NCBI RefSeq assembly: GCF_006546625.1
Contig: NZ_VIAR01000001.1
Span: forward strand, 310,001-374,000
Source: Haloflavibacter putidus
Lineage (GTDB): Bacteria > Bacteroidota > Bacteroidia > Flavobacteriales > Flavobacteriaceae
Direction of reading: 5' to 3'
Length of the DNA stretch: 64,000 bases
Shown one piece after another: positions 1 through 64,000 of the stretch (position 1 is its first letter; each line of letters opens with the position of its first letter). The notes under the pieces were generated by a model. It saw only the letters and a program-made list of their open reading frames with translations, did no database searches and was not told the origin of the DNA. Both the position numbers and the translations under genes were made by a program.

Positions 1-126
1 TACGGCTTATTTACTTTTCAAGAGTTTATAATTGCCAATTGGGGTTATATTAGCATTGTGCTTATTGTTGCGCTTATAGTTTTATTGTACACCCGAAGCA
101 AAAAACGCCCAAAACGCGACCAGTAA
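1..126 (+). CDS. C-terminal fragment of a membrane protein (5' end outside window)
   Basis: An open frame runs from the first base to a TAA at 124-126 and gives 41 residues. It has one hydrophobic segment (WGYISIVLIVALIVLLY) followed by a basic tail rich in Lys and Arg, so the C-terminus is probably cytoplasmic. The family cannot be recognised from this piece. The next gene starts 20 bases downstream on the same strand, so the two may be cotranscribed. Confidence 0.55.
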   Translation, partial: YGLFTFQEFIIANWGYISIVLIVALIVLLYTRSKKRPKRDQ

Positions 127-145
127 TTTTTTGGGAAGTTTTAAA

Positions 146-1219
146 ATGGAGAAAACTACTGCAACCCCTATTTATTTTATTGTAGGCGCCGGACGTTCCG
201 GTAGCACGCTATTGCAATTAATGCTAGACGCGCATCCCAATACCGTTGCGCCAGTAGAGTCTAGGTTTATTATTTTTTTGTACGAAAAATATGCATCGGT
301 GAAAAATTGGACGCAAGAAAAGTTAACACAATTCTACACCGATTTATTCTACGATGAAAAAATTTACTATTTATGGGAATTAGATAAAAAACAACTTCAA
401 AAAGATATACTCTCCCAACCGGAAAACACCAACTTTGGCAACTTATGCAAAATTGTTTTTAAAAATTATATTTCCTTTTTTAAAAAGAAAAAAGCCAAAG
501 TTATTGTAGATAAAAACCCGATTAATTCTCTTTTTATTCCGTGGCTTTTAAAGGTTTTTCCTAACGCAAAATTTATTCATTTAATTCGCGATCCGCGTGC
601 CAGTTGTTATTCGCATATAAAAGCCGGGATGCAACCCAATCCCTTGGCAGCAGCTTTAATGTGGCGCGATTATAACAAAGCTATAGAAAAAAGCAAACAG
701 AAGCATCCCGAACGTTTTAAAACCGTATTTTATGAAGATTTGGTTAAAAATCCTAATTTAGTTTTAACAGAATTAACTACTTTTTTAAATATTGATTTTA
801 AGGAAGAGTTGTTACAGTTTAACCAGCATTTTAAAAGCGATTTTATCAATAAATTAAAAACCGCTAAACAATCGGAGAAAAGCTTAAAACAACAATTGTT
901 TCATAAATACCACAACAACCTTCAAAAACCTATTAGCGATAAATATATAAACAGTTGGCAAACAAAATTGACCGCAAAAAACATTCAGGTTATAGAAGAA
1001 ATATGCAACTCTTTAATGCAGCATTATAACTATTCTTTTTCTACAAAAAATTCGCAAAAAAATTATAGCTCACAATTACCAATGCACTACTTTAAAAAAT
1101 TTCTTATAAAATTTTATTATGCTGCCCCACTTTCTTTACGGCTCTTTTATACACACAAAATAAACAGTAATTTAAAACCAAAATTGTTCTTTTCTATCAG
1201 AGATCAGCAAGAAAAATAA
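146..1219 (+). CDS. sulfotransferase family protein
   Basis: Predicted PAPS-dependent sulfotransferase of 357 aa. The N-terminal motif FIVGAGRSGSTLL (residues 12-23) is the 5'-phosphosulfate-binding loop, and LIRDPRASCYSHIKAG (about residue 147) matches the 3'-phosphate-binding motif. The ATG at 146 is preferred over a TTG at 131 because the fold begins just after it. The acceptor substrate cannot be inferred; bacterial relatives sulfate glycans, lipids or tyrosines. The C-terminal 60 residues are Lys-rich and poorly conserved. It is convergent with the next gene, with three bases between the stop codons. Confidence 0.8.
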   Translation: MEKTTATPIYFIVGAGRSGSTLLQLMLDAHPNTVAPVESRFIIFLYEKYASVKNWTQEKLTQFYTDLFYDEKIYYLWELDKKQLQKDILSQPENTNFGNLCKIVFKNYISFFKKKKAKVIVDKNPINSLFIPWLLKVFPNAKFIHLIRDPRASCYSHIKAGMQPNPLAAALMWRDYNKAIEKSKQKHPERFKTVFYEDLVKNPNLVLTELTTFLNIDFKEELLQFNQHFKSDFINKLKTAKQSEKSLKQQLFHKYHNNLQKPISDKYINSWQTKLTAKNIQVIEEICNSLMQHYNYSFSTKNSQKNYSSQLPMHYFKKFLIKFYYAAPLSLRLFYTHKINSNLKPKLFFSIRDQQEK

Positions 1220-1222
1220 ACC

Positions 1223-1864
1223 TTAACGCGTTTTCAACCACCCGGTAATACTCAAACGTTTATTATTTAATACCGGTTTTACCTCATGTTCTAAAAGCTG
1301 ACTTTCAAAAATTACTATTTTTCCCGGTAACGGATCTATAATTTCCTCCTTGTCATCTTTTGTATAAATTACCAATTCGCCACCATTGCTGTCTTGCCAC
1401 AAAGCATCGTTTAGATAGCAAACCACAGAGAGTTTACGGCGCTCATCGTTTTGAAAAGTATCTAAATGCCGCTTATAAAAAGTATCTTTCGGGTAAACCG
1501 CATAATGAAACTCTTTTTGCAAAATACCCATAAAACAGGTTTTATTAAGGTAATCTACCAAAGTATTTATCTTATTAAAATACAAACTTTCGGCAGTATT
1601 GGCGCGTTGTTCGTCTATCCATAAAATAAAATCGCCACGAATAGATTTTATTACCTCTTCGTTGACTTTATTGCCTATGGCAGATTTTTTAAACGCATTT
1701 TCTTGATAATGCTCTAATAAACTTCCGCGCAAAGCGACAACTTCGTTTGGGTTAAAAAAATCTTCTACAATGCTGTAGTGCTTTTCTCCCAAATCTGCAA
1801 TTATGCGTTCGTACAGCTCGTTTACCTGGTAATGTAGCTGCTCAAAAATTTCAAGATCTTTCAA
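1223..1864 (-). CDS. 2OG-Fe(II) oxygenase, prolyl 4-hydroxylase-like
   Basis: A 213 aa protein of the double-stranded beta-helix 2-oxoglutarate/Fe(II) oxygenase superfamily. The iron ligands are visible as HLD (about residues 132-134) and the distal His in LLEHEV (about 193), and the 2OG-binding Arg lies in KRLSITGW near residue 204. The N-terminal 100 residues are helical and charged. The start is a TTG at 1864: an in-frame TAG lies two codons upstream and no ATG is available. The substrate is unknown; relatives act on peptidyl proline or on small molecules. Confidence 0.78.
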   Translation of the reverse strand: MKDLEIFEQLHYQVNELYERIIADLGEKHYSIVEDFFNPNEVVALRGSLLEHYQENAFKKSAIGNKVNEEVIKSIRGDFILWIDEQRANTAESLYFNKINTLVDYLNKTCFMGILQKEFHYAVYPKDTFYKRHLDTFQNDERRKLSVVCYLNDALWQDSNGGELVIYTKDDKEEIIDPLPGKIVIFESQLLEHEVKPVLNNKRLSITGWLKTR

Positions 1865-1949
1865 TTTCTAAAAAAAGTGCGGCAAATTTACAACAAAATC
1901 TAAAATCACATCCTAGTAAGAACTATAATTTAAACACAATTTTAATCCG

Positions 1950-1957
1950 TAACTTTG
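1950..1957 (+). promoter_or_regulatory. Bacteroidota -7 box (TAACTTTG)
   Basis: TAACTTTG fits the TAnnTTTG consensus for the primary sigma factor of Bacteroidota. It lies 22 bases before a GTG-initiated micro-ORF that overlaps queD, so it probably drives both. No clear -33 TTG was found at ideal spacing. Confidence 0.45.
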
Positions 1958-1978
1958 CAACGACTAAAAACCAATAGT

Positions 1979-2077
1979 GTGGATATTTTACAATTTTTAA
2001 GCGGCAACGGCATTTTTGTCTTATTGGCAGTAGTCTTAATTGCCGTGGTATTTTACAACAACTTTAAAAATAGATGA
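1979..2077 (+). CDS. small single-span membrane peptide coupled to queD
   Basis: A 32-codon frame starting GTG and ending TGA at 2075-2077. The TGA overlaps the ATG of queD (ATGA overlap). The product has a hydrophilic start, one strongly hydrophobic stretch (GIFVLLAVVLIAVVFY) and a basic tail (NNFKNR), the pattern of a single-pass membrane micro-protein. Support comes from the promoter-like box upstream, the overlap that suggests translational coupling, and the clean membrane profile. No family is recognised, and it could be a chance leader frame. Confidence 0.4.
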   Translation: MDILQFLSGNGIFVLLAVVLIAVVFYNNFKNR

Positions 2078-2523
2078 GCAAGATTCGTATAACCAAGCAA
2101 TTTAATTTTGAAACCGGCCACGCTCTTTACGGCTACGACGGCAAATGCCAAAACGTACACGGCCACAGCTACAAATTGAGCGTTTGCGTTATTGGTCAAC
2201 CCATAGAAGACCCCAATAATGTAAAATACGGAATGGTAATAGATTTTGGCGATTTAAAAAAAATTGTCAAAACAGAAATTGTAGATAAATTTGACCACGC
2301 CACTGTTTTTAACAAAAACACCCCGCACTTAGAATTGGCCAACGAGCTAAAAAAGCGCAACCACAAGGTTATTCTAGTAGATTACCAGCCAACCTCTGAG
2401 CAGATGGTTATAGATTTTGCCCAAAAAATACAAGCCCGTTTGCCAGAACGCATAAAACTTTTTTCTATAAAATTACAAGAAACCGAAACCAGTTTTGCAG
2501 AGTGGTACGCTACAGATAATTAG
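2074..2523 (+). CDS. queD: 6-carboxy-5,6,7,8-tetrahydropterin synthase (QueD family)
   Basis: A 149 aa T-fold enzyme converting 7,8-dihydroneopterin triphosphate to 6-carboxytetrahydropterin for queuosine/preQ0 synthesis. Zinc ligands are visible as His16 (ETGHALYG) and His29/His31 (NVHGHSY), with the catalytic Cys25 just before them. The C-terminal ETETSFAEW motif contains the pterin-anchoring Glu. Length is typical. Its start overlaps the stop of a small membrane ORF. No other queuosine genes are in the window. Confidence 0.9.
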   Translation: MSKIRITKQFNFETGHALYGYDGKCQNVHGHSYKLSVCVIGQPIEDPNNVKYGMVIDFGDLKKIVKTEIVDKFDHATVFNKNTPHLELANELKKRNHKVILVDYQPTSEQMVIDFAQKIQARLPERIKLFSIKLQETETSFAEWYATDN

Positions 2524-2613
2524 GGCGTTACCCTACGGGTCGGGCTTTCACTACTCGCTTCCCAAGTGCTATCGCCTTGGGAGAGCTCAAACAAACCGTT
2601 CAATCCCTAACGC
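2522..2613 (+). repeat. interspersed extragenic repeat with GCGTTA/TAACGC ends
   Basis: A GC-richer patch between queD and lpxH bounded by inverted ends GCGTTA (2525-2530) and TAACGC (2608-2613). Inside are the phrase CCCTACGGGTCGGGCTTTC and a hairpin of CCCAAG with CTTGGG. I recognise this layout from interspersed repeats in Flavobacteriaceae genomes (GGGCGTT...CGGGTCGGGC...CAATCCCTAACGC). It has no coding potential and may be a nonautonomous mobile element. Confidence 0.6.
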
Positions 2614-2637
2614 AAAAAATTGTCTCTAAAAAATAAA

Positions 2638-2645
2638 TACCTTTA
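2638..2645 (+). promoter_or_regulatory. probable -7 box of lpxH (TACCTTTA)
   Basis: TACCTTTA differs from TAnnTTTG at the last base and lies 18 bases before the lpxH ATG. The position fits, but the match is imperfect. Confidence 0.3.
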
Positions 2646-2663
2646 CAGATCACAACTAAGATT

Positions 2664-3416
2664 ATGAATATTGCTTCCGGTAAAAAAGTTTATTTCTCTA
2701 GCGATAACCATTTGGGTGCCCCAACCCCCGAAGAAAGCAAACCGCGCGAAGAAAAGTTTGTAGAGTGGTTAAGCAGCATAGAAAAAGATGCCGCAGCCAT
2801 TTTTCTCTTAGGAGATCTATTTGATTTTTGGTTTGAATACAAACACGTTGTTCCCAAAGGTTTTGTGCGTGTTTTAGGCAAATTGGCGCAATTACGCGAC
2901 AGCGGTATACCCATTTATTTCTTTGTTGGCAACCACGATTTATGGATGGACGATTATTTTGAAAAAGAACTCAACATTCCCGTTTACCACCAACCCCAAG
3001 AGTTTACCTTTAACAACAAGCAATTTTTAATAGGCCACGGAGATGGTTTAGGCCCCGGAGATAAAGGCTATAAACGCATGAAAAAAGTGTTTACCAATCC
3101 GTTTTCAAAATGGTTGTACCGTTGGTTGCATCCAGATATTGGTGTGCCACTTGCCAAGCATCTTTCAGTAAAAAATAAATTGATTTCGGGCGATGAAGAC
3201 GCCAAATTTCTAGGCGAAGAAAACGAATGGCTTGCGCAATACGCCAAACGTAAATTAGAACAAAAACACTACGATTATTTTGTATTTGGCCACCGGCATT
3301 TACCCATGAAAATTAAAGTAGGAGAAAATTCTACCTATTTTAACCTAGGCGATTGGATTACACATTACACCTACGGAATTTTTGATGGTGAAGAATTTAG
3401 ACTGGAAGCGTTTTAG
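2664..3416 (+). CDS. lpxH: UDP-2,3-diacylglucosamine diphosphatase
   Basis: A 250 aa calcineurin-like phosphoesterase that hydrolyses UDP-2,3-diacylglucosamine to lipid X in lipid A synthesis at the inner membrane face. Metal-binding motifs appear in order: SSDNHLG (Asp14, His16), LGDLFDFW (about 50), VGNHDLW (about 93), GHGDG (about 124) and FGHRHLP (about 208). FDFW and the GHGDG/GHRH pair separate LpxH from generic phosphodiesterases. The ATG is 18 bases after a promoter-like box. Length is normal and the gene appears monocistronic. Confidence 0.88.
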   Translation: MNIASGKKVYFSSDNHLGAPTPEESKPREEKFVEWLSSIEKDAAAIFLLGDLFDFWFEYKHVVPKGFVRVLGKLAQLRDSGIPIYFFVGNHDLWMDDYFEKELNIPVYHQPQEFTFNNKQFLIGHGDGLGPGDKGYKRMKKVFTNPFSKWLYRWLHPDIGVPLAKHLSVKNKLISGDEDAKFLGEENEWLAQYAKRKLEQKHYDYFVFGHRHLPMKIKVGENSTYFNLGDWITHYTYGIFDGEEFRLEAF

Positions 3417-3447
3417 TTAAAGGAATATTTTTCAAAAACTATTTTTT

Positions 3448-3615
3448 CTACTTCTCCTTATTTTTACCACCAATATACCTTCCTAAAAAGTACGCTACCA
3501 AAAGTGGTATCATTACAAAGGCGGTATAATCTTGCCACCAATTTTGATTATAAGCCAAAATGGCAAATGCGGCCATACTTGCTATCGCTAAAAAATCTGG
3601 AAAAGGTTCTTTCAT
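3448..3615 (-). CDS. small two-helix membrane protein
   Basis: A 55-residue frame with ATG at 3613-3615 and TAG at 3448-3450. It begins MKEPFPDFLAIASM and contains two hydrophobic segments, one ending before YNQNWWQDY and one before a Lys-rich tail (RYIGGKNKEK). The two-span hairpin with a positive C-terminus is characteristic of small inner-membrane proteins. It fills the only coding-like part of the 450-base gap between lpxH and recJ. No family is assigned. Confidence 0.5.
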   Translation of the reverse strand: MKEPFPDFLAIASMAAFAILAYNQNWWQDYTAFVMIPLLVAYFLGRYIGGKNKEK

Positions 3616-3732
3616 AATTTAGTTGTATAGAGAAATATAATAATTCTTCAAATATACAAAACACAGATTTTTAAAGTTTCTAATTATATACTGAAATTAG
3701 AGTTTTATAAACTTCACAGTTATAGTTCAATA

Positions 3733-3759
3733 CCTACGAGGTTTTAGAAACCTCGCAGG
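3733..3759. repeat. imperfect palindrome, CCTACGAGGTTTT family
   Basis: CCTACGAGG, a TTTTAGAA-type loop, then CCTCGCAGG form a near-perfect hairpin. Related palindromes occur at 20440-20470 and 62840-62859, so this is an interspersed element and not simply a terminator. Apart from it, I see no gene in 3616-3868. Confidence 0.5.
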
Positions 3760-3868
3760 AGAAATGGTTTTTCGCTTATCTGTAAGATTTTTCCCAAGCT
3801 TGTAGATTTTCTTGAGTAAAACTGTATAAGGCAAAGTAAGCATTTACAATTTTATCTGAAATAAGGTT

Positions 3869-5560
3869 TTAACGTAAATCTTTTAATTTTAATTGCAGAG
3901 ACACATTCCCATTCCAATGGTTTTCGTCTATATTATAAAGTGCATCAAAAGTGGGTTGTTCTTTTATTCTGTCTAATCTGTCTCCCAAACCAAAACCTAT
4001 GGCGTTAATAAACTGCTGATTCTGTTCTTGTTTTACCGTGCATTTTAAATGTTGCGCATCTGTCCCAACTGGTTTGGCATAACCGGTATCTTTTAAATTT
4101 CTACTCAAAAATAATGGCGCCATATTACCCGGACCAAAAGGCGCAAATTGCTTTAAAATACGATAAAATTTTGGCGTTATTTCGTTTAAATCTATTTCTA
4201 AGTCGGCTGTAATTTCTGGCGTCAAAAGACGTTTATCTATACTTTCTGCTACTACTTGCTCAAACTTTTCTTTAAAAGATTCGTAGTTTTTTTGTTCTAA
4301 TGTTAAACCGGCTGCATATTTATGACCGCCAAATTGCTCGATGTGTTCGGTACAAGCTTCTAAAGCATTATACACATCAAAGCCTTTTACAGAACGTGCA
4401 GAAGCCGCCAACTTTTCGCCGCTTTTGGTAAATACCAAGGTTGGTCGGTAATAGGTTTCGGTAAGTCGCGAAGCTACTATTCCAATTACGCCTTTGTGCC
4501 AATTTTCTTGGTAAACTACGGTGGTAAAACGTTCTTGTTCTTTGGTTTCCTTTATTATTTGCAAGGCTTCTTCGGTAATACTTTTATCGGTATCGCGCCT
4601 ATCGGTGTTAAATTGTTCTATTTCTTGCGCATAAATTAGCGCTTGTTCCAAATTTTCTTCGGTGAGTAATTGTACGGCGTGCAAACCGTGTTTCATACGG
4701 CCGGCGGCGTTTATGCGTGGGGCGATAATAAAAACCACATCGGTAATGGTTAAACTTTCTTTTTTGGTTTGGGCTATAATGGCTTTAAATCCATTCCGCG
4801 GAAGCGTATTTATAACGTGTAAACCGTGGTAAGCTAAAATTCTGTTTTCTCCGGTAATGGGTACGATGTCTGCGCCAATGGCTGTGGCCACCAAATCTAA
4901 ATACGGCAACAAGGTTTCTACCGTATTTCCTCTTTTTTCTTCAATAGCTTGTATTAATTTAAAACCAACGCCACAACCGCACAACTCTTTATAAGGATAA
5001 TTGCAGTCTTCTTGTTTTGGATCTAAAACCGCAACCGCTTCCGGAATTTTTTCTCCTGGCCGGTGGTGGTCACAAATAATAAAATCGATGTTTTTTTCTG
5101 CGGCATAAGCCACTTTATCTACCGCTTTTATTCCGCAATCTAAAGCAATAATTAAACTAATATCGTTATCGGCGGCAAAATCTATTCCTTGGTAAGAAAC
5201 GCCGTAACCTTCTGCATATCTGTCCGGTATATACGAAGCTATTTGCGGGGTTCTGGTTTTGAGGTAAGAAGACATCAAGGCAACGCTGGTGGTGCCATCT
5301 ACATCATAATCTCCGTAAACCATAATATTTTCTTCTTCGTGAATAGCAGTTTCTATGCGGTTTACGGCTTGCTGCATTCCTTTCATCAAAAAAGGGTTGT
5401 GCAAGTGATTGATGTCCGGTCTAAAAAAGTTTTTGGCTGCTTCAAAAGTTTTGATGCCACGCTGTACGAGCAAACTGGCAATGGGTTTTTCTACGCCCAA
5501 AACTTCTTGTAGGTGTTTTACTTTGTCAGATTCCGGTAAAGCTTTTAGGTTCCAGCGCAT
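3869..5560 (-). CDS. recJ: single-stranded-DNA-specific exonuclease RecJ
   Basis: A 563 aa 5'-3' ssDNA exonuclease of the DHH superfamily, used in recombination and mismatch/base-excision repair. The catalytic motif GDYDVDGTT places Asp84, Asp86 and Asp88; ALDCG follows at about 139, and CDHH sits at 163-166. The DHHA1 nucleic-acid-binding motif GGHKYAAG lies near residue 388, followed by an OB-like C-terminal domain. The length fits the family and the gene is intact. It is divergent from the following membrane protein gene. Confidence 0.93.
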   Translation of the reverse strand: MRWNLKALPESDKVKHLQEVLGVEKPIASLLVQRGIKTFEAAKNFFRPDINHLHNPFLMKGMQQAVNRIETAIHEEENIMVYGDYDVDGTTSVALMSSYLKTRTPQIASYIPDRYAEGYGVSYQGIDFAADNDISLIIALDCGIKAVDKVAYAAEKNIDFIICDHHRPGEKIPEAVAVLDPKQEDCNYPYKELCGCGVGFKLIQAIEEKRGNTVETLLPYLDLVATAIGADIVPITGENRILAYHGLHVINTLPRNGFKAIIAQTKKESLTITDVVFIIAPRINAAGRMKHGLHAVQLLTEENLEQALIYAQEIEQFNTDRRDTDKSITEEALQIIKETKEQERFTTVVYQENWHKGVIGIVASRLTETYYRPTLVFTKSGEKLAASARSVKGFDVYNALEACTEHIEQFGGHKYAAGLTLEQKNYESFKEKFEQVVAESIDKRLLTPEITADLEIDLNEITPKFYRILKQFAPFGPGNMAPLFLSRNLKDTGYAKPVGTDAQHLKCTVKQEQNQQFINAIGFGLGDRLDRIKEQPTFDALYNIDENHWNGNVSLQLKLKDLR

Positions 5561-5741
5561 TTGTAATAAAATAAATAGCTAAGGTTAAGTAAATTTTCTG
5601 AAATGAAATTTATCAAATATACTGGAACTAAGCGTAATTTTGGGAATAAAATTAAACATGAAGTTGAAATTGAAAATTCAGTAAAAAACTTTTTTACAAT
5701 TTCGCGTGGCTTATTTTTCTACAAAATCCTATCTTCGAATT

Positions 5742-6143
5742 ATGGCAAAAGAACTCAGCATACGCTACAAAAACACCTTACGGCATTTACTGTTTTTGTT
5801 ACTAGGTTTTATAGGATTAATCATTGGCTTGGTTACGTATTATATTACCGCCAATTTTCTTTATTTCTATCTGGTGATTTTTGCCAATCTTTTAATTGTT
5901 TATGTACTTTTTAAATCGCAAACCCGCAAAAACAAAGTGGTTTACGATGCGGTTTTTGTAAAATACCGTATAAATGAACAACCTACAGAGCGAATAAAAA
6001 TAGGCCAAATTAATAATTTAAAACGTATAGATAAAGGAATAAAAGTGCAAATAGCTTCAGATTGGAAAGAAATAAATCTGCGCGATTACTCTAAAGAATC
6101 TGTAGATAAGTTTTATGCTTTACTGGCCAGCTTTTTAAAATAA
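5742..6143 (+). CDS. two-helix membrane protein of unknown function
   Basis: A 133 aa product starting MAKELSIRYKN at the ATG at 5742. A longer frame from 5706 is less likely because a TATCTTCG box just ahead of 5742 resembles a -7 element. Two closely spaced hydrophobic helices at about residues 15-60 (HLLFLLLGFIGLIIGLV and ANFLYFYLVIFANLL) are followed by a soluble 70-residue domain with beta-strand character, containing DWKEINLRDYSKESV. This resembles PH-like membrane proteins, but I cannot name the family. It ends one base before the rsmI stop codon region. Confidence 0.65.
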   Translation: MAKELSIRYKNTLRHLLFLLLGFIGLIIGLVTYYITANFLYFYLVIFANLLIVYVLFKSQTRKNKVVYDAVFVKYRINEQPTERIKIGQINNLKRIDKGIKVQIASDWKEINLRDYSKESVDKFYALLASFLK

Positions 6144-6144
6144 A

Positions 6145-6816
6145 TTACTTTTTACCGGCCACCACCACTACCAATTCACCTTTTGGGGCTTTTTGGGTAA
6201 AATGATTTTCTACTTCTTTTAAGCTTCCGCGGATTGTTTCTTCGTGCATTTTAGAAATTTCGCGAGAAACCGAAACTTGCCGATCTTCGCCAAAGTATTT
6301 TGAAAAGTGCCCCAAGGTTTTTAATAATTTGTGCGGCGACTCGTAAAATAACATCGTTCTGGTTTCTTCTGCCAAAAATAATAAACGGGTTTGCCTGCCT
6401 TTTTTTACCGGTAAAAAGCCTTCAAACACAAATTTATCATTTGGTAAGCCGCTGTTTACCAAAGCCGGCACAAATGCTGTTGCGCCCGGCAAACAATCTA
6501 CTTCCAAGTTGTTTTCTACACAAGCGCGCGTAAGCAAAAAACCGGGATCGGAAATTGCCGGCGTTCCGGCATCGCTAATCAAAGCGGCGGTTTCACCATT
6601 TTTAATCCGATTTATAATCAAGTCTAGCGTTTTATGCTCGTTATGCATATGGTGGCTGTGCATTGGCGTTTCAATTTCATAATGTTTTAGCAGTTTTCCG
6701 CTGGTACGTGTATCTTCTGCCAAGATAAAATCTACTTTTTTCAAAACGCGTACGGCCCTAAAGGTCATATCTTCCAAATTACCAATTGGCGTTGGCACGA
6801 TAAATAATTTTGCCAT
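6145..6816 (-). CDS. rsmI: 16S rRNA (cytidine(1402)-2'-O)-methyltransferase
   Basis: A 223 aa SAM-dependent methyltransferase of the tetrapyrrole methylase fold that 2'-O-methylates C1402 in the ribosomal P site. Family motifs are VPTPIGNLEDMTFRAV at the N-terminus, ILAEDTRTSGKLL near residue 32, and ISDAGTPAISDPG near residue 80. The protein lacks the extra C-terminal domain of E. coli RsmI and ends after the methylase domain, as in other Bacteroidota. It lies three bases downstream of a Glu-rich gene, probably in one transcript. Confidence 0.92.
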   Translation of the reverse strand: MAKLFIVPTPIGNLEDMTFRAVRVLKKVDFILAEDTRTSGKLLKHYEIETPMHSHHMHNEHKTLDLIINRIKNGETAALISDAGTPAISDPGFLLTRACVENNLEVDCLPGATAFVPALVNSGLPNDKFVFEGFLPVKKGRQTRLLFLAEETRTMLFYESPHKLLKTLGHFSKYFGEDRQVSVSREISKMHEETIRGSLKEVENHFTQKAPKGELVVVVAGKK

Positions 6817-6818
6817 AC

Positions 6819-7820
6819 TTAAAACTTGTTTTCAATAGTACTCATAAACCGATTTTCGTAAACTTCTTTGCCTTCCCAATTATTATAATCCGGTTTTACC
6901 TGCTGTTCAATAAAAGTGTAAGCTTCCTCAAACGTATCTTTTGTATTTAGTTGCGAAAGCACTCTATTATAATCGTCTACATTACCGTCAAACAAATGTT
7001 TTATATAAGCCAACCTATCGTTTAAGCCAATGTTTATTCCGTTTTTGAGTCGGTCGTTTAACGATCTTTTAGTTTCGTTCAGGCTGTTTTTGGTAGCCGA
7101 TTTTTTTGGTTCAAATTCGGGCAACTCACTACCAAATAAATTTTCTTGTTTTGGTTTTTCGGTTTCGTCTGGTGTCGGTTTTGGGGATTCTCGAGAGCTT
7201 TCTTGTTTTACTTCTTCCAGTTTATCTTCTGCAACTTCTTCCGAAACATCGTTATTTTTGTTTTCTGTTGCTTGCTCTACTTCTTCTTCCTTTACGGAAT
7301 TGTCTCTCGCTGTTTCTTGTTTTTTATCTACGCGCTCAAAACTTGGCAACTCATCATAATGCACGCCCAAATCGCGCAAATCGTCTTTTACTTTTTCCTC
7401 TTTTTCGGGTAAAATATCTTCTAAAGTTTCTTCTTTTGTATTTTCTTCCACAGGCATTTCTTCCACAATATCTTTTATTTTTTCGGTATTGGGCTCTATA
7501 ATTGGCTCGGTATTATGTTGCGTGCCGTCTGGCCTGGGGTTTGGTATATCATTTTCTCCAGAAGTTTTAGGTTTATTCTCTTCTGCACTTTCGGTTTTCT
7601 CAATTTTTTGTTCTTGCTGATCTTCTAAAGCGTTTTCAATTTGCTTTTTACCAATAGTTGGTTGCAGACCGGCAAAATGTTTTTCGGTAAAAGAAAGCAC
7701 CGAAAGTTTTTCGTACAAAACGCCCGTAACCGCTTTTAATTCGTGAATATCTGCTTTGTTGCGCAGCTGTAAAATCCTGTGCGCAATGCTCATCAACTCA
7801 TTTTCCAACGACTTTTTCAT
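6819..7820 (-). CDS. acidic, low-complexity protein with conserved N- and C-terminal blocks
   Basis: A 333 aa cytoplasmic protein with no signal peptide or membrane span. Residues 1-65 form a helical block (ENELMSIAHRILQLRN onward) and the last 90 residues form another (KRSLNDRLKNGINIGLNDR onward). Between them lie about 175 residues very rich in Glu, Lys, Asp and Pro, probably disordered. The ending LFDGNVDDYNRVLSQLN matches a protein I remember beside rsmI in flavobacteria, but I know no function. The acidic composition makes long reverse-frame ORFs here spurious. Confidence 0.75.
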   Translation of the reverse strand: MKKSLENELMSIAHRILQLRNKADIHELKAVTGVLYEKLSVLSFTEKHFAGLQPTIGKKQIENALEDQQEQKIEKTESAEENKPKTSGENDIPNPRPDGTQHNTEPIIEPNTEKIKDIVEEMPVEENTKEETLEDILPEKEEKVKDDLRDLGVHYDELPSFERVDKKQETARDNSVKEEEVEQATENKNNDVSEEVAEDKLEEVKQESSRESPKPTPDETEKPKQENLFGSELPEFEPKKSATKNSLNETKRSLNDRLKNGINIGLNDRLAYIKHLFDGNVDDYNRVLSQLNTKDTFEEAYTFIEQQVKPDYNNWEGKEVYENRFMSTIENKF

Positions 7821-7921
7821 AACTTTCTGCTTTAGTTTTTTTGTGGGGTTGTATTTTTAGTAAATTTATCACACTTTTAATATAGCAGGAATTTTCCTGT
7901 TTTAGTGCTGAAAATTACAAA

Positions 7922-8569
7922 ATGTTTCTCGAAAATACAGTAAATCACGAAGAGCAATTTGGCTGGATAGAGGTTATTTGTGGCAGTATGTTTTCCGGTA
8001 AAACCGAAGAACTCATACGCCGCCTCAAACGTGCGCAATTTGCAAAACAAAAAGTAGAAATTTTTAAACCTGCTTTAGACCGTCGTTACGACGAAGAAAT
8101 GGTGGTCTCACACGATGCTAACGAAATTAGGTCTACGCCGGTTCCCGCCGCCGCCAACATAAGGTTGCTGGCAGACGATTGCGATGTGGTAGGCATTGAC
8201 GAAGCCCAATTTTTTGATGATGAGATTGTAAGCGTTTGTAACGATTTGGCCAATAAAGGCATTCGCGTGGTGGTTGCCGGTCTGGATATGGATTTTAAAG
8301 GCAACCCATTTGGCCCTATGCCCAACCTTATGGCAACCGCAGAATATGTTACCAAAGTTCACGCCGTTTGTACACGCACCGGAAATTTGGCACAATATAG
8401 TTTTAGAAAAGCCCCGGGACGTGATTTGGTGCTTTTGGGAGAAGTAGAAGAATACGAACCTTTAAGCCGAGCGGCTTATTATAAAGCTATGCTCAACGAA
8501 AAAGTAAAAAAAATAGAAGTAAACGCGCTAAAAGAACTTAACCCACAAAACAAACCGGAAAATGAGTAA
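7922..8569 (+). CDS. tdk: thymidine kinase (TK1 type)
   Basis: A 215 aa ATP:thymidine 5'-phosphotransferase of the salvage pathway. The P-loop [10 protein letters not shown] spans residues 21-30, the Walker B-like [10 protein letters not shown] is near 97, and the lasso region follows [13 protein letters not shown]. The usual zinc-ribbon cysteines of type II kinases are mostly missing: [13 protein letters not shown] has one Cys and the C-terminal pair is replaced by SRAAYY. I believe this is usual in Bacteroidota relatives. The stop overlaps the alr start by eight bases. Confidence 0.9.
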
Positions 8570-9668
8570 AGCAACCGAAACTGTTTTGGAAATTGACTTA
8601 AAAGCGCTAGAACACAACTACCGTTATTTACGCAGCAAGCTAAGTCCAAAAACCAAAATGATGGGCGTGGTAAAAGCTTTTGCTTACGGTAGCGATGCCG
8701 CAGCAATAGCCAAGAAATTAGAAAATTTAGGAATAGATTTTTTTGCGGTTGCTTACACCAAAGAAGGCGTAGATTTGCGAAAAAATGGCGTTACAAAACC
8801 CATATTGGTTTTGCATCCGCAATCCGGTAATTTCAATTTAATTGTAGAACATTGCCTAACGCCCGCCATTTACAGCAAATATGTTTTAGAACATTTTATA
8901 GCTTTCGCGGAAGAAAAACAACAACAAAATTATCCTATTCACCTTAAACTAAACACCGGTTTTAATCGGTTGGGTTTTGCTTATGACGATATAAATTATG
9001 TAAATGAGGCGCTTAAAAAAACCAAAAGCATAAAAGTAGAAGGTATTTATTCGCATTTTGCTGCCAGCGAAGATTTGAATGAGCGTTCTTTTAGTATGGG
9101 ACAATTAGAGCAATATCTCAACCTTAGCGCCGAAATTTTAAAAGAACTGCCATACAAACCTTTACAACATTTGTGCAATACTTCGGGAATTTTGAATTAT
9201 CCTGAAGCACATTTTGATATGGTACGCACCGGTATTGGTCTATACGGTTTTGGCAACGCGCCAGAGCAAGACGAAAAATTACAACCCGTTGCCACTTTAA
9301 AAAGCATTATTTCGCAAATTCACGCTATTAAAAAAGGAGAAAGCGTTGGTTATAACCGGCAATTTATTGCAGAAAAAGCTACCAAAAGCGCCACTTTGCC
9401 ATTAGGCCACGCCGATGGGATAAACCGAATTTACGGCAAAGAAAAAACCAATGTGTTGGTAAACGGAAAGTTAGCGCCCATAATTGGCAATGTTTGTATG
9501 GATATGTTGATGATAGATGTAACTAACATAGATTGCCAAGAAGGCGATGAAGTTATTCTTTTTGGAAAAGAAAAAAGCGCCGAAGACTTTGCCAACAAAG
9601 CCGGTACCATTTCGTACGAATTGATTACTTCTATCTCGCAACGTGTAAAGCGGAAAATTATAGAATAG
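8562..9668 (+). CDS. alr: alanine racemase
   Basis: A 368 aa PLP enzyme interconverting L- and D-alanine for peptidoglycan. The PLP lysine is Lys38 in [12 protein letters not shown]; the usual VVKANAYG here has Phe in place of Asn, as in a subset of Bacteroidota. The PLP-phosphate motif RTGIGLYGF and the catalytic Tyr in SVGYNRQF (about 264) are present, as is [10 protein letters not shown] in the C-terminal domain. Its ATG lies inside the end of tdk, so the two are translationally coupled. A strong terminator follows. Confidence 0.92.
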
Positions 9669-9701
9669 TAGTAACCGCTACACTATTCATTTTTTAACCA
9701 A

Positions 9702-9732
9702 ACCCCCGGAATTTTTTTCGGGGGTCTTTTTT
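9702..9732. terminator. intrinsic terminator between alr and the DUF6705 block
   Basis: ACCCCCG and CGGGGGT form a strong GC stem around an A/T loop, followed by a T-run on the plus strand. It ends alr and may also work for the minus-strand gene that stops at 9747. Confidence 0.8.
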
Positions 9733-9746
9733 ATTTAATTGGATAA

Positions 9747-10355
9747 TTATTGCTTGGTTAGAATTATATCATTTGGTAAACCAATACCCTCTTCTGGTAA
9801 TGCAGGTTTCCCATTAACACTTATAAATTCTTTCTCCCTTAATTTCCAGTGAGCTTCTGTCGCAGTAAAATTACCATTAGGTAGGGTTAAAGGATTGATT
9901 AACTCAAAACTACCACCTAAGCTTTTATGTTTTACCACATCGCCCACTTGCATTCTAAGAGTTTTAAAGTTATTATAAGGACTTGTAATGATTTTGGCGT
10001 AATTAGCAAATGTAGAAATATCATTTACATCGAAACTAGTGGTAAAATTTAAGTTATTGGCAACTTCAATTCCGTTTTCAATATATCGATAACCACCTAG
10101 AATAAAATCCTCGTAATAACTACTGGCACCGTTACCATTATCCATAAGTTTTTTAACAAAAACAACGGTAAATTCGTCACTTCCATTTGTCCATTGCCAA
10201 GTCCCTACAAAAGCATTCAGCTTTCCATCGGTATCTTTTACGTAAGCGCCATCAGGAATATTTAATCTATTTACATTACTAAGGGAAATCGTTTGGGCTT
10301 TACAATTAAAAGCTATAAGCGTTAATAAAAATACTAATGTTATTATATTTTTCAT
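9747..10355 (-). CDS. DUF6705 family secreted protein, copy 1
   Basis: A 202 aa exported protein. The N-terminus MKNIITLVFLLTLIAFNCKA is a signal sequence with Cys in a lipobox-like position, so it is probably a lipoprotein. The next part holds the family core: DGAYVKDTDGKLNAFVGTW, then a strand pair with VVFVKKL. It ends NDIILTKQ, an ending shared by its two neighbours. I recognise this as DUF6705, found in multicopy sets in flavobacteria with no known function. It is the last gene of the tandem set and has its own leader behind the previous copy's terminator. Confidence 0.75.
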   Translation of the reverse strand: MKNIITLVFLLTLIAFNCKAQTISLSNVNRLNIPDGAYVKDTDGKLNAFVGTWQWTNGSDEFTVVFVKKLMDNGNGASSYYEDFILGGYRYIENGIEVANNLNFTTSFDVNDISTFANYAKIITSPYNNFKTLRMQVGDVVKHKSLGGSFELINPLTLPNGNFTATEAHWKLREKEFISVNGKPALPEEGIGLPNDIILTKQ

Positions 10356-10370
10356 CTCTTTAAAAGTACA

Positions 10371-10396
10371 AAAACCCGCAACATAAAGCGGGTTTT
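10371..10396 (-). terminator. terminator between DUF6705 copies 2 and 1
   Basis: AAAACCCGC / GCGGGTTTT stem with loop AACATAAA. The same hairpin and the flanking leader bases recur at 11074-11100, showing a duplicated intergenic block. Confidence 0.75.
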
Positions 10397-10411
10397 GTTT
10401 TAGGATTAAAA

Positions 10412-11059
10412 TTATTGTTTGGTTAATATAAATGTTGTATCCAATGGTAAGCTATACTTGTCAAAAGTGGGGTTAGGGTCATTTATATTATAAGAAGGGT
10501 TTCCTCTTAAAGTTGCTTCTGCCTCAAGCTTTTCTACCCCGTTTTCAATATAGTGTTTGAAATATATAGTAGTATAGGCACCTGATATATCTACATTGGG
10601 TTCTCGTAGAATCAATCTTACTTGAACATCGCCAGGATTACAGCCTATACAGATCCCGCTTACATTAGGATTATATTTTTGAATACCATTTCCAGCAAGA
10701 TAATGCTCAAACGGGTTGTTATAAGTATTGGATAAAAAATTTAGCGTGTTTACTTTTTCTATTCCATTCTCTACATATTTATACTCCCCAATTAGTAAAT
10801 CTTCATAATAGTGATGAGTGCTTATGGGACTTTCGTAATGATACATTTCTTTTTTTTGTAATACCACTTTAAATGCAGTATTTCCATTAGTATATTGCCA
10901 CGTACCTTCAAACCGATTTAGATCGTTGAAGGTGTCTTTATAATACGTACCCTCTGTATTGCCATAATCTACATTACTATAAAGTGGTGAAACTGGTGTC
11001 TGTGCTTTGCAGGCTATGCATAAAATTGTGAAAAATAATAGTGTTGTTATTGTTTTCAT
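10412..11059 (-). CDS. DUF6705 family secreted protein, copy 2
   Basis: A 215 aa lipoprotein-like product beginning MKTITTLLFFTILCIACKA (lipobox IACK). The core GTYYKDTFNDLNRFEGTW closely parallels copy 1 and the copy at 52.9 kb, including a following VVLQKKEM strand. A CIGCNPGDVQVRL segment has two Cys that match DQILVCEDCAPN in the distant copy, suggesting a disulfide or metal site in this subgroup that copy 1 lacks. It ends DTTFILTKQ. No function is known; the repeated acquisition suggests a variable surface role. Confidence 0.75.
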   Translation of the reverse strand: MKTITTLLFFTILCIACKAQTPVSPLYSNVDYGNTEGTYYKDTFNDLNRFEGTWQYTNGNTAFKVVLQKKEMYHYESPISTHHYYEDLLIGEYKYVENGIEKVNTLNFLSNTYNNPFEHYLAGNGIQKYNPNVSGICIGCNPGDVQVRLILREPNVDISGAYTTIYFKHYIENGVEKLEAEATLRGNPSYNINDPNPTFDKYSLPLDTTFILTKQ

Positions 11060-11073
11060 CTCTTTAAAAGTAC

Positions 11074-11100
11074 AAAAACCCGCAACATAAAGCGGGTTTT
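11074..11100 (-). terminator. terminator between DUF6705 copies 3 and 2
   Basis: Same hairpin as at 10371-10396, in a nearly identical block that also includes the following gene's leader (TACTTTTAAAGAG before the ATG when read on the minus strand). Confidence 0.75.
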
Positions 11101-11118
11101 TTGGGTTTGTAGGTTATA

Positions 11119-11718
11119 TTATTGTTTGGTTAGAATTATATCAGTAGGGATATTAAACTCTGTTGGTTGATCTGTACCATACATACCTTGAGGTAAAGTT
11201 ACGTTCCACTCCATCTTTTTTGGTGAGGTGTTTGGTATAATAGTTAGTTTCAAATTTCCTCTAACCCCTGTTATATAATTAGGGTCATAAGGCACACTAT
11301 TATCATATATATATCCTTCGAAATTAATACCATTGTGACTTTCTCCACTAATAACTGGGAACCAGTCTGATGTAGACTGCCCTATTTTTTTCTGAGAGGT
11401 ATAGATAGTACTTTCTTGGCTCAAGTTATCTAACTCTACCAATTCAAAATGCCCCTTTATTTTGTCCCAATAAAATGAGGTACGGTTACCATTTTCATTT
11501 TCAACTTGTTCTTCTTTCCAGAGAGTAATTCTAAATATTTTATTTTCATTTTGCCACTCCCAAATTCCTATAAATGGCAGAAAATTATTGTTTAAATCTT
11601 TAAAATACTTTCCTGCATTGTCACCATCGTTAAAAGTTGAGACATCTACAATTTCTTGCGCTTTACAAGAAGTTAGGATACTGAATAAAACTATTATAGT
11701 TGTTATTATATTTTTCAT
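11119..11718 (-). CDS. DUF6705 family secreted protein, copy 3
   Basis: A 199 aa lipoprotein-like product with N-terminus MKNIITTIIVLFSILTSCKA (lipobox LTSC). The core DNAGKYFKDLNNNFLPFIG then WEWQNENKIFRITL matches the tandem neighbours, and the C-terminus is PTDIILTKQ. The middle part is the most divergent of the three. It follows the JAMM-like lipoprotein gene by 12 bases with no terminator, so those two are probably cotranscribed. Confidence 0.72.
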   Translation of the reverse strand: MKNIITTIIVLFSILTSCKAQEIVDVSTFNDGDNAGKYFKDLNNNFLPFIGIWEWQNENKIFRITLWKEEQVENENGNRTSFYWDKIKGHFELVELDNLSQESTIYTSQKKIGQSTSDWFPVISGESHNGINFEGYIYDNSVPYDPNYITGVRGNLKLTIIPNTSPKKMEWNVTLPQGMYGTDQPTEFNIPTDIILTKQ

Positions 11719-11730
11719 TTTGTTACTTTT

Positions 11731-13292
11731 TTATTGATTACATTCTGTTGGGGTTATTGTAGTGTTATCCGATTCTAATGTGAGTTTTTGAAAATTATTA
11801 AATGTAACATCTACATTGAAAATCTCGACTCCGGCATCGTTATCTTTCAACATCTGTAAAAAAGCTTTTTGAACAGCCTCATTATTATTGTTATTTTTTT
11901 TAATTACTGCGTTTTTTGCTTCATAATATTTTTCATATATAGCATTAGTTTTTAGCATTTTAGACACATCCACCTGGGCACCCACACTGCTACTTGGTTG
12001 ATATAGAAAGTCAGTTAATTTTGAGACATCTTCAATGGTCAATGCGTACCGCGTACCTTTAGCCGTAATAAGAAAAGCTACAAACTTATTAGTTTCTATT
12101 TTACCATTTTCAGCGGCTCGAGCTATCAAGGCTAAATCATCCCAAGAGAATACAGAATATGTACCGCTAGCATCATGAGTATGAGCAAAAGATATATAAG
12201 CATATTCGGGATTGTTGCTAAAAATAATTTTACCACTTTCGCCTTGTGGCATATCTTGTACATGATTAGAAGATTCATCTATAAATATACCATTCTCCAC
12301 CTGTTCTGAAGTTTTAGCCGCAAGAGAAATTAATTCACTTTTATAGCTAGGGAAATCCTCAAATAAATCTGTAATTTTATCACACGGGTCTTTAAGAGTA
12401 TCCCAATTCTCCAACTCCGGTGGGCAGTCCACTTGTGTTTTATAGCATAAAAGCGGGTTGGTAATGGTTGTGTTACCATTGTTATTCGGCCCGCCACCCC
12501 CTGGATTATAAGGATAACTTGGCCCGGAGTTGTTACCTTGTGTAGGGGAATCGTTCGGAAAACTTGGTCCATCACCACTATTGCCAGCACAATTCCCTCC
12601 AATAATATAAGAGGTAAGATAGAGTGGATTATTGCATAATTCCGTTTTCAAGTGAGGAGTGTCGCTACCGTCTCCCCAAGATTCATAGCATATAGTAACT
12701 GTAATTGGGGTACACCCACCAGCATCTATCTTACTGCCCTCATTATATTTTATAGGTATAAAATTAAAATCATACCCAAATGCATATGAGTCGTGTTCTG
12801 GGACAGGTTTAATAGAGCTAGTAGGAAAATACTGTACCACATAAGCCTTGGTGGCAGCCGTATCGGTAACTTCAATAACCAAATTTTCAAAATAATGTGT
12901 TGGATGCTCTGCCCGGCTAATATACATGGTATAAGAAGTGTATTTATCTGTTTTGGCCACTTCAACCACAGAAGAGTCTATGCTAAAGCCATATTGATCT
13001 TCCAAATAACTGCCCCTGGCTTGCAAACTGGTAGCTGCAGCATCAAAATGTTGGCGCAAAGCCGTAAAAGTAGACGTAAATGCAGTGTTGTTTTCTAATT
13101 CTTGATAAGTTTTGGTAGAATATTTTACAGGATAACTGCCGGTTTGTAGTTCTTTCTCTAAAAAATCATCTCTTTCGCAACTTGCCAAAGTGTAAAATAA
13201 AAGTAAGACAACGGGTAAATATCCCGCCCTTGTTAAGTACTTAGGCTTAAGTTTTGTAGGGGGGGGGATTTTCGATTAATAATTTTCATCAT
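11731..13292 (-). CDS. large lipoprotein with JAMM-like motif; 5' end interrupted by a nine-G tract
   Basis: From a TTG at 13188 the frame gives 485 aa starting MASC. This is only half of a signal peptide: the in-frame bases upstream encode YLPVVLLLFYTLASC, a full lipobox. An ATG at 13290-13292 would start MMKIINRKS, but a run of nine G (minus-strand C) at 13259-13267 puts it one base out of frame; seven or ten would restore it. The middle is Gly/Pro/Asn-rich (about 200-245). FAHTHDASGTYSVFSWDDL near 335 fits HxH-x9-SxxD of JAMM metalloproteases. No close family is recognised. It heads the DUF6705 set. Confidence 0.6.
13259..13267. repeat. homopolymeric G(9) tract in lipoprotein 5' coding region
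   Basis: Nine consecutive G in a strongly AT-rich region, between the ATG codons (13287-13292) and the lipobox of the minus-strand lipoprotein gene. Current length leaves the start out of frame, so it is a candidate slipped-strand switch or an assembly error. Confidence 0.85.
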
Positions 13293-13494
13293 AATAATAA
13301 ATTAGTTGGTTAATAATGTGTTAAATATAATCTGTTTTATTAGACAAAACAACATTATTTTATAAATAATCGAATATTTTTACATTTAATAGAGTTTTAC
13401 TGTGATTTTCACTTAGCAGTTTTCAGTCTTAAGACGTTATGTTACTCCTGATAAAAAGTAGACCTATCGAAGCCTGGTAATTAATTTAACTTTC

Positions 13495-13502
13495 TACCTT
13501 TG
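13495..13502 (+). promoter_or_regulatory. -7 box of asd (TACCTTTG)
   Basis: Exact TAnnTTTG match, ending 27 bases before the asd ATG. Confidence 0.6.
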
Positions 13503-13529
13503 CAACCAATAAACCTAGAATAAATAAAA

Positions 13530-14519
13530 ATGAAAGTAGCAGTTGTTGGAGTAACCGGAATGGTAGGACAGGTAATGTTGCAGGTATTGGCAGAACGCGA
13601 TTTTCCTGTAACGCAGTTAATTCCGGTAGCTTCCGAAAAATCGGTGGGGAAAGAAGTTAACTTGAAAAACGAAACCTATAAAGTGGTTAATTTAGAAACT
13701 GCTTTGTCTTTACAACCCGATATTGCTTTATTTTCTGCCGGCGGGAGCATTTCTTTAGAATGGGCACCAAAATTTGCAAAAGCTGGTACGGTGGTAATCG
13801 ATAATTCTTCGGCTTGGCGAATGGATCCTACCAAAAAATTAATCATACCCGAAGTAAACGCCAGTTCACTTTCTGCAAACGATAAAATTATAGCCAACCC
13901 CAATTGTAGCACCATTCAATTGGTAATGACTTTAAAACCGCTGCACGATAAGTATAACATTAAACGAGTGGTGGTTTCTACTTACCAATCTATCACAGGA
14001 ACCGGTGTTAAAGCGGTTTCGCAATTAGAAAACGAGACTGCCGGCAAAAAAGGTCCAATGGCGTATCCTTATCCAATTCATAAAAACGCTTTACCGCATT
14101 GCGATGCTTTTTTAGATAACGATTATACGCGCGAGGAGATGAAACTTACGCACGAAACCAAAAAAATACTCAACGATCAAAAAGTATTGGTTTCTGCTAC
14201 AGCGGTAAGAATTCCGGTGGTTGGCGGCCACAGCGAATCGGTTAACATAGAGTTTGAAAAAGATTTTGAAATGCTAGAACTCAAAAAAACGCTTAAAAAT
14301 TTTCCCGGCATTTTTCTTCAAGACAACCCCACGGTAAACAATTATCCCATGCCAATTTTCGCTGCCGGGAAAGATGATGTTTTTGTAGGAAGAATCCGTA
14401 AAGACGTTTCGCACCCAAAAGCAATAAATTTATGGATTGTAACCGATAACCTCCGTAAAGGCGCAGCAACCAATACGGTGCAAATCGCAGAATATGTAAA
14501 GGCAAATTTCTTGCAATAG
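13530..14519 (+). CDS. asd: aspartate-semialdehyde dehydrogenase
   Basis: A 329 aa NADP-dependent enzyme that makes L-aspartate semialdehyde for lysine, diaminopimelate, threonine and methionine. The Rossmann motif GVTGMVGQ is at residues 7-14, and the catalytic Cys126 lies in ANPNCSTIQ. VRIPVVGGHSESV near residue 230 contains the Arg and His of the active site. Length is typical. It is a single gene with its own promoter and has no link to the accessory lipoprotein block on its left. Confidence 0.94.
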   Translation: MKVAVVGVTGMVGQVMLQVLAERDFPVTQLIPVASEKSVGKEVNLKNETYKVVNLETALSLQPDIALFSAGGSISLEWAPKFAKAGTVVIDNSSAWRMDPTKKLIIPEVNASSLSANDKIIANPNCSTIQLVMTLKPLHDKYNIKRVVVSTYQSITGTGVKAVSQLENETAGKKGPMAYPYPIHKNALPHCDAFLDNDYTREEMKLTHETKKILNDQKVLVSATAVRIPVVGGHSESVNIEFEKDFEMLELKKTLKNFPGIFLQDNPTVNNYPMPIFAAGKDDVFVGRIRKDVSHPKAINLWIVTDNLRKGAATNTVQIAEYVKANFLQ

Positions 14520-14576
14520 CTTTAACTGAATTTGTTAAATATTTTATATTGCATAATTATTAGAAACTAATTTGCT

Positions 14577-14584
14577 TAGTTTTG
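14577..14584 (+). promoter_or_regulatory. -7 box (TAGTTTTG) before the metal-locus operon
   Basis: Exact consensus match ending only four bases before the ATG at 14589. If this is the real promoter, the mRNA would be almost leaderless. Confidence 0.45.
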
Positions 14585-14588
14585 CAAT

Positions 14589-14897
14589 ATGTTGTCAAAA
14601 AAAGTAAAACATAGCATTAGCTTTATTTTTCTATTTGCATTCTTGCTGGTAGAGGTGGCAGATTTGCATGTTTTGGCGCACGACGACGACGATAATAGCA
14701 CGCCTGAAAAATGCGTTTGGTGTCAAATTTCGCATACCCAAGCAGATTTAACGGCAGTTTTGCCATCTGCTTCCGCGGAAATAAGTAGTCCAATTTTTTT
14801 CGAACAAGTCTATTTGCAACCGGTTTATAGCTACGCACTTTCTAACAAATTACCGGTTTGCTCTTTATATAACAAGCCTCCCCCCACAAGTGTATAA
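14589..14897 (+). CDS. small exported protein with Asp cluster and CxxC
   Basis: A 102 aa product. A hydrophobic signal segment (FIFLFAFLLVEVADLHVLA) is followed directly by HDDDDNSTPEKCVWCQISH, a His/Asp cluster and a CVWC pair suited to binding a metal. The last part ends with YNKPPPTSV. It precedes a TonB-dependent receptor and a lipoprotein on the same strand, with a 145-base gap. The order small His/Cys protein then receptor suggests a metal-linked locus, but that is inference. No named family is recognised. Confidence 0.6.
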   Translation: MLSKKVKHSISFIFLFAFLLVEVADLHVLAHDDDDNSTPEKCVWCQISHTQADLTAVLPSASAEISSPIFFEQVYLQPVYSYALSNKLPVCSLYNKPPPTSV

Positions 14898-15042
14898 GTT
14901 TAAACTTTCTAATTTTCAAAGGCTTATTTTACGGTTTTCCCGAAGGTTTCTCTGTATGCAAAAAAAGCACAGAACTTCAGGTTACTTAACAAACTAAAAT
15001 TTGCCGTAAATTATTATTTAACCTATTACACTTTATCTAAAG

Positions 15043-17448
15043 ATGAAATTTATAGTATCTGTCATTATTCTTTTAATGGCAAATTATCCCGCATTCGCAC
15101 AAGAATGTAATTATACCCTTTCGGGGAAATTAACAGATTTCCATAACGGCGATCCGCTTATTTATGCCGAAATTATTTTGCAACCAACCGGAAAGACGAC
15201 CTATTCTAATTTTGATGGCGAATTTTCCATAGAAAATCTTTGTGCCGGCCAGTATGAGATTACGGTAAAACATCCGCAATGCGATACCAAAAGCCTTGAT
15301 TTTTCCTTAACGGAAGACAAACATATTTCCGTAAAGTTAGAACATCATTTAGAAGAACTGGGCGAAGTTCTTTTACAAGGAAAAAAACAATTAGCACTTG
15401 CTAAAACCGGACAGGAAGCCAGTCTAAAAACGGCGGTTTTAGAAAAATATTCTAACGCTAATCTTGGCGATGCGCTTAAAGAAATAAGCGGAGTAAGCAC
15501 TTTATCTACCGGTAATTCTATAGTAAAACCGGTAATTCATGGTTTGCACAGCAGCCGGGTTTTAACCTTTAACAACGGCGTAAAAATGGAAGACCAAGAA
15601 TGGGGCGTAGAACACGCGCCAAACATAGATTTAAATACTGCCGGTTCTGTAAGCGTGATAAAAGGAGCGTCTGCTTTGGCCTACGGCGGCGATGCAGTTG
15701 GCGGCGTGGTGCTTACCAAGCCCAATAAGATTCCGGTAATAGATAGCCTTTACGGAAAAACTATTTTAAGCGCCTCTACCAATGGTCGCGGTGGTACAGT
15801 AACCACAGAGTTGATAAAGGCTTTTGCCAATGGCTGGTATGCAAAAGCTCAAGGAAGCTTTAAGAAATATGGCGATTTTGAAGCGCCAAATTATGTGTTA
15901 TCCAACACCGGCAATCAAGAACAAAACTTTGCCTTAAACTTTGGTTTAAACAAATTTACCAGTGGTTTTGATGCGTATTACAGCTTTTTTTCTACGGAAA
16001 CCGGTATTCTACGCTCAGCGCATATTGGCAATGTAAACGATTTGATAAAAGCCATTAATCAAGAGCAGCCTTTTGTGGTAGACGATTTTACCTATTCTAT
16101 AGATGCGCCAAAACAAGAAGTAAAACACCATTTATTAAAACTAAATTATTTTAAACGTTTTGCAGAATTGGGCAAATTAGAACTGCAATACAGCTACCAA
16201 AAAAACGACAGACAAGAATATGATATTCGGCGTGATGCAGAAGATAAAACTGCGGCGGTAGATTTGGAATTGGAAAGCCATAAAGCTTCGGCTACTTTTA
16301 AGTTTGATGCCGAAAATGATTTTAACCTAAATACCGGACTGGAAGTCGCGGCGCAAAATAATTTTTCCAATCCTTCTACCGGCGTACGACGCCTAATTCC
16401 GGATTATGACAAGCAAGAAATTGGTGTTTTTGCGGTTGCAGATTATAAATTTAAAGAAAATTGGTTGCTGGAAGGCGGTTTACGTTATGATTTTACCCAT
16501 TTAGATGCCAAAAAATTTTATTTAAAATCGCGTTGGGAAGAACGCAATTACGATACAGATTATGCCAATATTATTATTGGCGATTATGGTACGCAATACT
16601 TAACCAACCCGATCTTTGATTACCATAGTTTCTCTTATTCTGCCGGAATTAAATACGAAGTAAACCAGTATAACTTTGCTGTAAATTATGCAAAAGCAAA
16701 TCGCGCGCCCAATCCGGCCGAGTTATTCTCAGATGGTTTACATCATTCTGCAGCCATTATAGAACTGGGCGATTTGCGTTTCGATAAAGAAAATGCGCAT
16801 AAAATAAGTTTAAGCTTAGAAAGAAAAACAGATGCCTTTTCACTTTCGGTAGAGCCTTATTATAATTTTCTCAATAACTTTATCGTTTTACAACCTATTG
16901 GTTTAGAAACCACCATTCGCGGGGCTTTTCCGGTTTGGGAATACCAGCAAACCAAAGCAGAAATGTATGGCGTAGACGTTTCGGCAAACTATAGCATTTC
17001 TTCCAACTTTTTATACCAAACGCGTTTTGCTTCCGTGCACGGAAAAAATAAAAACACCAACACTTATCTAGTAGATATGCCGCCAAGCAACTGGTCTAAT
17101 ACCATAAATTTCACAAAGCCGGAATGGTATAATTTAGACCTTAGTTTAACGGGAGATTGGGTTTTTAAAAAGCAAAATTACCCCGATAATAATTTTTATT
17201 ACGATGTGTTAGAAGATGGCAATTACACGAGTACGTTCGTAGATATAAGCACACCGCCAAACGCGTATTTTTTATTGCATTTTAATGCTTTTACATCTTT
17301 TAAGGCCTTTAAAACCGGCCAGATGCAAGTTAGTTTACTGGTAAATAATTTACTGAATACCAGCTACCGCGATTACCTAAACCGCTTGCGTTATTATGCC
17401 GATAATACCGGTAGGAATTTTACCCTACAACTTAAATTGAATTATTAA
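15043..17448 (+). CDS. TonB-dependent receptor, probably for a metal or small chelate
   Basis: An 801 aa outer membrane receptor. A signal peptide (ending PAFAQ, residue 20) is followed by a carboxypeptidase-regulatory-like domain (GKLTDFHNGDPLIYAEI), then a plug domain with LKEISGVSTLSTGNSIVKP and VIHGLHSSRVLTFNNGVK, then a 22-strand barrel with the terminal strand GRNFTLQLKLNY. The plug wording with HGLHSSR resembles receptors of the ZnuD/FecA-like group. Ligand is not determined. The lipoprotein gene 20 bases downstream is probably its partner. Confidence 0.85.
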   Translation: MKFIVSVIILLMANYPAFAQECNYTLSGKLTDFHNGDPLIYAEIILQPTGKTTYSNFDGEFSIENLCAGQYEITVKHPQCDTKSLDFSLTEDKHISVKLEHHLEELGEVLLQGKKQLALAKTGQEASLKTAVLEKYSNANLGDALKEISGVSTLSTGNSIVKPVIHGLHSSRVLTFNNGVKMEDQEWGVEHAPNIDLNTAGSVSVIKGASALAYGGDAVGGVVLTKPNKIPVIDSLYGKTILSASTNGRGGTVTTELIKAFANGWYAKAQGSFKKYGDFEAPNYVLSNTGNQEQNFALNFGLNKFTSGFDAYYSFFSTETGILRSAHIGNVNDLIKAINQEQPFVVDDFTYSIDAPKQEVKHHLLKLNYFKRFAELGKLELQYSYQKNDRQEYDIRRDAEDKTAAVDLELESHKASATFKFDAENDFNLNTGLEVAAQNNFSNPSTGVRRLIPDYDKQEIGVFAVADYKFKENWLLEGGLRYDFTHLDAKKFYLKSRWEERNYDTDYANIIIGDYGTQYLTNPIFDYHSFSYSAGIKYEVNQYNFAVNYAKANRAPNPAELFSDGLHHSAAIIELGDLRFDKENAHKISLSLERKTDAFSLSVEPYYNFLNNFIVLQPIGLETTIRGAFPVWEYQQTKAEMYGVDVSANYSISSNFLYQTRFASVHGKNKNTNTYLVDMPPSNWSNTINFTKPEWYNLDLSLTGDWVFKKQNYPDNNFYYDVLEDGNYTSTFVDISTPPNAYFLLHFNAFTSFKAFKTGQMQVSLLVNNLLNTSYRDYLNRLRYYADNTGRNFTLQLKLNY

Positions 17449-17467
17449 ACTTTTAAATATACACCTT

Positions 17468-18034
17468 ATGAAAACGATCAAAATTTTAAGCATTTTATTT
17501 ATTAGCGTTTTAAGTTTTAGCGCTTGTTCTAGCGATGACGATTTACCGCAAGTAATCAATGAAGAAGAAGTGATTACAGATGTTAGCTTAGAAATTACCA
17601 ATGCTATGGGAGAGACAACGACTTACACTTTTACAGATCCGCAATATCGGGATGAAACCTATGTTTCGCCAGTAATTTTATTAGAGGAAAACGCTACTTA
17701 TGTGGTAGAAGCCCGTTTCTATAACAAGTCTAACCCTAATAACCCCGAAGATATTACTGTCGAAATTAAGGAAGAAAGGAATGCACATTTTGTAACCTAT
17801 GCTTTTGCCAATGCTACGGTAGATTTAGAAAGAACAGATGGCGCAGATGCTACAGATAGCGATGGTATTCCTATTGGTATATCTACCAAATGGACAACCA
17901 ATAGCGCGACAAGTGGCGATGTAGTAGTGCGTTTAATTCACGAAGCAGAAGTAAAAGACATTACTAACCCTAACGGCTCTGTAGTTGGCGGAGAAACAGA
18001 TGTAGAAGCCATTTTTGACCTAGAAATTGAATAA
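17468..18034 (+). CDS. surface lipoprotein paired with the receptor
   Basis: A 188 aa lipoprotein: signal MKTIKILSILFISVLSF, lipobox FSAC, then SSDDD, which resembles the Bacteroidota lipoprotein surface-export signal (acidic residues after Cys). The mature part is beta-rich with two repeated strands (TDVSLEITNAMGETTTYTF and TYVVEARFYNKSNPNNPED). I recall it as the family annotated as type 1 periplasmic-binding fold superfamily found beside TonB receptors in flavobacteria, but no ligand is known. It starts 20 bases after the receptor, so they form one operon. Confidence 0.7.
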   Translation: MKTIKILSILFISVLSFSACSSDDDLPQVINEEEVITDVSLEITNAMGETTTYTFTDPQYRDETYVSPVILLEENATYVVEARFYNKSNPNNPEDITVEIKEERNAHFVTYAFANATVDLERTDGADATDSDGIPIGISTKWTTNSATSGDVVVRLIHEAEVKDITNPNGSVVGGETDVEAIFDLEIE

Positions 18035-18050
18035 TATCAATTTGGTTGCT

Positions 18051-18058
18051 TATTTTTG
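18051..18058 (+). promoter_or_regulatory. -7 box (TATTTTTG) of the S9 peptidase gene
   Basis: Exact TAnnTTTG match, ending 24 bases before the ATG at 18083. Confidence 0.5.
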
Positions 18059-18082
18059 AAAGCTTATTAAAACAGCTCAACT

Positions 18083-20215
18083 ATGAAAAAAGTAATTTTG
18101 CCTCTTATCGCTTTGGCTTTTGTAGCTTGCGATTCGACAAAAAAAACACAAAAAGAAGAAGGCTTGACCTATCCTGAAACAAAAAAAGTAGATAGTACCG
18201 ATACCTATTTTGGTACCGAAGTAAAAGACCCATACCGCTGGTTGGAAGACGACCGCAGTGAAGAAACCGAAGATTGGGTAAAACGCGAAAACGAAGTTAC
18301 CCAAGAATACCTGGCGCAAATTCCGTACAGAGATTCTTTGAAAAACCGACTTTCTACTTTATGGAATTACGAGAAAGTTGGCGCCCCAAGAAAAGAAGGC
18401 GACTATACTTACTACAGTAAAAACGATGGTTTGCAAGACCAGTATGTGATTTACCGTTATAAAACCGGCGAAGATCCTTCAACTGCAGAAGTATTTTTAA
18501 ACCCGAATAAATTTAGCGAAGACGGCACCACATCTTTAGGAGGAATGAGTTTCTCGGAAGATGGTTCTAAGTTGGCCTATGCAATTTCAGAAGGCGGAAG
18601 CGATTGGCGTAAGGTATTAATCATGAATACCGAAAACAAAGAAATTGTAGAAGACACCTTGGTAGACATTAAGTTTACCGGACTTTCCTGGAAAGAAAAT
18701 GACGGTTTTTTCTATTCTAGTTACGACAAACCTAAAGGCAGCGAACTTTCGGCAAAAACAGATCAGCATAAATTGTATTATCATAAATTGGGAACTTCGC
18801 AAAAAGAAGACAGACTTATTTTTGGTGGTACAGAAGAGCAGAAACACCGTTACGTTGGCGGAATTGTTACAGAAGACAACAACTACTTGCTTATCCGCGC
18901 AAGCGTAAGTACTTCTGGTAACAAACTTTTCTTAAAAGATTTAACCAAAGAAAATGCACCCCTACAAACCGTAATTGGCAATACAGATACAGACACCAAT
19001 ATTTTGGATAGCGAGGGCAGCAAACTATTTTTGGTAACCAATTTAGATGCACCCAACAAAAAGATTGTAACAGTAGATGCATCTAATCCTTCCCCGGAAA
19101 ATTGGGAAGATTTTATTCCGGAAACAGAGCATGTTTTAACCGCATCTACCGGAGGCGGCTATTTCTTTACGGAATATATGAAAGACGCGGTTTCTATGGT
19201 AAAACAATACGACCGTGAAGGCAATCTGGTACGCGAGGTAGAATTACCGGGCGTTGGTAGCGTTGGTGGTTTTGGTGCTAAAAAAGAAGAGAAAGAATTG
19301 TATTACTCGTTTACCAATTATATCACGCCGGGAAGTATTTATAAATACGATATAGAAAGTGGCGAGTCAGAACTTTACCGCAAGCCGGAAATAGACTTTA
19401 ACAGCGAAGATTACGAAAGCAAACAAGTGTTTTATACATCTAAAGACGGCACCAAAATACCAATGATTATCACCCATAAAAAAGGTATAAAATTAGACGG
19501 TAAAAACCCAACCATTCTTTACGGTTATGGCGGTTTTAATATTAGCCTAACGCCGTCGTTTAGCATTACCAACGCGGTTTGGATGGAGCAAGGCGGTATT
19601 TATGCCGTTGCAAACCTACGCGGTGGTGGCGAGTATGGAAAAGACTGGCACAAAGCCGGAACAAAATTAAAAAAGCAAAATGTTTTTGACGATTTTATCG
19701 CTGCCGCGGAATATTTAAAACAAGAAAATTATACTTCTACAGATTATTTGGCGATACGTGGTGGCTCTAACGGTGGCTTATTGGTTGGTGCAACCTTAAC
19801 CCAACGTCCAGACTTGGTAAAAGTAGCTTTGCCGGCTGTTGGCGTTCTAGATATGCTGCGTTACCATACATTTACTTCTGGCGCGGGTTGGGCGTACGAT
19901 TACGGAACTTCTGAAGATAATAAAGAAATGTTTGAGTATTTGTACAACTACTCCCCAGTACATAATGTAGAAAAGGGCACAGAATATCCTGCAACGCTTA
20001 TTACTACCGGAGATCACGACGATCGTGTGGTGCCGGCGCATAGTTTTAAATTTGCAGCAGAATTGCAAGAAAAACAAGCAGGTGAGAATCCGGTTTTAAT
20101 TAGAATTGAAACTAATGCCGGTCACGGCGCGGGAACTCCAGTGAGCAAAACCATAGAACAATATGCAGATATTTACGGTTTTACTTTATGGAATATGGGC
20201 GTAAAAGAACTCTAG
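18083..20215 (+). CDS. prolyl oligopeptidase family serine peptidase (S9A), lipoprotein
   Basis: A 710 aa protease that cuts after proline in short peptides. The signal [16 protein letters not shown] has a lipobox (FVAC), so it is membrane-anchored, unlike the cytoplasmic type. The N-terminal KDPYRWLED motif marks prolyl endopeptidase, followed by a seven-blade propeller to about residue 430. The catalytic triad is Ser in RGGSNGGLL (about 562), Asp in DHDDRVVP (about 645) and His in NAGHGAG (about 680). Length is typical. A strong terminator follows. Confidence 0.92.
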
Positions 20216-20250
20216 ATTTTTAGTTTAAAAGTTTAAAACCCAAATCTTAA

Positions 20251-20300
20251 AAATCCCGAGACTCTACTTTTTTAGTAGTTTCTCGGGATTTTTTTTTGAA
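20251..20300 (+). terminator. terminator of the S9 peptidase gene
   Basis: A long stem of AAATCCCGAGA...CTAC with GTAG...TCTCGGGATTT, followed by T-residues. Confidence 0.85.
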
Positions 20301-20439
20301 GATAAATTAAGAAATTACTTTTTTAATCGAAATTGTCCCGCAAAGTCTTTTAAACTTTATAAGTATTTAAAAAAGAACTGTTCTTGAAAATATTAAGAAG
20401 CTTTTTTATAATATTTCCTTTTTTCGATATGGTAAGAAA

Positions 20440-20470
20440 AACCTACAGGGTTTTGAAAACCCTGTAGGTT
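20440..20470. repeat. palindrome CCTACAGGGTTTTGAAAACCC type
   Basis: Perfect inverted repeat around the central TTTTGAAAA. Same family as 3733-3759. It lies between the S9 gene and the CBS gene, where no coding sequence is seen. Confidence 0.55.
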
Positions 20471-20493
20471 GGACAATTTTTAATTTCCCAATC

Positions 20494-20913
20494 TTAAAAC
20501 TGTTCTAAAAGATACTTTATCAAATCTGTGGTAGTTACAATACCTACCAACTTATCGTTTTCTACTACCGGTAAGGCGTGAAATTCTTTTTCTGCCAAGA
20601 TTTCGGCTACTTCTTTTATGGTATTATCCGGTTTTACAGAGATTACATTGCTTACCATTACCTGCTCAATACTAAACATATCGTACACTGTGGTTTCTAT
20701 AGTATCTTCGTCTTCATCTACCGCATCGGCAAAGCTAATTCGCAGTAAATCGGTGTAACTTAACATGCCTTTTATGGCATCGTTTTCTACCACGGGAATG
20801 TGTCTTATTTTATTCTTTTTAAATATACCTTCAGCCGTAGCTAAATTATCGGTAGTGTTTAGCGTTAGGACTTTTTCTGTCATAATTGTAGAGACTGGCG
20901 TGCGCTTTTTCAT
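20494..20913 (-). CDS. CBS domain-pair protein
   Basis: A 139 aa protein consisting only of two CBS domains. The first begins VSTIMTEKVLTLNTTDNLAT and includes KIRHIPVVEN; the second includes VISVKPDNTIKEVAEIL and FHALPVVENDKLVGIVTTTD. CBS pairs bind adenosine nucleotides and regulate partners. It has no catalytic domain, so the target is unknown. Both domains keep the HALPVV/GIVTTTDL ligand motif. It is transcribed alone. Confidence 0.85.
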   Translation of the reverse strand: MKKRTPVSTIMTEKVLTLNTTDNLATAEGIFKKNKIRHIPVVENDAIKGMLSYTDLLRISFADAVDEDEDTIETTVYDMFSIEQVMVSNVISVKPDNTIKEVAEILAEKEFHALPVVENDKLVGIVTTTDLIKYLLEQF

Positions 20914-21019
20914 GGCTATTGGTTTTTAAATTAAGTACTTAAAGATAAGGAATATTCAGCTTTTTAAAGCTGATATTAATCAGTCCAAAGCTTATTCCGT
21001 AAAGTCAATAGAAAAATTA

Positions 21020-21925
21020 TTAATCTTGCGCAATAAATTCTAAATTTTGCTCTGTATTAGCCAATTGCACCACAACTTGGTAGATATAATTGCTCAGCAT
21101 TTGTAAACCATTATAATTTAATAGAGACTTTGAGTCGGTTGGTAAATGGTATTGCTCGTGCGCGCCGGTATGCAAGCCCAAAACAGAAATTTCTTTCTTG
21201 TAAAAACTCACGTGGTCAGAGCCGCCAACAGAACCTAAATGAATAACCGGCTTTACATCATAATTTTTTGCCAGTTTACGTAGCATTTTGTTCCCTTTAC
21301 GGAAAGTTCCCGCGCCATTTATATAAAGGTGTTTTTCTTGGTTTAACCTGCCCAGCATATCCATATTGAGCATAACTTGTATGGTATTTAAAGGAACTAA
21401 CGGATTGTTTACAAAGAAATCACTTCCTTTTAAGCCTTGTTCTTCGGCACCAAATGCTATAAAAAGTATGCTGCGTTTTAAATTTAGATCTTCTTGTTTT
21501 AGACGTTTTGCAATTTCTAACAAAACCGAAACTCCACTAGCATTATCGTCTGCCCCGGGGTGAATTTTTCCGTTTTTGATTCCCAAATGATCGTAATGTG
21601 CTCCAAGAATAATAACTTGTTTTTTTAAAACCGGATGCTTACCCGCAAGTATTCCCAAGATATTGGCGGTAGAAATTTTAGCCAAATCGTTTTTGGTTTT
21701 AAAACGGAAAGTTTGCAAAATTGGTTGGTAGCCGGCAGTTTTTAACTGGCCCACAATATAATTTTGTACAATACTATCTTGTGGCGTTCCCGGAAACCTG
21801 CCTTGCAAAGAATCTGCCGTTAAAAATGCAATATGTTGTTTTAAAGCTGCTTTACGGATTTTATCTTGAGCATTTCCATAAAGACCAAGGCAAATTAAAC
21901 AGCAAATAAAAAATAAACGACGCAT
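21020..21925 (-). CDS. M28 family zinc aminopeptidase, exported
   Basis: A 301 aa secreted metallopeptidase. The signal peptide ends GLYGNAQ (about 20). The di-zinc site is visible: His in GAHYDHLG (about 111), Asp in HPGADDNASG (about 127), the catalytic Glu pair in AFGAEEQG (about 161), Asp in LNMDMLGR (about 190) and the last His in TGAHEQYHLPTD (about 260). M28 enzymes release N-terminal amino acids. Length fits the single-domain type. It is divergent from the following protease. Confidence 0.88.
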   Translation of the reverse strand: MRRLFFICCLICLGLYGNAQDKIRKAALKQHIAFLTADSLQGRFPGTPQDSIVQNYIVGQLKTAGYQPILQTFRFKTKNDLAKISTANILGILAGKHPVLKKQVIILGAHYDHLGIKNGKIHPGADDNASGVSVLLEIAKRLKQEDLNLKRSILFIAFGAEEQGLKGSDFFVNNPLVPLNTIQVMLNMDMLGRLNQEKHLYINGAGTFRKGNKMLRKLAKNYDVKPVIHLGSVGGSDHVSFYKKEISVLGLHTGAHEQYHLPTDSKSLLNYNGLQMLSNYIYQVVVQLANTEQNLEFIAQD

Positions 21926-21945
21926 ATTTTTATACTTTTCAAAAC

Positions 21946-21953
21946 CAAATATA
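21946..21953 (-). promoter_or_regulatory. -7 box of the M28 peptidase gene (TATATTTG, minus strand)
   Basis: Consensus TAnnTTTG read on the minus strand, 20 bases upstream of the ATG. Confidence 0.55.
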
Positions 21954-22093
21954 GCATATTTACATAACGATAAAGAGAAAAGCCTATTTTATGCAATTTG
22001 CGCATTTCTACGTCAACTATATCCACAGCAAAAATGTTACAAAATTGCGGTTTAATTGTCTACCTAGTAAATAAAATCTTTTAAAAACAGCCT

Positions 22094-22975
22094 ATGCGTT
22101 ACCTATTTAGCTTTCTATTAATAATTTCTACCAGTTTGATTTTCGGACAAAATTTGGTGAAACAACCAGTCAAAATTCCGTTTGAACTCACCAATAATGG
22201 TCATATAATTATAAAAGCCAAAGTAAACGGCGTAGAAGGAAAATTTGTTTTTGATACCGGTGCGGGCATAAACCTGCTTACCAAAGATTTTGCAGATAAA
22301 GTTAAAGATTTAAAAAAAACACATCATTTTCATACCGGCCATCGAGCTACCGGCGAAGAAATAACCACTGACTTATGGCGTTCAAAATTGTTGAGCATAA
22401 ACAATTTTAAAATTAAAAAAGAACTCTTTGCGGTGTACGATTTTAAATTTCCGTTAGACGGTTTGATTTCACTAACGCCATTTAAGAACCAGCCTATTAC
22501 CATAGATTTTAAAAATAAAATTCTACAATTAGAATCTTCTAAATCTTTAGAAAAGCGGATAAAAAACAAAGATTTTGAAATACCAATTGTGTTAGATAGC
22601 GACAAAGAAATTACTTTAGGAATTGCTACCTATGTAAACTTAGAAGACCAACTACCACTTTTGGTGAGCTTAGACAGCGGCGCCGGTTTTGGTGTTTATA
22701 GGTTTAACGCCAGATATATGCAGGATTTGGGCATGGACGCTACCAAATTAAAAAAAGAGTACAGAAAAAGTAGTTTTAAACCAAAACAAGGCAATACTTT
22801 TTACTTTACAACCTTGGCCAAAATGACCGACATAAACAAAAATGCAGAAGTTAAAAATTTTAAAGCTTCTTTTATAGAAGACCTAATTTACGAAGGTATT
22901 ATGGGTATAGATTGGCTTGGCGAGAAAATTACCATAGATATTCCCAACAAAAGATTGATAGTACAAAAACAATAA
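22094..22975 (+). CDS. retropepsin-like aspartic protease, exported
   Basis: A 293 aa protein with signal peptide MRYLFSFLLIISTSLIFGQ. Two retropepsin half-domains are visible, each with an aspartic motif: FVFDTGAGINLL (Asp54) and VSLDSGAGFGVY (Asp194). The flap-like GRATGEE-type region follows the first, and the C-terminal EGIMGIDWLGEKITIDIPNK is a typical family ending. Both Asp are intact, so it should be active as a single-chain pseudo-dimer. The substrate is unknown. Confidence 0.82.
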   Translation: MRYLFSFLLIISTSLIFGQNLVKQPVKIPFELTNNGHIIIKAKVNGVEGKFVFDTGAGINLLTKDFADKVKDLKKTHHFHTGHRATGEEITTDLWRSKLLSINNFKIKKELFAVYDFKFPLDGLISLTPFKNQPITIDFKNKILQLESSKSLEKRIKNKDFEIPIVLDSDKEITLGIATYVNLEDQLPLLVSLDSGAGFGVYRFNARYMQDLGMDATKLKKEYRKSSFKPKQGNTFYFTTLAKMTDINKNAEVKNFKASFIEDLIYEGIMGIDWLGEKITIDIPNKRLIVQKQ

Positions 22976-23025
22976 ATTATCTTTCAGAAAAAACTACTAT
23001 TGCTCTCCCAACAATCCAGTTTTCT

Positions 23026-24003
23026 ATGCTAAAAGTAAAGAATCTAAATTTCGCTTACGCGGAAAAAAATATCTTGCAAAATATAAGCTTCGCAGTTAAA
23101 AAAGGAGAACATCTTAGCATAATTGGCGAAAGCGGTTGCGGAAAAAGCACGCTTCTAAAAGCTATTTATGGTTTGCTGGATTTAGACCAAGGCGAAATAC
23201 TTTTTAACGATAAAAAAGTCTTGGGTCCGGCTTATAATTTGGTGCCGGGAGAACCAGAAATGAAATATCTGGCACAAGAGGAGCAATTAATGCCTTTTAC
23301 CAGCGTAGCAGAAAATATTACCGAGCATTTAAGCAGGCAGTTTCCCAAAGAAAATGAAGAACGTTTAGCAATTTTATTGGAAGTGGTAGATATGAAAGCT
23401 TATGCCAATACCAAGGTAAAGCTTTTAAGCGGCGGACAAAAACAGCGCGTGGCGTTGGCGCAGGTTTTGGCCAAAAAACCAGAACTTTTATTGTTGGACG
23501 AAGCTTTTAATTTTATAGACAATTTTAGAAAAAACAAATTACGCAGAAGGCTTTTTAGCTATTTACAAAAAGAAAACATTTCGTGTATTTTTGCTACGCA
23601 TGATAGCACAGATTTGTTTGGTTTTGCAGATAAGACAATCGTTTTAAGAGAGGGTAAAATACTAACTAAAAATGCACCCAAAAACCTGCTAAAAAATCCA
23701 CCTGATTTTTACACTGCTTCTTTGCTTTCTGAAGTAAACCGGATTTCTTCCGTAAATTTGAAATCTTCTCAAAACGGCTATTATCTAATCTATCCGCAAG
23801 AATTACACCTACGTAAAGATGGTTTTTTATCGGTAAAAGTGGAAAAAAGCTATTACAACGGTTTTAGTTATTTTGTGGAAGCTATTTTAAAAAACATCCA
23901 AGAAAAACTCTATTTTTATTCAGAGAATACTTTAAAGAAAGGCGAAACTTGCAATCTTGCTGTTGCAAAAGCCCTTTTGGATAAGCGTTTTAGGAAAGAA
24001 TAG
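23026..24003 (+). CDS. ABC transporter ATP-binding protein
   Basis: A 325 aa ATPase. The ATG at 23026 gives MLKVKNLNFAYAEKN, the usual start of the family; longer frames overlap the upstream protease gene. Walker A GESGCGKST is at 34-42, the signature LLSGGQKQR near 137, and Walker B LLLLDEAF near 155. The signature and Q-loop (LAQEEQLMPF) suit a PotA/sulfate-type importer. A roughly 100-residue C-terminal extension may be a TOBE-like or regulatory domain. No permease gene is adjacent, so its partner is elsewhere. Confidence 0.82.
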   Translation: MLKVKNLNFAYAEKNILQNISFAVKKGEHLSIIGESGCGKSTLLKAIYGLLDLDQGEILFNDKKVLGPAYNLVPGEPEMKYLAQEEQLMPFTSVAENITEHLSRQFPKENEERLAILLEVVDMKAYANTKVKLLSGGQKQRVALAQVLAKKPELLLLDEAFNFIDNFRKNKLRRRLFSYLQKENISCIFATHDSTDLFGFADKTIVLREGKILTKNAPKNLLKNPPDFYTASLLSEVNRISSVNLKSSQNGYYLIYPQELHLRKDGFLSVKVEKSYYNGFSYFVEAILKNIQEKLYFYSENTLKKGETCNLAVAKALLDKRFRKE

Positions 24004-24016
24004 TTTTAAGGAAATA

Positions 24017-24466
24017 TTACAAGACCTCTAAAATCTTATAAGAATTTCCCTTAAAAGTAAAGCTCTCTTTTTCGGTTTTACCGAGCAGGCTTTGTGCGAT
24101 GGGAGATTGTAAACCAATTGTATAGAACGTTTGCCCTTCAATTTCTATTTTCCCTGCAGGAATAGCTATAAAGTAGTTAAACTGATTGGTTTTTACTAAG
24201 CTGCCCAAGCCAATTTTTTGAGAAGGAGGTCTGTTTTCTATTTGTTGTAAAAGACTTTGAAACTTTCTATAATGTTCTAATTGATTACCGAGTTTGTTGA
24301 TTTCTGCCGTAAGCATTTCACGCGAAGTTTCGTATTTATCGCCGGCAGAGCTTTTGGTTTCCGTTTGTAAAGACTTTTCTAAAGCTTCTATTTCGTTTTG
24401 AAGAAAGGCGGTTTTAGATAATGTAAATTTTTTACAATTAGTTAATAGATGCGAGCGATAGTTCAT
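24017..24466 (-). CDS. GreA/GreB C-terminal domain-like protein
   Basis: A 149 aa protein with an N-terminal coiled coil (about 15-80, EIEALEKSLQTETKSSAGDK) and a FKBP-like C-terminal half matching the GreA/GreB/Rnk C-terminal fold: GLGSLVKTNQFNYFIAI and SPIAQSLLGKTEKESFTF. In Gre factors a coiled coil projects acidic residues into RNA polymerase; whether this one does is inference. Databases sometimes mislabel it as 3-oxoacyl-ACP synthase because of its neighbour. Confidence 0.72.
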   Translation of the reverse strand: MNYRSHLLTNCKKFTLSKTAFLQNEIEALEKSLQTETKSSAGDKYETSREMLTAEINKLGNQLEHYRKFQSLLQQIENRPPSQKIGLGSLVKTNQFNYFIAIPAGKIEIEGQTFYTIGLQSPIAQSLLGKTEKESFTFKGNSYKILEVL

Positions 24467-24499
24467 AGATAGGACGTAGTAATAGTTTCAGTAATAAAA

Positions 24500-24543
24500 A
24501 AATCGGTCAATTTTGTGAATTTATCACAAAACTAACCGATTTT
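24500..24543 (-). terminator. long-stem terminator after accC
   Basis: AATCGGTCAATTTTGTG and CACAAAACTAACCGAT form an extended hairpin. On the minus strand a T-run follows, closing the yceD-to-accC gene cluster. Confidence 0.75.
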
Positions 24544-24564
24544 CTAGATCTCAAACCTTAGAAA

Positions 24565-25929
24565 TTAATCGGGGTTTTGGTCTTTATACTTTTCATCCAT
24601 CACAAAACCTTCCATAAATTTAGTGGTATAATTACCTTCTAAATAATCTGGATTATCCATTAATTGACGATGAAACGGAATAGTGGTTTGTACACCTTCT
24701 ATAACAAACTCATCTAATGCGCGTTTCATTTTATTAATAGCCTCTTCGCGGGTTTGCGCAGTGGTAATTAATTTGGCAATCATAGAGTCGTAATTTGGCG
24801 GAATCATATAACCGCTGTAAACGTGCGTATCTATACGAACGCCGTGCCCACCGGGTGCGTGCAAATTGCTTATTATTCCCGGAGAAGGTCTAAAGTTATT
24901 GTAAGGATCTTCTGCGTTGATTCTGCATTCTATAGCGTGCAATTTCGGGAAATAATTTTTTCCTGAAATTGGCACTCCGGCTGCTACCAAAATTTGCTCG
25001 CGTATTAAATCGTAGTCTATCACTTGTTCTGTAATAGGATGCTCTACTTGTATACGCGTATTCATTTCCATAAAGTAAAAATTACGGTGCTTATCTACCA
25101 AAAACTCTATGGTTCCCGCTCCTTCATACTTTATATATTCTGCCGCTTTTACAGCCGCTTCACCCATTTTTTCGCGTAAATCGTCTGTCATAAACGGCGA
25201 AGGGGTTTCTTCTGTAAGTTTTTGGTGACGACGTTGAATAGAACAATCTCTTTCTGATAAATGACAAGCATTGCCATTGCTATCGCCTACAATTTGAATC
25301 TCGATATGTCTTGGTTCTTCGATAAGTTTTTCCATATACATGGCATCATTACCAAAGGCTGCTCCGGCTTCTTGCCGAGCAGACTCCCAAGCGGGTTCTA
25401 AATCTTCTTCTTTCCAAACGGCACGCATACCTTTACCACCACCTCCGGCAGTAGCTTTTAGCATAATGGGATAACCAAATTTTTTAGCCGTTTTTTTACA
25501 CTCTTTAAAATCTTTAAGAACGCCATCTGATCCTGGAATACAAGGTACTCCGGCTGCTTGCATAGTTTCTCTGGCCGAAGCTTTATCGCCCATTTTTGCA
25601 ATCATTTCTGGAGAAGCTCCTATAAATTTGATATCGTGTTCTGCACAGATTTTAGAAAACTTAGCATTTTCTGATAAAAATCCGTAACCGGGATGAATTG
25701 CATCTGCGTTGGTAATTTCTGCAGCAGAAATAATATTGGGCATCTTTAAGTAAGACTCGTTGCTTGGTGCCGGACCAATACAGACTGCTTCATCTGCAAA
25801 GCGTACGTGCAAACTTTCTGCATCTGCTTTGGAGTAAACGGCAACGGTTTTTATACCCATTTCTTTACAGGTTCTAATAACCCGAAGCGCAATTTCTCCT
25901 CTATTGGCAATTAATATCTTTTTAAACAT
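24565..25929 (-). CDS. accC: acetyl-CoA carboxylase, biotin carboxylase subunit
   Basis: A 454 aa ATP-grasp enzyme that carboxylates biotin on AccB in the first step of fatty-acid synthesis. The N-terminal [17 protein letters not shown], the ATP-binding [12 protein letters not shown] (about 158), and the catalytic region with [14 protein letters not shown] (about 288) are intact. Length is standard. It lies 46 bases after accB in a gene set also containing fabH. It shares the operon terminator at 24500-24543. Confidence 0.95.
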
Positions 25930-25975
25930 TTTGTTTCTTTTGAGCGTTATTACTTGCTGTTAAAACTACAAAAAA

Positions 25976-26491
25976 TTAGGATGGGTCTACCACAAATAAA
26001 GGCTGGTCAAATTCTACCGGAGAAGAATCGTCTACCAAAACTTTTACAATTTTTCCGGAAACTTCGCTTTCTATTTCGTTAAATAGTTTCATAGCTTCAA
26101 TAATACAAACTACGTCTCCTTCTTTAATAGTATCTCCTACTTCTGCAAAAGCCGGTTTATCTGGCGATGGCTTTCTGTAGAAAGTACCAATAATAGGCGA
26201 CTTTACAGTAAGGTATTTTGAGTCGTCTGTATCTGCTTCTTTTTTGTCTGCATCTGGTTTTGTTTCTTGAGCAGGCGCTTGTTGTTGTGGCTGTGCAGGT
26301 GCTTGCTGCATGCTTTGTTGTGGCATTTGCTGTTGCATACCACCCATTGGTACTTGTTGTACAATGGTAGTTTCTTTGTCTTCTGAAGTGGTTTTAATGG
26401 TGATTTTAACATCGTCCATTTCTAGTTTCACTTCGCTTGCGCCAGATTTGGCTACAAATTTTATTAAATTTTGAATTTCCTTTAATTCCAT
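25976..26491 (-). CDS. accB: acetyl-CoA carboxylase, biotin carboxyl carrier protein
   Basis: A 171 aa BCCP. The biotinylation motif EAMKLFNEI places the target Lys near residue 137, in the C-terminal biotinyl domain that follows a thumb region (KSPIIGTFYRKPSPDKPAF). The linker is Gln/Pro/Met/Ala-rich (QQMPQQSMQQAPAQPQQQ), a flexible tether. It lies 27 bases after fabH and 46 before accC. Confidence 0.95.
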   Translation of the reverse strand: MELKEIQNLIKFVAKSGASEVKLEMDDVKITIKTTSEDKETTIVQQVPMGGMQQQMPQQSMQQAPAQPQQQAPAQETKPDADKKEADTDDSKYLTVKSPIIGTFYRKPSPDKPAFAEVGDTIKEGDVVCIIEAMKLFNEIESEVSGKIVKVLVDDSSPVEFDQPLFVVDPS

Positions 26492-26518
26492 AATTTTAAG
26501 GTGTTTTTTTGTGTTTTT

Positions 26519-27514
26519 TTAGGAGTTATAAGCCCATTTTAAATAAATGGAACCCCAGGTAAATCCGCCTCCAAAGGAAGCAAAAATCAGGTTATCTCCT
26601 TTTTTTAATTGTTTTTCAAAATCGCTCAATAATAAAGGCAGCGTTGCAGAGGTGGTGTTTCCGTAGCGCTGTATATTCATTAAAACCTTTTTACTGTCTA
26701 AGTTCATTCTCTTGGCCGTGGCATCTATTATACGCTTGTTGGCTTGATGCGGCACTAACCAATTTACATCTTCTGCACTGAGGTTGTTGCGTTGCATTAT
26801 TTTTTCACTTACCTCTGCCATATTAGAAACTGCAAATTTAAAAACCGTTTTGCCGTCTTGCTGTACATAATGCTGATTATTTTCTACGGTTTCTTTGCTT
26901 GCCGGCAATAAAGAGCCACCGGCTTCTATTTTTAAAAAATCGCGGCCCATACCATCGCTTCGTAAAAATTCGTCTTGCAGTCCTAAATTTTCTGTATTGG
27001 GTTCAAAAAGAACAGCTCCTGCCCCATCGCCAAAAATAATACAGGTGGCGCGGTCTCTATAATTTATAATTGATGACATTTTGTCTGCGCCAATAAGGAG
27101 TATTTTTTTATATCTGCCACTTTCTATATAGCTGGCGGCGGTAGACATTCCGTAAAGAAAACTGGAACACGCCGCTTGCAAATCATAAGCAAATGCATTT
27201 TTGGCGCCTATTTGTGATGCGGTATAAACTCCTGTGGCAGCCACCGGCATATCTGGACTTGTGGTGGCAAAAATAACCATATCTATCTCTAAGGGATCGA
27301 TATTGTTTTTTTCGATTAAATCTTTAGCAGCTTGAATGCCTAAAAAAGAAGTACCTTTATCAGGGTCGTTCAGTATTCTTCTTTCTTTAATGCCGGTTCT
27401 GGTGGTAATCCATTCATCATTGGTTTCTACCATCTCTTCCAGCATTTGGTTGGTGAGAACATCTTCCGGCACGTAGGATCCTACAGCGGTAATAGCTGCT
27501 GTTATTTTGTTCAT
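26519..27514 (-). CDS. fabH: 3-oxoacyl-[ACP] synthase III
   Basis: A 331 aa condensing enzyme that starts fatty-acid chains by joining acetyl-CoA and malonyl-ACP. The Cys-His-Asn triad is visible: Cys116 in LQAACSSFLYG, His in WLVPHQANKRI (about 250), and Asn in RYGNTTSATLP (about 280). The C-terminal GGGFTWG is typical. The ATG at 27514 is preferred to an upstream TTG (27535) because a consensus -7 box overlaps that TTG. The fabH-accB-accC order suggests one transcript. Confidence 0.92.
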   Translation of the reverse strand: MNKITAAITAVGSYVPEDVLTNQMLEEMVETNDEWITTRTGIKERRILNDPDKGTSFLGIQAAKDLIEKNNIDPLEIDMVIFATTSPDMPVAATGVYTASQIGAKNAFAYDLQAACSSFLYGMSTAASYIESGRYKKILLIGADKMSSIINYRDRATCIIFGDGAGAVLFEPNTENLGLQDEFLRSDGMGRDFLKIEAGGSLLPASKETVENNQHYVQQDGKTVFKFAVSNMAEVSEKIMQRNNLSAEDVNWLVPHQANKRIIDATAKRMNLDSKKVLMNIQRYGNTTSATLPLLLSDFEKQLKKGDNLIFASFGGGFTWGSIYLKWAYNS

Positions 27515-27532
27515 AGAAAAGAATTTATTCGA

Positions 27533-27540
27533 CAAAAGTA
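27533..27540 (-). promoter_or_regulatory. -7 box of fabH (TACTTTTG, minus strand)
   Basis: Consensus TAnnTTTG read on the minus strand, 18 bases before the fabH ATG. It decides the start codon, since the alternative TTG start lies inside it. Confidence 0.6.
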
Positions 27541-27682
27541 GTTGCTTTAGCCATAAAATGGTAAAGAAATCTACTAAAATTCTTATTTAATAAGGTGCAA
27601 AGTAAAATCTTTTTAGGAGTTAATCAACCTAAAATGCTATTGATTTTGAATTGTTTTGCCAAAAACTTATTAAAAAAACAAA

Positions 27683-27706
27683 AACCCCCACTAATAGTGG
27701 GAGTTT
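27683..27706 (-). terminator. terminator or attenuator between rpmF and fabH
   Basis: ACCCCCACTAATAGTGGGAGT hairpin with a T-run on the minus strand. Together with the fabH promoter it suggests fabH-accB-accC can be transcribed apart from yceD-rpmF. Confidence 0.6.
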
Positions 27707-27733
27707 AATTTTGCTAAAAATCAAAAGCTGTTT

Positions 27734-27931
27734 TTAAGCTTCTACTTCTTCTGAGTTGTCTATTAAAACTTGCCCTCTGTAATATAATTTACCTTCGTGC
27801 CAGTGTGCACGGTGGTATAAATGCGCTTCTCCAGTTGTTGGATCTGTGCCAATTTGAGGTGCTTTTGCTTTATAATGCGTTCTCCTTTTATCTCTTCTTG
27901 TTTTGGAGGTCTTTCTTTTAGGATGTGCCAT
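27734..27931 (-). CDS. rpmF: 50S ribosomal protein L32
   Basis: A 65 aa very basic protein beginning [20 protein letters not shown], the L32 signature. It has no zinc-binding CxxC pairs, so it is a Cys-minus L32. The C-terminal part ([20 protein letters not shown]) is extended as in Bacteroidota. It lies ten bases after yceD, a conserved pairing. Confidence 0.94.
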
Positions 27932-27941
27932 AACTACTTAA

Positions 27942-28484
27942 TTAATTATCTTTTAATAGTTTTTTTAATTCATTCCACCGAGGGTCTATTTCCTCGTTAT
28001 TTTCTATTTCTTCTTTTTGCTTTGGTGCCAATTCTTCTAACTTATCTAGTATTTTAGAATCTAATGTACCGTTTTCTACACCGGGATGTACTCTTTTATA
28101 AGGTACCCCCAAAATAATGGCTTCATAAATGTACTGCTCTACTTGTAATTTATATTCGCCATGCGGCAAGATGAGTAATTCTTCGTTTTCGTCGTTATAC
28201 TCTTCGCCAAACTTTACAACCAAATGTAGTTTTCCGCTAACAGGCTGGTTATACGCCTCTGTACTAACATCGCAGTTTACATTAACGTTTCCTTCAATAA
28301 AAAAATCCAATTCTAACATATTGGTTTTTTTTTCTACTTGAAGATCTACCGCAACATCTACGGCATTAAATTCTTGGTAACCAAATAACTCAAAGAACTC
28401 GTTATCAATTTGATAATTGTACTGGTGCCTACCAATTTTTAAACCAACAAATTGAATTTCATAGGCTTTAAACTTCTTCATCAC
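27942..28484 (-). CDS. YceD/DUF177 family protein
   Basis: A 180 aa protein of the YceD (DUF177) family, whose members sit just ahead of rpmF and are linked to 23S rRNA accumulation in plants and bacteria. Visible marks are a beta-rich first half, CDVSTEAYNQPVSG (a single Cys where many homologues have CxxC) and an acidic C-terminal region (EEIENNEEIDPRWNEL) with the DPRW motif seen next to L32. The promoter box lies about 20 bases upstream. Confidence 0.85.
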   Translation of the reverse strand: MMKKFKAYEIQFVGLKIGRHQYNYQIDNEFFELFGYQEFNAVDVAVDLQVEKKTNMLELDFFIEGNVNVNCDVSTEAYNQPVSGKLHLVVKFGEEYNDENEELLILPHGEYKLQVEQYIYEAIILGVPYKRVHPGVENGTLDSKILDKLEELAPKQKEEIENNEEIDPRWNELKKLLKDN

Positions 28485-28503
28485 ATCGGCATTTTCAGGC
28501 GTG

Positions 28504-28511
28504 CAAATATA
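28504..28511 (-). promoter_or_regulatory. -7 box of yceD-rpmF (TATATTTG, minus strand)
   Basis: Consensus TAnnTTTG read on the minus strand, about 20 bases before the yceD ATG. Confidence 0.55.
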
Positions 28512-28553
28512 TAAAATATAATGAATTACCTATAGTTATTAACAAAAAAATGT

Positions 28554-29600
28554 TTATAATTTTTTAGACTGCTTTTTTAGCGGGTTTTTGGTAAGTTCTT
28601 TGTATTCTACTCGATTGTTATATATTTCTATTGCCGCAAAAACCGCTTCTTTAAACGAGTTGTAATCTGCTTGGTTTTTACCGGCTATCTCGTAGGCGGT
28701 ACCGTGGTCTGGCGAAGTGCGTATCTTACTTAAACCGGCGGTATAATTTACGCCTTTACCAAAAGATAAGGTTTTAAAAGGTATTAAACCTTGGTCGTGA
28801 TATGCTGCTATAACGGCATCAAAATTTTTGTAGTTTTTGGTACCAAAAAAACTGTCTGCGGCATAAGGACCAAAAACCAAATTTCCGGCATCGTTAATTT
28901 CTTGTATGCAAGGTCTTAAAACCTCGTCGTCTTCTTTGCCTATTACACCTTTATCGCCACTATGCGGATTTATACCCAACAGCGCAATTTTTGGTTTACG
29001 CACCTGAAAATCTTTCCGTAAAGTTTCTGTTATAATTCGTACTTTTTGCTTGATAAGCTCTGCTGTTATGTGCTCTGCAACATCTTTTACAGGAACGTGA
29101 TCTGTAAGCAAACCTACCTTTAGCTGTTCTGAAATCATAAACATTAAACTCTTTCCGTTTAATTCTTGCGCTAAATAATTGGTATGCCCGGGAAAATTAA
29201 ATTTGTCTGACTGTATTACATTTTTATTAATTGGCGCGGTAACCAACACGTCTACTTTATCTTCTTTTAAAGCTTGGGTGGCCGCCTCTAAAGATTTTAA
29301 GGTGAATTCACCTAAAAACTTATCTTCTGCACCAAAATTTATTTTCAAATTGTCTTTCCATACGTTTACTACGTTTATCTTTCCGTCTATAATAGTATCT
29401 ACAGATTCGGTGCCTTGAAAGGAAAGACTTAAATTAAAGTGCTTTTTATAAAAGGACAGTAATTTTGTGTTGGCAAAAATTACCGGAGTACAAAAATCGA
29501 GCATTCTGGCATCTTCAAACGTTTTTAGAATTATCTCGCTGCCAATTCCGTTTAAATCGCCAATACTAATACCAACTTTTAATTTTTCTTCTTTTTTCAA
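28554..29600 (-). CDS. pdxA: 4-hydroxythreonine-4-phosphate dehydrogenase
   Basis: A 348 aa NAD-dependent enzyme of pyridoxal 5'-phosphate synthesis. Metal-site histidines are visible in FPGHTNYLAQ (about 137), with the substrate-binding region LGINPHSGDKGVIG (about 208) and the third His in AAYHDQGLIPFK (about 266). The opening VGISIGDLNGIGSEIIL is a family hallmark. The last 13 residues are Lys-rich. It is divergent from ribE, sharing a 97-base intergenic region. Confidence 0.92.
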   Translation of the reverse strand: MKKEEKLKVGISIGDLNGIGSEIILKTFEDARMLDFCTPVIFANTKLLSFYKKHFNLSLSFQGTESVDTIIDGKINVVNVWKDNLKINFGAEDKFLGEFTLKSLEAATQALKEDKVDVLVTAPINKNVIQSDKFNFPGHTNYLAQELNGKSLMFMISEQLKVGLLTDHVPVKDVAEHITAELIKQKVRIITETLRKDFQVRKPKIALLGINPHSGDKGVIGKEDDEVLRPCIQEINDAGNLVFGPYAADSFFGTKNYKNFDAVIAAYHDQGLIPFKTLSFGKGVNYTAGLSKIRTSPDHGTAYEIAGKNQADYNSFKEAVFAAIEIYNNRVEYKELTKNPLKKQSKKL

Positions 29601-29657
29601 ATCTGCTGTTATTTTTATTAAGGCTTCTTTTTAAAACCAAAGAAGCTCTGAATTACC

Positions 29658-29665
29658 TATTTTTG
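29658..29665 (+). promoter_or_regulatory. -7 box of ribE (TATTTTTG)
   Basis: Consensus match, 32 bases before the ATG of ribE. No FMN riboswitch is visible in the 97-base gap. Confidence 0.5.
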
Positions 29666-29697
29666 CATGACAAATGTACTAAATAATACGCGCAAAT

Positions 29698-30282
29698 ATG
29701 TTTACAGGGATTGTAGAAGAATTAGGAAAAGTAAAAAAAATTGAAGCAGAGAAAGATAATTTGCATTTTTTTATTGAAGCAGAAATGGCTAGCGAACTAA
29801 AAATAGACCAAAGCGTTGCGCATAATGGCGTTTGTTTAACCGTTGTAAACTTAAGCGAAAAAGAATACCAGGTTACTGCCATTGCCGAAACTTTGCAGAA
29901 AACAAATTTAAATTCCGTAAAGCAAGGAGATATAATTAATTTGGAGCGCGGCATGCAATTGGGCGCGCGTTTAGACGGCCATATTGTCCAAGGCCATGTT
30001 GACCAAACGGGAATATGTACGAAAATTACAAAACAGGAAGGAAGCCATCTTTTTACCTTTAGTTATGACGATACCCATAATAATGTAACCATAGAAAAAG
30101 GCTCAATAACCATAAACGGGGTTAGTCTTACGGTGGTAAACAGCAAGAAAAATGAATTTAGCGTAGCGATTATTCCCTACACGTTTAAACACACAACTTT
30201 TGCGCATCTAAAAGAAGGCGATACGGTAAATTTAGAATTTGATGTAATAGGAAAATACGTAAAACGCCTTACGGAAGTATAA
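29698..30282 (+). CDS. ribE: riboflavin synthase, alpha chain
   Basis: A 194 aa enzyme that dismutates two 6,7-dimethyl-8-ribityllumazine molecules into riboflavin. It starts with MFTGIVEELGKV, the lumazine-binding signature, and contains two lumazine-binding repeats; the second starts near residue 97 at GHIVQGHVDQTG. NGVCLTVV and NGVSLTVV recur in both halves. Length is slightly shorter than average but both repeats are complete. It is monocistronic here; other rib genes are not in the window. Confidence 0.93.
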   Translation: MFTGIVEELGKVKKIEAEKDNLHFFIEAEMASELKIDQSVAHNGVCLTVVNLSEKEYQVTAIAETLQKTNLNSVKQGDIINLERGMQLGARLDGHIVQGHVDQTGICTKITKQEGSHLFTFSYDDTHNNVTIEKGSITINGVSLTVVNSKKNEFSVAIIPYTFKHTTFAHLKEGDTVNLEFDVIGKYVKRLTEV

Positions 30283-30396
30283 AAGACATTTACTTTATTC
30301 TTTACGGAAATAAAAAATGCGTAGTTAACTAATTGTTTTGAAAATAGTGAAATCAGGAAATAAGCTAAATACCAACTTGTTATTTAGCGATAGAAG

Positions 30397-30726
30397 TTAA
30401 GCTTCTTTTCGAGTAGTTTTTAAGATATATACACCAAAAACTCCCGCTATTAATAGAAAACCGGGAACCCAATTATTTATTGGCAAACCAGGAGGCGGAG
30501 CATCTGCTGCTTGAGGAGTTGGCGGATTTGAATTCGGATTCGAATTTCCTGATGTAAAAGTAGGATTATTATCTTCTTCTTGCGGTTCTTGAGTAGTAAA
30601 ACCTATATTATCGTCATTATTTTGCGGCACTGTCCACTCGTTATTTTGCGCTTGTACCACAACAGTAGTGGCAACCAACAATGTGGCTGTTAGAAAAATA
30701 TTTCGAAAATTTGTTCGTCTACTCAT
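30397..30726 (-). CDS. small exported protein with PID-CTERM-like sorting tail
   Basis: A 109 aa protein. A signal peptide ends VVVQAQN (about 27), followed by an Asn/Pro/Glu-rich low-complexity region. The tail is PPPGLPINNWVPGF then a hydrophobic span and KTTRKEA. This layout, Pro-rich linker, PGxPI(N/D), one membrane span and a basic end, matches the small PID-CTERM sorting-domain proteins of Bacteroidota, with PIN in place of PID. The function and the processing enzyme are unknown. Confidence 0.65.
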   Translation of the reverse strand: MSRRTNFRNIFLTATLLVATTVVVQAQNNEWTVPQNNDDNIGFTTQEPQEEDNNPTFTSGNSNPNSNPPTPQAADAPPPGLPINNWVPGFLLIAGVFGVYILKTTRKEA

Positions 30727-30852
30727 ATCGGCTAAAATAAGGATTAATTCTAAAGCGCCAAAAAATATAACCCTTCATTATATTAATAAATACTTAAAAA
30801 ATATTATCGGTTTCTTAAACCCAGTTGTTTATTTTCTGTATTTATAAAAAAG

Positions 30853-30926
30853 TGGACCCAGATGGGCTCGAACCATCGACCCCCTGATTATGAGTCAGGT
30901 GCTCTAACCAGCTGAGCTATGGGTCC
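30853..30926 (-). tRNA. tRNA with anticodon CAT (Met or Ile2)
   Basis: On the minus strand the 74 nt fold as a cloverleaf: acceptor stem GGACCCA/TGGGTCC with discriminator A, D-arm AGCTCAGCTGGTTAGAGC, anticodon stem CTGACTCATAATCAG (anticodon CAT), and T-arm TGGTTCGAGCCCA. CCA is not encoded. CAT could be elongator Met or TilS-modified Ile2; the acceptor and D-arm do not decide it for me. Confidence 0.93.
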
Positions 30927-30973
30927 TAAAACAGAGGGCAAAAATAGATATTTGTAGTATACGCACCAAATAT

Positions 30974-31378
30974 TTACTCATTTTTTTCTTGACAAAGTTC
31001 TACCAAGACACCATTTGCAGATTTGGGATGCAAAAAAGCAATGATTTTATTATCTGCGCCGGGCTTTGGGTTTTTGCTAATTAGCTGAAAACCTTCGGCT
31101 TCTAAGCGCTTAATTTCTTTTTCTATATTATCTACCGCAAAAGCAAGGTGATGTATGCCTTCTCCCTTTTTTTCTAGAAATTTATTAATGGGACTGTCGG
31201 GTTTGGTAGCTGCCAGTAATTCTATTTTAGATTCGCCTACTTTAAAAAAGGAAGTTATTACACCTTCAGACGTTACTTCTTCCTGTTTATAGGCTTCCGC
31301 GTCAAGCAACATTTTATAGGTTTGGTTGGCTTCTTCCAGATTTTTTACAGCAATACCAATGTGTTCTATTTTTTTCAT
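30974..31378 (-). CDS. mce: methylmalonyl-CoA epimerase
   Basis: A 134 aa vicinal oxygen chelate fold enzyme converting (R)- and (S)-methylmalonyl-CoA. Metal ligands are His6 (KIEHIGIAV), Glu in SKIELLAAT (about 74), His in GIHHLAFAV (about 94) and Glu in GVLVELCQE (about 130). The four-motif order is that of the two-repeat family. It acts with methylmalonyl-CoA mutase, which is not in the window. Divergent from rbfA with consensus boxes on both strands between them. Confidence 0.9.
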   Translation of the reverse strand: MKKIEHIGIAVKNLEEANQTYKMLLDAEAYKQEEVTSEGVITSFFKVGESKIELLAATKPDSPINKFLEKKGEGIHHLAFAVDNIEKEIKRLEAEGFQLISKNPKPGADNKIIAFLHPKSANGVLVELCQEKNE

Positions 31379-31404
31379 CGTTAATTTTATTAAATTTAAT
31401 ACTA

Positions 31405-31412
31405 CAAAAATA
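31405..31412 (-). promoter_or_regulatory. -7 box of mce (TATTTTTG, minus strand)
   Basis: Consensus TAnnTTTG read on the minus strand, 26 bases before the mce ATG. Confidence 0.55.
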
Positions 31413-31431
31413 CGATTCCTTATTAAAACAC

Positions 31432-31439
31432 TATTTTTG
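31432..31439 (+). promoter_or_regulatory. -7 box of rbfA (TATTTTTG)
   Basis: Consensus match that ends only four bases before the rbfA ATG at 31444, so the transcript may be leaderless. Confidence 0.5.
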
Positions 31440-31443
31440 CACT

Positions 31444-31839
31444 ATGGAAGAAACAAACAGACAAAAGAAAATAGGAAAAGTCCTGCAAAAAGAGTTGGCA
31501 GAAGTGCTGCAGGAAGAATTACGAAAGTCAGGCAATACCGGTATTATTCTATCGGTATCTAAAGTAAAAGTAGCGCCAGATTTAAGTTTGGCAAAGGCTT
31601 ATTTAAGTATATTTCCTAACAAAAGTGCAAAGCCACTTTTAACCGAATTACAAAATATAAAATCGCAACTCAAGCATAAAGTAGCTTTAAGCGTAAAAAA
31701 CCAGTTGCGCAAAATGCCGGATCTTGTATTGTATTTAGACGATTCTTTAGAATATATTGAAAATATTGAGGAAGCGGTAAAAGGAAAAGAAGACCCAATA
31801 GAAAATCCGGATTTATTAGACAAGCGAAAAAAATCGTAA
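31444..31839 (+). CDS. rbfA: 30S ribosome-binding factor RbfA
   Basis: A 131 aa KH-fold protein that binds the maturing 30S subunit near the 5' end of 16S rRNA. Its helix-kink-helix part starts ETNRQKKIGKVLQKELAEVL, with SVSKVKVAPDLSLAKAYLSI the typical central motif, and LRKMPDLVLYLDDSLEYIEN the C-terminal one. Basic ends KKRKKS-like tail (DKRKKS). Its stop is followed one base later by the start of the LolC/E-type permease. Confidence 0.9.
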   Translation: MEETNRQKKIGKVLQKELAEVLQEELRKSGNTGIILSVSKVKVAPDLSLAKAYLSIFPNKSAKPLLTELQNIKSQLKHKVALSVKNQLRKMPDLVLYLDDSLEYIENIEEAVKGKEDPIENPDLLDKRKKS

Positions 31840-31840
31840 C

Positions 31841-33040
31841 TTGAAGTTTTCCTATTACATTGCCAAACGCTATTTGTTTACCAAGAGCAAAAACAACGCT
31901 ATAAACATTATTACAATAATAGCGGCCATTGGTGTTTTTGCCGGGGCTTTGGCTTTGTTTATAGTTTTATCTGGCTTCTCAGGTCTTAAAGAATTTAGCC
32001 TTTCTTTTTCTAATGAATTTGACCCGGACCTTAAAATACTTCCTAAAACAGGAAAACTTATTAGCGTAGATAAGTCTAAACTAACTCAGTTAGAAAATAT
32101 GGAAGGAATAGCGGCCTTTTCAAAAACAATTGAAGAGCGCGTGTTGCTTAATTTCAACAACAAAAACACACCTGCTTCTATAAAAGGTGTAGATGAAAAT
32201 TATCTAAAAGTAAACCAAATTGATAGCGCACTTATTGCCGGTACTTGGGTGCATCAAAACGAAAATCAAGTGGTTATTGGCAATGGCATTTCGCGTAAGC
32301 TAACCTTGGGAGCGCAAGGTTATGGCGATGTTTTGCAACTCTTGGTGCCACGCCCGGGCAAAGGACAAATTAACGATCCGTCGAAGGCTTTTAATAAGGT
32401 AAACACTATGGTAACGGGAATTTTTAGCGTAAACGAAGAACTAAACAACCGTTATTTATTTTCTTCTTTTAAAGTAGCCAAAAAACTTCTGGAAATAGAA
32501 AACAATAAAGTTTCTGCCATCGAGATTAAATTGTTGCCTGGTGCAAAAGAAGAAGATGTAAAAGAAGAAATCTTTTCTATTTTTAAGGATAAGGTAATTG
32601 TAAAAAACCGCATTCAGTTAAACGATAAATTGTATAAAATGCTAAATACCGAAAATTTGGCAGTTTATCTGATTTTTACTTTGGTTTTGATTATTGCTCT
32701 TTTTAATGTAGGCGGCGCAATTGTTATGGCAATTTTAGATAAAAGACAAAATATCAAAACGCTTTATAATTTGGGCGCAACTACCAATACTATAAAACAA
32801 ATTTTCTTTTTACAAGGCACTTTACTTACCTTTTTTGGCGGTATAATTGGTTTGTTAATAGGTTTGCTAATTATTTTCTTACAACTCAATTATGAGCTGG
32901 TAATGATAACCGCAACCCTGCCCTATCCTGTTTTGCTTAAAGCGGAAAATATTATAGTTGTATTTTTTACAATTATGATTTTAGGAATAACCGCTTCTTA
33001 TATTGGGGCAACACGCGTTGGGAAGGTGATTGGGAATTAG
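31841..33040 (+). CDS. LolC/LolE-type ABC permease (FtsX family)
   Basis: A 399 aa inner-membrane protein with one N-terminal span (about 25-50, IITIIAAIGVFAGALALF), a periplasmic MacB-like domain of about 220 residues, and three C-terminal spans, the FtsX layout. The N-terminal MKFSYYIAKRYLFTKSKNNA fits lipoprotein-releasing permeases (LolC/LolE). Its ATPase LolD is not in the window. The start is a TTG one base after rbfA. Directly after it comes a decayed insertion element. Confidence 0.85.
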   Translation: MKFSYYIAKRYLFTKSKNNAINIITIIAAIGVFAGALALFIVLSGFSGLKEFSLSFSNEFDPDLKILPKTGKLISVDKSKLTQLENMEGIAAFSKTIEERVLLNFNNKNTPASIKGVDENYLKVNQIDSALIAGTWVHQNENQVVIGNGISRKLTLGAQGYGDVLQLLVPRPGKGQINDPSKAFNKVNTMVTGIFSVNEELNNRYLFSSFKVAKKLLEIENNKVSAIEIKLLPGAKEEDVKEEIFSIFKDKVIVKNRIQLNDKLYKMLNTENLAVYLIFTLVLIIALFNVGGAIVMAILDKRQNIKTLYNLGATTNTIKQIFFLQGTLLTFFGGIIGLLIGLLIIFLQLNYELVMITATLPYPVLLKAENIIVVFFTIMILGITASYIGATRVGKVIGN

Positions 33041-33066
33041 TGGGTAGTATTTAGTACTGAGTAGTT

Positions 33067-33390
33067 AGTATTGAGTCGTGAGTATTGTACGTCCCTGATA
33101 TAGGTTGACCATTTAAAACGTGGAAAGCTACGAAAGCAAACTTTACGAAGTATCCGCAAGCAGATAATGTTTATTATCTGCAGAAAATGAGAGATTGCTA
33201 GGAACTAACTCGGTATCGACAGAAATAGACTACAACAACAGCGAACGAACCCTTAAAAGTTTATAAACCGAATTTCTTCCGTAAACGCCAAAGAAAGAAA
33301 ATCTTTTACCATATTTTGAAAAAGAAAATTATTTAAAAACGGTCAACTCTATTTAGGGAACATCATAATAGTATTGAGTCGTGAGTATTG
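33067..33390. repeat. 21-bp direct repeats flanking a decayed element
   Basis: AGTATTGAGTCGTGAGTATTG occurs at 33067-33087 and again, identical, at 33370-33390. The repeats are separated by about 280 bases that contain an IS3-like remnant. They are too far from the element ends to be a simple target duplication. Confidence 0.75.
33093..33358 (+). mobile_element. remnant of an IS3-family-like element
   Basis: A 266-bp core between imperfect inverted ends: CCCTGATATAGGTTGACC (33093-33110) and the complement of GGTCAACTCTATTTAGGG (33341-33358); 12 of 18 positions agree. One frame reads IDYNNSERTLKSL, stop, TEFLP, stop, TPKKENL, close to the end of IS3 OrfB transposases (typically YNNERIHxxLGYxTPxE). 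So the middle of the transposase has been deleted and the tail is broken. Confidence 0.65.
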
Positions 33391-33448
33391 AGTATGTTGT
33401 ACATCACTAATCCCCAATCTCTAACCTCAAATCTCTAATTCCCTAACA

Positions 33449-34462
33449 TTAAACAAACTGATAGTCGGCAAACTTTTCTTCTACCTCATCAAAGGCAGCA
33501 AAAACGTCTTTCGCTTCATCGCTGGTAACCATTTTCATGCGGTATTCTTTAAAATGTGGTATTCCTTTAAAATAATTGGTATAGTGCCTGCGGGTTTCAA
33601 AAACGCCTAATTTTGGACCTTTCCAGGCTATGGCCATTTCCAAATGTCTTCTGGCAGCATCTACACGTTCTTGCATAGTTGGCGGCGCCAAATGCTTTCC
33701 GGTTTTAAAATAATGTTTTACTTCTCTAAAAAACCAAGGATACCCAATACTTGCCCGTCCAATCATAGCGCCATCTAAACCGTATTTATCGCGCATTTCC
33801 ATAGCGCGCTCGGGAGAATCTACATCGCCGTTGCCAAAAACCGGAATATGCATACGCTGGTTGTTTTTTACCTCGGCAATTGGTCGCCAGTCGGCATCGC
33901 CTTTATACATTTGTACGCGCGTGCGCCCGTGAATAGAAATTGCTTTACAGCCAACATCTTGCAAGCGCTCTGCTACTTCCAGAATTTTTATAGAATCTTT
34001 ATCCCAGCCCAAACGTGTTTTTACGGTTACCGGCAAATTGGTGTGTTTTACCATAGCTTCGGTAAGTTGCACCATTTTATCTACATCTTTTAAAATACCG
34101 GCGCCGGCGCCTTTAGAAACCACTTTTTTTACCGGACAGCCAAAATTGATGTCGATAATATCTGGTTTGGATTTTTCTACAATTTCAACCGATTCTAACA
34201 TTGCGTCTAAATTGGCGCCAAAAATTTGAATGCCAACCGGACGTTCTTTTTCGTAGATATCGAGTTTCATAACGCTTTTGGCAGCCTCGCGAATTAAACC
34301 TTCCGAAGAAATAAACTCGGTATACATCACATCTGCGCCTTGTTCTTTGCACAAAGCTCTAAAAGGCGGATCGCTTACATCTTCCATTGGTGCCAATAAC
34401 AATGGAAATTCTCCTACATCTATGTTTCCTATTTTTGCCAAACTCGTATTATTTTGCTGCAA
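33449..34462 (-). CDS. dusB: tRNA-dihydrouridine synthase
   Basis: A 337 aa FMN enzyme reducing uridine in tRNA. The FMN/substrate motif APMEDVSDPPFRALCKE is near residue 23, the catalytic Cys in INFGCPVKKVVSKGAG (about 103), and KTRLGWD near residue 146. DusB-like GRASIGYPWFFREV follows. The start codon is uncertain: the TTG at 34462 overlaps a TAATTTTG -7-like box, so translation may begin at the next TTG (34441). It ends shortly after a CT-rich stretch. Confidence 0.9.
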   Translation of the reverse strand: MQQNNTSLAKIGNIDVGEFPLLLAPMEDVSDPPFRALCKEQGADVMYTEFISSEGLIREAAKSVMKLDIYEKERPVGIQIFGANLDAMLESVEIVEKSKPDIIDINFGCPVKKVVSKGAGAGILKDVDKMVQLTEAMVKHTNLPVTVKTRLGWDKDSIKILEVAERLQDVGCKAISIHGRTRVQMYKGDADWRPIAEVKNNQRMHIPVFGNGDVDSPERAMEMRDKYGLDGAMIGRASIGYPWFFREVKHYFKTGKHLAPPTMQERVDAARRHLEMAIAWKGPKLGVFETRRHYTNYFKGIPHFKEYRMKMVTSDEAKDVFAAFDEVEEKFADYQFV

Positions 34463-34667
34463 AATTAAGAAATCTAAGCGAATTTGGATTTATAACCTAC
34501 ATTCGACTTAAAATTTTTCAGTAATAAAGGTTTACAAAATCGTTGAATGTGTTTTTATTCGTATTGCTGAAGCTTTTCCAAAACAGCAATTAATTAGCAT
34601 CTTATACTTTGAAGACTGTCGTTTGCATAAGGAATTATGAAAGTTGATTAGGCTTTATACAAACTTT

Positions 34668-34711
34668 ACCACGTCATAACCACGCTATAACCACGCTATA
34701 ACCACGTCATA
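34668..34711. repeat. 11-bp tandem repeat, four units
   Basis: Four adjacent copies of ACCACG(TC/CT)ATA: units 1 and 4 read ACCACGTCATA, units 2 and 3 ACCACGCTATA. This is a minisatellite in the 550-base gap upstream of dusB. Confidence 0.8.
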
Positions 34712-34786
34712 ACTATAAGACAGCTATCTAGTAGAAAGAGAGAAACCGTAGTAATACTGTATAAGTTTTTATACTCGGGATGGATG

Positions 34787-35010
34787 TTTTTTCGCTTTCG
34801 CCGAAAATATGGGATTGTGGAAAGTTGGGGTGGGAATATAGATTCCTGTCTTCGCAGGAAGTGAAAAACTTCCAAAAAAAATTCACAAATTCCCTTCCTT
34901 TCAAGGAAGGGCTAGCAAGGCATGTTTTTCGCTTTCGCTGGAATTTTTTTTGGGCCAAAAGTTGGGATGGAAAAAGCTTTGTGAAAATAAGATTCCTGCC
35001 TTCACAGGAA
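34787..35010. repeat. cluster of REP-like palindromes
   Basis: GATTCCTGTCTTCGCAGGAA (34841-34860) and GATTCCTGCCTTCACAGGAA (34991-35010) are related palindromes, CCCTTCCTTTCAAGGAAGGG (about 34894-34913) is a perfect one, and a TTTTTCGCTTTCGC phrase occurs twice (34789 and 34924 regions). No coding sequence is visible in 34463-35011. Confidence 0.6.
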
Positions 35011-35011
35011 T

Positions 35012-37687
35012 TTAGAGTTTGTACGATAACTTAAACAAAATAGTTCTGGGTTGGATAAAAATATTGGTGTCGCTTACCAAAAACTGGTTAAAGCTGTTTT
35101 CGTTTTTATAACGAACGTCAAAAATATTATCTACGTCAATTTCAAATCCCCACGCGCTGTCTTCTTTGTTGTAATACAACGAAAGGTTGCCAACATCAAA
35201 ACGGTTTGTTTGCTTGGTGTTTAGGTTTTTGTAATAATTATAGGTATAATCTGCCGAAAAAATAAAGTCGTTTAAAAAATCCCAGTCCAAAATAGCATAC
35301 GGACTTATTTGCGTAAATTTATTGGTAGAAATATCCGATTCAAAATTGCTAAAACGCTGTTCCCAGCCTATTTCTATGTTTGGCCAATCTTTAAACCGGG
35401 TTTCGGCTTTTAGGGTGTAACGGTAATTGTTGGATTGGTAGTCGTTTTTTTCTTGGTTTATAATCCGGGAATAATCTGCTAAACTTATGTTTCCGCTAAG
35501 GCTAAACTTATACTTTTTTATTTGTTTGGCAAAAGAGCCCATTAATGCATAGGTGTTTTCTGGCAAACCGGTATAAATTGAAGTATTTACCTGATCTATA
35601 CCTTCTATTTGGGTGGTGTTTCGTATAGATTTTTCGCGCTTGGTATAACTCAGGTTGGCGTTTATAAAAATACCTTTAAACAAATTAAATTGGTGGTAAC
35701 GCAAGTTGGCCGAATGGTAAACTTTGTTTTCTAAATTTTGGTTACCACGGTACAAACGGTTAAAACTAATTAAGCGCAAGCGGTTGGCATATTTTTCTGC
35801 GTTGGAAAAACCGGTTTTTAAGCGGTAGTCCAGTTTGATTTTTTCGGCGGAAGAAAGTTCGTATTCTATATTCAGTTCGGGTAACCAAAGGCTTTTTTGT
35901 TGGTTGGCCACTTCCGTGGAAAATTGGTTAAGCTTCCAAAAATAAGAATGATAGAATATACCGGGTTTAAAGATAAAATTGCCAGCTTTTGCTTTGTACT
36001 GAAACCCAATATAATTATCTACCAACCTAAAAGTGGTGGCATTATTAAAACCGCTATCTTCAAAACTATTTATGCTGCCGTCTTGGAGCAATTGCCGGTC
36101 TAAGGAAGAAAATTTTTCATGAAAAAAATTGACTCCAATTTTAGGATAAATATGGTTAAAATTATTGAGCACCCAATAATGCTTGAGATCCAAATTGGCT
36201 TGATGCCGCTTAGTTGCGGTGTTTTGTAATAAATTATAAAATTCGCCATCTTCCTGAAAAGGAATTAAATTATTAAGTACCGGCCGGTTAAACAGCCAAT
36301 CGTTCTTGTTTTCTTGGTTGTTGTATTTATAAGCCGCAGTTAAGGTAGAAGTATGCTCATACGAAAATTGTTTGTTAAACCTGATTTCTTGGTTTATACT
36401 CAGATTTTTGGGTTTTTGTAAGATGTTGGTACGCAAGCTGTCTGCCGCAGTGATTGAATTCAAATTTTCTGTAGCATCGCCATTGGAGGTTTTTATAAAA
36501 GCATCGTAGGCCACATCTGTATCTTCGTTGGGTTGGTAGCGCAACTTTATCTTGTTTAAACTGAATAAAACCGTGTTGTTGTTGGTGGTTTCCCTAAACT
36601 CGTCTAAATTATCTTGGGTTACATAGGCAATTTCTTTGGTGGTGCGCGTACGGGTTTTGCCTTTATTTACGATACTAAAAGCTTCTAAGCGCAAATCTGG
36701 ACTAATTTGCTGCGACAAGCTGCCGGCGCCAAAATCGTTTTTTTGGTAGATAAAATCTTCTTGGCCCAGAAAACTGGCAAAATCGCTGTTATAAATATCG
36801 CCAAAAGAAGTAGAACCATCCATCATAGCGGCATAACCGCCTTCAAAATCTATATAATCTTTTAGGGTAAACGATTTTTTGCCAATATTATTAAAATCGC
36901 CAATTACATTTATGGCTGTTTTGGGACTGTAATAAAACAAGGTGGGATGGAATAAAAAACGCTCTTTTATACCACCACCGGCTTCTATATCTCCAAAAAC
37001 AAATTCTTTTTTGCCCTCTTTTAGCTTGATGTTAAGCGCCATTTGGTCACTATCACTCAAACCTTTTAAAAAACTAACTTCGTTATAATTGTCTAAAGCT
37101 TCTACTTCTTCTACGGCATCTGCAGGAATATTGTTAACGCCCAATTTAGTGTCTCCGGTAAAAAAGGTTTTGCCCTCTACCATTAATTTGGTTACTTTTT
37201 TGCCGTTTACTTTTACATTGCCTTCCCTATCTACTTCTACGCCGGGCAATTTTTTTAAAACTTCGCGCAGTTTGCGTTCTTCGCCGGTTTTAAACTGCTC
37301 TGTACGGTAGGTTATGGTATCTTCTTTTACAATTACCGCCATTTCTTGTTTTACAATTACCTCTTCTAGGCTTTGGGTACTTTCTTGCAGGCTGTAGTTT
37401 TTTACGCGGTCTTCTGTTAGGTTTAGCGTATCTGTAAATTTAGAAAAACCCATATGCGTAACTTCTATTTTGTAGGTAACGTCTTGGTTTAGCGTTAATT
37501 TATACCGGCCTTGGGTATCTGTGATGGCAAAAGTAATGTCTTGGTTTTTTGCCAACGGACTTGCAATAAGATTGGTATAAGGTATGCTGTTTTGCGTGCT
37601 GTCCAGGACTTTGCCTTCTAAACGCACATTTTGCGCTACTACCGAAGAAAATCCTGTTAGGAAGAACAGGATTGTTAGGGTTTTAAT
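35012..37687 (-). CDS. outer membrane receptor (regulatory-like domain plus TonB-type barrel), the only full-length one in the array
   Basis: A large outer membrane protein. From GTG 37627 the frame encodes 871 aa; the 20 codons upstream encode IKTLTILFFLTGFSSVVAQN, a signal peptide, so translation must begin earlier. No ATG/GTG/TTG is in frame between the preceding stop (37730) and this leader; the ATT at 37685-37687 is the best candidate. Next are a carboxypeptidase-regulatory-like domain (GKVLDSTQNSIPYTNLI), a plug with LREVLKKLPGVEVDREGNVK, and a barrel ending PRTILFKLSYKL. GLPGLI genes commonly sit beside such receptors. Ligand unknown. Confidence 0.7.
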   Translation of the reverse strand: MKTLTILFFLTGFSSVVAQNVRLEGKVLDSTQNSIPYTNLIASPLAKNQDITFAITDTQGRYKLTLNQDVTYKIEVTHMGFSKFTDTLNLTEDRVKNYSLQESTQSLEEVIVKQEMAVIVKEDTITYRTEQFKTGEERKLREVLKKLPGVEVDREGNVKVNGKKVTKLMVEGKTFFTGDTKLGVNNIPADAVEEVEALDNYNEVSFLKGLSDSDQMALNIKLKEGKKEFVFGDIEAGGGIKERFLFHPTLFYYSPKTAINVIGDFNNIGKKSFTLKDYIDFEGGYAAMMDGSTSFGDIYNSDFASFLGQEDFIYQKNDFGAGSLSQQISPDLRLEAFSIVNKGKTRTRTTKEIAYVTQDNLDEFRETTNNNTVLFSLNKIKLRYQPNEDTDVAYDAFIKTSNGDATENLNSITAADSLRTNILQKPKNLSINQEIRFNKQFSYEHTSTLTAAYKYNNQENKNDWLFNRPVLNNLIPFQEDGEFYNLLQNTATKRHQANLDLKHYWVLNNFNHIYPKIGVNFFHEKFSSLDRQLLQDGSINSFEDSGFNNATTFRLVDNYIGFQYKAKAGNFIFKPGIFYHSYFWKLNQFSTEVANQQKSLWLPELNIEYELSSAEKIKLDYRLKTGFSNAEKYANRLRLISFNRLYRGNQNLENKVYHSANLRYHQFNLFKGIFINANLSYTKREKSIRNTTQIEGIDQVNTSIYTGLPENTYALMGSFAKQIKKYKFSLSGNISLADYSRIINQEKNDYQSNNYRYTLKAETRFKDWPNIEIGWEQRFSNFESDISTNKFTQISPYAILDWDFLNDFIFSADYTYNYYKNLNTKQTNRFDVGNLSLYYNKEDSAWGFEIDVDNIFDVRYKNENSFNQFLVSDTNIFIQPRTILFKLSYKL

Positions 37688-37729
37688 TTTATTAAATTTA
37701 GTTTGGATAGGGCTATTGTTTAGTTTCTT

Positions 37730-38491
37730 CTAATCCGGTCTAAAATTGCTGTTCATTTTCCTAAAGATTGCTTGTAATTCTTGATTGGTTATAATTTCGT
37801 ATTTATCATTAGGAATTTTAATTCTTAGCCTATCTATTTCTTCAATAGAAGTTAGGTTAAAACTATAACGCAAACCTTTCTTGGTTTTTTCTTCCGCTTT
37901 AAGCTGCATAATCAAACCGGGGAGACCTCCAAACATTATCGGTCCATATCTAGCCGGAATTTTAGGACAGAACCAAGCTTCTACCTGAGTTTTTACACCA
38001 TTTGCATTCGTAATAACGGCCGTGGCTCTAATAATTTCAAAGTTCTTATAGCTCTTTTTAGAATTGGTGATTTTCCAATTTATTGTTTTTAAAGGATAGT
38101 TAACCAAATATGTCTTTCCTCCAGCATTAACCTCTTTAAAATGATTTTCACAGGCTATATCGGTGTACAGTTTTGTTTCTGCGTCCAAAGATATCAAAAG
38201 TGCTTTTCCTACTTTATCGCTTATGGCATTATCTATTGTTAACCTTTCTATAGGCTTAAAGATTGCTCTTTCAGCATTAAAAACCAAAGAAAAATCTGTA
38301 TTATTCGCACTAGATAACATACGTTTTAACATGCGGTTATAACGTTTATCATTCTGCGTTTTTTCTTGTTTAAAGTTGTCAGCAAATTTATTTTTATCTA
38401 ACTGAAAATCATAAGTTGCTTCATACATTTTCTGGGCTTGTAAAATGTTAACCCATAGCAATAACAAGATAAGTAAAGGTGATTTTTGCAT
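37730..38491 (-). CDS. GLPGLI family protein, array copy 6
   Basis: A 253 aa exported protein, signal peptide ending ILQAQ (about 19). The family motif FGGLPGLIMQLK is near residue 190, preceded by AWFCPKIPARYGP. The earlier part has ETKLYTDIACENHFKEVNAG, a strand pair common to the array. The C-terminus LQAIFRKMNSNFRPD and its DNA are virtually identical to copy 1 (43565-44324), while the rest diverges. It directly precedes the full-length receptor, suggesting they act together. Function of the family is unknown. Confidence 0.85.
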   Translation of the reverse strand: MQKSPLLILLLLWVNILQAQKMYEATYDFQLDKNKFADNFKQEKTQNDKRYNRMLKRMLSSANNTDFSLVFNAERAIFKPIERLTIDNAISDKVGKALLISLDAETKLYTDIACENHFKEVNAGGKTYLVNYPLKTINWKITNSKKSYKNFEIIRATAVITNANGVKTQVEAWFCPKIPARYGPIMFGGLPGLIMQLKAEEKTKKGLRYSFNLTSIEEIDRLRIKIPNDKYEIITNQELQAIFRKMNSNFRPD

Positions 38492-38530
38492 ATTTTTTAA
38501 ATTAAAAAAGTGTGAAGCAACTTAGGTTGG

Positions 38531-38734
38531 TTAATTCATACATTCATTATATGCAATATCCGTAAAAACCCAGTATTGATAATCAGAGCACCCTCCATCT
38601 CTATTACTGCACCAATTTGAAGCAGCGACCCAAGCGAAATCTGCACATTCTTGTTCTTTCTCTTTTGCAATTGCATCTGTACTGTTAAAACCAAACGCCA
38701 AAAATAGCGCGGTTACTGCTAGTAATTTTTTCAT
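38531..38734 (-). CDS. small secreted Cys-containing peptide, array copy 5
   Basis: A 67 aa product. Leader MKKLLAVTALFLAFGFNSTD with AIA cleavage site, then mature KEKEQECADFAWVAASNWC and so on. The mature part of about 44 residues has four Cys and aromatic clusters (YQYW, and Y before the last Cys), ending ECMN. Compared with its paralogues the leader is almost identical while the core differs. It precedes GLPGLI copy 6 by 39 bases. No family is recognised. It could be a secreted effector, signal or ligand of the downstream receptor. Confidence 0.7.
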   Translation of the reverse strand: MKKLLAVTALFLAFGFNSTDAIAKEKEQECADFAWVAASNWCSNRDGGCSDYQYWVFTDIAYNECMN

Positions 38735-38763
38735 AAAAATATAATTTAATTGTTAATAAAAAC

Positions 38764-38779
38764 CAAACTTTAAAAAAAA
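38764..38779 (-). promoter_or_regulatory. degraded promoter leader of peptide copy 5, T(8) tract
   Basis: On the minus strand a run of eight T is followed by AAAGTTTG. Sister copies have TAAGTTTG, so this one has lost the T of the -7 consensus and has the shortest T-run of the four. Confidence 0.45.
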
Positions 38780-38815
38780 CGGTTTTACACAAACAATTTT
38801 ACACTTTAACAGTTT

Positions 38816-38956
38816 TTAGTTGTAGTTAATCGGTAAACTAAAAACTAAGTTCTTAATAAATTTTGGGTTTTGCAAGGCTTTACCTTCTAAACGCACATTT
38901 TGCGCCATTACGGAAGAAAATCCTGTTAGGAAGAACAGGATTGTTAGGGTTTTGAT
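38816..38956 (-). pseudogene. receptor mini-gene A (signal peptide joined to C-terminal strand)
   Basis: In frame it reads IKTLTILFFLTGFSSVMAQ then NVRLEGKALQNPKFIKN and LVFSLPINYN, stop. The first part is the receptor signal peptide and first mature residues (compare the full-length gene at 35012-37687). The rest resembles the last barrel strand of such receptors. About 2.5 kb of plug and barrel is missing, with the reading frame kept across the join. There is no ATG/GTG/TTG at the leader start. It lies between GLPGLI copy 5 and peptide copy 5. Confidence 0.65.
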
Positions 38957-39016
38957 TTTATTAAATTTATTTTGGATAGGTCTTTATTTGTTTTTTTATT
39001 AAACGTCAAATGTTAC

Positions 39017-39742
39017 TTAACGCATAGATTGCATCGCGGTGGAAAAAAGCTTATAGTAATTTTTTAAATTTATTGCTTTACCCTTAGGACGTGTAATTTC
39101 TATAGTATTCTCTTTTTTGTCTATCTCTTCCAGAGTAAATATTCGTTTATCTACCTTTAATTGCACAATTAAACCAGGCAAACCGGCATAAGCTAGCGGA
39201 CCGTGATTGATGGGTACACTTTTGGTAAACCAAGCAATTACTTTCTGTGTTTTTAATTCGCCATCTTTATTATAATAGGTTTTTTCTGTGGTTGCTTTTT
39301 GACAAGCATAGGTTCCTATTGTTTTGGTTTCGTTACTTATCTGCCATTCTAACTCTGGTAAAAAGATTAAATAAGTCTTGCCAAAATCTTCTGTTTGTTG
39401 TAATCTTTCCGCGCAAGCCAAATCGTTATAAAAAATCCCTTGAATTGGCGCAATTGCTATTTTTAAAAATGGACTGTTATTATTTTTAGTCAAAATATTT
39501 TTTCTTTTAAAAATGGATTTATCATTTTTAAAAAGCAACTTATACTCCAGACTATTAGCAATCTCTCTAGCTTTTCTATCTATTTTTCTATATTTTTTGT
39601 ATTGCTGAGGATTTGTCGTCTTCATTTTTGAATAATCTGTAAGTTCTATGTCTAAGGCATAGGTCAACTTACCAGAAGATTGCGAATAAAGTATCTGGCT
39701 AAATAGTACTACTGCCGTTATTACGAATTTTTTATATAGCAT
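39017..39742 (-). CDS. GLPGLI family protein, array copy 5
   Basis: A 241 aa exported protein; signal peptide MLYKKFVITAVVLFSQILYSQ. The family motif YAGLPGLIVQLKVDK is near residue 187, preceded by AWFTKSVPINHGP. It has a conserved ACAERLQQTEDFGK stretch. It stands alone in its cassette: no peptide gene precedes it, only a truncated receptor remnant. Unlike copies 1 and 6 its C-terminus is short (KLFSTAMQSMR) and resembles copies 3 and 4. Confidence 0.84.
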   Translation of the reverse strand: MLYKKFVITAVVLFSQILYSQSSGKLTYALDIELTDYSKMKTTNPQQYKKYRKIDRKAREIANSLEYKLLFKNDKSIFKRKNILTKNNNSPFLKIAIAPIQGIFYNDLACAERLQQTEDFGKTYLIFLPELEWQISNETKTIGTYACQKATTEKTYYNKDGELKTQKVIAWFTKSVPINHGPLAYAGLPGLIVQLKVDKRIFTLEEIDKKENTIEITRPKGKAINLKNYYKLFSTAMQSMR

Positions 39743-39799
39743 TAAAAATAAAAGAATTACTGCTTCTTACAAATATGGTCGTATCTCTCTTTAATTGAT

Positions 39800-39855
39800 T
39801 TTCATAACACAAACTAAAATTTAAGTTCTTAATAAATTTTGGGTTTTGCAAGTTG
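39800..39855 (-). pseudogene. receptor remnant B (C-terminal strand only)
   Basis: Reads LQNPKFIKNLNFSLCYENQ in frame; no signal peptide precedes it and no peptide leader follows. The cassette boundary here has lost both. It is in the gap between GLPGLI copies 4 and 5. Confidence 0.5.
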
Positions 39856-39868
39856 GTGGTCGACTTTT

Positions 39869-40612
39869 CTACTCTTCAATAAATTTTTGGGTCAATCTCG
39901 AGATTAAATCTTCGTATTCCTTTTGGGTCATGGCTTCTTTATCCTCTATTTTTTCGACTTTGAAGTTTTCACTTTGCTCAATTTTCTTGGCCGTTACTAC
40001 TGCTCCTTTTAAATGAACTTCTGCTATTAAGCCCGGCAAGCCCATAAAAATATCTGGCCCCGATTGTAAAGGTATGGATGGGATAAACCAAGCTTCTACC
40101 TCTAAGTTCTCATTAGTTACTGGATAATAGTAATTACCTGTTGCTTTTCTGGCAGTGAAACCCAAAATCTTTTTATGGTCTTCTTTTATAACCCAATTAA
40201 AATTATAATAATCTCTTTTTACTGTAAAATCTTGACTTACCAGGTTTTTAATAAAAGTGATTTTTTTGTCTTTATGATTGGCGTAAACTTCTGTATTAAA
40301 AGAAGTAAATTGTTTCACCGCTTTATAATAAAGCGATTCAATTCGTGAATCACTTTCTATCATTAAGGTCTTTTCTTCTTTAAAATACGAATTTTCTTTA
40401 TTGCTAAAAAGTAAATAATTTACATCTTTTGAACGGTTAATAATTTTTTCAGTAAAATGTTTAGATCTTTCATTTAAACTATCTATAGGGCGACGTAATT
40501 TTATTTCAGAAATTCCGTAAATTATTTTAAAAGAAGTCTGTGCATTTAGGTTCTGGTTAAAACAACAAATAGATACACAGACCACTAAAATTTTAAAAAA
40601 AATTTTTAACAT
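39869..40612 (-). CDS. GLPGLI family protein, array copy 4
   Basis: A 247 aa exported protein. The start is taken at ATG 40612 (MLKIFFKILVVCVSICCFNQ), because an upstream start at 40639 would overlap the peptide gene. The family motif FMGLPGLIAEVHLKG is near residue 190, preceded by AWFIPSIPLQSGP. It is the most divergent copy outside the motif. The preceding peptide ends five bases upstream. Function unknown. Confidence 0.82.
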   Translation of the reverse strand: MLKIFFKILVVCVSICCFNQNLNAQTSFKIIYGISEIKLRRPIDSLNERSKHFTEKIINRSKDVNYLLFSNKENSYFKEEKTLMIESDSRIESLYYKAVKQFTSFNTEVYANHKDKKITFIKNLVSQDFTVKRDYYNFNWVIKEDHKKILGFTARKATGNYYYPVTNENLEVEAWFIPSIPLQSGPDIFMGLPGLIAEVHLKGAVVTAKKIEQSENFKVEKIEDKEAMTQKEYEDLISRLTQKFIEE

Positions 40613-40617
40613 TAAAT

Positions 40618-40815
40618 TTACCCTCGATATATTTGACATTCAAGTACGAAGTTATTAAAGAGATCAATATTATCTAAATTTATACCACCATAATGATCAT
40701 GGAATATCTCGTGATAAGTAGCAAAACAACTTTGCTCCTGTTCTCTGGCATCTGCGCCTAAACTTGTAAAAGAAAATGCTGTAAATAATACAGCAACTGC
40801 TAGTAATTTCTTCAT
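40618..40815 (-). CDS. small secreted Cys-containing peptide, array copy 4
   Basis: A 65 aa product. The leader is a variant (MKKLLAVAVLFTAFSFTSLG then ADA) and the mature part REQEQSCFATYHEIFHDHYG and on ends LECQIYRG, with two Cys. It keeps the EQ(E/S)C start and a Cys near the end but lacks the AW pair of its sisters, so it is the most diverged core. It lies five bases before GLPGLI copy 4. Confidence 0.62.
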   Translation of the reverse strand: MKKLLAVAVLFTAFSFTSLGADAREQEQSCFATYHEIFHDHYGGINLDNIDLFNNFVLECQIYRG

Positions 40816-40844
40816 AATTTTAAAATTTAATTGTTAATAAAACC

Positions 40845-40865
40845 CAAACTTATATAAAAAAAAAA
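40845..40865 (-). promoter_or_regulatory. promoter leader of peptide copy 4: T(10) tract and TAAGTTTG
   Basis: On the minus strand ten T, then ATA, then TAAGTTTG, an exact TAnnTTTG box, and about 30 bases to the ATG. A TTG lies further upstream, so T-run length would set the -33 to -7 spacing. Confidence 0.5.
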
Positions 40866-40899
40866 CGGTTTTACATAAACAATTTTACACTTTAACAGT

Positions 40900-41039
40900 T
40901 TGTAGTAGTTAATCGGCAAACTAAGGTTCAAGTTCTTAATAATTTTTGGGTTTTGCAAGGCTTTGCCTTCTAAACGCACATTTTGCGCCATAACGGAAGA
41001 AAATCCTGTTAGGAAGAACAGGATTGTTAGGGTTTTGAT
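40900..41039 (-). pseudogene. receptor mini-gene C
   Basis: Same join as mini-gene A: signal IKTLTILFFLTGFSSVMAQ then NVRLEGKALQNPKIIKN and a strand. The stop codon of copy A (TAA after NYN) is lost here, so the frame reads on into the T-run. It lies between GLPGLI copy 3 and peptide copy 4. Confidence 0.55.
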
Positions 41040-41077
41040 TTTATTACATTTAGTTTGGATAGGGCTTTAGGTATTTT

Positions 41078-41815
41078 CTAATTTTGTTTAGCATTTTGCA
41101 TTGCACCTTTTGCCATGGCGTTAAAGTCATCAAATGATATTTTTTGACCTTTTACTGGCTTTTCTATATTTAAATTTTTGGACTTCTTAATTCTCGTAGC
41201 GTAGTAACGTTCATTAACAGTAGAAATTTCTAAAATTAAACCAGGCAAACCATTAAAGCCTAAAGGCCCGAAATTTAAAGGTATTTCCGGAGCGTACCAA
41301 GCTTCTACTTTTAAGTAGCTTTTGTTATTATCGTTATTAACCGTCCAACTACCAACTGCTTTTTTACAAATGTATCCTAAAATTTCTTTTTTTTCTTCTT
41401 TCAGCTTCCAGCCTCTTTTACCGAAATCTACTAAAAAATCACGACCGAAAGCATCTACCTGCCAATAATTCTCCTCTGTATTAAGATTAGTATAATAATT
41501 ACCTTTGAAGGGTCCAAAAGCGGCAATATTTCTGCCGTCTCTTTTTAAAATTTCCTCTACTTCAAATAAAGCACTTTGATTGGTAATAAGTAATTTGTAC
41601 TTTAATCTTTTTGCTGCCTCTTTACGTTTTTTTTCAATGGCGTAATATTCTTCAAATAATTTAGGATTCTCTTTTTTTAAAGCTTTACCTTTTTTTCCAT
41701 CTAATGAAGAAATTATTTTCTTTTTATAGGTGATTTTTAACCCTTCGTTTTGAGCATTACTCGCACAAGATACAAATAGCAACGAAAACAATAAATATAT
41801 ATAATTAAAACTCAT
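41078..41815 (-). CDS. GLPGLI family protein, array copy 3
   Basis: A 245 aa exported protein. The N-terminus MSFNYIYLLFSLLFVSCA contains Cys in a lipobox-like place, so it may be a lipoprotein, unlike most copies. The family motif FNGLPGLILEISTV is near residue 197, preceded by AWYAPEIPLNFGP. The region YKLLITNQSALFEVEEI is shared with copies 2 and 5. It is followed by receptor remnant C. Function unknown. Confidence 0.84.
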   Translation of the reverse strand: MSFNYIYLLFSLLFVSCASNAQNEGLKITYKKKIISSLDGKKGKALKKENPKLFEEYYAIEKKRKEAAKRLKYKLLITNQSALFEVEEILKRDGRNIAAFGPFKGNYYTNLNTEENYWQVDAFGRDFLVDFGKRGWKLKEEKKEILGYICKKAVGSWTVNNDNNKSYLKVEAWYAPEIPLNFGPLGFNGLPGLILEISTVNERYYATRIKKSKNLNIEKPVKGQKISFDDFNAMAKGAMQNAKQN

Positions 41816-41873
41816 TTTGATTTTTTAAAGCTACCCCAAGCTTAATAGAACCTAAGGCAGCTTGATTAATAAT

Positions 41874-42062
41874 TTAGAGGCAATGATCATTATAATATTC
41901 ATTCATATAATGCCATTCTAAATATTCCCATCCTTCACCCATTACAGTGCCATACCTCCAAGCTTTGTCAAAACATGTTTCTTCTTTCTCTTTTGCAATT
42001 GCATCTGTACTGTTAAAACCAAACGCCAAAAATAGCGCGGTTACTGCTAGTAATTTCTTCAT
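41874..42062 (-). CDS. small secreted Cys-containing peptide, array copy 3
   Basis: A 62 aa product with leader MKKLLAVTALFLAFGFNSTD, cleavage after AIA, mature part KEKEETCFDKAWRYGTVMG and a C-terminal NDHCL: two Cys. It keeps the C-x4-AW pattern and an aromatic cluster (WHYMNEYY) before the last Cys. It lies 58 bases before GLPGLI copy 3. Confidence 0.68.
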   Translation of the reverse strand: MKKLLAVTALFLAFGFNSTDAIAKEKEETCFDKAWRYGTVMGEGWEYLEWHYMNEYYNDHCL

Positions 42063-42091
42063 AATTTAAAAATTTAATTGTTAATAAAAAC

Positions 42092-42113
42092 CAAACTTAT
42101 AAAAAAAAAAAAA
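42092..42113 (-). promoter_or_regulatory. promoter leader of peptide copy 3: T(13) tract and TAAGTTTG
   Basis: Thirteen T next to an exact TAAGTTTG box (minus strand). This is the longest T-run of the four copies; the upstream TTG seen in sister copies is mutated here. Confidence 0.5.
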
Positions 42114-42171
42114 CGGTTTTACATAATTAAATCTGCACTTTAACAGTTTTTATTTGCACTTAATCGGGAAA

Positions 42172-42300
42172 CTAAAAAACCAAGTTCTTAATAAATTTTG
42201 GGGTTTGCAAGGCTTTAGCTTCTAAACGAACATTTTGTGCTATTACGGAAGAAAATCCTGTTAGAAAGAACAGGATTGTCAGGGTTGCTTTGATATGCAT
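42172..42300 (-). CDS. receptor mini-gene D, with ATG: 42 aa secreted micro-protein
   Basis: The only mini-gene with a proper start: ATG at 42300 gives MHIKATLTILFFLTGFSSVI, then AQ, then NVRLEAKALQTPKFIKN and LVF, stop TAG (42172-42174). Full-length receptor leader bases read ATAAAATT where this has ATGCATATC, so the other copies appear to have lost the ATG by a small deletion. It could still be translated and exported as a short peptide; otherwise it is a pseudogene. It starts 14 bases after GLPGLI copy 2. Confidence 0.45.
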   Translation of the reverse strand: MHIKATLTILFFLTGFSSVIAQNVRLEAKALQTPKFIKNLVF

Positions 42301-42314
42301 TAAATTTCTGGTAA

Positions 42315-43064
42315 TCAATTATTATTACTCATATTAAAAAATTTCGTATTAAGTTCCTTCATTATCTCCTTAAATTCCATTTCAGAAACTTCTCGCCCTT
42401 TTCGTGGTTTTTCTATTTTTGAGTGCTGTGGCGACAAATCTAAGTCTGTCACGTAAAACTTAGTGCCCGCAGCTACTTTTAATTCTATAATTAGACCAGG
42501 TAAACCAAAATAACCTTTAGGGCCAAAACTAACAGGTATTTCTGGCGTAAACCAAGCTACAATATCTTTAGTTTTATAAGCTTTTGATCTGGCATCGTAA
42601 ATTTTCTTTTTACTAATTGCTTTTATGCATTTAAAACCTGAGATAGTTTTACTCTCTTTTGTTATTTCCCAATCTGCTTTTTTGCGATTTACCAAAAAGA
42701 AAGAGCCGCTAACATTTACCTGCTCTAAAGTCTTCTCCGTTTCCAAATTAGTATAATTAATGCCTTCCATATTTTTTAAACCAGCGTACATACTATTTTT
42801 AAGTAAGATTTCTTGTTGTTCAAAAATAGCTTCATGTTCCCAAAATAATAGTTCATAAGAGAATTTTTCTATGGTTTCTGCCATTTTTTTGGCTTCCCTT
42901 AAAAAGTGTTCGTTTTCCTCAGGATTATTTTGCTTTAGACTAGTGAACATTGTGTCTTGAATGTCCATTTTTTTTCTATATACAACTTTACCACTTTGTT
43001 GAGACCAAGCAGCTGTAAAACTAAAAACTAACAAAAAAATTAATACAATATTTCTATTTATCAT
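42315..43064 (-). CDS. GLPGLI family protein, array copy 2
   Basis: A 249 aa exported protein; signal peptide MINRNIVLIFLLVFSFTAAW then SQ. The family motif YFGLPGLIIELKVA is near residue 200, preceded by AWFTPEIPVSFGP. The nonsense-broken peptide copy 2 lies 49 bases upstream, and mini-gene D follows. The gene itself is intact. Function unknown. Confidence 0.85.
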   Translation of the reverse strand: MINRNIVLIFLLVFSFTAAWSQQSGKVVYRKKMDIQDTMFTSLKQNNPEENEHFLREAKKMAETIEKFSYELLFWEHEAIFEQQEILLKNSMYAGLKNMEGINYTNLETEKTLEQVNVSGSFFLVNRKKADWEITKESKTISGFKCIKAISKKKIYDARSKAYKTKDIVAWFTPEIPVSFGPKGYFGLPGLIIELKVAAGTKFYVTDLDLSPQHSKIEKPRKGREVSEMEFKEIMKELNTKFFNMSNNN

Positions 43065-43113
43065 TTATTCAAATAATTATGCCCATAAAACAAAAGTTTT
43101 ACGGTCTATGAAT

Positions 43114-43302
43114 TTACCTGCAATTTGCCATATAATATGCGTCTGTGTACCAATAAGGATTACCTCCATACATAGCCGACATTAACGTTCCAAAATCCCA
43201 AGCTGCCGCTACACAATCTTGTTATTTCTCTTTTGCAATTGCATCTGTACTGTTAAAACCAAACGCTAAAAATAGCGCGGTTACTGCTAGTAATTTTTTC
43301 AT
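43114..43302 (-). pseudogene. secreted peptide copy 2 with nonsense codon
   Basis: The leader MKKLLAVTALFLAFGFNSTD, AIA and KEK is intact. Then TAA replaces the GAA seen in sister copies. Downstream the core continues in frame as QDCVAAAWDFGTLM and ends YYMANCR, stop TAA at 43114-43116, with the family pattern C-x4-AW and a last Cys. One base change (GAA to TAA) separates it from a normal gene, so it is a recent loss or a sequencing error. Confidence 0.75.
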
Positions 43303-43331
43303 AATTTAAAAATTTAATTGTTAATAAAAAC

Positions 43332-43351
43332 CAAACTTATAAAAAAAAAAA
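43332..43351 (-). promoter_or_regulatory. promoter leader of peptide copy 2: T(11) tract and TAAGTTTG
   Basis: On the minus strand eleven T, then A, then TAAGTTTG (-7 consensus). A TTG lies about 26 bases before the box, so T-run length decides the -33/-7 spacing. Confidence 0.5.
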
Positions 43352-43400
43352 CGGTTTTACATAAACAATTTTACACTTTAACAGTTTTTAGTTGTAGTTA

Positions 43401-43529
43401 ATCGGGAAATTAAGGTTCAAGTTCTTAATAATTTTTGGGTTTTGCAAGGCTTTAGCTTCTAAGCGCAGGTTTTAAAGTGTTACCGAAAGAAATATGGTTA
43501 GGAAGAACAGGATTGTCAGGGTTTTGATT
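43401..43529 (-). pseudogene. receptor remnant E, degenerate
   Basis: Reads IKTLTILFFLTIFLSVTL then a stop; the signal peptide is corrupted after LFFLT. The C-terminal strand follows beyond the stop. It lies between GLPGLI copy 1 and peptide copy 2. Confidence 0.5.
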
Positions 43530-43564
43530 TTATTAAATTTAGGTTGGATAGGGCTATTATTCTT

Positions 43565-44324
43565 CTAATCCGGTCTAAAATTGCTGTTCATTTTTCTAAA
43601 GATTGCTTGTAATTCACTATCTGTTATAACTTCTAAATCTTTTAAAGGTATTTGCAGTGATAAATCATTTTTTAGCGTAATTTTTTCTGCTTTCATAGAA
43701 TAATGTATCCCGGCTTGTAGCTCCGTAACGCTTATATCTGTTATCATTCCTGGCAAGTCATTAAATAAGCCTGGACCGAAATTAGGCGGTAAGTCTGGTG
43801 AGAACCAAGCAACCAACTTTGTTTTCCCGCCCTTATTATTATCTACCATAGCTTCTGCTTTAAATAATTCATAGTCGGACGTAATTCTGGTTTCCTTTTT
43901 TATATTCCAATCTATATCTTTAGGAGGTAAAGAAACTAATTTATGAATACCTGCACTATTGATTTCTTTATAAAAAATTTCGCAGTTTAGATCAAAATAC
44001 ATGGGGTCATAAAGGCCTAATCGTGGCAAAAGCCCTTTTTTTTAATGAATTATTTTCTTCCCCTCTCTTTAAACTAGCAATTGGCTGGAATAATGAAATA
44101 CCATCTTCTATTTTTAAGGAGAATTTTGTATTATTAGAAGCATCTATCATTTTGGAAAAAACAGGTAAGTATTTTATTCTATCGTTCGAAACCTTTTTTT
44201 CAATTTCGTTCAACATTTCTTCTTTATTTATTTTAATGGAATAAATTACCTCATAGCTTTTATCTTGACCATAAATGGTAATGTTGCTTAAAATAATGAA
44301 AGTAAAAACAATTATATTTTTCAT
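43565..44324 (-). pseudogene. GLPGLI family protein, array copy 1, frameshifted
   Basis: Two pieces of one gene. The first runs from ATG 44324 (MKNIIVFTFIILSNITIYGQ) to a stop at 44007; the second continues in another frame from about 44029 to the stop at 43565. The shift lies in a run of eight A (minus strand) near 44035-44042. Deleting one A joins SLKKGLLPRLGLYDPMYFD, matching copy 6 (KVGKALLISLDAETKLYTD). The motif is FNDLPGMITDIS, an imperfect GLPGLI. The start overlaps the stop of peptide copy 1 (ATGA). Confidence 0.7.
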
Positions 44325-44560
44325 TGGAGAGTAAAAGTTATGAGGTTTTTAGTATTATTAATATCTTTTAAACAAGCTTCGTACAAGCCATTAGTAGTGT
44401 TCCAATATTCATAATCGGAGCATTCAAACACAGCGCACATAGTGCTGGCAATTTCCCAAGCTTGCATTGCACATTCTTGCTCTTTCTCTTTTGCAATTGC
44501 ATCTGTACTGTTAAAACCAAACGCCAAAAATAGCGCGGTTACTGCTAGTAATTTTTTCAT
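44321..44560 (-). CDS. small secreted Cys-containing peptide, array copy 1
   Basis: A 79 aa product: leader MKKLLAVTALFLAFGFNSTD, AIA site, mature KEKEQECAMQAWEIASTMC and on, with four Cys, and a C-terminal extension (LKDINNTKNLITFTLQ) that sister copies lack. Its TGA overlaps the GLPGLI ATG by four bases, which makes coupled translation likely. It is the first gene of the array, and its upstream DNA is not the repeated leader of the other copies. Confidence 0.68.
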   Translation of the reverse strand: MKKLLAVTALFLAFGFNSTDAIAKEKEQECAMQAWEIASTMCAVFECSDYEYWNTTNGLYEACLKDINNTKNLITFTLQ

Positions 44561-44631
44561 AAAATTAGTAATGCACCTAGGCTAAAAAAATAACGCTTTT
44601 ACAAAAAGGAATATTCCATTTTTTAAACAAG

Positions 44632-44683
44632 AAAGCTGTTTTAAAACAATACTCCGAGAGATTTACTATTTTAAAACAGCTTT
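44632..44683 (-). terminator. terminator of the M1 peptidase gene, between it and the array
   Basis: AAAGCTGTTTTAAAA and TTTTAAAACAGCTTT form a 15-bp stem with a loop of 22 bases. The stem is AT-rich. It separates the M1 gene from the array start. Confidence 0.6.
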
Positions 44684-44712
44684 ATTGAAATTTTAGAAAA
44701 AACAATTATATC

Positions 44713-46560
44713 CTAATTCTCATATACATTGTTTTCCCTTTCTACATCTGCCATAAGTTGCGATGGGTCTATTTCTATTTTAGAAATACTCTCTTTGCTT
44801 GTATCTAAAGAAAGCGTATAAGTTGGCATTGCCCAAGGCCAGTCTTTTTGGATATTTTCTGCGCCCGGTTTGGTAAAATACAACATCCGTAAAGGAATAT
44901 AATAGTTTTTACTGCTACCATCTTTATAGCTTACTTTTACATCTAACGGCATTGGCATTAAACCTTTGCGTTTTAGTTGCACTTGTGTCTTGCCTTCCTT
45001 TTCTGTAACCTTTTCTATGGTATAATCTATTGTGTTGGTGGTTTGCGTCCAATCTGTCAAATACCAACTTAAATTAGCGCCAGACACTTTTTCTGCCACA
45101 CGAATAAAATCGTTTGGGGTTGGGTGTTTAAACTTCCATTCGTCATAATAACGGTGTAAGGTTTTAGAAAGGTTTTCTTGCCCAATAATATAGCCCAATT
45201 GTCCTAAGAAAACGGCTCCTTTAGAATAAGCAGCCAAACCATAAGCTTGGTTTAAGTTATAACGGTCTGCGTGGGTGCTTTGCGGTTGTTCGTTACCGGA
45301 ATTTGCCAAATATGTATAACCACGATAGCTTCCGGCCAACGGATTTTCTTTTTCTTCGTTCATCACCTCATTCATAGCTAAACTAGAAATGTAGGTGGTA
45401 AAACCTTCGTCCATCCATTCGTGTTTGGTTTCGTTGGTTGCCAATACAAATTGAAACCAGGTATGTGCTAATTCGTGCGCGGTTACGCCTACTAAACTTC
45501 CAAATTTCCGGTTTCCGGTAATTAAAGTAGACATAGCATATTCCATACCGCCATCACCACCTTGTATAACAGAATATTGCTTATATGGATAGGGCCCAAT
45601 ATGTTCCGTAAAGAAATCTAACAAAGCTTCTGTTTTAGGTTGTAATTTTTTCCAATTTTCCGTAAAGTTATTTTCTTTTTCGTACGAGGGATTGTCTTTA
45701 TATAAGAAGTGCAAAGTTGTACCATCTTTTGCTTTGTGGATGTCGTGCACAAAATCTGGATCTGCTGCCCAAGTAAAATCGTGTACTTTTGGTGCTTTAA
45801 AATGCCAGGTTAATTTTTTGCCGCGATGTTTTACTCTGGTGCCTTTATCTTGGTAACCGTGACCAATTTTATTAGGGTTTTGCAAATAACCGGTTCCGCC
45901 AAGAACATAATCTTTATCGATGGTTATTTTTACATCAAAATCTCCCCAAACGCCGTGAAATTCTCTACCAATATAAGGCGTAGCGTGCCAGCCTTCAAAA
46001 TCGTATTCTGCTAACTTCGGGTACCACTGCGTCATAGAAAGAGCAACACCTTCTGCGCTATTTCTTCCCGATCTTCTTATTTGTTTGGGAACTTGGCCGT
46101 TAAAATCCATTTTGAAAGTGGTTTTTTCTCCCGGCAAAATGGGTTTATCTAAACTTACTTGTAAAATGGTTCCTACGGTTTTATGATTTACCTGCTTGCC
46201 GTCTTGTTCTAATTTATCTATTTTTAGATAACCAACTTCGTTTGGTTTTAGGCCTGCAATTCTGCTTCCTACCCTAGAATCTGGATCTTGAATGGTTCTA
46301 GAACGTACATCCATTTCGCTACCGGGTTGAAAAGCATTAAAGTATAAATGATAAAAAACTTGTTGCAAAGTGTCTGGCGAGTTGTTGGTATATACCAGTT
46401 CTTGCTTACCGGTGTATTGATAGTTTTTTACATTCATATCTACTTCCATCGTATAATCTACGTGTTGTTGCCAGTAGGAAGTATTGTTTTGTGCAAAGGT
46501 CACGGAACAGATAAAAAATAAAAGTCCAACTTGACAAGTTTGCTTTAGGTGTTTACACAT
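44713..46560 (-). CDS. M1 family metallopeptidase (aminopeptidase N-like)
   Basis: A 615 aa exported zinc peptidase. Signal peptide MCKHLKQTCQVGLLFFICSV. The zinc motif VTAHELAHTWF (about 364) with the distal Glu in WMDEGFTTYIS (about 385) is complete, and GGDGGMEYAMSTLITG (about 344) carries the substrate-binding GGMEY-like block. It has an N-terminal beta-domain and lacks the long C-terminal ERAP-type helical domain. It is intact, transcribed alone and ends at a stem-loop. Confidence 0.9.
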   Translation of the reverse strand: MCKHLKQTCQVGLLFFICSVTFAQNNTSYWQQHVDYTMEVDMNVKNYQYTGKQELVYTNNSPDTLQQVFYHLYFNAFQPGSEMDVRSRTIQDPDSRVGSRIAGLKPNEVGYLKIDKLEQDGKQVNHKTVGTILQVSLDKPILPGEKTTFKMDFNGQVPKQIRRSGRNSAEGVALSMTQWYPKLAEYDFEGWHATPYIGREFHGVWGDFDVKITIDKDYVLGGTGYLQNPNKIGHGYQDKGTRVKHRGKKLTWHFKAPKVHDFTWAADPDFVHDIHKAKDGTTLHFLYKDNPSYEKENNFTENWKKLQPKTEALLDFFTEHIGPYPYKQYSVIQGGDGGMEYAMSTLITGNRKFGSLVGVTAHELAHTWFQFVLATNETKHEWMDEGFTTYISSLAMNEVMNEEKENPLAGSYRGYTYLANSGNEQPQSTHADRYNLNQAYGLAAYSKGAVFLGQLGYIIGQENLSKTLHRYYDEWKFKHPTPNDFIRVAEKVSGANLSWYLTDWTQTTNTIDYTIEKVTEKEGKTQVQLKRKGLMPMPLDVKVSYKDGSSKNYYIPLRMLYFTKPGAENIQKDWPWAMPTYTLSLDTSKESISKIEIDPSQLMADVERENNVYEN

Positions 46561-46587
46561 GAAAATTTAATTTTTGATTAATAAAAA

Positions 46588-46646
46588 AAGGTGCTCTAAA
46601 AATATAAAGTTAAGACTTAAAAAGCTACTTTAAAATAGAACACCTT
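46588..46646 (-). terminator. terminator of the S8 peptidase gene
   Basis: AAGGTGCTCTA and TAGAACACCTT form an 11-bp stem with one mismatch; T-residues follow on the minus strand. Confidence 0.6.
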
Positions 46647-46670
46647 GGGTTTTAATTTTTATAGTTTGGC

Positions 46671-48347
46671 TTACTTCATTTTATCTGCATAAATAAGTGC
46701 GTTGTATAAATTTACCATTTTGCCAGAAACAGATAGTTCTGAAAATGGTTTAATATCGTCTGCACTACCGCCAACCATTACGTCTGCTTGTGAGCTTAAA
46801 CCGCTTTTCATAATAACTTCTTTAACTTGAGCGGCACTAAGTTTTGGATAATATGAACGTATTATTGCTGCTACGCCGGCAACTGCTGGAGAAGCCATAG
46901 AAGTACCTTGCAAATACTCGTATTGATCTAATGGCGTGGTAGACCAAATTTTGGTTCCCGGAGCAAATACATCTACATTAGTTTTTCCGTAGTTAGAAAA
47001 GCCTGCAACCAAACCAGAGCCATATTCATAATTTAAGGCACCAACGGTTAAGAAGTTATCGGCATATTCTTGCGGAGTTTTGGTAGATTGATCGTTAGGA
47101 TAAATATCTGTTTCATCCATATTTAAAGCATCGTTTCCGGCGGCATTTACGATTAATACATCGTTGTCTGCCGCATATTTGATTGCGTCACGAACCCAAT
47201 CTGGATGTGTTGAAAAATACTTACCAAAACTAGTGTTTATAACTTTTGCGCCATTATCTACCGCATAGCGTATAGCCAAAGCAATATCTTTGTCGTACTC
47301 ATCTCCATCCGGTACTGCTCTAACAGCCATAATTTTTACATTATTGGCAACGCCGTTCATACCAACATCGTTATTGCGTTCTGCAGCAATAATTCCTGCT
47401 ACGTGTGTACCGTGCTTGGCGTCTTCCTTTTTAGGATCTGGTCCGTCTACATCATTATTACCGTAATCTGTATCTGTAATATCGTCTACATCGTCTCCCA
47501 CTACCGCACGACCATCTAAGTCTTTATTTAAATGCGAATCCAGGCGACTTTGAAAATAATCCATCCCGCCACTTAATTGTTTTTTAGCATCGTCTAAGTC
47601 GCCAATATTGTTCATTATATTCAACAAAAAGGCTTTAGATTGTTGCAATTTTTCTGTGTTGGCTTCCATATTTTCCAAGTCTTCTTGGGAAAAATCTTCA
47701 CCAATTTCATCAGAAACCAATTGTATAGAAGTTTCCAACTGCTGTTGCAACTGTCCGTAATAATTTTTATTTCTAGTTACTTCGCTATACTCTTTGTCGT
47801 ATTCTTTTTTGGCACGCTGGTATAAGGCAAATTCTTCTTTATCTGAAGCTTTTATGCTTGCTTCGCTTTTACCTTTATATTTTGGCTCCAATTTTTTAAG
47901 AATTCTAACAAACTCGAGATTTTCTTTAACGGCGTCTCCTAAAAAGTTCCAGCCGTGAATATCGTCTACATAACCGTTGTTATCATCGTCTATACCGTTA
48001 TTTGGTATTTCGTCTTGATTTGTCCAGATAACGTTTTTTAGATCTTCGTGTTCAATATCTATCCCGCTGTCTATCACGCCAACTATTACGGTTTTACCTT
48101 CGTAGTCTTTTATAATTTCGTCATAAGCTTTTTGCACGCTCATTCCCGGTATGGTATCGTTTACCAAGTCTGCGCCGCCCCAACCTTTTAATTCATTATC
48201 TGTTAAATCTGAAGTTTTTAAAGGTTGCTGATCTATATTTTCTATAGGTGTTGAGGTAATGGTAGGGCCAGAAGTTCCACAGCCGGTAGCCAAAATTGCC
48301 GCAATAAAAGCAGCAATGACGGTAGGTTTAAAAAATGTTCTTTTCAT
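46671..48347 (-). CDS. S8 family subtilisin-like lipoprotein peptidase
   Basis: A 558 aa exported serine protease; the N-terminus FIAAILATGCGTSG has a lipobox. The catalytic triad is visible: Asp in GVIDSGIDIEHED (about 93), His in AKHGTHVAGIIAA (about 315) and Ser in GTSMASPAVAG (about 485). Between Asp and His is a long insert of roughly 220 residues (about 105-300), Glu/Lys/Gln-rich and probably coiled coil, unlike short bacterial subtilisins. The upstream MBL gene is nine bases away, so they share an operon. Confidence 0.87.
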   Translation of the reverse strand: MKRTFFKPTVIAAFIAAILATGCGTSGPTITSTPIENIDQQPLKTSDLTDNELKGWGGADLVNDTIPGMSVQKAYDEIIKDYEGKTVIVGVIDSGIDIEHEDLKNVIWTNQDEIPNNGIDDDNNGYVDDIHGWNFLGDAVKENLEFVRILKKLEPKYKGKSEASIKASDKEEFALYQRAKKEYDKEYSEVTRNKNYYGQLQQQLETSIQLVSDEIGEDFSQEDLENMEANTEKLQQSKAFLLNIMNNIGDLDDAKKQLSGGMDYFQSRLDSHLNKDLDGRAVVGDDVDDITDTDYGNNDVDGPDPKKEDAKHGTHVAGIIAAERNNDVGMNGVANNVKIMAVRAVPDGDEYDKDIALAIRYAVDNGAKVINTSFGKYFSTHPDWVRDAIKYAADNDVLIVNAAGNDALNMDETDIYPNDQSTKTPQEYADNFLTVGALNYEYGSGLVAGFSNYGKTNVDVFAPGTKIWSTTPLDQYEYLQGTSMASPAVAGVAAIIRSYYPKLSAAQVKEVIMKSGLSSQADVMVGGSADDIKPFSELSVSGKMVNLYNALIYADKMK

Positions 48348-48356
48348 CGGTTTATA

Positions 48357-49220
48357 TTAGTAATTAAAAATTTCGTTAAAGGTATAACTTTGGTCGTAGC
48401 GTACGCCTTTTTCTGTGTTTTTTACAGTTATAATCTCGTTATGTGCATCATGCTCCATAAATAATAAGAAATTATCTTCTGCAGCTTTTTCTAAGAAAGC
48501 GCGCTTTTCTGCCAAAGTTAATAAAGGTCGTGTATCGTAACCCATAACGTAGGGTAAAGGCACGTGGCCGGCAGTTGGTAATAAATCTGCCATAAAAACC
48601 ATGGTTTGACCTTTGTATTGTATATGCGGAATCATTTGTTTATCAGTATGACCGTCTACAAACAGAACGCCAAAGTTTAAATGTTCGTAATAATTGGAGC
48701 CATTTTCATTGCGATCCAAAAAATTGAGTTGGCCACTTTTCTGCATGGGAAGCAAGTTTTCTTTTAGAAAAGATGCTTTCTCACGAGCATTAGGATTTGT
48801 TGCCCAATCCCAATGTTCTTGGTTAGTCCAGAATTTTGCATTCTTAAAAGCTGGTTCGTAGGCGGTGTGGTTTTTATTCCATTGTATGCTTCCACCGCAG
48901 TGATCGAAATGCAGATGTGTTAGGAAAACATCTGTAATATCGTCTCTATGAAAACCTTTTTCTTTTAATGATTTATCTAAAGAATGCTCTCCCCAACGGT
49001 AGTAATGCTTAAAAAACTTTTCGCTTTGCTTATTTCCCAGGCCGTTATCTATAAGAATTAATTTATCGCCATCTTCAATCAACAAACATCTCGCGGCAAT
49101 ATCTATCATGTTATTTTCATCTGCGGGATTGGTTCTACTCCACAAAGATTTAGGCACTACTCCAAACATGGCGCCACCGTCTAATTTAAAGTTTCCGGCC
49201 TCAATTGGGTATAATTTCAT
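48357..49220 (-). CDS. MBL fold metallo-hydrolase
   Basis: A 287 aa cytoplasmic metallo-beta-lactamase fold hydrolase with the di-zinc motif THLHFDHCGG (about 100), the His in FVDGHTDKQ (about 180), Asp in MADLLPTAGH and the last His in FMEHDAHN (about 254). It resembles AttM/quorum-quenching-type lactonases, but the substrate is not evident. The start KLYPIEAGNFKLDGGAMFG is a common opening in this group. It is the first gene of a two-gene operon with the S8 peptidase. Confidence 0.83.
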   Translation of the reverse strand: MKLYPIEAGNFKLDGGAMFGVVPKSLWSRTNPADENNMIDIAARCLLIEDGDKLILIDNGLGNKQSEKFFKHYYRWGEHSLDKSLKEKGFHRDDITDVFLTHLHFDHCGGSIQWNKNHTAYEPAFKNAKFWTNQEHWDWATNPNAREKASFLKENLLPMQKSGQLNFLDRNENGSNYYEHLNFGVLFVDGHTDKQMIPHIQYKGQTMVFMADLLPTAGHVPLPYVMGYDTRPLLTLAEKRAFLEKAAEDNFLLFMEHDAHNEIITVKNTEKGVRYDQSYTFNEIFNY

Positions 49221-49396
49221 TACAAAGAATTTAGGTTTTACGCTGCGCGCTGCAAATTATAAAATACAATAATTACTTGCACTCTTTTAATGCGGTTTTA
49301 ACAGTACATTCCGTAAAAAACGAAAAAAATTCGAATTCTGTAAAAAAAATGTTTCTTTTTATTAAAAAGAAGTTATTTTGCGATAAAAATTACCGT

Positions 49397-51334
49397 ATGT
49401 TAGAACTTGCCGGAATAATAATTTTAGGGATTTTGGCCCAATGGTCTGCTTGGAAATTTAAAATTCCAGCTATTTTACCACTTATTTTAATTGGCTTAGC
49501 AGTAGGACCTATTGCTACACTCTTTACGGAAGATGGCGGCAAACTAATAGAACCAATCTGGAATGGCGAATCTGGTTTATTTCCTGGGCAAAGCTTGTTT
49601 TATTTTGTGTCTTTAGCCATTAGTATCATTTTATTTGAAGGTGGTTTAACCTTACGACGCGGAGAAGTGCTAAATGTAGGGCCGGTTATTGTAAAGCTTA
49701 TTACCGTTGCGGTTATCGTTACTTTTATAGGATCTGGTATTGCCGCACATTTTATTTTTGATTTATCGTGGGAAATTTCCTTTTTATTTGCTGCTTTGAT
49801 TATTGTAACTGGGCCTACGGTTATTACGCCTATTTTACGAAATATTCCGCTTAAGAAAGATGTATCGGCTATTTTAAAATGGGAAGGTATTTTAATAGAT
49901 CCTATAGGAGCTTTGGTTGCAGTTTTGGTATTTGAATTTATTAGCGCCGGCGCCGGCGAAGAATATACCGCCACTGCCTTGATAGAGTTTGGTAAAATCG
50001 TGCTTTTTGGCTTTACCTTTGGTTTTACATTTGCGCATGCATTGGCTTTCGCAATCAAGAAAAATGTGATTCCGCATTATCTATTAAATGTGTCTACCCT
50101 TGCTACCGTATTAGGCGTTTTTGTTTTGGCAGATTTATTTGCTCACGAAAGTGGCTTATTGGCAGTAGTTATTATGGGGATGGTTTTAGGAAATATAAAC
50201 CTACCAAATTTAAAAGAGCTGTTATATTTTAAAGAATCGCTGAGCGTTTTATTAATTTCTATCTTATTTATTTTGTTGGCTGCCAACATTAATATAGAAG
50301 ATTTGCTTTTAGTATATAATATGGAAGCGGTGCTGCTATTTGTTTTGGTTGTATTTGTAATACGACCGGCAGGTGTATTTTTGAGTAGTATAAATTCTTC
50401 TTTAAAATTGAACGAAAAACTCTTTATAAGCTGGGTTGGGCCACGTGGTATTGTGGCCGCCGGTATTGCTTCTTTATTTGGTCTTAATCTGGCCAACCAA
50501 GGCGTTCCCGGAGCAGAATATATAACGCCTTTGGTATTTATGATAGTTTTGGGTACCGTTTTACTGAATGCCACCACGGCAAGAATGTTTGCAAAATTGG
50601 TTGGTGTTTTTCTTAAAAATCCCGAAGGTATTTTAATAATTGGTGCTTCGTCTATTTCCAGGTTAATTGCTACTTATCTAAAGAAAAACAAACGCCATGT
50701 AGTTTTGTTAGATAGCAACCGTAACAATATTAGAAAGGCTAAAGAATTAGGTTTAGACGCCATTCAAGGCAGCGTTTACGAAGACGAACTTATGAACAAT
50801 ATAGAACTTAACGATATTGGTTATTTGATGGGATTAACCGGAAACAGCGATATTAATAAAACGGCAATTGATAAATTTCAAAAACATTTTGGCGAAAATG
50901 GCTCTTTTAGAATTCTCTCGCAAGAGGAAATGTCTGATCCCGAAAACAACCCAAAAGAAGGTTTATTTTCTCCAACAGACGATTATGTAAAACTTACTGA
51001 TGTAGCCAGAAGACATCCTAAAATACAGGAAGTACGCATTAACTCGCAAGAGCATTATAGCGGGTTGATAGAAATTACAAAAACCGACTCTGAAATAATT
51101 CCGCTTTTTGTTAAAAATAATAATGGTGATTTAAGTATAATCCCATCACACAGTCAAGAGGTAGAGATAGAAGAAGGTTATATGTTGGTCTATTTAGGAA
51201 AAGAATTAAAAATAGAAAACAACGCCGATAAAACAGAATTAGACAACACTATTTCTGACGATGAAGAAGACGATGGTATAGATGAGGCTATAAAATCTGA
51301 AAAAAAAGAGGATAAAGAAGAAGACAAAAATTAG
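49397..51334 (+). CDS. monovalent cation:proton antiporter with TrkA-type C-terminal domain
   Basis: A 645 aa CPA-type antiporter. The ATG at 49397 (MLELAGIIILGILAQWSAWK) is chosen because an earlier TTG (49277) adds a non-membrane Lys-rich stretch. About 12 hydrophobic spans fill residues 1-410, including LFEGGLTLRRGEVLN and the ion-binding region GPTVITPIL. A nucleotide-binding RCK_N domain (ILIIGASSISRLIATYLKK) starts near 420, with an RCK_C-like part after it. The C-terminal tail is strongly acidic. Role is probably K+ or Na+ efflux. Confidence 0.85.
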   Translation: MLELAGIIILGILAQWSAWKFKIPAILPLILIGLAVGPIATLFTEDGGKLIEPIWNGESGLFPGQSLFYFVSLAISIILFEGGLTLRRGEVLNVGPVIVKLITVAVIVTFIGSGIAAHFIFDLSWEISFLFAALIIVTGPTVITPILRNIPLKKDVSAILKWEGILIDPIGALVAVLVFEFISAGAGEEYTATALIEFGKIVLFGFTFGFTFAHALAFAIKKNVIPHYLLNVSTLATVLGVFVLADLFAHESGLLAVVIMGMVLGNINLPNLKELLYFKESLSVLLISILFILLAANINIEDLLLVYNMEAVLLFVLVVFVIRPAGVFLSSINSSLKLNEKLFISWVGPRGIVAAGIASLFGLNLANQGVPGAEYITPLVFMIVLGTVLLNATTARMFAKLVGVFLKNPEGILIIGASSISRLIATYLKKNKRHVVLLDSNRNNIRKAKELGLDAIQGSVYEDELMNNIELNDIGYLMGLTGNSDINKTAIDKFQKHFGENGSFRILSQEEMSDPENNPKEGLFSPTDDYVKLTDVARRHPKIQEVRINSQEHYSGLIEITKTDSEIIPLFVKNNNGDLSIIPSHSQEVEIEEGYMLVYLGKELKIENNADKTELDNTISDDEEDDGIDEAIKSEKKEDKEEDKN

Positions 51335-52089
51335 TCTTCTTCCAAAGCTTTTACAAGGGCATCTGTAATTTCCATATTATGGAAAACGTTTTGTACATCT
51401 TCGTCGTCTTCAAACTTATCTACCAAGTTCATAATTTCTTTGGCTTGGTCTAACGGCAATTCGTTGGTGTTTACGGGAATGCGTTGTAACTCAGAGTTTT
51501 TTACCTCTATGTTAAGTTTTTCGAGCGTTTCAGACATTTTTCCAAAATCTGTAAAATCCGTGTAAACGATAATAAAATCGCCTTCTTCTTCAATTTCTTC
51601 GGCGCCGCCTTCTATTATTTCGAGCTCAAATTCTTCGAGAGATGTTTCTATTTTTTCGCGCTCAATAGTAAAAACGCCTTTGCGGTTAAACAAAAATTCT
51701 AACGAACCGTTGGTGCCTAAACTTCCTTCGTTTTTAGTAAAGATAGAACGTACAGAAGCAACGGTTCTATTGGTGTTATCTGTAGTACATTCTATATAAA
51801 AAGCAATCCCGTGCGGACCGTAACCTTCAAAAGTTACATTTTCATAATTATCTGCATCTGCCCCGCTGGCTTTCTTTATAGCACGTTTAATGGTGTCTTT
51901 TGGCATATTTACACCTTTTGCATTAGCGATAGCGTTACGTAATGCAGAATTATACTCCGGGTCTGCCCCGCCGCCTTCCTTAATGGCTACCGTAATCTCT
52001 TTTATTGCGCGTGTAAACTGTTTTCCTCTCTTTTTGTCTTGGGCTCCTTTACGGTGTTTGATGTTGGCCCATTTACTGTGTCCTGCCAT
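51331..52089 (-). CDS. yebC: YebC/PmpR family DNA-binding regulator
   Basis: A 252 aa protein of the YebC family. The opening MAGHSKWANIKHRKGAQDKK and the following domain III (YEGYGPHGIAFYIECTTDNT-type) are diagnostic. Family members are DNA-binding regulators, and TACO1-like homologues assist translation of polyproline stretches; which role applies here is not shown. The end overlaps the antiporter end by four bases (convergent). Confidence 0.92.
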   Translation of the reverse strand: MAGHSKWANIKHRKGAQDKKRGKQFTRAIKEITVAIKEGGGADPEYNSALRNAIANAKGVNMPKDTIKRAIKKASGADADNYENVTFEGYGPHGIAFYIECTTDNTNRTVASVRSIFTKNEGSLGTNGSLEFLFNRKGVFTIEREKIETSLEEFELEIIEGGAEEIEEEGDFIIVYTDFTDFGKMSETLEKLNIEVKNSELQRIPVNTNELPLDQAKEIMNLVDKFEDDEDVQNVFHNMEITDALVKALEED

Positions 52090-52216
52090 TTGTCTCCTTT
52101 TTTAAAGTATTAACGTATTAAAATATAAACTTTGTTAAAAATTTATTAACAAATTATTTTAATGTTAAAATAAAAGCTTTTATATTGCCTGCAAACTAAT
52201 AAAATTTAAACCTATT

Positions 52217-52759
52217 ATGAAAAAAATTATGTTAATGGCAGTAGCCATAGTTACGGTAACCCTTATGTCTTGTTCAAGTGATGACGATAGTACGCAAGCT
52301 GCTCCTAACAGTTCTGAATTAGCTGGTAGTTGGGAATTAACAGATTTTCACTACAATGGTGAAACCACTACTACAATGGCCGGTCAAAGTTTTACTACTA
52401 CTTATGATGCGCAAGGACAGGATTTTGATAATGCCGTGGTAACTTTTAACGAAGATAATACCTACACCAGTTCTGGGAGTTACGATATAGAAATTACTAT
52501 GAATACAATGGGGCAAGAAACTACCCAAACCTCTACGTTAAATGATGTTTACGGAAGCGGTACTTGGGAAGTAGATGGCAATACGCTTATAACCCAAGAC
52601 TCTTCGATGGAGCAAGAATCTCAAGCTACTATGCAAATGCTTGATGCCAACACACTAAAACTAACCGTGCCTAATTATACGCAAGCTATGCCAGATTTAC
52701 CTAACGGAGCGGAAATGGAAGTAGATATAGCTGCAGAAATGACTTTGGTAAGACAATAA
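52217..52759 (+). CDS. lipocalin-like lipoprotein
   Basis: A 180 aa lipoprotein: signal MKKIMLMAVAIVTVTLMSC, then SSDDDST (an acidic surface-export-like stretch). The mature part starts ELAGSWELTDFHYNGETT, the lipocalin_4-like opening G-x-W, with repeated strands such as NEDNTYTSSGSYDIEI and ANTLKLTV. It is Thr/Met-rich. Function is unknown. It is followed by a stem-loop that is almost the same as the next gene's terminator. Confidence 0.7.
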   Translation: MKKIMLMAVAIVTVTLMSCSSDDDSTQAAPNSSELAGSWELTDFHYNGETTTTMAGQSFTTTYDAQGQDFDNAVVTFNEDNTYTSSGSYDIEITMNTMGQETTQTSTLNDVYGSGTWEVDGNTLITQDSSMEQESQATMQMLDANTLKLTVPNYTQAMPDLPNGAEMEVDIAAEMTLVRQ

Positions 52760-52813
52760 AAACTATTTTGTTTCCCTTACGGGGAATAGAATTGGCTTTT
52801 AAAATTAAAATAG

Positions 52814-52849
52814 AACCTTTCCGGAAAATTACTTTTTGGAAAGGTTTTT
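52814..52849 (+). terminator. terminator of the lipocalin-like gene
   Basis: AACCTTTCC and GGAAAGGTT stem with loop GGAAAATTACTTTTT. A near-identical copy lies at 53517-53553. Confidence 0.7.
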
Positions 52850-52882
52850 AAGTTATTAATTTTGGCTAAAACGCAGTTAAAA

Positions 52883-53503
52883 ATGAAAAAAATAATTTAT
52901 TTTATAAGCCTATTAAGCTTTACTTTTTTATCTTGTAAAGCACAAACAGGTATAATGCCGTTAAACACTTCTAGCATAGGTAAACCTAAAAATATTTATT
53001 ATAAAGACCTTAATAACGAGTTAGATAAATATGAAGGTACTTGGAAATACCAAAACGGTTCTACAAGTTTTATTATTACGCTAGAAAAAATAGAAAAACA
53101 TTACAGCCCAGATTTTGAGATTTATTACGATTTAATGACAGGCGAATACCAGTATATAGAAAATGGTATAGAAATAATAAATACCTTACCTCAATTAACC
53201 CAAAACACAAGCAATGTACATAAAGGAAATATTGGTGGTAGTGCTATTATTGATAAGGATCAAATTCTTGTTTGTGAAGATTGCGCCCCCAACGAAAAAA
53301 GGGTAAAACTCTATTTTAACGACCCTGCCAGAGATTATCTTAATGATTCTATGGTATTACAAACCTTACAAGAAGACAATCCTGTAATAAACCAACAAGG
53401 TAAAATAAAAGTTACTATTTTAGGCGGGGAAATAATGATACCACCAAATGTGCCGCCTGCGCCCCGTATACCCTATGGTGAGTATATTATGCTAAAGCAA
53501 TAG
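52883..53503 (+). CDS. DUF6705 family secreted protein, copy 4
   Basis: A 206 aa lipoprotein-like protein; ATG 52883 gives MKKIIYFISLLSFTFLSCKA (lipobox LSCK). The core KNIYYKDLNNELDKYEGTW matches the tandem DUF6705 copies at 10-12 kb, and CEDC near residue 130 matches CIGC of copy 2. It ends GEYIMLKQ. It is 40 kb from its relatives and flanked by two near-identical terminators. A longer TTG-started frame (52862) is less likely. Confidence 0.76.
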   Translation: MKKIIYFISLLSFTFLSCKAQTGIMPLNTSSIGKPKNIYYKDLNNELDKYEGTWKYQNGSTSFIITLEKIEKHYSPDFEIYYDLMTGEYQYIENGIEIINTLPQLTQNTSNVHKGNIGGSAIIDKDQILVCEDCAPNEKRVKLYFNDPARDYLNDSMVLQTLQEDNPVINQQGKIKVTILGGEIMIPPNVPPAPRIPYGEYIMLKQ

Positions 53504-53516
53504 AGGTAAGTCTTAA

Positions 53517-53553
53517 AAACCTTTCCGGAAAATTACTTTTTAGAAAGGTTTTT
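53517..53553 (+). terminator. terminator of the DUF6705 copy 4 gene
   Basis: Stem of AACCTTTC / GAAAGGTT with the same loop as 52814-52849; one base differs across the hairpin. The rest of the gap (53554-53708) has only AT-rich sequence with CT-rich and tandem TACGCTA phrases. Confidence 0.7.
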
Positions 53554-53708
53554 TTATTTTTGCTATACGCTATACGCTTTTAGAACTGCTTGAAAAATCC
53601 ATGCACGATTCGCTTTTTAACCAATTAACGAATTCACGATTACTCGAATACACAAATTATCTAATAAGAATACCTGAAAGCCCTAATCCCTACCACCTAA
53701 AACCTAAT

Positions 53709-55505
53709 CTAGTCATTTAGTTTTAAAACGGCCATAAAAGCTTCTTGCGGTATTTCTACATTTCCTACAGAGCGCATACGTTTTTTACCTTTTTTCTGTT
53801 TTTCCAACAATTTACGTTTTCGCGAAATATCACCACCGTAACATTTTGCCGTAACATCTTTCCGTAAAGCTTTTACCGTTTCTCTGGCAATAATCTTGGC
53901 GCCAATAGCCGCTTGAATAGGAATATCAAACTGCTGTCGCGGAATTAATTCTTTTAACTTTTCGCACATTCTTTTACCAATATCGTAGGCGTTATCTACG
54001 TGCAAAAGGGCAGAAAGCGCATCTACCGTATTTCCGTTAAGCAAAACATCTACTTTTACCAATTTTGACGTGCGCATACCAATTGGCGAATAATCGAACG
54101 AGGCATAACCGCGCGAAACTGTTTTTAACCTATCGTAAAAGTCAAATACAATTTCTGCCAAGGGCATATTAAAGGTAAGTTCTACCCGCTCTGTGGTAAG
54201 ATAAGTTTGGTTAGCAATTTCGCCGCGCTTTTCTATGCATAAAGACATTACTTGCCCAACATAATCTGCTTTGGTAATTATTGTTGCTTTAATATAAGGC
54301 TCTTCTACGTGGTCTAATTTGGAAGGTTCCGGCAAATCTGACGGATTGTTTACCAAAATAACTTCTTCTGGTTCTTTTATGGTATAAGCGTGATAAGAAA
54401 CGTTGGGTACGGTAGTAATAACCGTCATATCAAACTCGCGCTCCAAACGTTCTTGAATAATTTCTAAATGCAACATTCCTAAAAATCCGCATCGGAAACC
54501 AAAACCTAAGGCAGCAGAACTTTCTGGAATAAAAACCAACGAAGCATCGTTAAGCTGTAATTTTTCCATAGAGTTGCGCAGCTCTTCATAATCGTCTGTT
54601 TCTACCGGATAAATACCGGCAAAAACCATTGGTTTTACATCTTCAAAACCTGCAATAGCTTCTGTAGTTGGATTTTTAGCATCTGTTATGGTATCTCCTA
54701 CTTTTACTTCGCGGGCGTCTTTTATACCGGTAATTAGGTAGCCAACATCGCCTGTTTTAATTTCTTTTTGCGGAAATTGTTTTAGTTTTAAAGTCCCAAC
54801 TTCATCGGCATAATAATCTTTATCGGTGTTGACAAACTTGATGTGTTGGCCTTTTTTAATACTGCCGTTTATAACTCTAAAAAAGGTTTCTACCCCACGA
54901 AACGGATTGTAAACCGAGTCGAAAATCAACGCTCTAAGCGGCGCATCTATTTTTCCGCTTGGCGCAGGAACGCGCTCTATAATAGCGTTTAAAATTTCTT
55001 CTATTCCTATTCCTGTTTTGGCACTTGCCGGGATTACTTCAGAGGCATCGCAACCCAAAAGATCTACAATATCGTCTGTTACCACTTCTGGATTGGCGCT
55101 GGGCAAATCTACTTTGTTAAGCACCGGAATTATTTCTAAATCGTTTTCTAAAGCCAAATACAAGTTAGAAATTGTTTGCGCTTGAATACTTTGAGCAGCA
55201 TCTACCACCAATAATGCGCCTTCACAAGCTGCGATAGAACGCGAAACTTCGTAAGAGAAATCTACGTGGCCTGGTGTATCGATTAAATTTAGCGTATAAA
55301 TTTCATCTTTATAAGGAAATTCCATTTGTATGGCGTGGCTTTTTATGGTAATACCGCGCTCGCGCTCCAAGTCCATACTATCTAAGAGTTGTTCTTGCTT
55401 TTCCCTATCGGTTACAGAACCGGTAAAATCTAAAAGCCTGTCTGCCAAGGTACTTTTTCCGTGGTCTATGTGTGCAATTATGCAAAAATTCCTGATGTGC
55501 TTCAT
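53709..55505 (-). CDS. lepA: elongation factor 4 (LepA), translational GTPase
   Basis: A 598 aa GTPase that back-translocates or remodels stalled ribosomes. The G1 motif AHIDHGKST is at residues 10-18, switch [10 protein letters not shown] near 79, and G4 NKVD near 133. The C-terminal LepA domain motif [20 protein letters not shown] is complete. The ATG at 55505 is preferred because six extra residues from 55523 break the usual [16 protein letters not shown] start. Intact. Confidence 0.95.
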
Positions 55506-55577
55506 AATGTGTGCCTTAACCAACTATATTTCTTTGTCTTACTAAGATTAGTAATATGGTAATATAGTGATTTTCTG

Positions 55578-55585
55578 CAAATATA
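55578..55585 (-). promoter_or_regulatory. -7 box of lepA (TATATTTG, minus strand)
   Basis: Consensus TAnnTTTG read on the minus strand, about 73 bases before the lepA ATG. Confidence 0.45.
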
Positions 55586-55674
55586 GTTTTTTGAAAATGA
55601 AAAAAAAGCGCTTCTAATCAAGAAGAAAATATTATCTTGCCTATACCAATTAAAACTTAGCAAACTATACTCTT

Positions 55675-58080
55675 TTGAAAAAAATACTAATTCTAGTCAT
55701 CGTGCTTTTTTGCTGGAGTTATAGCGGATTAGCACAATATAAAATTGACGGTAAAGTTGTTTCTCCCAATAAAAAGCCTATTGCATTTGCCAATGCTGTT
55801 TTGTACAAAATGGCAGATTCTACCCTTGTAAAGGGAACGGTAACAGACGAAAATGGTTTTTTTAACATAGAAACTCCCAAACAGGAAAACTATTATCTGA
55901 CTTTTAGTTTTGTGGGTTATACAGCTAAGCGTGTTAACATAGAAAGCAACACCAATAAAAATCTAGGCACTATTACTCTAGAAGAAGACACCGACCACTT
56001 AGACGAAGTGCAACTTACTTTTAAAAACCCCGAAATAGTAAAATTAAGTGATAGACTTGTATTTAAAGTAAAAAATACCAGTTTATCTTCGGGCAGCAGT
56101 TGGGATGTTTTAAAGCAAACCCCGGGAGTAATAACCATTCAAAATTCTTTACGGATTAAAAACAGCCCGGCAACCGTTTACATCAATAACAGAAAAGTTT
56201 ATTTAAGTGCAGATGAGCTGCAGCAGTTGTTAGAAAGTTATTCGGCAGAAAATATTCAATCTGTAGAAGTAATCACCAATCCGCCGGCGAGTTATGAAGC
56301 CGAAGGCGGACCGGTTTTAAACATTAGAACTTCCAAAACCTTGGTGCCCGGTTATAAAGGAAGCGTAAACGCCGCTTATACCCAAGCTATTTTCCCTAAA
56401 TATAAAATTGGTACAAGTCATTATTATAAAACCGATAAACTAAACTTTTTTGCCAATTACAGTTTTAATCCTAAAAAAACCTTTAAGGAAGATGAAAGTT
56501 ACATCAACTTTATAGAAAACCAGTCGGTTTTTGAAAAATGGCGAACTGATTTTGACAAGACAACGCATAGTTATGCGCACAATCTAAATAGTATTATAGA
56601 TTATAACTTAGATGATAAAAACAGGCTTAGTTTAAATTTTACCGGACTTTTATCGCCCAATACCGATATAGATAATTTGGTAAAAACCACTATTTACGAT
56701 GCGCAAAATACGGTAGATTCTACTTTTGTAACCAATAGTAATTTGGAAAACAAATTGCAAAACATTGCAACAGATTTAAGCTATACCCACACGTTTGAAA
56801 AACCGTCTACAGAACTTTCGGCAAATTTTCATTATACCTATTATGAACAGGACAAAAACCAAACGGTAAACACCAATTATTTCTTGCCAAATGGTAATTT
56901 GAGCAATACCAATAATTTTAATACTGTTGCAGAACAGGAAATTAATATTTATACCGGTCAAGTAGATTTTACAACCACTTTTGCAGAATATGGGTTTGAA
57001 AGCGGATTAAAAATTTCGCACATTAACTCTGACAGTGGAATAGATTTTTACGATATAAACTCGAATGCCAACAGTTTTGAAAACCAAAATTTGAGCGATG
57101 TTTTCTTGTATGACGAAGATATTTATGCCGGCTATTTAAGTTTTGCCAGGGACTGGGAAAAATTTAATGCAAAAGTTGGCTTGCGCTTAGAACACACCAG
57201 TAACCAAGGCGTTTCTGAAACAGAAAACACGACCAGAAATCGCGATTATACAGAGCTTTTTCCTAGTGTAAATTTAGGTTATACCATTTCAGACAAGCAT
57301 AGTTTGGCTTTTACCTACGGAAGAAAAATAAGCAGGCCGCGCTATTCGAGTTTAAATCCGTTTCGGTATTATTTAAACGAAAATAATTTTCAGACCGGTA
57401 ACCCGAACTTATATGCTTCTATAAGCAATAATTTTAATTTGAATTATACCTTTAAAAACAGCTATAGTTTTGATTTTTACTTTAGGGATAATGGCGAAAA
57501 TCCCGGGCAATTAGTTTTTCAAGACAATAATTTATGCGTATTGCGCTCGGTTTATGCCAATATGGAAGAAAGTTATTCGTACGGAATTGACTTTTTTCAC
57601 GGTCGTAGTCTAAACGATTGGTGGTATTCTCAGTTAATTTTATCGGTTTTTCACGAAGAAGAAGAATTTGTAGCTTTAGAAAGCAATAACCAATTGGTAA
57701 CTAATGAAACAGACGGTCTTTACGCTTATTGGTACAATAATGTAACTTTGTCTAAAGACGGTACTTTTAGCGGCGATTTAAGTTTGCTTTATATCTCTAA
57801 CTTGATTCAAGGTTCGTATCAAATAGAAGAAATGCTTACCTTGTCTTTTGGCCTTAGAAAAACTTTTTTGAAGGGAAAATTAGAAACAAGCCTTCGGATG
57901 GCAGATGTTTTAAACCAGCAAGCCACTTGGTTGCGCTCAGACTATTTAAACCAAGACAACGGTTTTTTTGCCCAACCCGAAAACCGCTATGTGCAATTTG
58001 GCGTAAAATATAAGTTTGGAAACAAGAATTTGCAAGACAACCAACGCAGTATAGAAAGCAAAGAGCGCGAGCGTTTATAA
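55675..58080 (+). CDS. outer membrane beta-barrel protein with regulatory-like domain
   Basis: An 801 aa outer membrane protein, TTG start at 55675. Signal peptide ends SGLAQ (21), followed by a carboxypeptidase-regulatory-like domain (IDGKVVSPNKKPIAFANAVL), a plug-like region (WDVLKQTPGVITIQNSLRI, VEVITNPPASYEAEGGPVLN) and a barrel of outer membrane protein family 3 type ending ENRYVQFGVKYKFG. The plug ends in the RT-x-K pattern of OMP_b-brl_3 rather than a full TonB box. Ligand unknown. It resembles the array receptor in layout but is not close in sequence. Confidence 0.8.
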   Translation: MKKILILVIVLFCWSYSGLAQYKIDGKVVSPNKKPIAFANAVLYKMADSTLVKGTVTDENGFFNIETPKQENYYLTFSFVGYTAKRVNIESNTNKNLGTITLEEDTDHLDEVQLTFKNPEIVKLSDRLVFKVKNTSLSSGSSWDVLKQTPGVITIQNSLRIKNSPATVYINNRKVYLSADELQQLLESYSAENIQSVEVITNPPASYEAEGGPVLNIRTSKTLVPGYKGSVNAAYTQAIFPKYKIGTSHYYKTDKLNFFANYSFNPKKTFKEDESYINFIENQSVFEKWRTDFDKTTHSYAHNLNSIIDYNLDDKNRLSLNFTGLLSPNTDIDNLVKTTIYDAQNTVDSTFVTNSNLENKLQNIATDLSYTHTFEKPSTELSANFHYTYYEQDKNQTVNTNYFLPNGNLSNTNNFNTVAEQEINIYTGQVDFTTTFAEYGFESGLKISHINSDSGIDFYDINSNANSFENQNLSDVFLYDEDIYAGYLSFARDWEKFNAKVGLRLEHTSNQGVSETENTTRNRDYTELFPSVNLGYTISDKHSLAFTYGRKISRPRYSSLNPFRYYLNENNFQTGNPNLYASISNNFNLNYTFKNSYSFDFYFRDNGENPGQLVFQDNNLCVLRSVYANMEESYSYGIDFFHGRSLNDWWYSQLILSVFHEEEEFVALESNNQLVTNETDGLYAYWYNNVTLSKDGTFSGDLSLLYISNLIQGSYQIEEMLTLSFGLRKTFLKGKLETSLRMADVLNQQATWLRSDYLNQDNGFFAQPENRYVQFGVKYKFGNKNLQDNQRSIESKERERL

Positions 58081-58396
58081 ATTCCTGCGCAGGCAGAAAA
58101 TTTTATGTTCGTTGCGCTTTGCAATTCGCTAAAAATCATTTAGCGCGTTTGTAAAATAAAATTCCAAGTCAAGCCCGGAAGGACAGCAATCGGTTGAATT
58201 TAAATTTTAGAGAATGAGATTTTTGGTATAAATCCGGAATGATGGAAACGGAGTAAATGCGGGATTTCTGAGCAGGGGTTTATACAATTCAATAAGATTA
58301 ATTATATAACATTAAAATTTGTTAAAATATACTATTTAAGTTGCAAAATCGTTTTTTTTTAGGTTCGAAGTGAACTAATCTTAAAAACTTATTATT
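58081..58396. other. non-coding gap with REP-like palindrome
   Basis: No gene is seen. It begins with ATTCCTGCGCAGGCAG (58081-58096), a REP-like palindrome of the same family as 34841-34860 and 58956-58975, followed by GCGCTTTGCAATTCGC-type AT/GC-mixed sequence. The last bases act as the leader of the next lipoprotein gene. Confidence 0.5.
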
Positions 58397-58861
58397 ATGA
58401 AAAAATTAATTTTTTTAATGTTTTTTTCGTTAAGCTTAATTGCTTGTACTAGTGAAGAAATTAGCGAAGAAAATATTTCTCAAATTGAGAATCAGCAAAC
58501 ATTAAATCAAGACATAGAATCTACTAATAGACTTCCCATGTTTAGTGTAGAATCTGACTTGGTTAGTGTTGATGATGATTGTTTTATACTAAATGTTAGA
58601 ATTTATCTACATAATGAAACCACAGGTAAATTGTTAATCGCTAATCAAAATGTAGAAACAGGTGATGTTTGTTCGGATAGCGAAAATATGGATAGGAACA
58701 ATATTTATTGCGATGGAGGAACTTTATTAAACGGCGATAGAGCTTTGCCTTCAAAATTAAAATCTGAGCATTGCTTAACAGATTTTTTAAATAATCCTGA
58801 GCATGAAGGAGTTTATGGACAGTATCTAGAAAAAAAGAGCGAATTATTAAATAGCTTGTAA
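58397..58861 (+). CDS. lipoprotein of unknown function, Cys-rich
   Basis: A 154 aa lipoprotein: MKKLIFLMFFSLSLIAC then TSEEISEENIS (acidic surface-export-like). The mature part contains five further Cys, for example in DDDCFILNVRIYLHNETTG and GDVCSDSENMDRNNIYCDGG. LHNETTGKLLIANQNV suggests a small beta-domain. I do not recognise a family. Monocistronic, with a terminator after it. Confidence 0.65.
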   Translation: MKKLIFLMFFSLSLIACTSEEISEENISQIENQQTLNQDIESTNRLPMFSVESDLVSVDDDCFILNVRIYLHNETTGKLLIANQNVETGDVCSDSENMDRNNIYCDGGTLLNGDRALPSKLKSEHCLTDFLNNPEHEGVYGQYLEKKSELLNSL

Positions 58862-58884
58862 AGCCTATAGAGATTTCAAATTTG

Positions 58885-58917
58885 AAAGCCTCATTTTAAA
58901 AATGAGGCTTTTTTTAA
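58885..58917 (+). terminator. terminator after the Cys-rich lipoprotein
   Basis: AAAGCCTCATTTT and AAAATGAGGCTTT form a 13-bp stem, followed by T-residues. Confidence 0.8.
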
Positions 58918-58955
58918 GTCAAAATTATCAAAATTGAATCTCTTTATGGAATTAA

Positions 58956-59030
58956 ATTCCTGCGCAGGCAGGAATCTTTATTTTCGTTATGCTATTCATT
59001 TCCGTCCAAAATTCCAGCGAAAGCGGGAAT
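58956..59030. repeat. two REP-like palindromes in the gap before rnpA
   Basis: ATTCCTGCGCAGGCAGGAAT (58956-58975) is near-perfect; ATTCCAGCGAAAGCGGGAAT (59011-59030) is a related variant. These belong to the ATTCC(T/A)GC...GGAAT family also seen at 34841, 34991 and 58081. The remaining DNA up to 59252 shows no gene. Confidence 0.6.
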
Positions 59031-59252
59031 CATATCTCCATCTAAAATGTCAGAATTTCCTATTTCCCGGAAAAGTATAAAAACGAACATTTCAAAAAAA
59101 TTGTTTTCTCACTAAATAATTCAAAAAATATATTGAGATAAAGTTTTAGTAAAACAATCTTTTTTGCAAGATATAAAAGAACTGCTTTATTTTAAGTACG
59201 GAAAAACCTCATTAAAATAGTGAAAAAGCATTCTTTTTCTATCTTTACCCGT

Positions 59253-59633
59253 ATGAAAGAAAGTTTTGGCAAAGACGAAAAATTAAAAAGTAAGATTCTA
59301 ATCAATAAACTTTTTACGGAAGGAAAATCTATCAAGAAATTTCCGCTTAAACTTATTTATATTCCACTAGAAACTTCCGAAAAGCAAACATTTAAAACCG
59401 GGGTTTCTGTACCTAAACGCAATTTTAAATTGGCCGTAAACCGCAATCGCATCAAACGGCTAATGCGCGAAGTTTTTAGAAAAAATAAGTATATTGTATA
59501 TTCGTTGGGACAGCCTTATGCATTTATGTTTATTTATCTTGGTAGAAAAGAAGAAAACTATCAAAAATTAGAGCAAAAAATGCAAGCTTTATTAACCCAA
59601 TTTGCTACCGATACAAAACAAGCAAGAAGATGA
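59253..59633 (+). CDS. rnpA: ribonuclease P protein component
   Basis: A 126 aa basic protein that binds RNase P RNA for tRNA 5' processing. The start is taken at ATG 59253 (MKESFGKDEKLKSKILINKL) because a TATCTTTA -7-like box at 59240-59247 precedes it and would lie inside a GTG-started version. The family RNR motif is complete: AVNRNRIKRLMREVFRKNK. Its end overlaps the S41 gene by four bases. RNase P RNA is not in the window. Confidence 0.9.
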   Translation: MKESFGKDEKLKSKILINKLFTEGKSIKKFPLKLIYIPLETSEKQTFKTGVSVPKRNFKLAVNRNRIKRLMREVFRKNKYIVYSLGQPYAFMFIYLGRKEENYQKLEQKMQALLTQFATDTKQARR

Positions 59634-61255
59634 AGAAGAAACGTTTATTAATACCCATTTTGGCCATTGGTATTTTTATAACCACCACTAGTTATAAATC
59701 AGATTTTTTTGCCATTGCCAAACAAATAGAAATATTTACTTCGCTTTTTAAGGAGTTGAATATGAATTATGTAGACGAGACCAATCCGGCAGATTTGATG
59801 GATACCGCCATTACTGCTATGCTTAACGATCTGGACCCGTACACAAAATTCTGGAACGAGCAAGAAGTAGAAGCGGCGCGTATTCAAAACTCCGGAGAAT
59901 ATACCGGCATTGGCGCCTCTATTAAAACACGCGACCATAAGATTACCATTATTCAGGCATATAAAGATTATCCGGCAGACAAAGCCGGTTTAAAGGCCGG
60001 AGACGAGATTACAAAAATTGGCGATGTAGAAGTAGCAGATTTTGATGACGATGCGGGAGAGTTGCTAAAAGGCTCCCCGGGAACTGCTGTACAACTTACT
60101 TATTTACGACAAGGAGAAAAGAAAACTACCACTTTAAAACGAGAAGCGGTTAGTTTAAAGGCTGTGCCTTTTTATAAATTGATAAACGGCGATATTGGCT
60201 ATATTGTTTTATCTAAATTTAATCGTAAAGCTTCCGCGGAAACGGCAAAAGCCTTACAAAAACTCAAAAAAGAAGGCGCAACCAAAATAATTTTAGATTT
60301 ACGGAATAATCCCGGCGGTTTACTTTCTGAAGCGGTAAACGTGACCAATATATTTGTAAACAAAGACGAAACCATTGTTACCACCAAATCTGTTATAAAA
60401 AAATATAACCAAACCTACAAAACCAAAAAAGACGCGATAGATACGCAAATTCCGTTGGCGGTTTTAATCAACGGTAAAAGTGCTTCTGCGAGCGAAATTG
60501 TTTCGGGTAGTTTACAAGATTTAGACCGGGCAGTAATTATTGGCGCCCGCAGTTTTGGAAAAGGTTTGGTACAACGGCCTAAAAAACTTACTTACGGTAC
60601 GCAGGCAAAAATTACTATTTCGCGTTACTATACGCCAAGTGGGCGTTGCATTCAAGCTTTAGATTACTGGCACCGCGATAAAAACGGAAAAGCCGTTAGG
60701 ACAAAAGCAGAAGATTATAACGAGTTTTCTACGCGCAACGGCAGAAAAGTGTACGACGGCGGCGGTATTGCACCAGATATAAGCTTAAAAACCTCTGAAT
60801 ATAGCGGAATTACCAATGCACTTTTAGAGCAAGACGCCATTTTTGATTATGCCACGCAATATTATTATTCGCATTCGTTAGAGCAGCCAAACAATTTTAA
60901 TTTTAGCGCTGCAGATTACAATGAGTTTAAAAAGTTTTTACAGAAAATTGATTTTGAGTATAAAACCCAAACCGAAAAAGAATTGCAAAACGCGCTAAGC
61001 AGCGCAAAAAAAGAAGGTTTTAACCAAGCCATTCAAAAACAATACAGCAATTTGCAAAAGGCCTTAAAAACGGCAAAAGAAGAAGCTTTAGACGAAAAAC
61101 AAGAAGAAATAACGCATTTGATTACCAGCGAAATCATTCCGCGCTATTTTTACGAAAACGGTTTATATAACTATTATATAGAAAATAATCCGGAGCTTTT
61201 AGAAGCCCAGCGTATTTTAAACAATAGCAAAAAATACAAATCTATTTTAAACTAA
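59630..61255 (+). CDS. S41 family (CtpA-like) peptidase
   Basis: A 541 aa C-terminal processing protease. An N-terminal membrane/signal segment (LLIPILAIGIFITTTS) is followed by a PDZ domain (about 90-160, YTGIGASIKTRDHKITIIQA) and the S41 core. Catalytic Ser in GKSASASEIVSGSL (about 287) and Lys in GARSFGKGLVQ (about 312) are present. The C-terminal 130 residues are helical, Glu/Lys-rich. Translation is coupled to rnpA by a four-base overlap. It acts in the periplasm. Confidence 0.88.
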   Translation: MKKKRLLIPILAIGIFITTTSYKSDFFAIAKQIEIFTSLFKELNMNYVDETNPADLMDTAITAMLNDLDPYTKFWNEQEVEAARIQNSGEYTGIGASIKTRDHKITIIQAYKDYPADKAGLKAGDEITKIGDVEVADFDDDAGELLKGSPGTAVQLTYLRQGEKKTTTLKREAVSLKAVPFYKLINGDIGYIVLSKFNRKASAETAKALQKLKKEGATKIILDLRNNPGGLLSEAVNVTNIFVNKDETIVTTKSVIKKYNQTYKTKKDAIDTQIPLAVLINGKSASASEIVSGSLQDLDRAVIIGARSFGKGLVQRPKKLTYGTQAKITISRYYTPSGRCIQALDYWHRDKNGKAVRTKAEDYNEFSTRNGRKVYDGGGIAPDISLKTSEYSGITNALLEQDAIFDYATQYYYSHSLEQPNNFNFSAADYNEFKKFLQKIDFEYKTQTEKELQNALSSAKKEGFNQAIQKQYSNLQKALKTAKEEALDEKQEEITHLITSEIIPRYFYENGLYNYYIENNPELLEAQRILNNSKKYKSILN

Positions 61256-61269
61256 AAGCTATCCAGAAG

Positions 61270-62076
61270 TTGTGGCAACAATACCAAGGTTTTATACAAA
61301 CCCCTGAACTTTGGGAAAATAATTTGTTTGAGCTAAACCAATTTAAACTTCCGCAAATTAACAAGCCGGATCTAAGTCAGTTAGAAGACATAAATCCGCG
61401 TTTGGTTTTAGGAAAACGAGCCGAACATTTCTTTAGTTTAGCAATACAAAATTCTAAAGATTATGAATTATTGGCCAATAATCTCCAAATAATTTATAAT
61501 AAAGAAACGTTGGGTGAATTCGATTTTTTTCTACGGAATATTAATCGCAAACAAAATTTACATGTAGAATTGGTCTATAAATTTTATGTGTACGATCCCA
61601 ATTTCGAAGCGGAAATGGACAGATGGATTGGTCCTAACCGTAAAGACAGTTTGACCCGAAAAATAAAGCATCTTAAAACGCATCAATTACCTTTATTATA
61701 CCAACCGGAAACTACAGAAATTTTAGAAAATGTGGCTATAGATGTACAAAATTTAGAACAAGAGGTATGTTTTAAAGCTAATTTATTTCTTCCTAAATAC
61801 ATGCAAAGCAAAAATATTGCGCCTTTAAATTCTGCTTGTATAGTTGGTTATTATTTAAAGAAAGAAGAATTTACCAAAAAAGATTATGGCAATTTTGAAT
61901 ATTTTTCTCCCAAAAAACCAGATTGGCCAATTTTGTCCGAGTCACAGCAAGAATGGTTTTCCTTTACGGAAATAAACCGGCAGTTAGAACAACTTTTTGC
62001 CAATAAAAAATCTGCTTTGTTATGGATAAAAAAATCGGCAACTACCTTTGAGCGTTGTATGGTAGTTTGGTGGTAA
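61270..62076 (+). CDS. DUF1853 family protein
   Basis: A 268 aa protein of DUF1853. Family signs are LGEFDFFLRNINRKQNLHVE and LVYKFYVYDPNFEAEMDRW, a core that resembles restriction-endonuclease-like folds with an acidic pair (GEFDF, HVELVYKFY). The starting codon is TTG at 61270, 14 bases after the S41 gene, so the two are probably cotranscribed. Function unknown. It ends with VVWW and is convergent with the methyltransferase gene. Confidence 0.75.
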   Translation: MWQQYQGFIQTPELWENNLFELNQFKLPQINKPDLSQLEDINPRLVLGKRAEHFFSLAIQNSKDYELLANNLQIIYNKETLGEFDFFLRNINRKQNLHVELVYKFYVYDPNFEAEMDRWIGPNRKDSLTRKIKHLKTHQLPLLYQPETTEILENVAIDVQNLEQEVCFKANLFLPKYMQSKNIAPLNSACIVGYYLKKEEFTKKDYGNFEYFSPKKPDWPILSESQQEWFSFTEINRQLEQLFANKKSALLWIKKSATTFERCMVVWW

Positions 62077-62081
62077 GTGCT

Positions 62082-62714
62082 TTATTTTTCTAGGTAAACA
62101 ATGCTGTCGTTAATAATTTCTAAATTTTTGTAATCAAATTTCTGGCGTATATAAGCAAAGCTTTTTTTATGGTAAAAAAATACATGCGTAAGGTCGTTTT
62201 TATAATACCAATTTTCAAAATCTATCTTTTCGGAATAGATTGCTGTGCGGCAAAAGAGTTTTCCGTTTGGTTTTAATAAATCGCTTAAAAATGTAAATTC
62301 TTGTTGTGGTTTATGAAAATGCTCAATCACTTCGCAACTAAAAATAAAGTCATATTTCTTTTCTAGAATACCTTTATCATCTTTAAAAAATGGGTCGTAC
62401 AATTGTATATCGTACCCGTTTTCACGTAACAATTTTGCCGCTACCGGACCAGTGCCACAGCCATAATCTAAACCTTTATCAGTTGGTTGGGTATATTTTA
62501 AAATTTGTTGTACCAAAGGTTCTACAAATTTTTGATAACCGACATTATTTACGTCATTTTCATGGGTTTGGTAACGCTCTTTTTCTTCTTGCGAAGACAA
62601 AAAGTAAACCGGTGGAACAAAAATTCCCTTACAATATAAACATTGATAAAAAGTGCGCTTCGAAGTTGTAAAAAATTTGGAAGCTTTAGAAAAACATAAC
62701 GGACAAACTTGCAT
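62082..62714 (-). CDS. class I SAM-dependent methyltransferase with zinc-knuckle N-terminus
   Basis: A 210 aa protein. The N-terminal 35 residues have two CxxC pairs (VCPLCFSKAS and YQCLYCKGIF), a probable zinc knuckle. The SAM motif I is LDYGCGTGPVAAKLL (about 105), with IFSCEVIEHFHKP (about 140) the motif that contains the typical EVIEH. The remainder matches methyltransferase_23-type proteins. Substrate unknown. It is convergent with the DUF1853 gene. Confidence 0.8.
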   Translation of the reverse strand: MQVCPLCFSKASKFFTTSKRTFYQCLYCKGIFVPPVYFLSSQEEKERYQTHENDVNNVGYQKFVEPLVQQILKYTQPTDKGLDYGCGTGPVAAKLLRENGYDIQLYDPFFKDDKGILEKKYDFIFSCEVIEHFHKPQQEFTFLSDLLKPNGKLFCRTAIYSEKIDFENWYYKNDLTHVFFYHKKSFAYIRQKFDYKNLEIINDSIVYLEK

Positions 62715-62839
62715 GGCGTAAAAGCTAGATTATTGCTTTAAAATACAAATTAACCGGAAGGTGACCTGAGTTTTTTCAATAAAAAATAGGCTCGTTTCCT
62801 TCTATTTTTACAAGGGATTTTTACCGAATTAGTCTTTTA

Positions 62840-62859
62840 CAAGGGGTTTTAACCCCTTG
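62840..62859. repeat. perfect palindrome CAAGGGGTTTTAACCCCTTG
   Basis: A 20-bp perfect inverted repeat just before the end of the SulP gene, on the side of its terminator. It may act as that terminator, or be another member of the interspersed palindrome family. Confidence 0.6.
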
Positions 62860-62868
62860 TTGAAGAAA

Positions 62869-64000
62869 TTATACGTCGTCTACCACCACTTTATAATGCG
62901 GATCTTCTATGATATTTACGTCTATAATCTTGTCTGCATTGTGCAAAAGTGTTCGACAATCTGGACTTAAATGTTTTAAATGAATTTTTTTACCTTGTTT
63001 TAAATAACGCGCGGTAAGTTTGTTTAAAGCTTCTATGGCAGACATATCTACCACCCGGCTTTCCGAAAAGTCTATAACCACTTCTTCGGGATCGTTTAAA
63101 ACATCAAATTTACTGTTAAAGACAGTTGTAGAACCAAAAAATAAAGGTCCGTAAATTTCGTAATGCTTTACGCCATTTTCGTCAATATGCTTGCGGGCAC
63201 GAATTCGTTTGGCGTTATCCCAGGCAAAAACCAAAGCAGAAATAATTACGCCAACCAATACGGCCAGAGCCAAATTATGTAAAAATATAGTTACCAAAGT
63301 TACCAACACCATTACCAAAATATCTGATTTTGGCATTTTGTTTATCGTGTTTAAACTTGCCCATTCAAAAGTACCAATAGCAACCATAATCATAACGCCG
63401 GTAAGCGCAGCCATTGGTAAAAGCGAAATTATACCAGAACCAAACATGATAAAAATCAACAACATTACAGCTGCTACAATTCCAGACAAACGCGCTCTTG
63501 CGCCGGAAGAAACGTTAATTAAACTTTGCCCTAACATTGCGCAACCACCCATACCAGAGAAAAAACCGGAAAGCATATTGGCAGAACCTTGCGCAATACA
63601 TTCTTTGTTACCATTGCCACGAGTTTCGGTAATTTCGTCTATAATATTTAAGGTAAGTAAACTTTCTATCAAACCAACGCCGGCCATAATTGCCGCATAC
63701 GGAAAAATAAGGCTTAAAGTTTCCCAATTAAATGGCACCATTGGAATGTGAAAAGGAGGGAAACCACCTTTTATAGAAGCAATATCTCCCACGGTTCTTG
63801 TATCTATATTAAAAACAACTACCAAACCAAAAACCACTAAAATTGCTGCTAAAGAAGAAGGAAATACTTTGGTTAGCTTTGGTAAACCCCAGATTATAAA
63901 CATCGTAATACCAACCAAACCTAATAAAATATACAGTGGCGTGCCGGTTAGCCAATTGCCGCTAGCATCTTTAAATTGATCGAGTTGTGACATAAAAATA
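62869..64000 (-). CDS. SulP family inorganic anion transporter (5' end outside window)
   Basis: A membrane transporter of the SulP/SLC26 family, at least 374 aa here from an internal Met at 63993. The frame stays open to the last base and SulP proteins start with an extra transmembrane region, so the real start lies beyond 64000. About nine hydrophobic spans are visible, including NMLSGFFSGMGGCAMLGQS (the SulP signature NxxSGFFGGMGGCAMIGQS). A cytoplasmic STAS domain follows (VVIDFSESRVVDMSAIEAL). Substrate (sulfate, bicarbonate or other) is not determined. Confidence 0.85.
   Translation of the reverse strand, partial: IFMSQLDQFKDASGNWLTGTPLYILLGLVGITMFIIWGLPKLTKVFPSSLAAILVVFGLVVVFNIDTRTVGDIASIKGGFPPFHIPMVPFNWETLSLIFPYAAIMAGVGLIESLLTLNIIDEITETRGNGNKECIAQGSANMLSGFFSGMGGCAMLGQSLINVSSGARARLSGIVAAVMLLIFIMFGSGIISLLPMAALTGVMIMVAIGTFEWASLNTINKMPKSDILVMVLVTLVTIFLHNLALAVLVGVIISALVFAWDNAKRIRARKHIDENGVKHYEIYGPLFFGSTTVFNSKFDVLNDPEEVVIDFSESRVVDMSAIEALNKLTARYLKQGKKIHLKHLSPDCRTLLHNADKIIDVNIIEDPHYKVVVDDV

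Follow-up and report, generated by a model that had tools for sequence, protein, structure and literature searches.

Tandem peptide-GLPGLI cassettes ahead of a TonB-dependent-transporter-like receptor in Haloflavibacter putidus, with receptor 5' stubs as candidate recombination handles

In this work, we analyzed a window of 64,000 nucleotides from Haloflavibacter putidus (contig NZ_VIAR01000001.1), in which a tandem gene array occupies the minus strand from 44560 to 35012. It holds five peptide genes, six GLPGLI genes, four 5' stubs of a receptor gene and one full receptor gene (Table 1). The original prediction had proposed such an array and is confirmed here with small corrections, the repeats being far beyond chance (best E 2e-123). 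The single full receptor is present, and the array content bears out that only the peptide and GLPGLI parts have multiplied; four of the five peptide genes are intact and the remaining one is interrupted by an early in-frame TAA, five of the six GLPGLI genes are intact ORFs and the sixth is frameshifted, and four of the five proposed receptor remnants are real, the other being a 42-bp spacer element without receptor sequence. The expected four-base overlap between a peptide and a GLPGLI gene is seen at 44321-44324; the two genes are separated by 39-58 nt in three cassettes, and the GLPGLI start called at 40639 falls within a peptide gene, an alternative ATG at 40612 leaving a gap of 5 nt. The cassettes have in common a near-identical block (receptor stub, spacer and peptide signal sequence), and vary in the peptide cores and GLPGLI proteins. 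The genome contains seven GLPGLI matches, six of them in the array; the leader pattern was found five times, with 0 mismatches each and always in the array, and the reversed pattern, used as a control with up to three mismatches permitted, gave two matches. For the 42-bp element (LQNPKFIKNLNFSL), descent from the 3' part of the receptor gene was considered but gained no support, no convincing match beyond the window array being found among the loci searched. PADLOC matched none of ten proteins to a defence system.

Table 1. Features of the array, in minus-strand order
Feature	Coordinates	Strand	State	Description	Match
Peptide 1	44321..44560	(-)	intact, 79 aa	core ECAMQAWEIASTMC...C; leader common to peptides 2, 3 and 5	
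GLPGLI 1	43565..44324	(-)	frameshifted	ORFs 44007-44324 and 43565-44029	
Receptor 5' stub 1	43450..43560	(-)			82.6% over 190 bp, GLPGLI tail included
Peptide 2	43114..43302	(-)	broken, TAA after codon 26	core QDCVAAAWDFG...C beyond the stop	
GLPGLI 2	42315..43064	(-)	intact, 249 aa		142 bits
Receptor 5' stub 2	42213..42307	(-)			84.2% to receptor 5' end
Peptide 3	41874..42062	(-)	intact, 62 aa	core TCFDKAWRYG...C	
GLPGLI 3	41078..41815	(-)	intact, 245 aa		136.5 bits
Receptor 5' stub 3	40961..41066	(-)			94.3% to receptor 5' end
Peptide 4	40618..40815	(-)	intact, 65 aa	core SCFATYHEIFHDHYGGINLDN...C; leader more divergent	
GLPGLI 4	39869..40639	(-)	intact		128.2 bits
Spacer element, 42 bp	39811..39852	(-)		no receptor stub	
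GLPGLI 5	39017..39742	(-)	intact	no peptide in front	139.6 bits
Receptor 5' stub 4	38878..38996	(-)			90.9% to receptor 5' end
Peptide 5	38531..38734	(-)	intact, 67 aa	core ECADFAWVAASNWC...C	
GLPGLI 6	37730..38491	(-)	intact	adjoins full receptor	121.6 bits
Full receptor	35012..37627	(-)		TonB-dependent-transporter-like	

The receptor resembles TonB-dependent transporters in its predicted structure (pLDDT 87.1, pTM 0.76): all 50 Foldseek matches listed were transporters of this type (best E 1.1e-15), with TM-scores by query length of only 0.27-0.40. In Pfam, Plug scored under its cut-off (14.7 vs 23.9 bits) and CarbopepD_reg_2 over it (40.5 vs 32.2), and a profile search of PDB sequences gave only two short chains that match the N-terminal part, one from a TonB-dependent receptor and one from a SusC homolog. 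An EEVIV-like motif ahead of the plug is a candidate TonB box. The open frame, with its signal peptide, reaches upstream to about 37729, and no ATG, GTG or TTG lies ahead of the signal. Five Mesonia loci carry receptors 71-95% identical to that of the window. The four stubs correspond to the receptor 5' end at 83-94% DNA identity; they had been taken for collapsed copies, but the look of random decay is absent, as those found keep the 5' end and are much younger than the genes between them.

All five intact GLPGLI ORFs belong to TIGR01200 (121.6-142 bits against a curated cut-off of 50). Members of this family matched in 81 of 100 sampled Flavobacteriaceae genomes, and the literature searched gives no function for them. 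The predicted fold of GLPGLI 6 lies near the N-domain of PNGase F-II and LolA in Foldseek (7zgn, E 3.0e-8, TM to PNGase F-II 0.43-0.45; LolA-type chains 3buu and 9tp6, E 1.5e-4 and 4.2e-4), the TM-scores of the LolA-type chains being low (0.19-0.31); peptide and GLPGLI were queried together as one chain, and TM by query length is lower for that reason. The model may resemble LolA-type carriers, with significant E-values and low TM-scores. MucB, of the LolA superfamily, is also among its fold matches. Unlike that superfamily, the five GLPGLI proteins matched no LolA family at E 0.1 in either Pfam or NCBIfam, and their cargo would be a small soluble peptide rather than a lipoprotein.

Known small-peptide families in Pfam and NCBIfam, of which NVEALA is one, were matched over the curated cut-off by 0/4 window peptides and 0/9 relatives, all hits lying below threshold. 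By inspection rather than motif search, we noticed no pattern common to the cores except the cysteines. The cores are net negative in 56 of 60 cases, with a median charge of -5. Charge complementarity between core and partner GLPGLI was rejected as a candidate (rho -0.15, p 0.26); partner GLPGLI proteins are more basic than long GLPGLI proteins (p 1e-8) and not more basic than short ones lacking a peptide (p 0.59). The Bacteroidota -7 promoter motif is TANNTTTG. As a shared promoter upstream of the peptide genes, TANNTTTG was not supported, being found in 8/60 against a shuffled mean of 3.6 and maximum of 8 (for the row of window 42315, the upstream region came from another copy that has the same leader).

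The gene order recurs in Mesonia, in Psychroflexus and in further Flavobacteriaceae. A two-cysteine secreted peptide lies upstream of 48/127 GLPGLI ORFs and 0/360 other ORFs (200 aa or longer) in the same loci, by a strict filter that was defined after the peptides had been seen and that leaves 79/127 without a peptide. The core type of peptide 4, judged by eye, is also present in M. mobilis, M. hippocampi and one Bacteroidia MAG, and that of peptide 5 in M. algae and M. aestuariivivens. Same-type cores are under purifying selection as measured by dN/dS, which was computable for 10 of 17 pairs and stayed under 0.65 in each of these. That peptide, GLPGLI protein and receptor belong together, as the original prediction held, is upheld by this recurrence, specificity and selection; co-occurrence and purifying selection had been named beforehand as points on which the peptide-GLPGLI link could fall, and it stood on both. 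The cassettes are absent from the 30 best-scoring GLPGLI family loci, mostly of the long type (about 270-330 aa), where no two-cysteine peptide lies within 200 nt upstream; these share with the array the same proteins (TIGR01200/PF09697) and the order GLPGLI-receptor. A phylum-wide draw of 61 genomes gave an upstream small secreted ORF in 0/28 loci examined, 22 of them from other families (25 of the 28 had a recognisable GLPGLI ORF). Since many GLPGLI-receptor pairs lack a peptide, GLPGLI has a wider base role. Conversely, P. maritimus (L098) has peptide and receptor, with GLPGLI absent from the locus examined, and intact peptides lie beside broken GLPGLI genes at window 44321, L082 919 and L073 3228.

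The age of the parts differs sharply. Stub plus spacer diverge by a JC distance of 0.078-0.198 (10 comparisons), and in the two within-window pairs tested dS was 0.06 for leaders, 1.06-1.26 for cores and 1.33-1.63 for GLPGLI genes. Across 60 cassettes from 27 genomes, core similarity correlates with GLPGLI similarity (r 0.57) and leader similarity less so (r 0.22); with near-copies removed (54 cassettes) the values were 0.40 and 0.15, and in both sets re-pairing within genomes reached the observed core-GLPGLI value in 0/5000 trials. Among between-genome pairs with a GLPGLI similarity of at least 0.3, 18 of 21, which are not independent, exceed the 95th percentile of core similarity for all 1715 pairs. 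This set started from 47 GLPGLI genes with a small ORF upstream; six were removed, five as ORF fusions or not leader-bearing peptides (L078 3664, L083 273, L085 3617, L088 3506, L091 5215) and one as a broken GLPGLI distant from its peptide (L082 1435). Adding the window's two broken cassettes, together with 17 from the family that came from 11 of 20 stretches, gave 60. Neither this set nor the 48/127 and 0/360 counts include loci duplicating named ones (L051-L053, L056, L057, L059, L061) or L054, which lies at a contig end. The pairing is not absolute, because in L088 and L092 unrelated cores precede the same GLPGLI (identical across 236 aligned residues), and the covariation can arise from linkage alone.

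In related bacteria, the cassettes appear, by sequence comparison, to have changed places. P. gondwanensis and P. lacisalsi, whose receptors are 95.6% identical, carry two GLPGLI modules with stub and receptor positions swapped (1049 bp at 99.2%; 1246 bp at 97.4%), and a further module (929 bp at 89.0%) lies ahead of a stub in P. longus and of the receptor in P. sediminis. In a sister Mesonia the receptor is 94.5% identical as far as the signal peptide, and the GLPGLI directly ahead is only distantly related. That these Psychroflexus modules precede a stub in one of the two species compared and the full receptor in the other makes the stubs look like recombination handles. Most of the genomes are drafts, and assembly could be misled by the exact 60-86 bp repeats present at the Psychroflexus junctions.

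Taken together, we tentatively read the locus, at not quite an even chance, as a set of exchangeable cassettes of a peptide and its periplasmic partner that serve one TonB-dependent transporter and recombine through constant handles. Each cassette would encode a short peptide, consisting of a Sec-type signal for export into the periplasm and a core of some 40 residues that varies and usually has two cysteines, together with a matched GLPGLI protein of predicted carrier-like fold; the one conserved transporter at the array end would serve them all. New or stored cassettes might recombine through two constant handles. One would be the leader of the peptide gene with the region upstream of it; the other would be the initial 100-240 bp of the receptor gene, left as a stub in displaced cassettes. 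Most likely, we infer, GLPGLI would act as a periplasmic carrier or guard that binds its own peptide and hands it to the shared transporter for release, the variable cores serving competition or recognition among related bacteria. Several observations count against this reading: the non-absolute pairing, the possible effect of linkage, the P. maritimus locus without GLPGLI, the GLPGLI-receptor pairs without peptide, and the low TM-scores. Against export in particular, TonB-dependent transporters usually import.

A precedent for export is Oar/PopC of Myxococcus, in which a TonB-dependent transporter is required to secrete a protein that first accumulates in the periplasm; the part of that account drawn on here concerns one protease cargo and mentions no GLPGLI partner or cassettes (PMC6434023). 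The array also shares features with the orphan modules of CDI/Rhs systems, namely displaced modules that lie in tandem and have matched partner genes; a fragment of the conserved main gene is retained in many of them, so that homologous recombination could redeploy a stored module, according to the relevant part of PMC4927057. Displaced modules of the Psychroflexus relatives (draft genomes) likewise retain main-gene sequence and appear able to swap with the active one. Whereas the CDI/Rhs fragment belongs, in that same part of the source, to the toxin-carrying protein itself (PMC4927057), the array fragment comes from a separate downstream transporter, and neither the array ORFs nor the ten proteins scanned include a CdiA or Rhs exoprotein. 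The pneumococcal blp locus, as far as the excerpt of PMC4860687 describes it, is similar in its leader and variable mature peptide, several peptide genes, excess immunity genes, single shared transporter and fluid gene content, but has double-glycine leaders and an ABC transporter in place of Sec-like signals, GLPGLI and a TonB-dependent transporter. Neither class II bacteriocin mark was found, there being no GG in the four window peptide leaders and no ABC transporter among the array proteins. No description of peptide-GLPGLI cassettes was found in the literature searched. Whether the array represents, for Flavobacteriaceae, a so far undescribed class of system for secretion or recognition, where a single TonB-dependent transporter would be served by a cassette library, 5' stubs would act as docking sites and recombination would move stored modules next to the transporter, we regard as evenly balanced.

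It is possible, though on balance unlikely, that the cassettes encode toxin and immunity, the peptide acting as a bacteriocin of narrow spectrum, GLPGLI protecting against it in the periplasm and the transporter being the exit or entry door. By analogy with CDI/Rhs arrays or pneumococcal blp, the stubs and surplus GLPGLI genes might then, with the same reserve, be displaced modules retained for immunity. The variable core with matched partner, the many partner ORFs without a peptide by the strict filter, the displaced modules bearing transporter stubs and the turnover among sister strains would all fit, as would the bacteriocin complexes of the TonB-dependent transporters Cir and FpvA among the receptor's Foldseek matches listed. 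However, intact peptides stand beside broken GLPGLI genes or, in P. maritimus, none; GLPGLI genes are widespread without such peptides; and the cores are acidic, unlike typical pore-forming bacteriocins. We consider it quite improbable that the peptides are secreted to bind a metal, cofactor or nutrient and return through the transporter to GLPGLI, their diversity blocking theft by neighbours. The receptor's closest folds among the matches listed include siderophore, cobalamin, PQQ and copper transporters, and the GLPGLI model may resemble a ligand-binding LolA-type fold, but the cores lack a noticed common pattern beyond cysteines, and it is the receptor, the part needed to recognise every complex, that is conserved while the peptides vary. 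Simple tandem duplication and later decay of the receptor copies, with peptide and GLPGLI linked by neighbourhood only, would explain the pseudogenes (peptide 2, GLPGLI 1), covariation through linkage and the one clear GLPGLI/core mismatch, yet is the least probable reading, because the shared block is near-identical whereas cores and GLPGLI genes are old (dS >1 against JC 0.08-0.20 for the stubs) and mutually unlike, the stubs keep the 5' end, the order is the same in other genera and same-type cores have low dN/dS.

GLPGLI, common yet unexplained in Flavobacteriaceae, here gains candidates for both its ligand and its partner transporter, as well as a predicted carrier-like fold, and its role can therefore be tested directly. 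Were the stubs recombination handles, modules would be switched with a docking sequence taken from the transporter gene, not from a toxin gene. The array would also offer unstudied peptides and a possible system of competition or recognition among marine Bacteroidota.

As minor observations, peptide 5 is predicted to form two helices, GLPGLI 1 has a related degenerate copy in the sister strain (47-62% amino acid identity), and GLPGLI 4 is 76% identical to a GLPGLI protein of M. algae.

The array combines genes for small secreted peptides, genes of the GLPGLI family (TIGR01200/PF09697) and parts of a TonB-dependent-transporter-like receptor. Of its five peptide genes, four are intact and one is interrupted by a TAA after codon 26; of its six GLPGLI genes, five are intact and one is frameshifted. 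The receptor is present once in full and four times as a 5' stub, and a further spacer piece lacks any stub. The original prediction of five peptide genes, six GLPGLI genes and one full receptor is thus borne out, whereas its five receptor remnants come down to four stubs, the fifth place holding only the spacer. Within the 2.92 Mb draft genome, a pattern search for the peptide leader (signal sequence) gave five matches, every one inside the array, which also contains six of the seven GLPGLI matches.

Features and loci discussed in the text
Feature	Location	Strand
Peptide/GLPGLI/receptor array	window 44560 to 35012	minus
Loci with a different secreted protein before GLPGLI	L101, L104, L106, L110, L118, L120, L121, L125, L128	
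Three tandem paralogous small genes	window 9747-11718	
Fourth similar small gene	window 52862-53503	
M1 and S8 peptidases	window 44713-55523	
Receptor 5' end	window 37600-37730	
Apparent GLPGLI-peptide fusion	L088:2979-3314	

Four of the cassettes share a block of 291-353 aligned bp (80-88% identity between cassettes) comprising the receptor 5' stub, the spacer, the upstream region and the beginning of the peptide gene; the first cassette has only its last 80-110 bp. Similarity drops beyond the leader, with GLPGLI proteins sharing 24-34% identity with the first sequence compared. Stub plus spacer, with no obvious coding content, diverge by a JC distance of 0.078-0.198 (10 comparisons, four of them against the receptor's own 5' end). 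Computed for two window pairs, dS came to 0.06 for leaders, 1.06-1.26 for cores (the variable part after the leader) and 1.33-1.63 for GLPGLI genes, the leader of peptide 4 being more divergent than the others. Simple tandem duplication predicts stub divergence at least equal to that of neighboring synonymous sites and is disfavored, as the stubs lie far below core and GLPGLI dS. Because of this difference, the sequences are best read as old modules within a young or continually homogenized frame. We favor exchangeable peptide and GLPGLI cassettes that would serve one transporter, with the stubs as putative recombination handles.

Such peptides also lie beside GLPGLI genes in other genomes, as the original prediction required. 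A peptide profile hit 11 places in four of 16 genomes of the genus; ten adjoin a GLPGLI gene, whether intact or broken, and the remaining one lies where a contig ends. The profile missed two further peptides in M. hippocampi. A receptor search of named genomes gave 28 loci, and cassettes with receptor 5' stubs and a single terminal full receptor were found in M. aestuariivivens (L073) and in Psychroflexus (L083, L088, L092), and probably in L082 too. In 61 pooled loci, chosen via receptor or GLPGLI, a small ORF (45-110 aa, hydrophobic N-terminus, at least two cysteines; criteria set after the peptides had been seen) preceded 48 of 127 GLPGLI ORFs and none of 360 others (56 receptors, 304 other ORFs). 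Such a peptide occurred in 11 of 20 family stretches, most of them selected for their shorter GLPGLI types, in none of the 30 best-scoring family GLPGLI loci within 200 nt, and in none of 28 phylum-wide loci, of which 22 came from other families. Two M. mobilis contigs, C16 (start of L053) and C7 (end of L054), both terminate near a peptide gene; short-read assembly therefore probably fragments or collapses arrays of this kind, and counts of them are likely to be too low.

Core and GLPGLI similarity covary across 60 cassettes from 27 genomes (r 0.57; 0.40 in 54 non-redundant cassettes), whereas leader and GLPGLI similarity correlate at only 0.22 and 0.15, respectively. Re-pairing cores and GLPGLI within genomes reached the observed value in 0 of 5000 trials in both sets. 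Among pairs from different genomes, 21 had a GLPGLI similarity of at least 0.3, and in 18 of these core similarity exceeded the 95th percentile. Starting from the cores, 24 had a good match elsewhere, and for 17 of them the nearest GLPGLI was the matching one. Counter-cases exist: the GLPGLI proteins of P. gondwanensis (L088, position 5102) and P. lacisalsi (L092, position 1087) show no difference over 236 residues, yet the cores before them are unrelated, and the former is also mismatched with P. salarius (L090, position 2203). Linkage could produce covariation too, although the leader, as closely linked, shows little.

Apparent exchange of modules (GLPGLI plus the receptor signal-peptide stretch) is seen in Psychroflexus. 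The receptors of P. gondwanensis and P. lacisalsi share 95.6% identity, and (i) the receptor-proximal module of the former (GLPGLI 5102-5836 and receptor signal peptide) lies in front of a stub in the latter (1049 bp, 99.2%), while (ii) the receptor-proximal module of P. lacisalsi (GLPGLI 4972-5685) lies in front of a stub in P. gondwanensis (1246 bp, 97.4%). As the receptor signal peptides move with the swapped modules, the junction falls no earlier than the end of the signal-peptide coding stretch. Likewise, the module in front of the P. longus stub stands in front of the full receptor in P. sediminis (89.0% over 929 bp, with 88.7% between the receptors). Assembly error is a possible source of these swaps, since exact stub-receptor matches are as long as 75-86 bp in the swapped pair, and 60 bp long in P. 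longus, all draft genomes.

A dus and an FtsX-like gene lie downstream of the receptor locus in five named Mesonia loci, the window and the Psychroflexus MAG L076, and were not seen beside the receptors of L094 and L097, which are more distant. The sister strain, uncultured Mesonia 2-781 (L061, identical to L071), is 94.5% identical to the window over 1454 bp beginning within the receptor signal peptide; no leader copy was found in its locus, and the GLPGLI immediately upstream of its receptor is only 25-31% identical to those of the window. To the left of the array stand peptidases in the window, and LepA and another receptor in L061, which suggests rearrangement. At its 5' end the receptor has an open frame across the signal peptide, and no ATG, GTG or TTG precedes that signal in four of 12 receptors checked (window, M. 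algae, M. aestuariivivens and M. mobilis; L072, L073 and L074 included). ATT and ATA are among their candidate starts, and these receptors may use a rare start codon or be the outcome of recombination at the junction.

Peptide 5 core and GLPGLI 6, modeled as one chain from 50 aligned sequences (pLDDT 86.7, pTM 0.78), were predicted as two helices and a confident mixed fold, respectively. Foldseek matched the GLPGLI model to PNGase F-II structures (7zgn, E 3e-8; low TM-scores, 0.43-0.45), whose N-terminal domain is GLPGLI-like, to LolA-superfamily chains (best E 1.5e-4; low TM-scores, 0.19-0.31), to ependymin-related proteins and, weakly, to MucB. All 50 matches listed for the receptor model were TonB-dependent transporters, with modest TM-scores. 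We propose that the Sec-type leader would take the peptide into the periplasm, where GLPGLI, with its own signal peptide and carrier-like predicted fold, may hold it, the single conserved transporter providing the outer-membrane step common to all cassettes. Oar/PopC offers a precedent for export (PMC6434023). Turnover and matched variation suggest a role in competition or recognition among relatives.

The strongest rival is a toxin-immunity system; against it, peptides are intact beside a broken GLPGLI in three places, the fetched P. maritimus locus has no GLPGLI, and the cores are acidic. A scavenging peptide taken up again is possible but fits less well, the receptor being conserved whereas the peptides vary. 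The array layout works similarly to that of CDI/Rhs orphan modules, many of which retain homology to the main gene (PMC4927057), and of the pneumococcal blp region (PMC4860687). It belongs to neither type, as the array yielded no CdiA/Rhs protein, no double-glycine leader and no ABC transporter. Among the titles returned by a full-text literature search for GLPGLI none concerned peptides, and the Pfam and TIGR names returned nothing.

Median length over the 60 cores is 42.5 residues, and 56 of them carry a negative net charge (median -5). Exactly two cysteines occur in 43, three to five in 12 and fewer than two in five, with a median first-to-last gap of 31 residues (55 cores). Core types are shared between genera, preceded by different leaders, such as the DVHDSW type of M. 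aestuariivivens and P. longus. Core dN/dS was 0.13-0.64 in the ten computable of 17 same-type pairs, dS being saturated in five and zero in two. No Pfam or NCBIfam family exceeded the cut-off for four window peptides or nine relatives.

In L073 a palindrome, GACCTTAT...ATAAGGTC, stands no more than about 45 nt ahead of three peptide starts (544, 2147 and 4880) and is a possible operator. L066, L067, L068, L130 and L135 have a second sort of peptide linked to GLPGLI, in which the leader reads MKN(V/L)FF(A/T)L(A/T)F and the cores look strand-like, with two cysteines in some. A different, related-looking secreted protein of 113-128 aa immediately precedes GLPGLI in nine of the 30 best-scoring family loci. 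The apparent fusion in L088, a GLPGLI signal region joined to a two-cysteine peptide core, is perhaps a recombination product. Elsewhere in the window, the three tandem small secreted or lipoprotein-like genes and the fourth similar one have a KD...GxWxxxN pattern in common, judged by eye.
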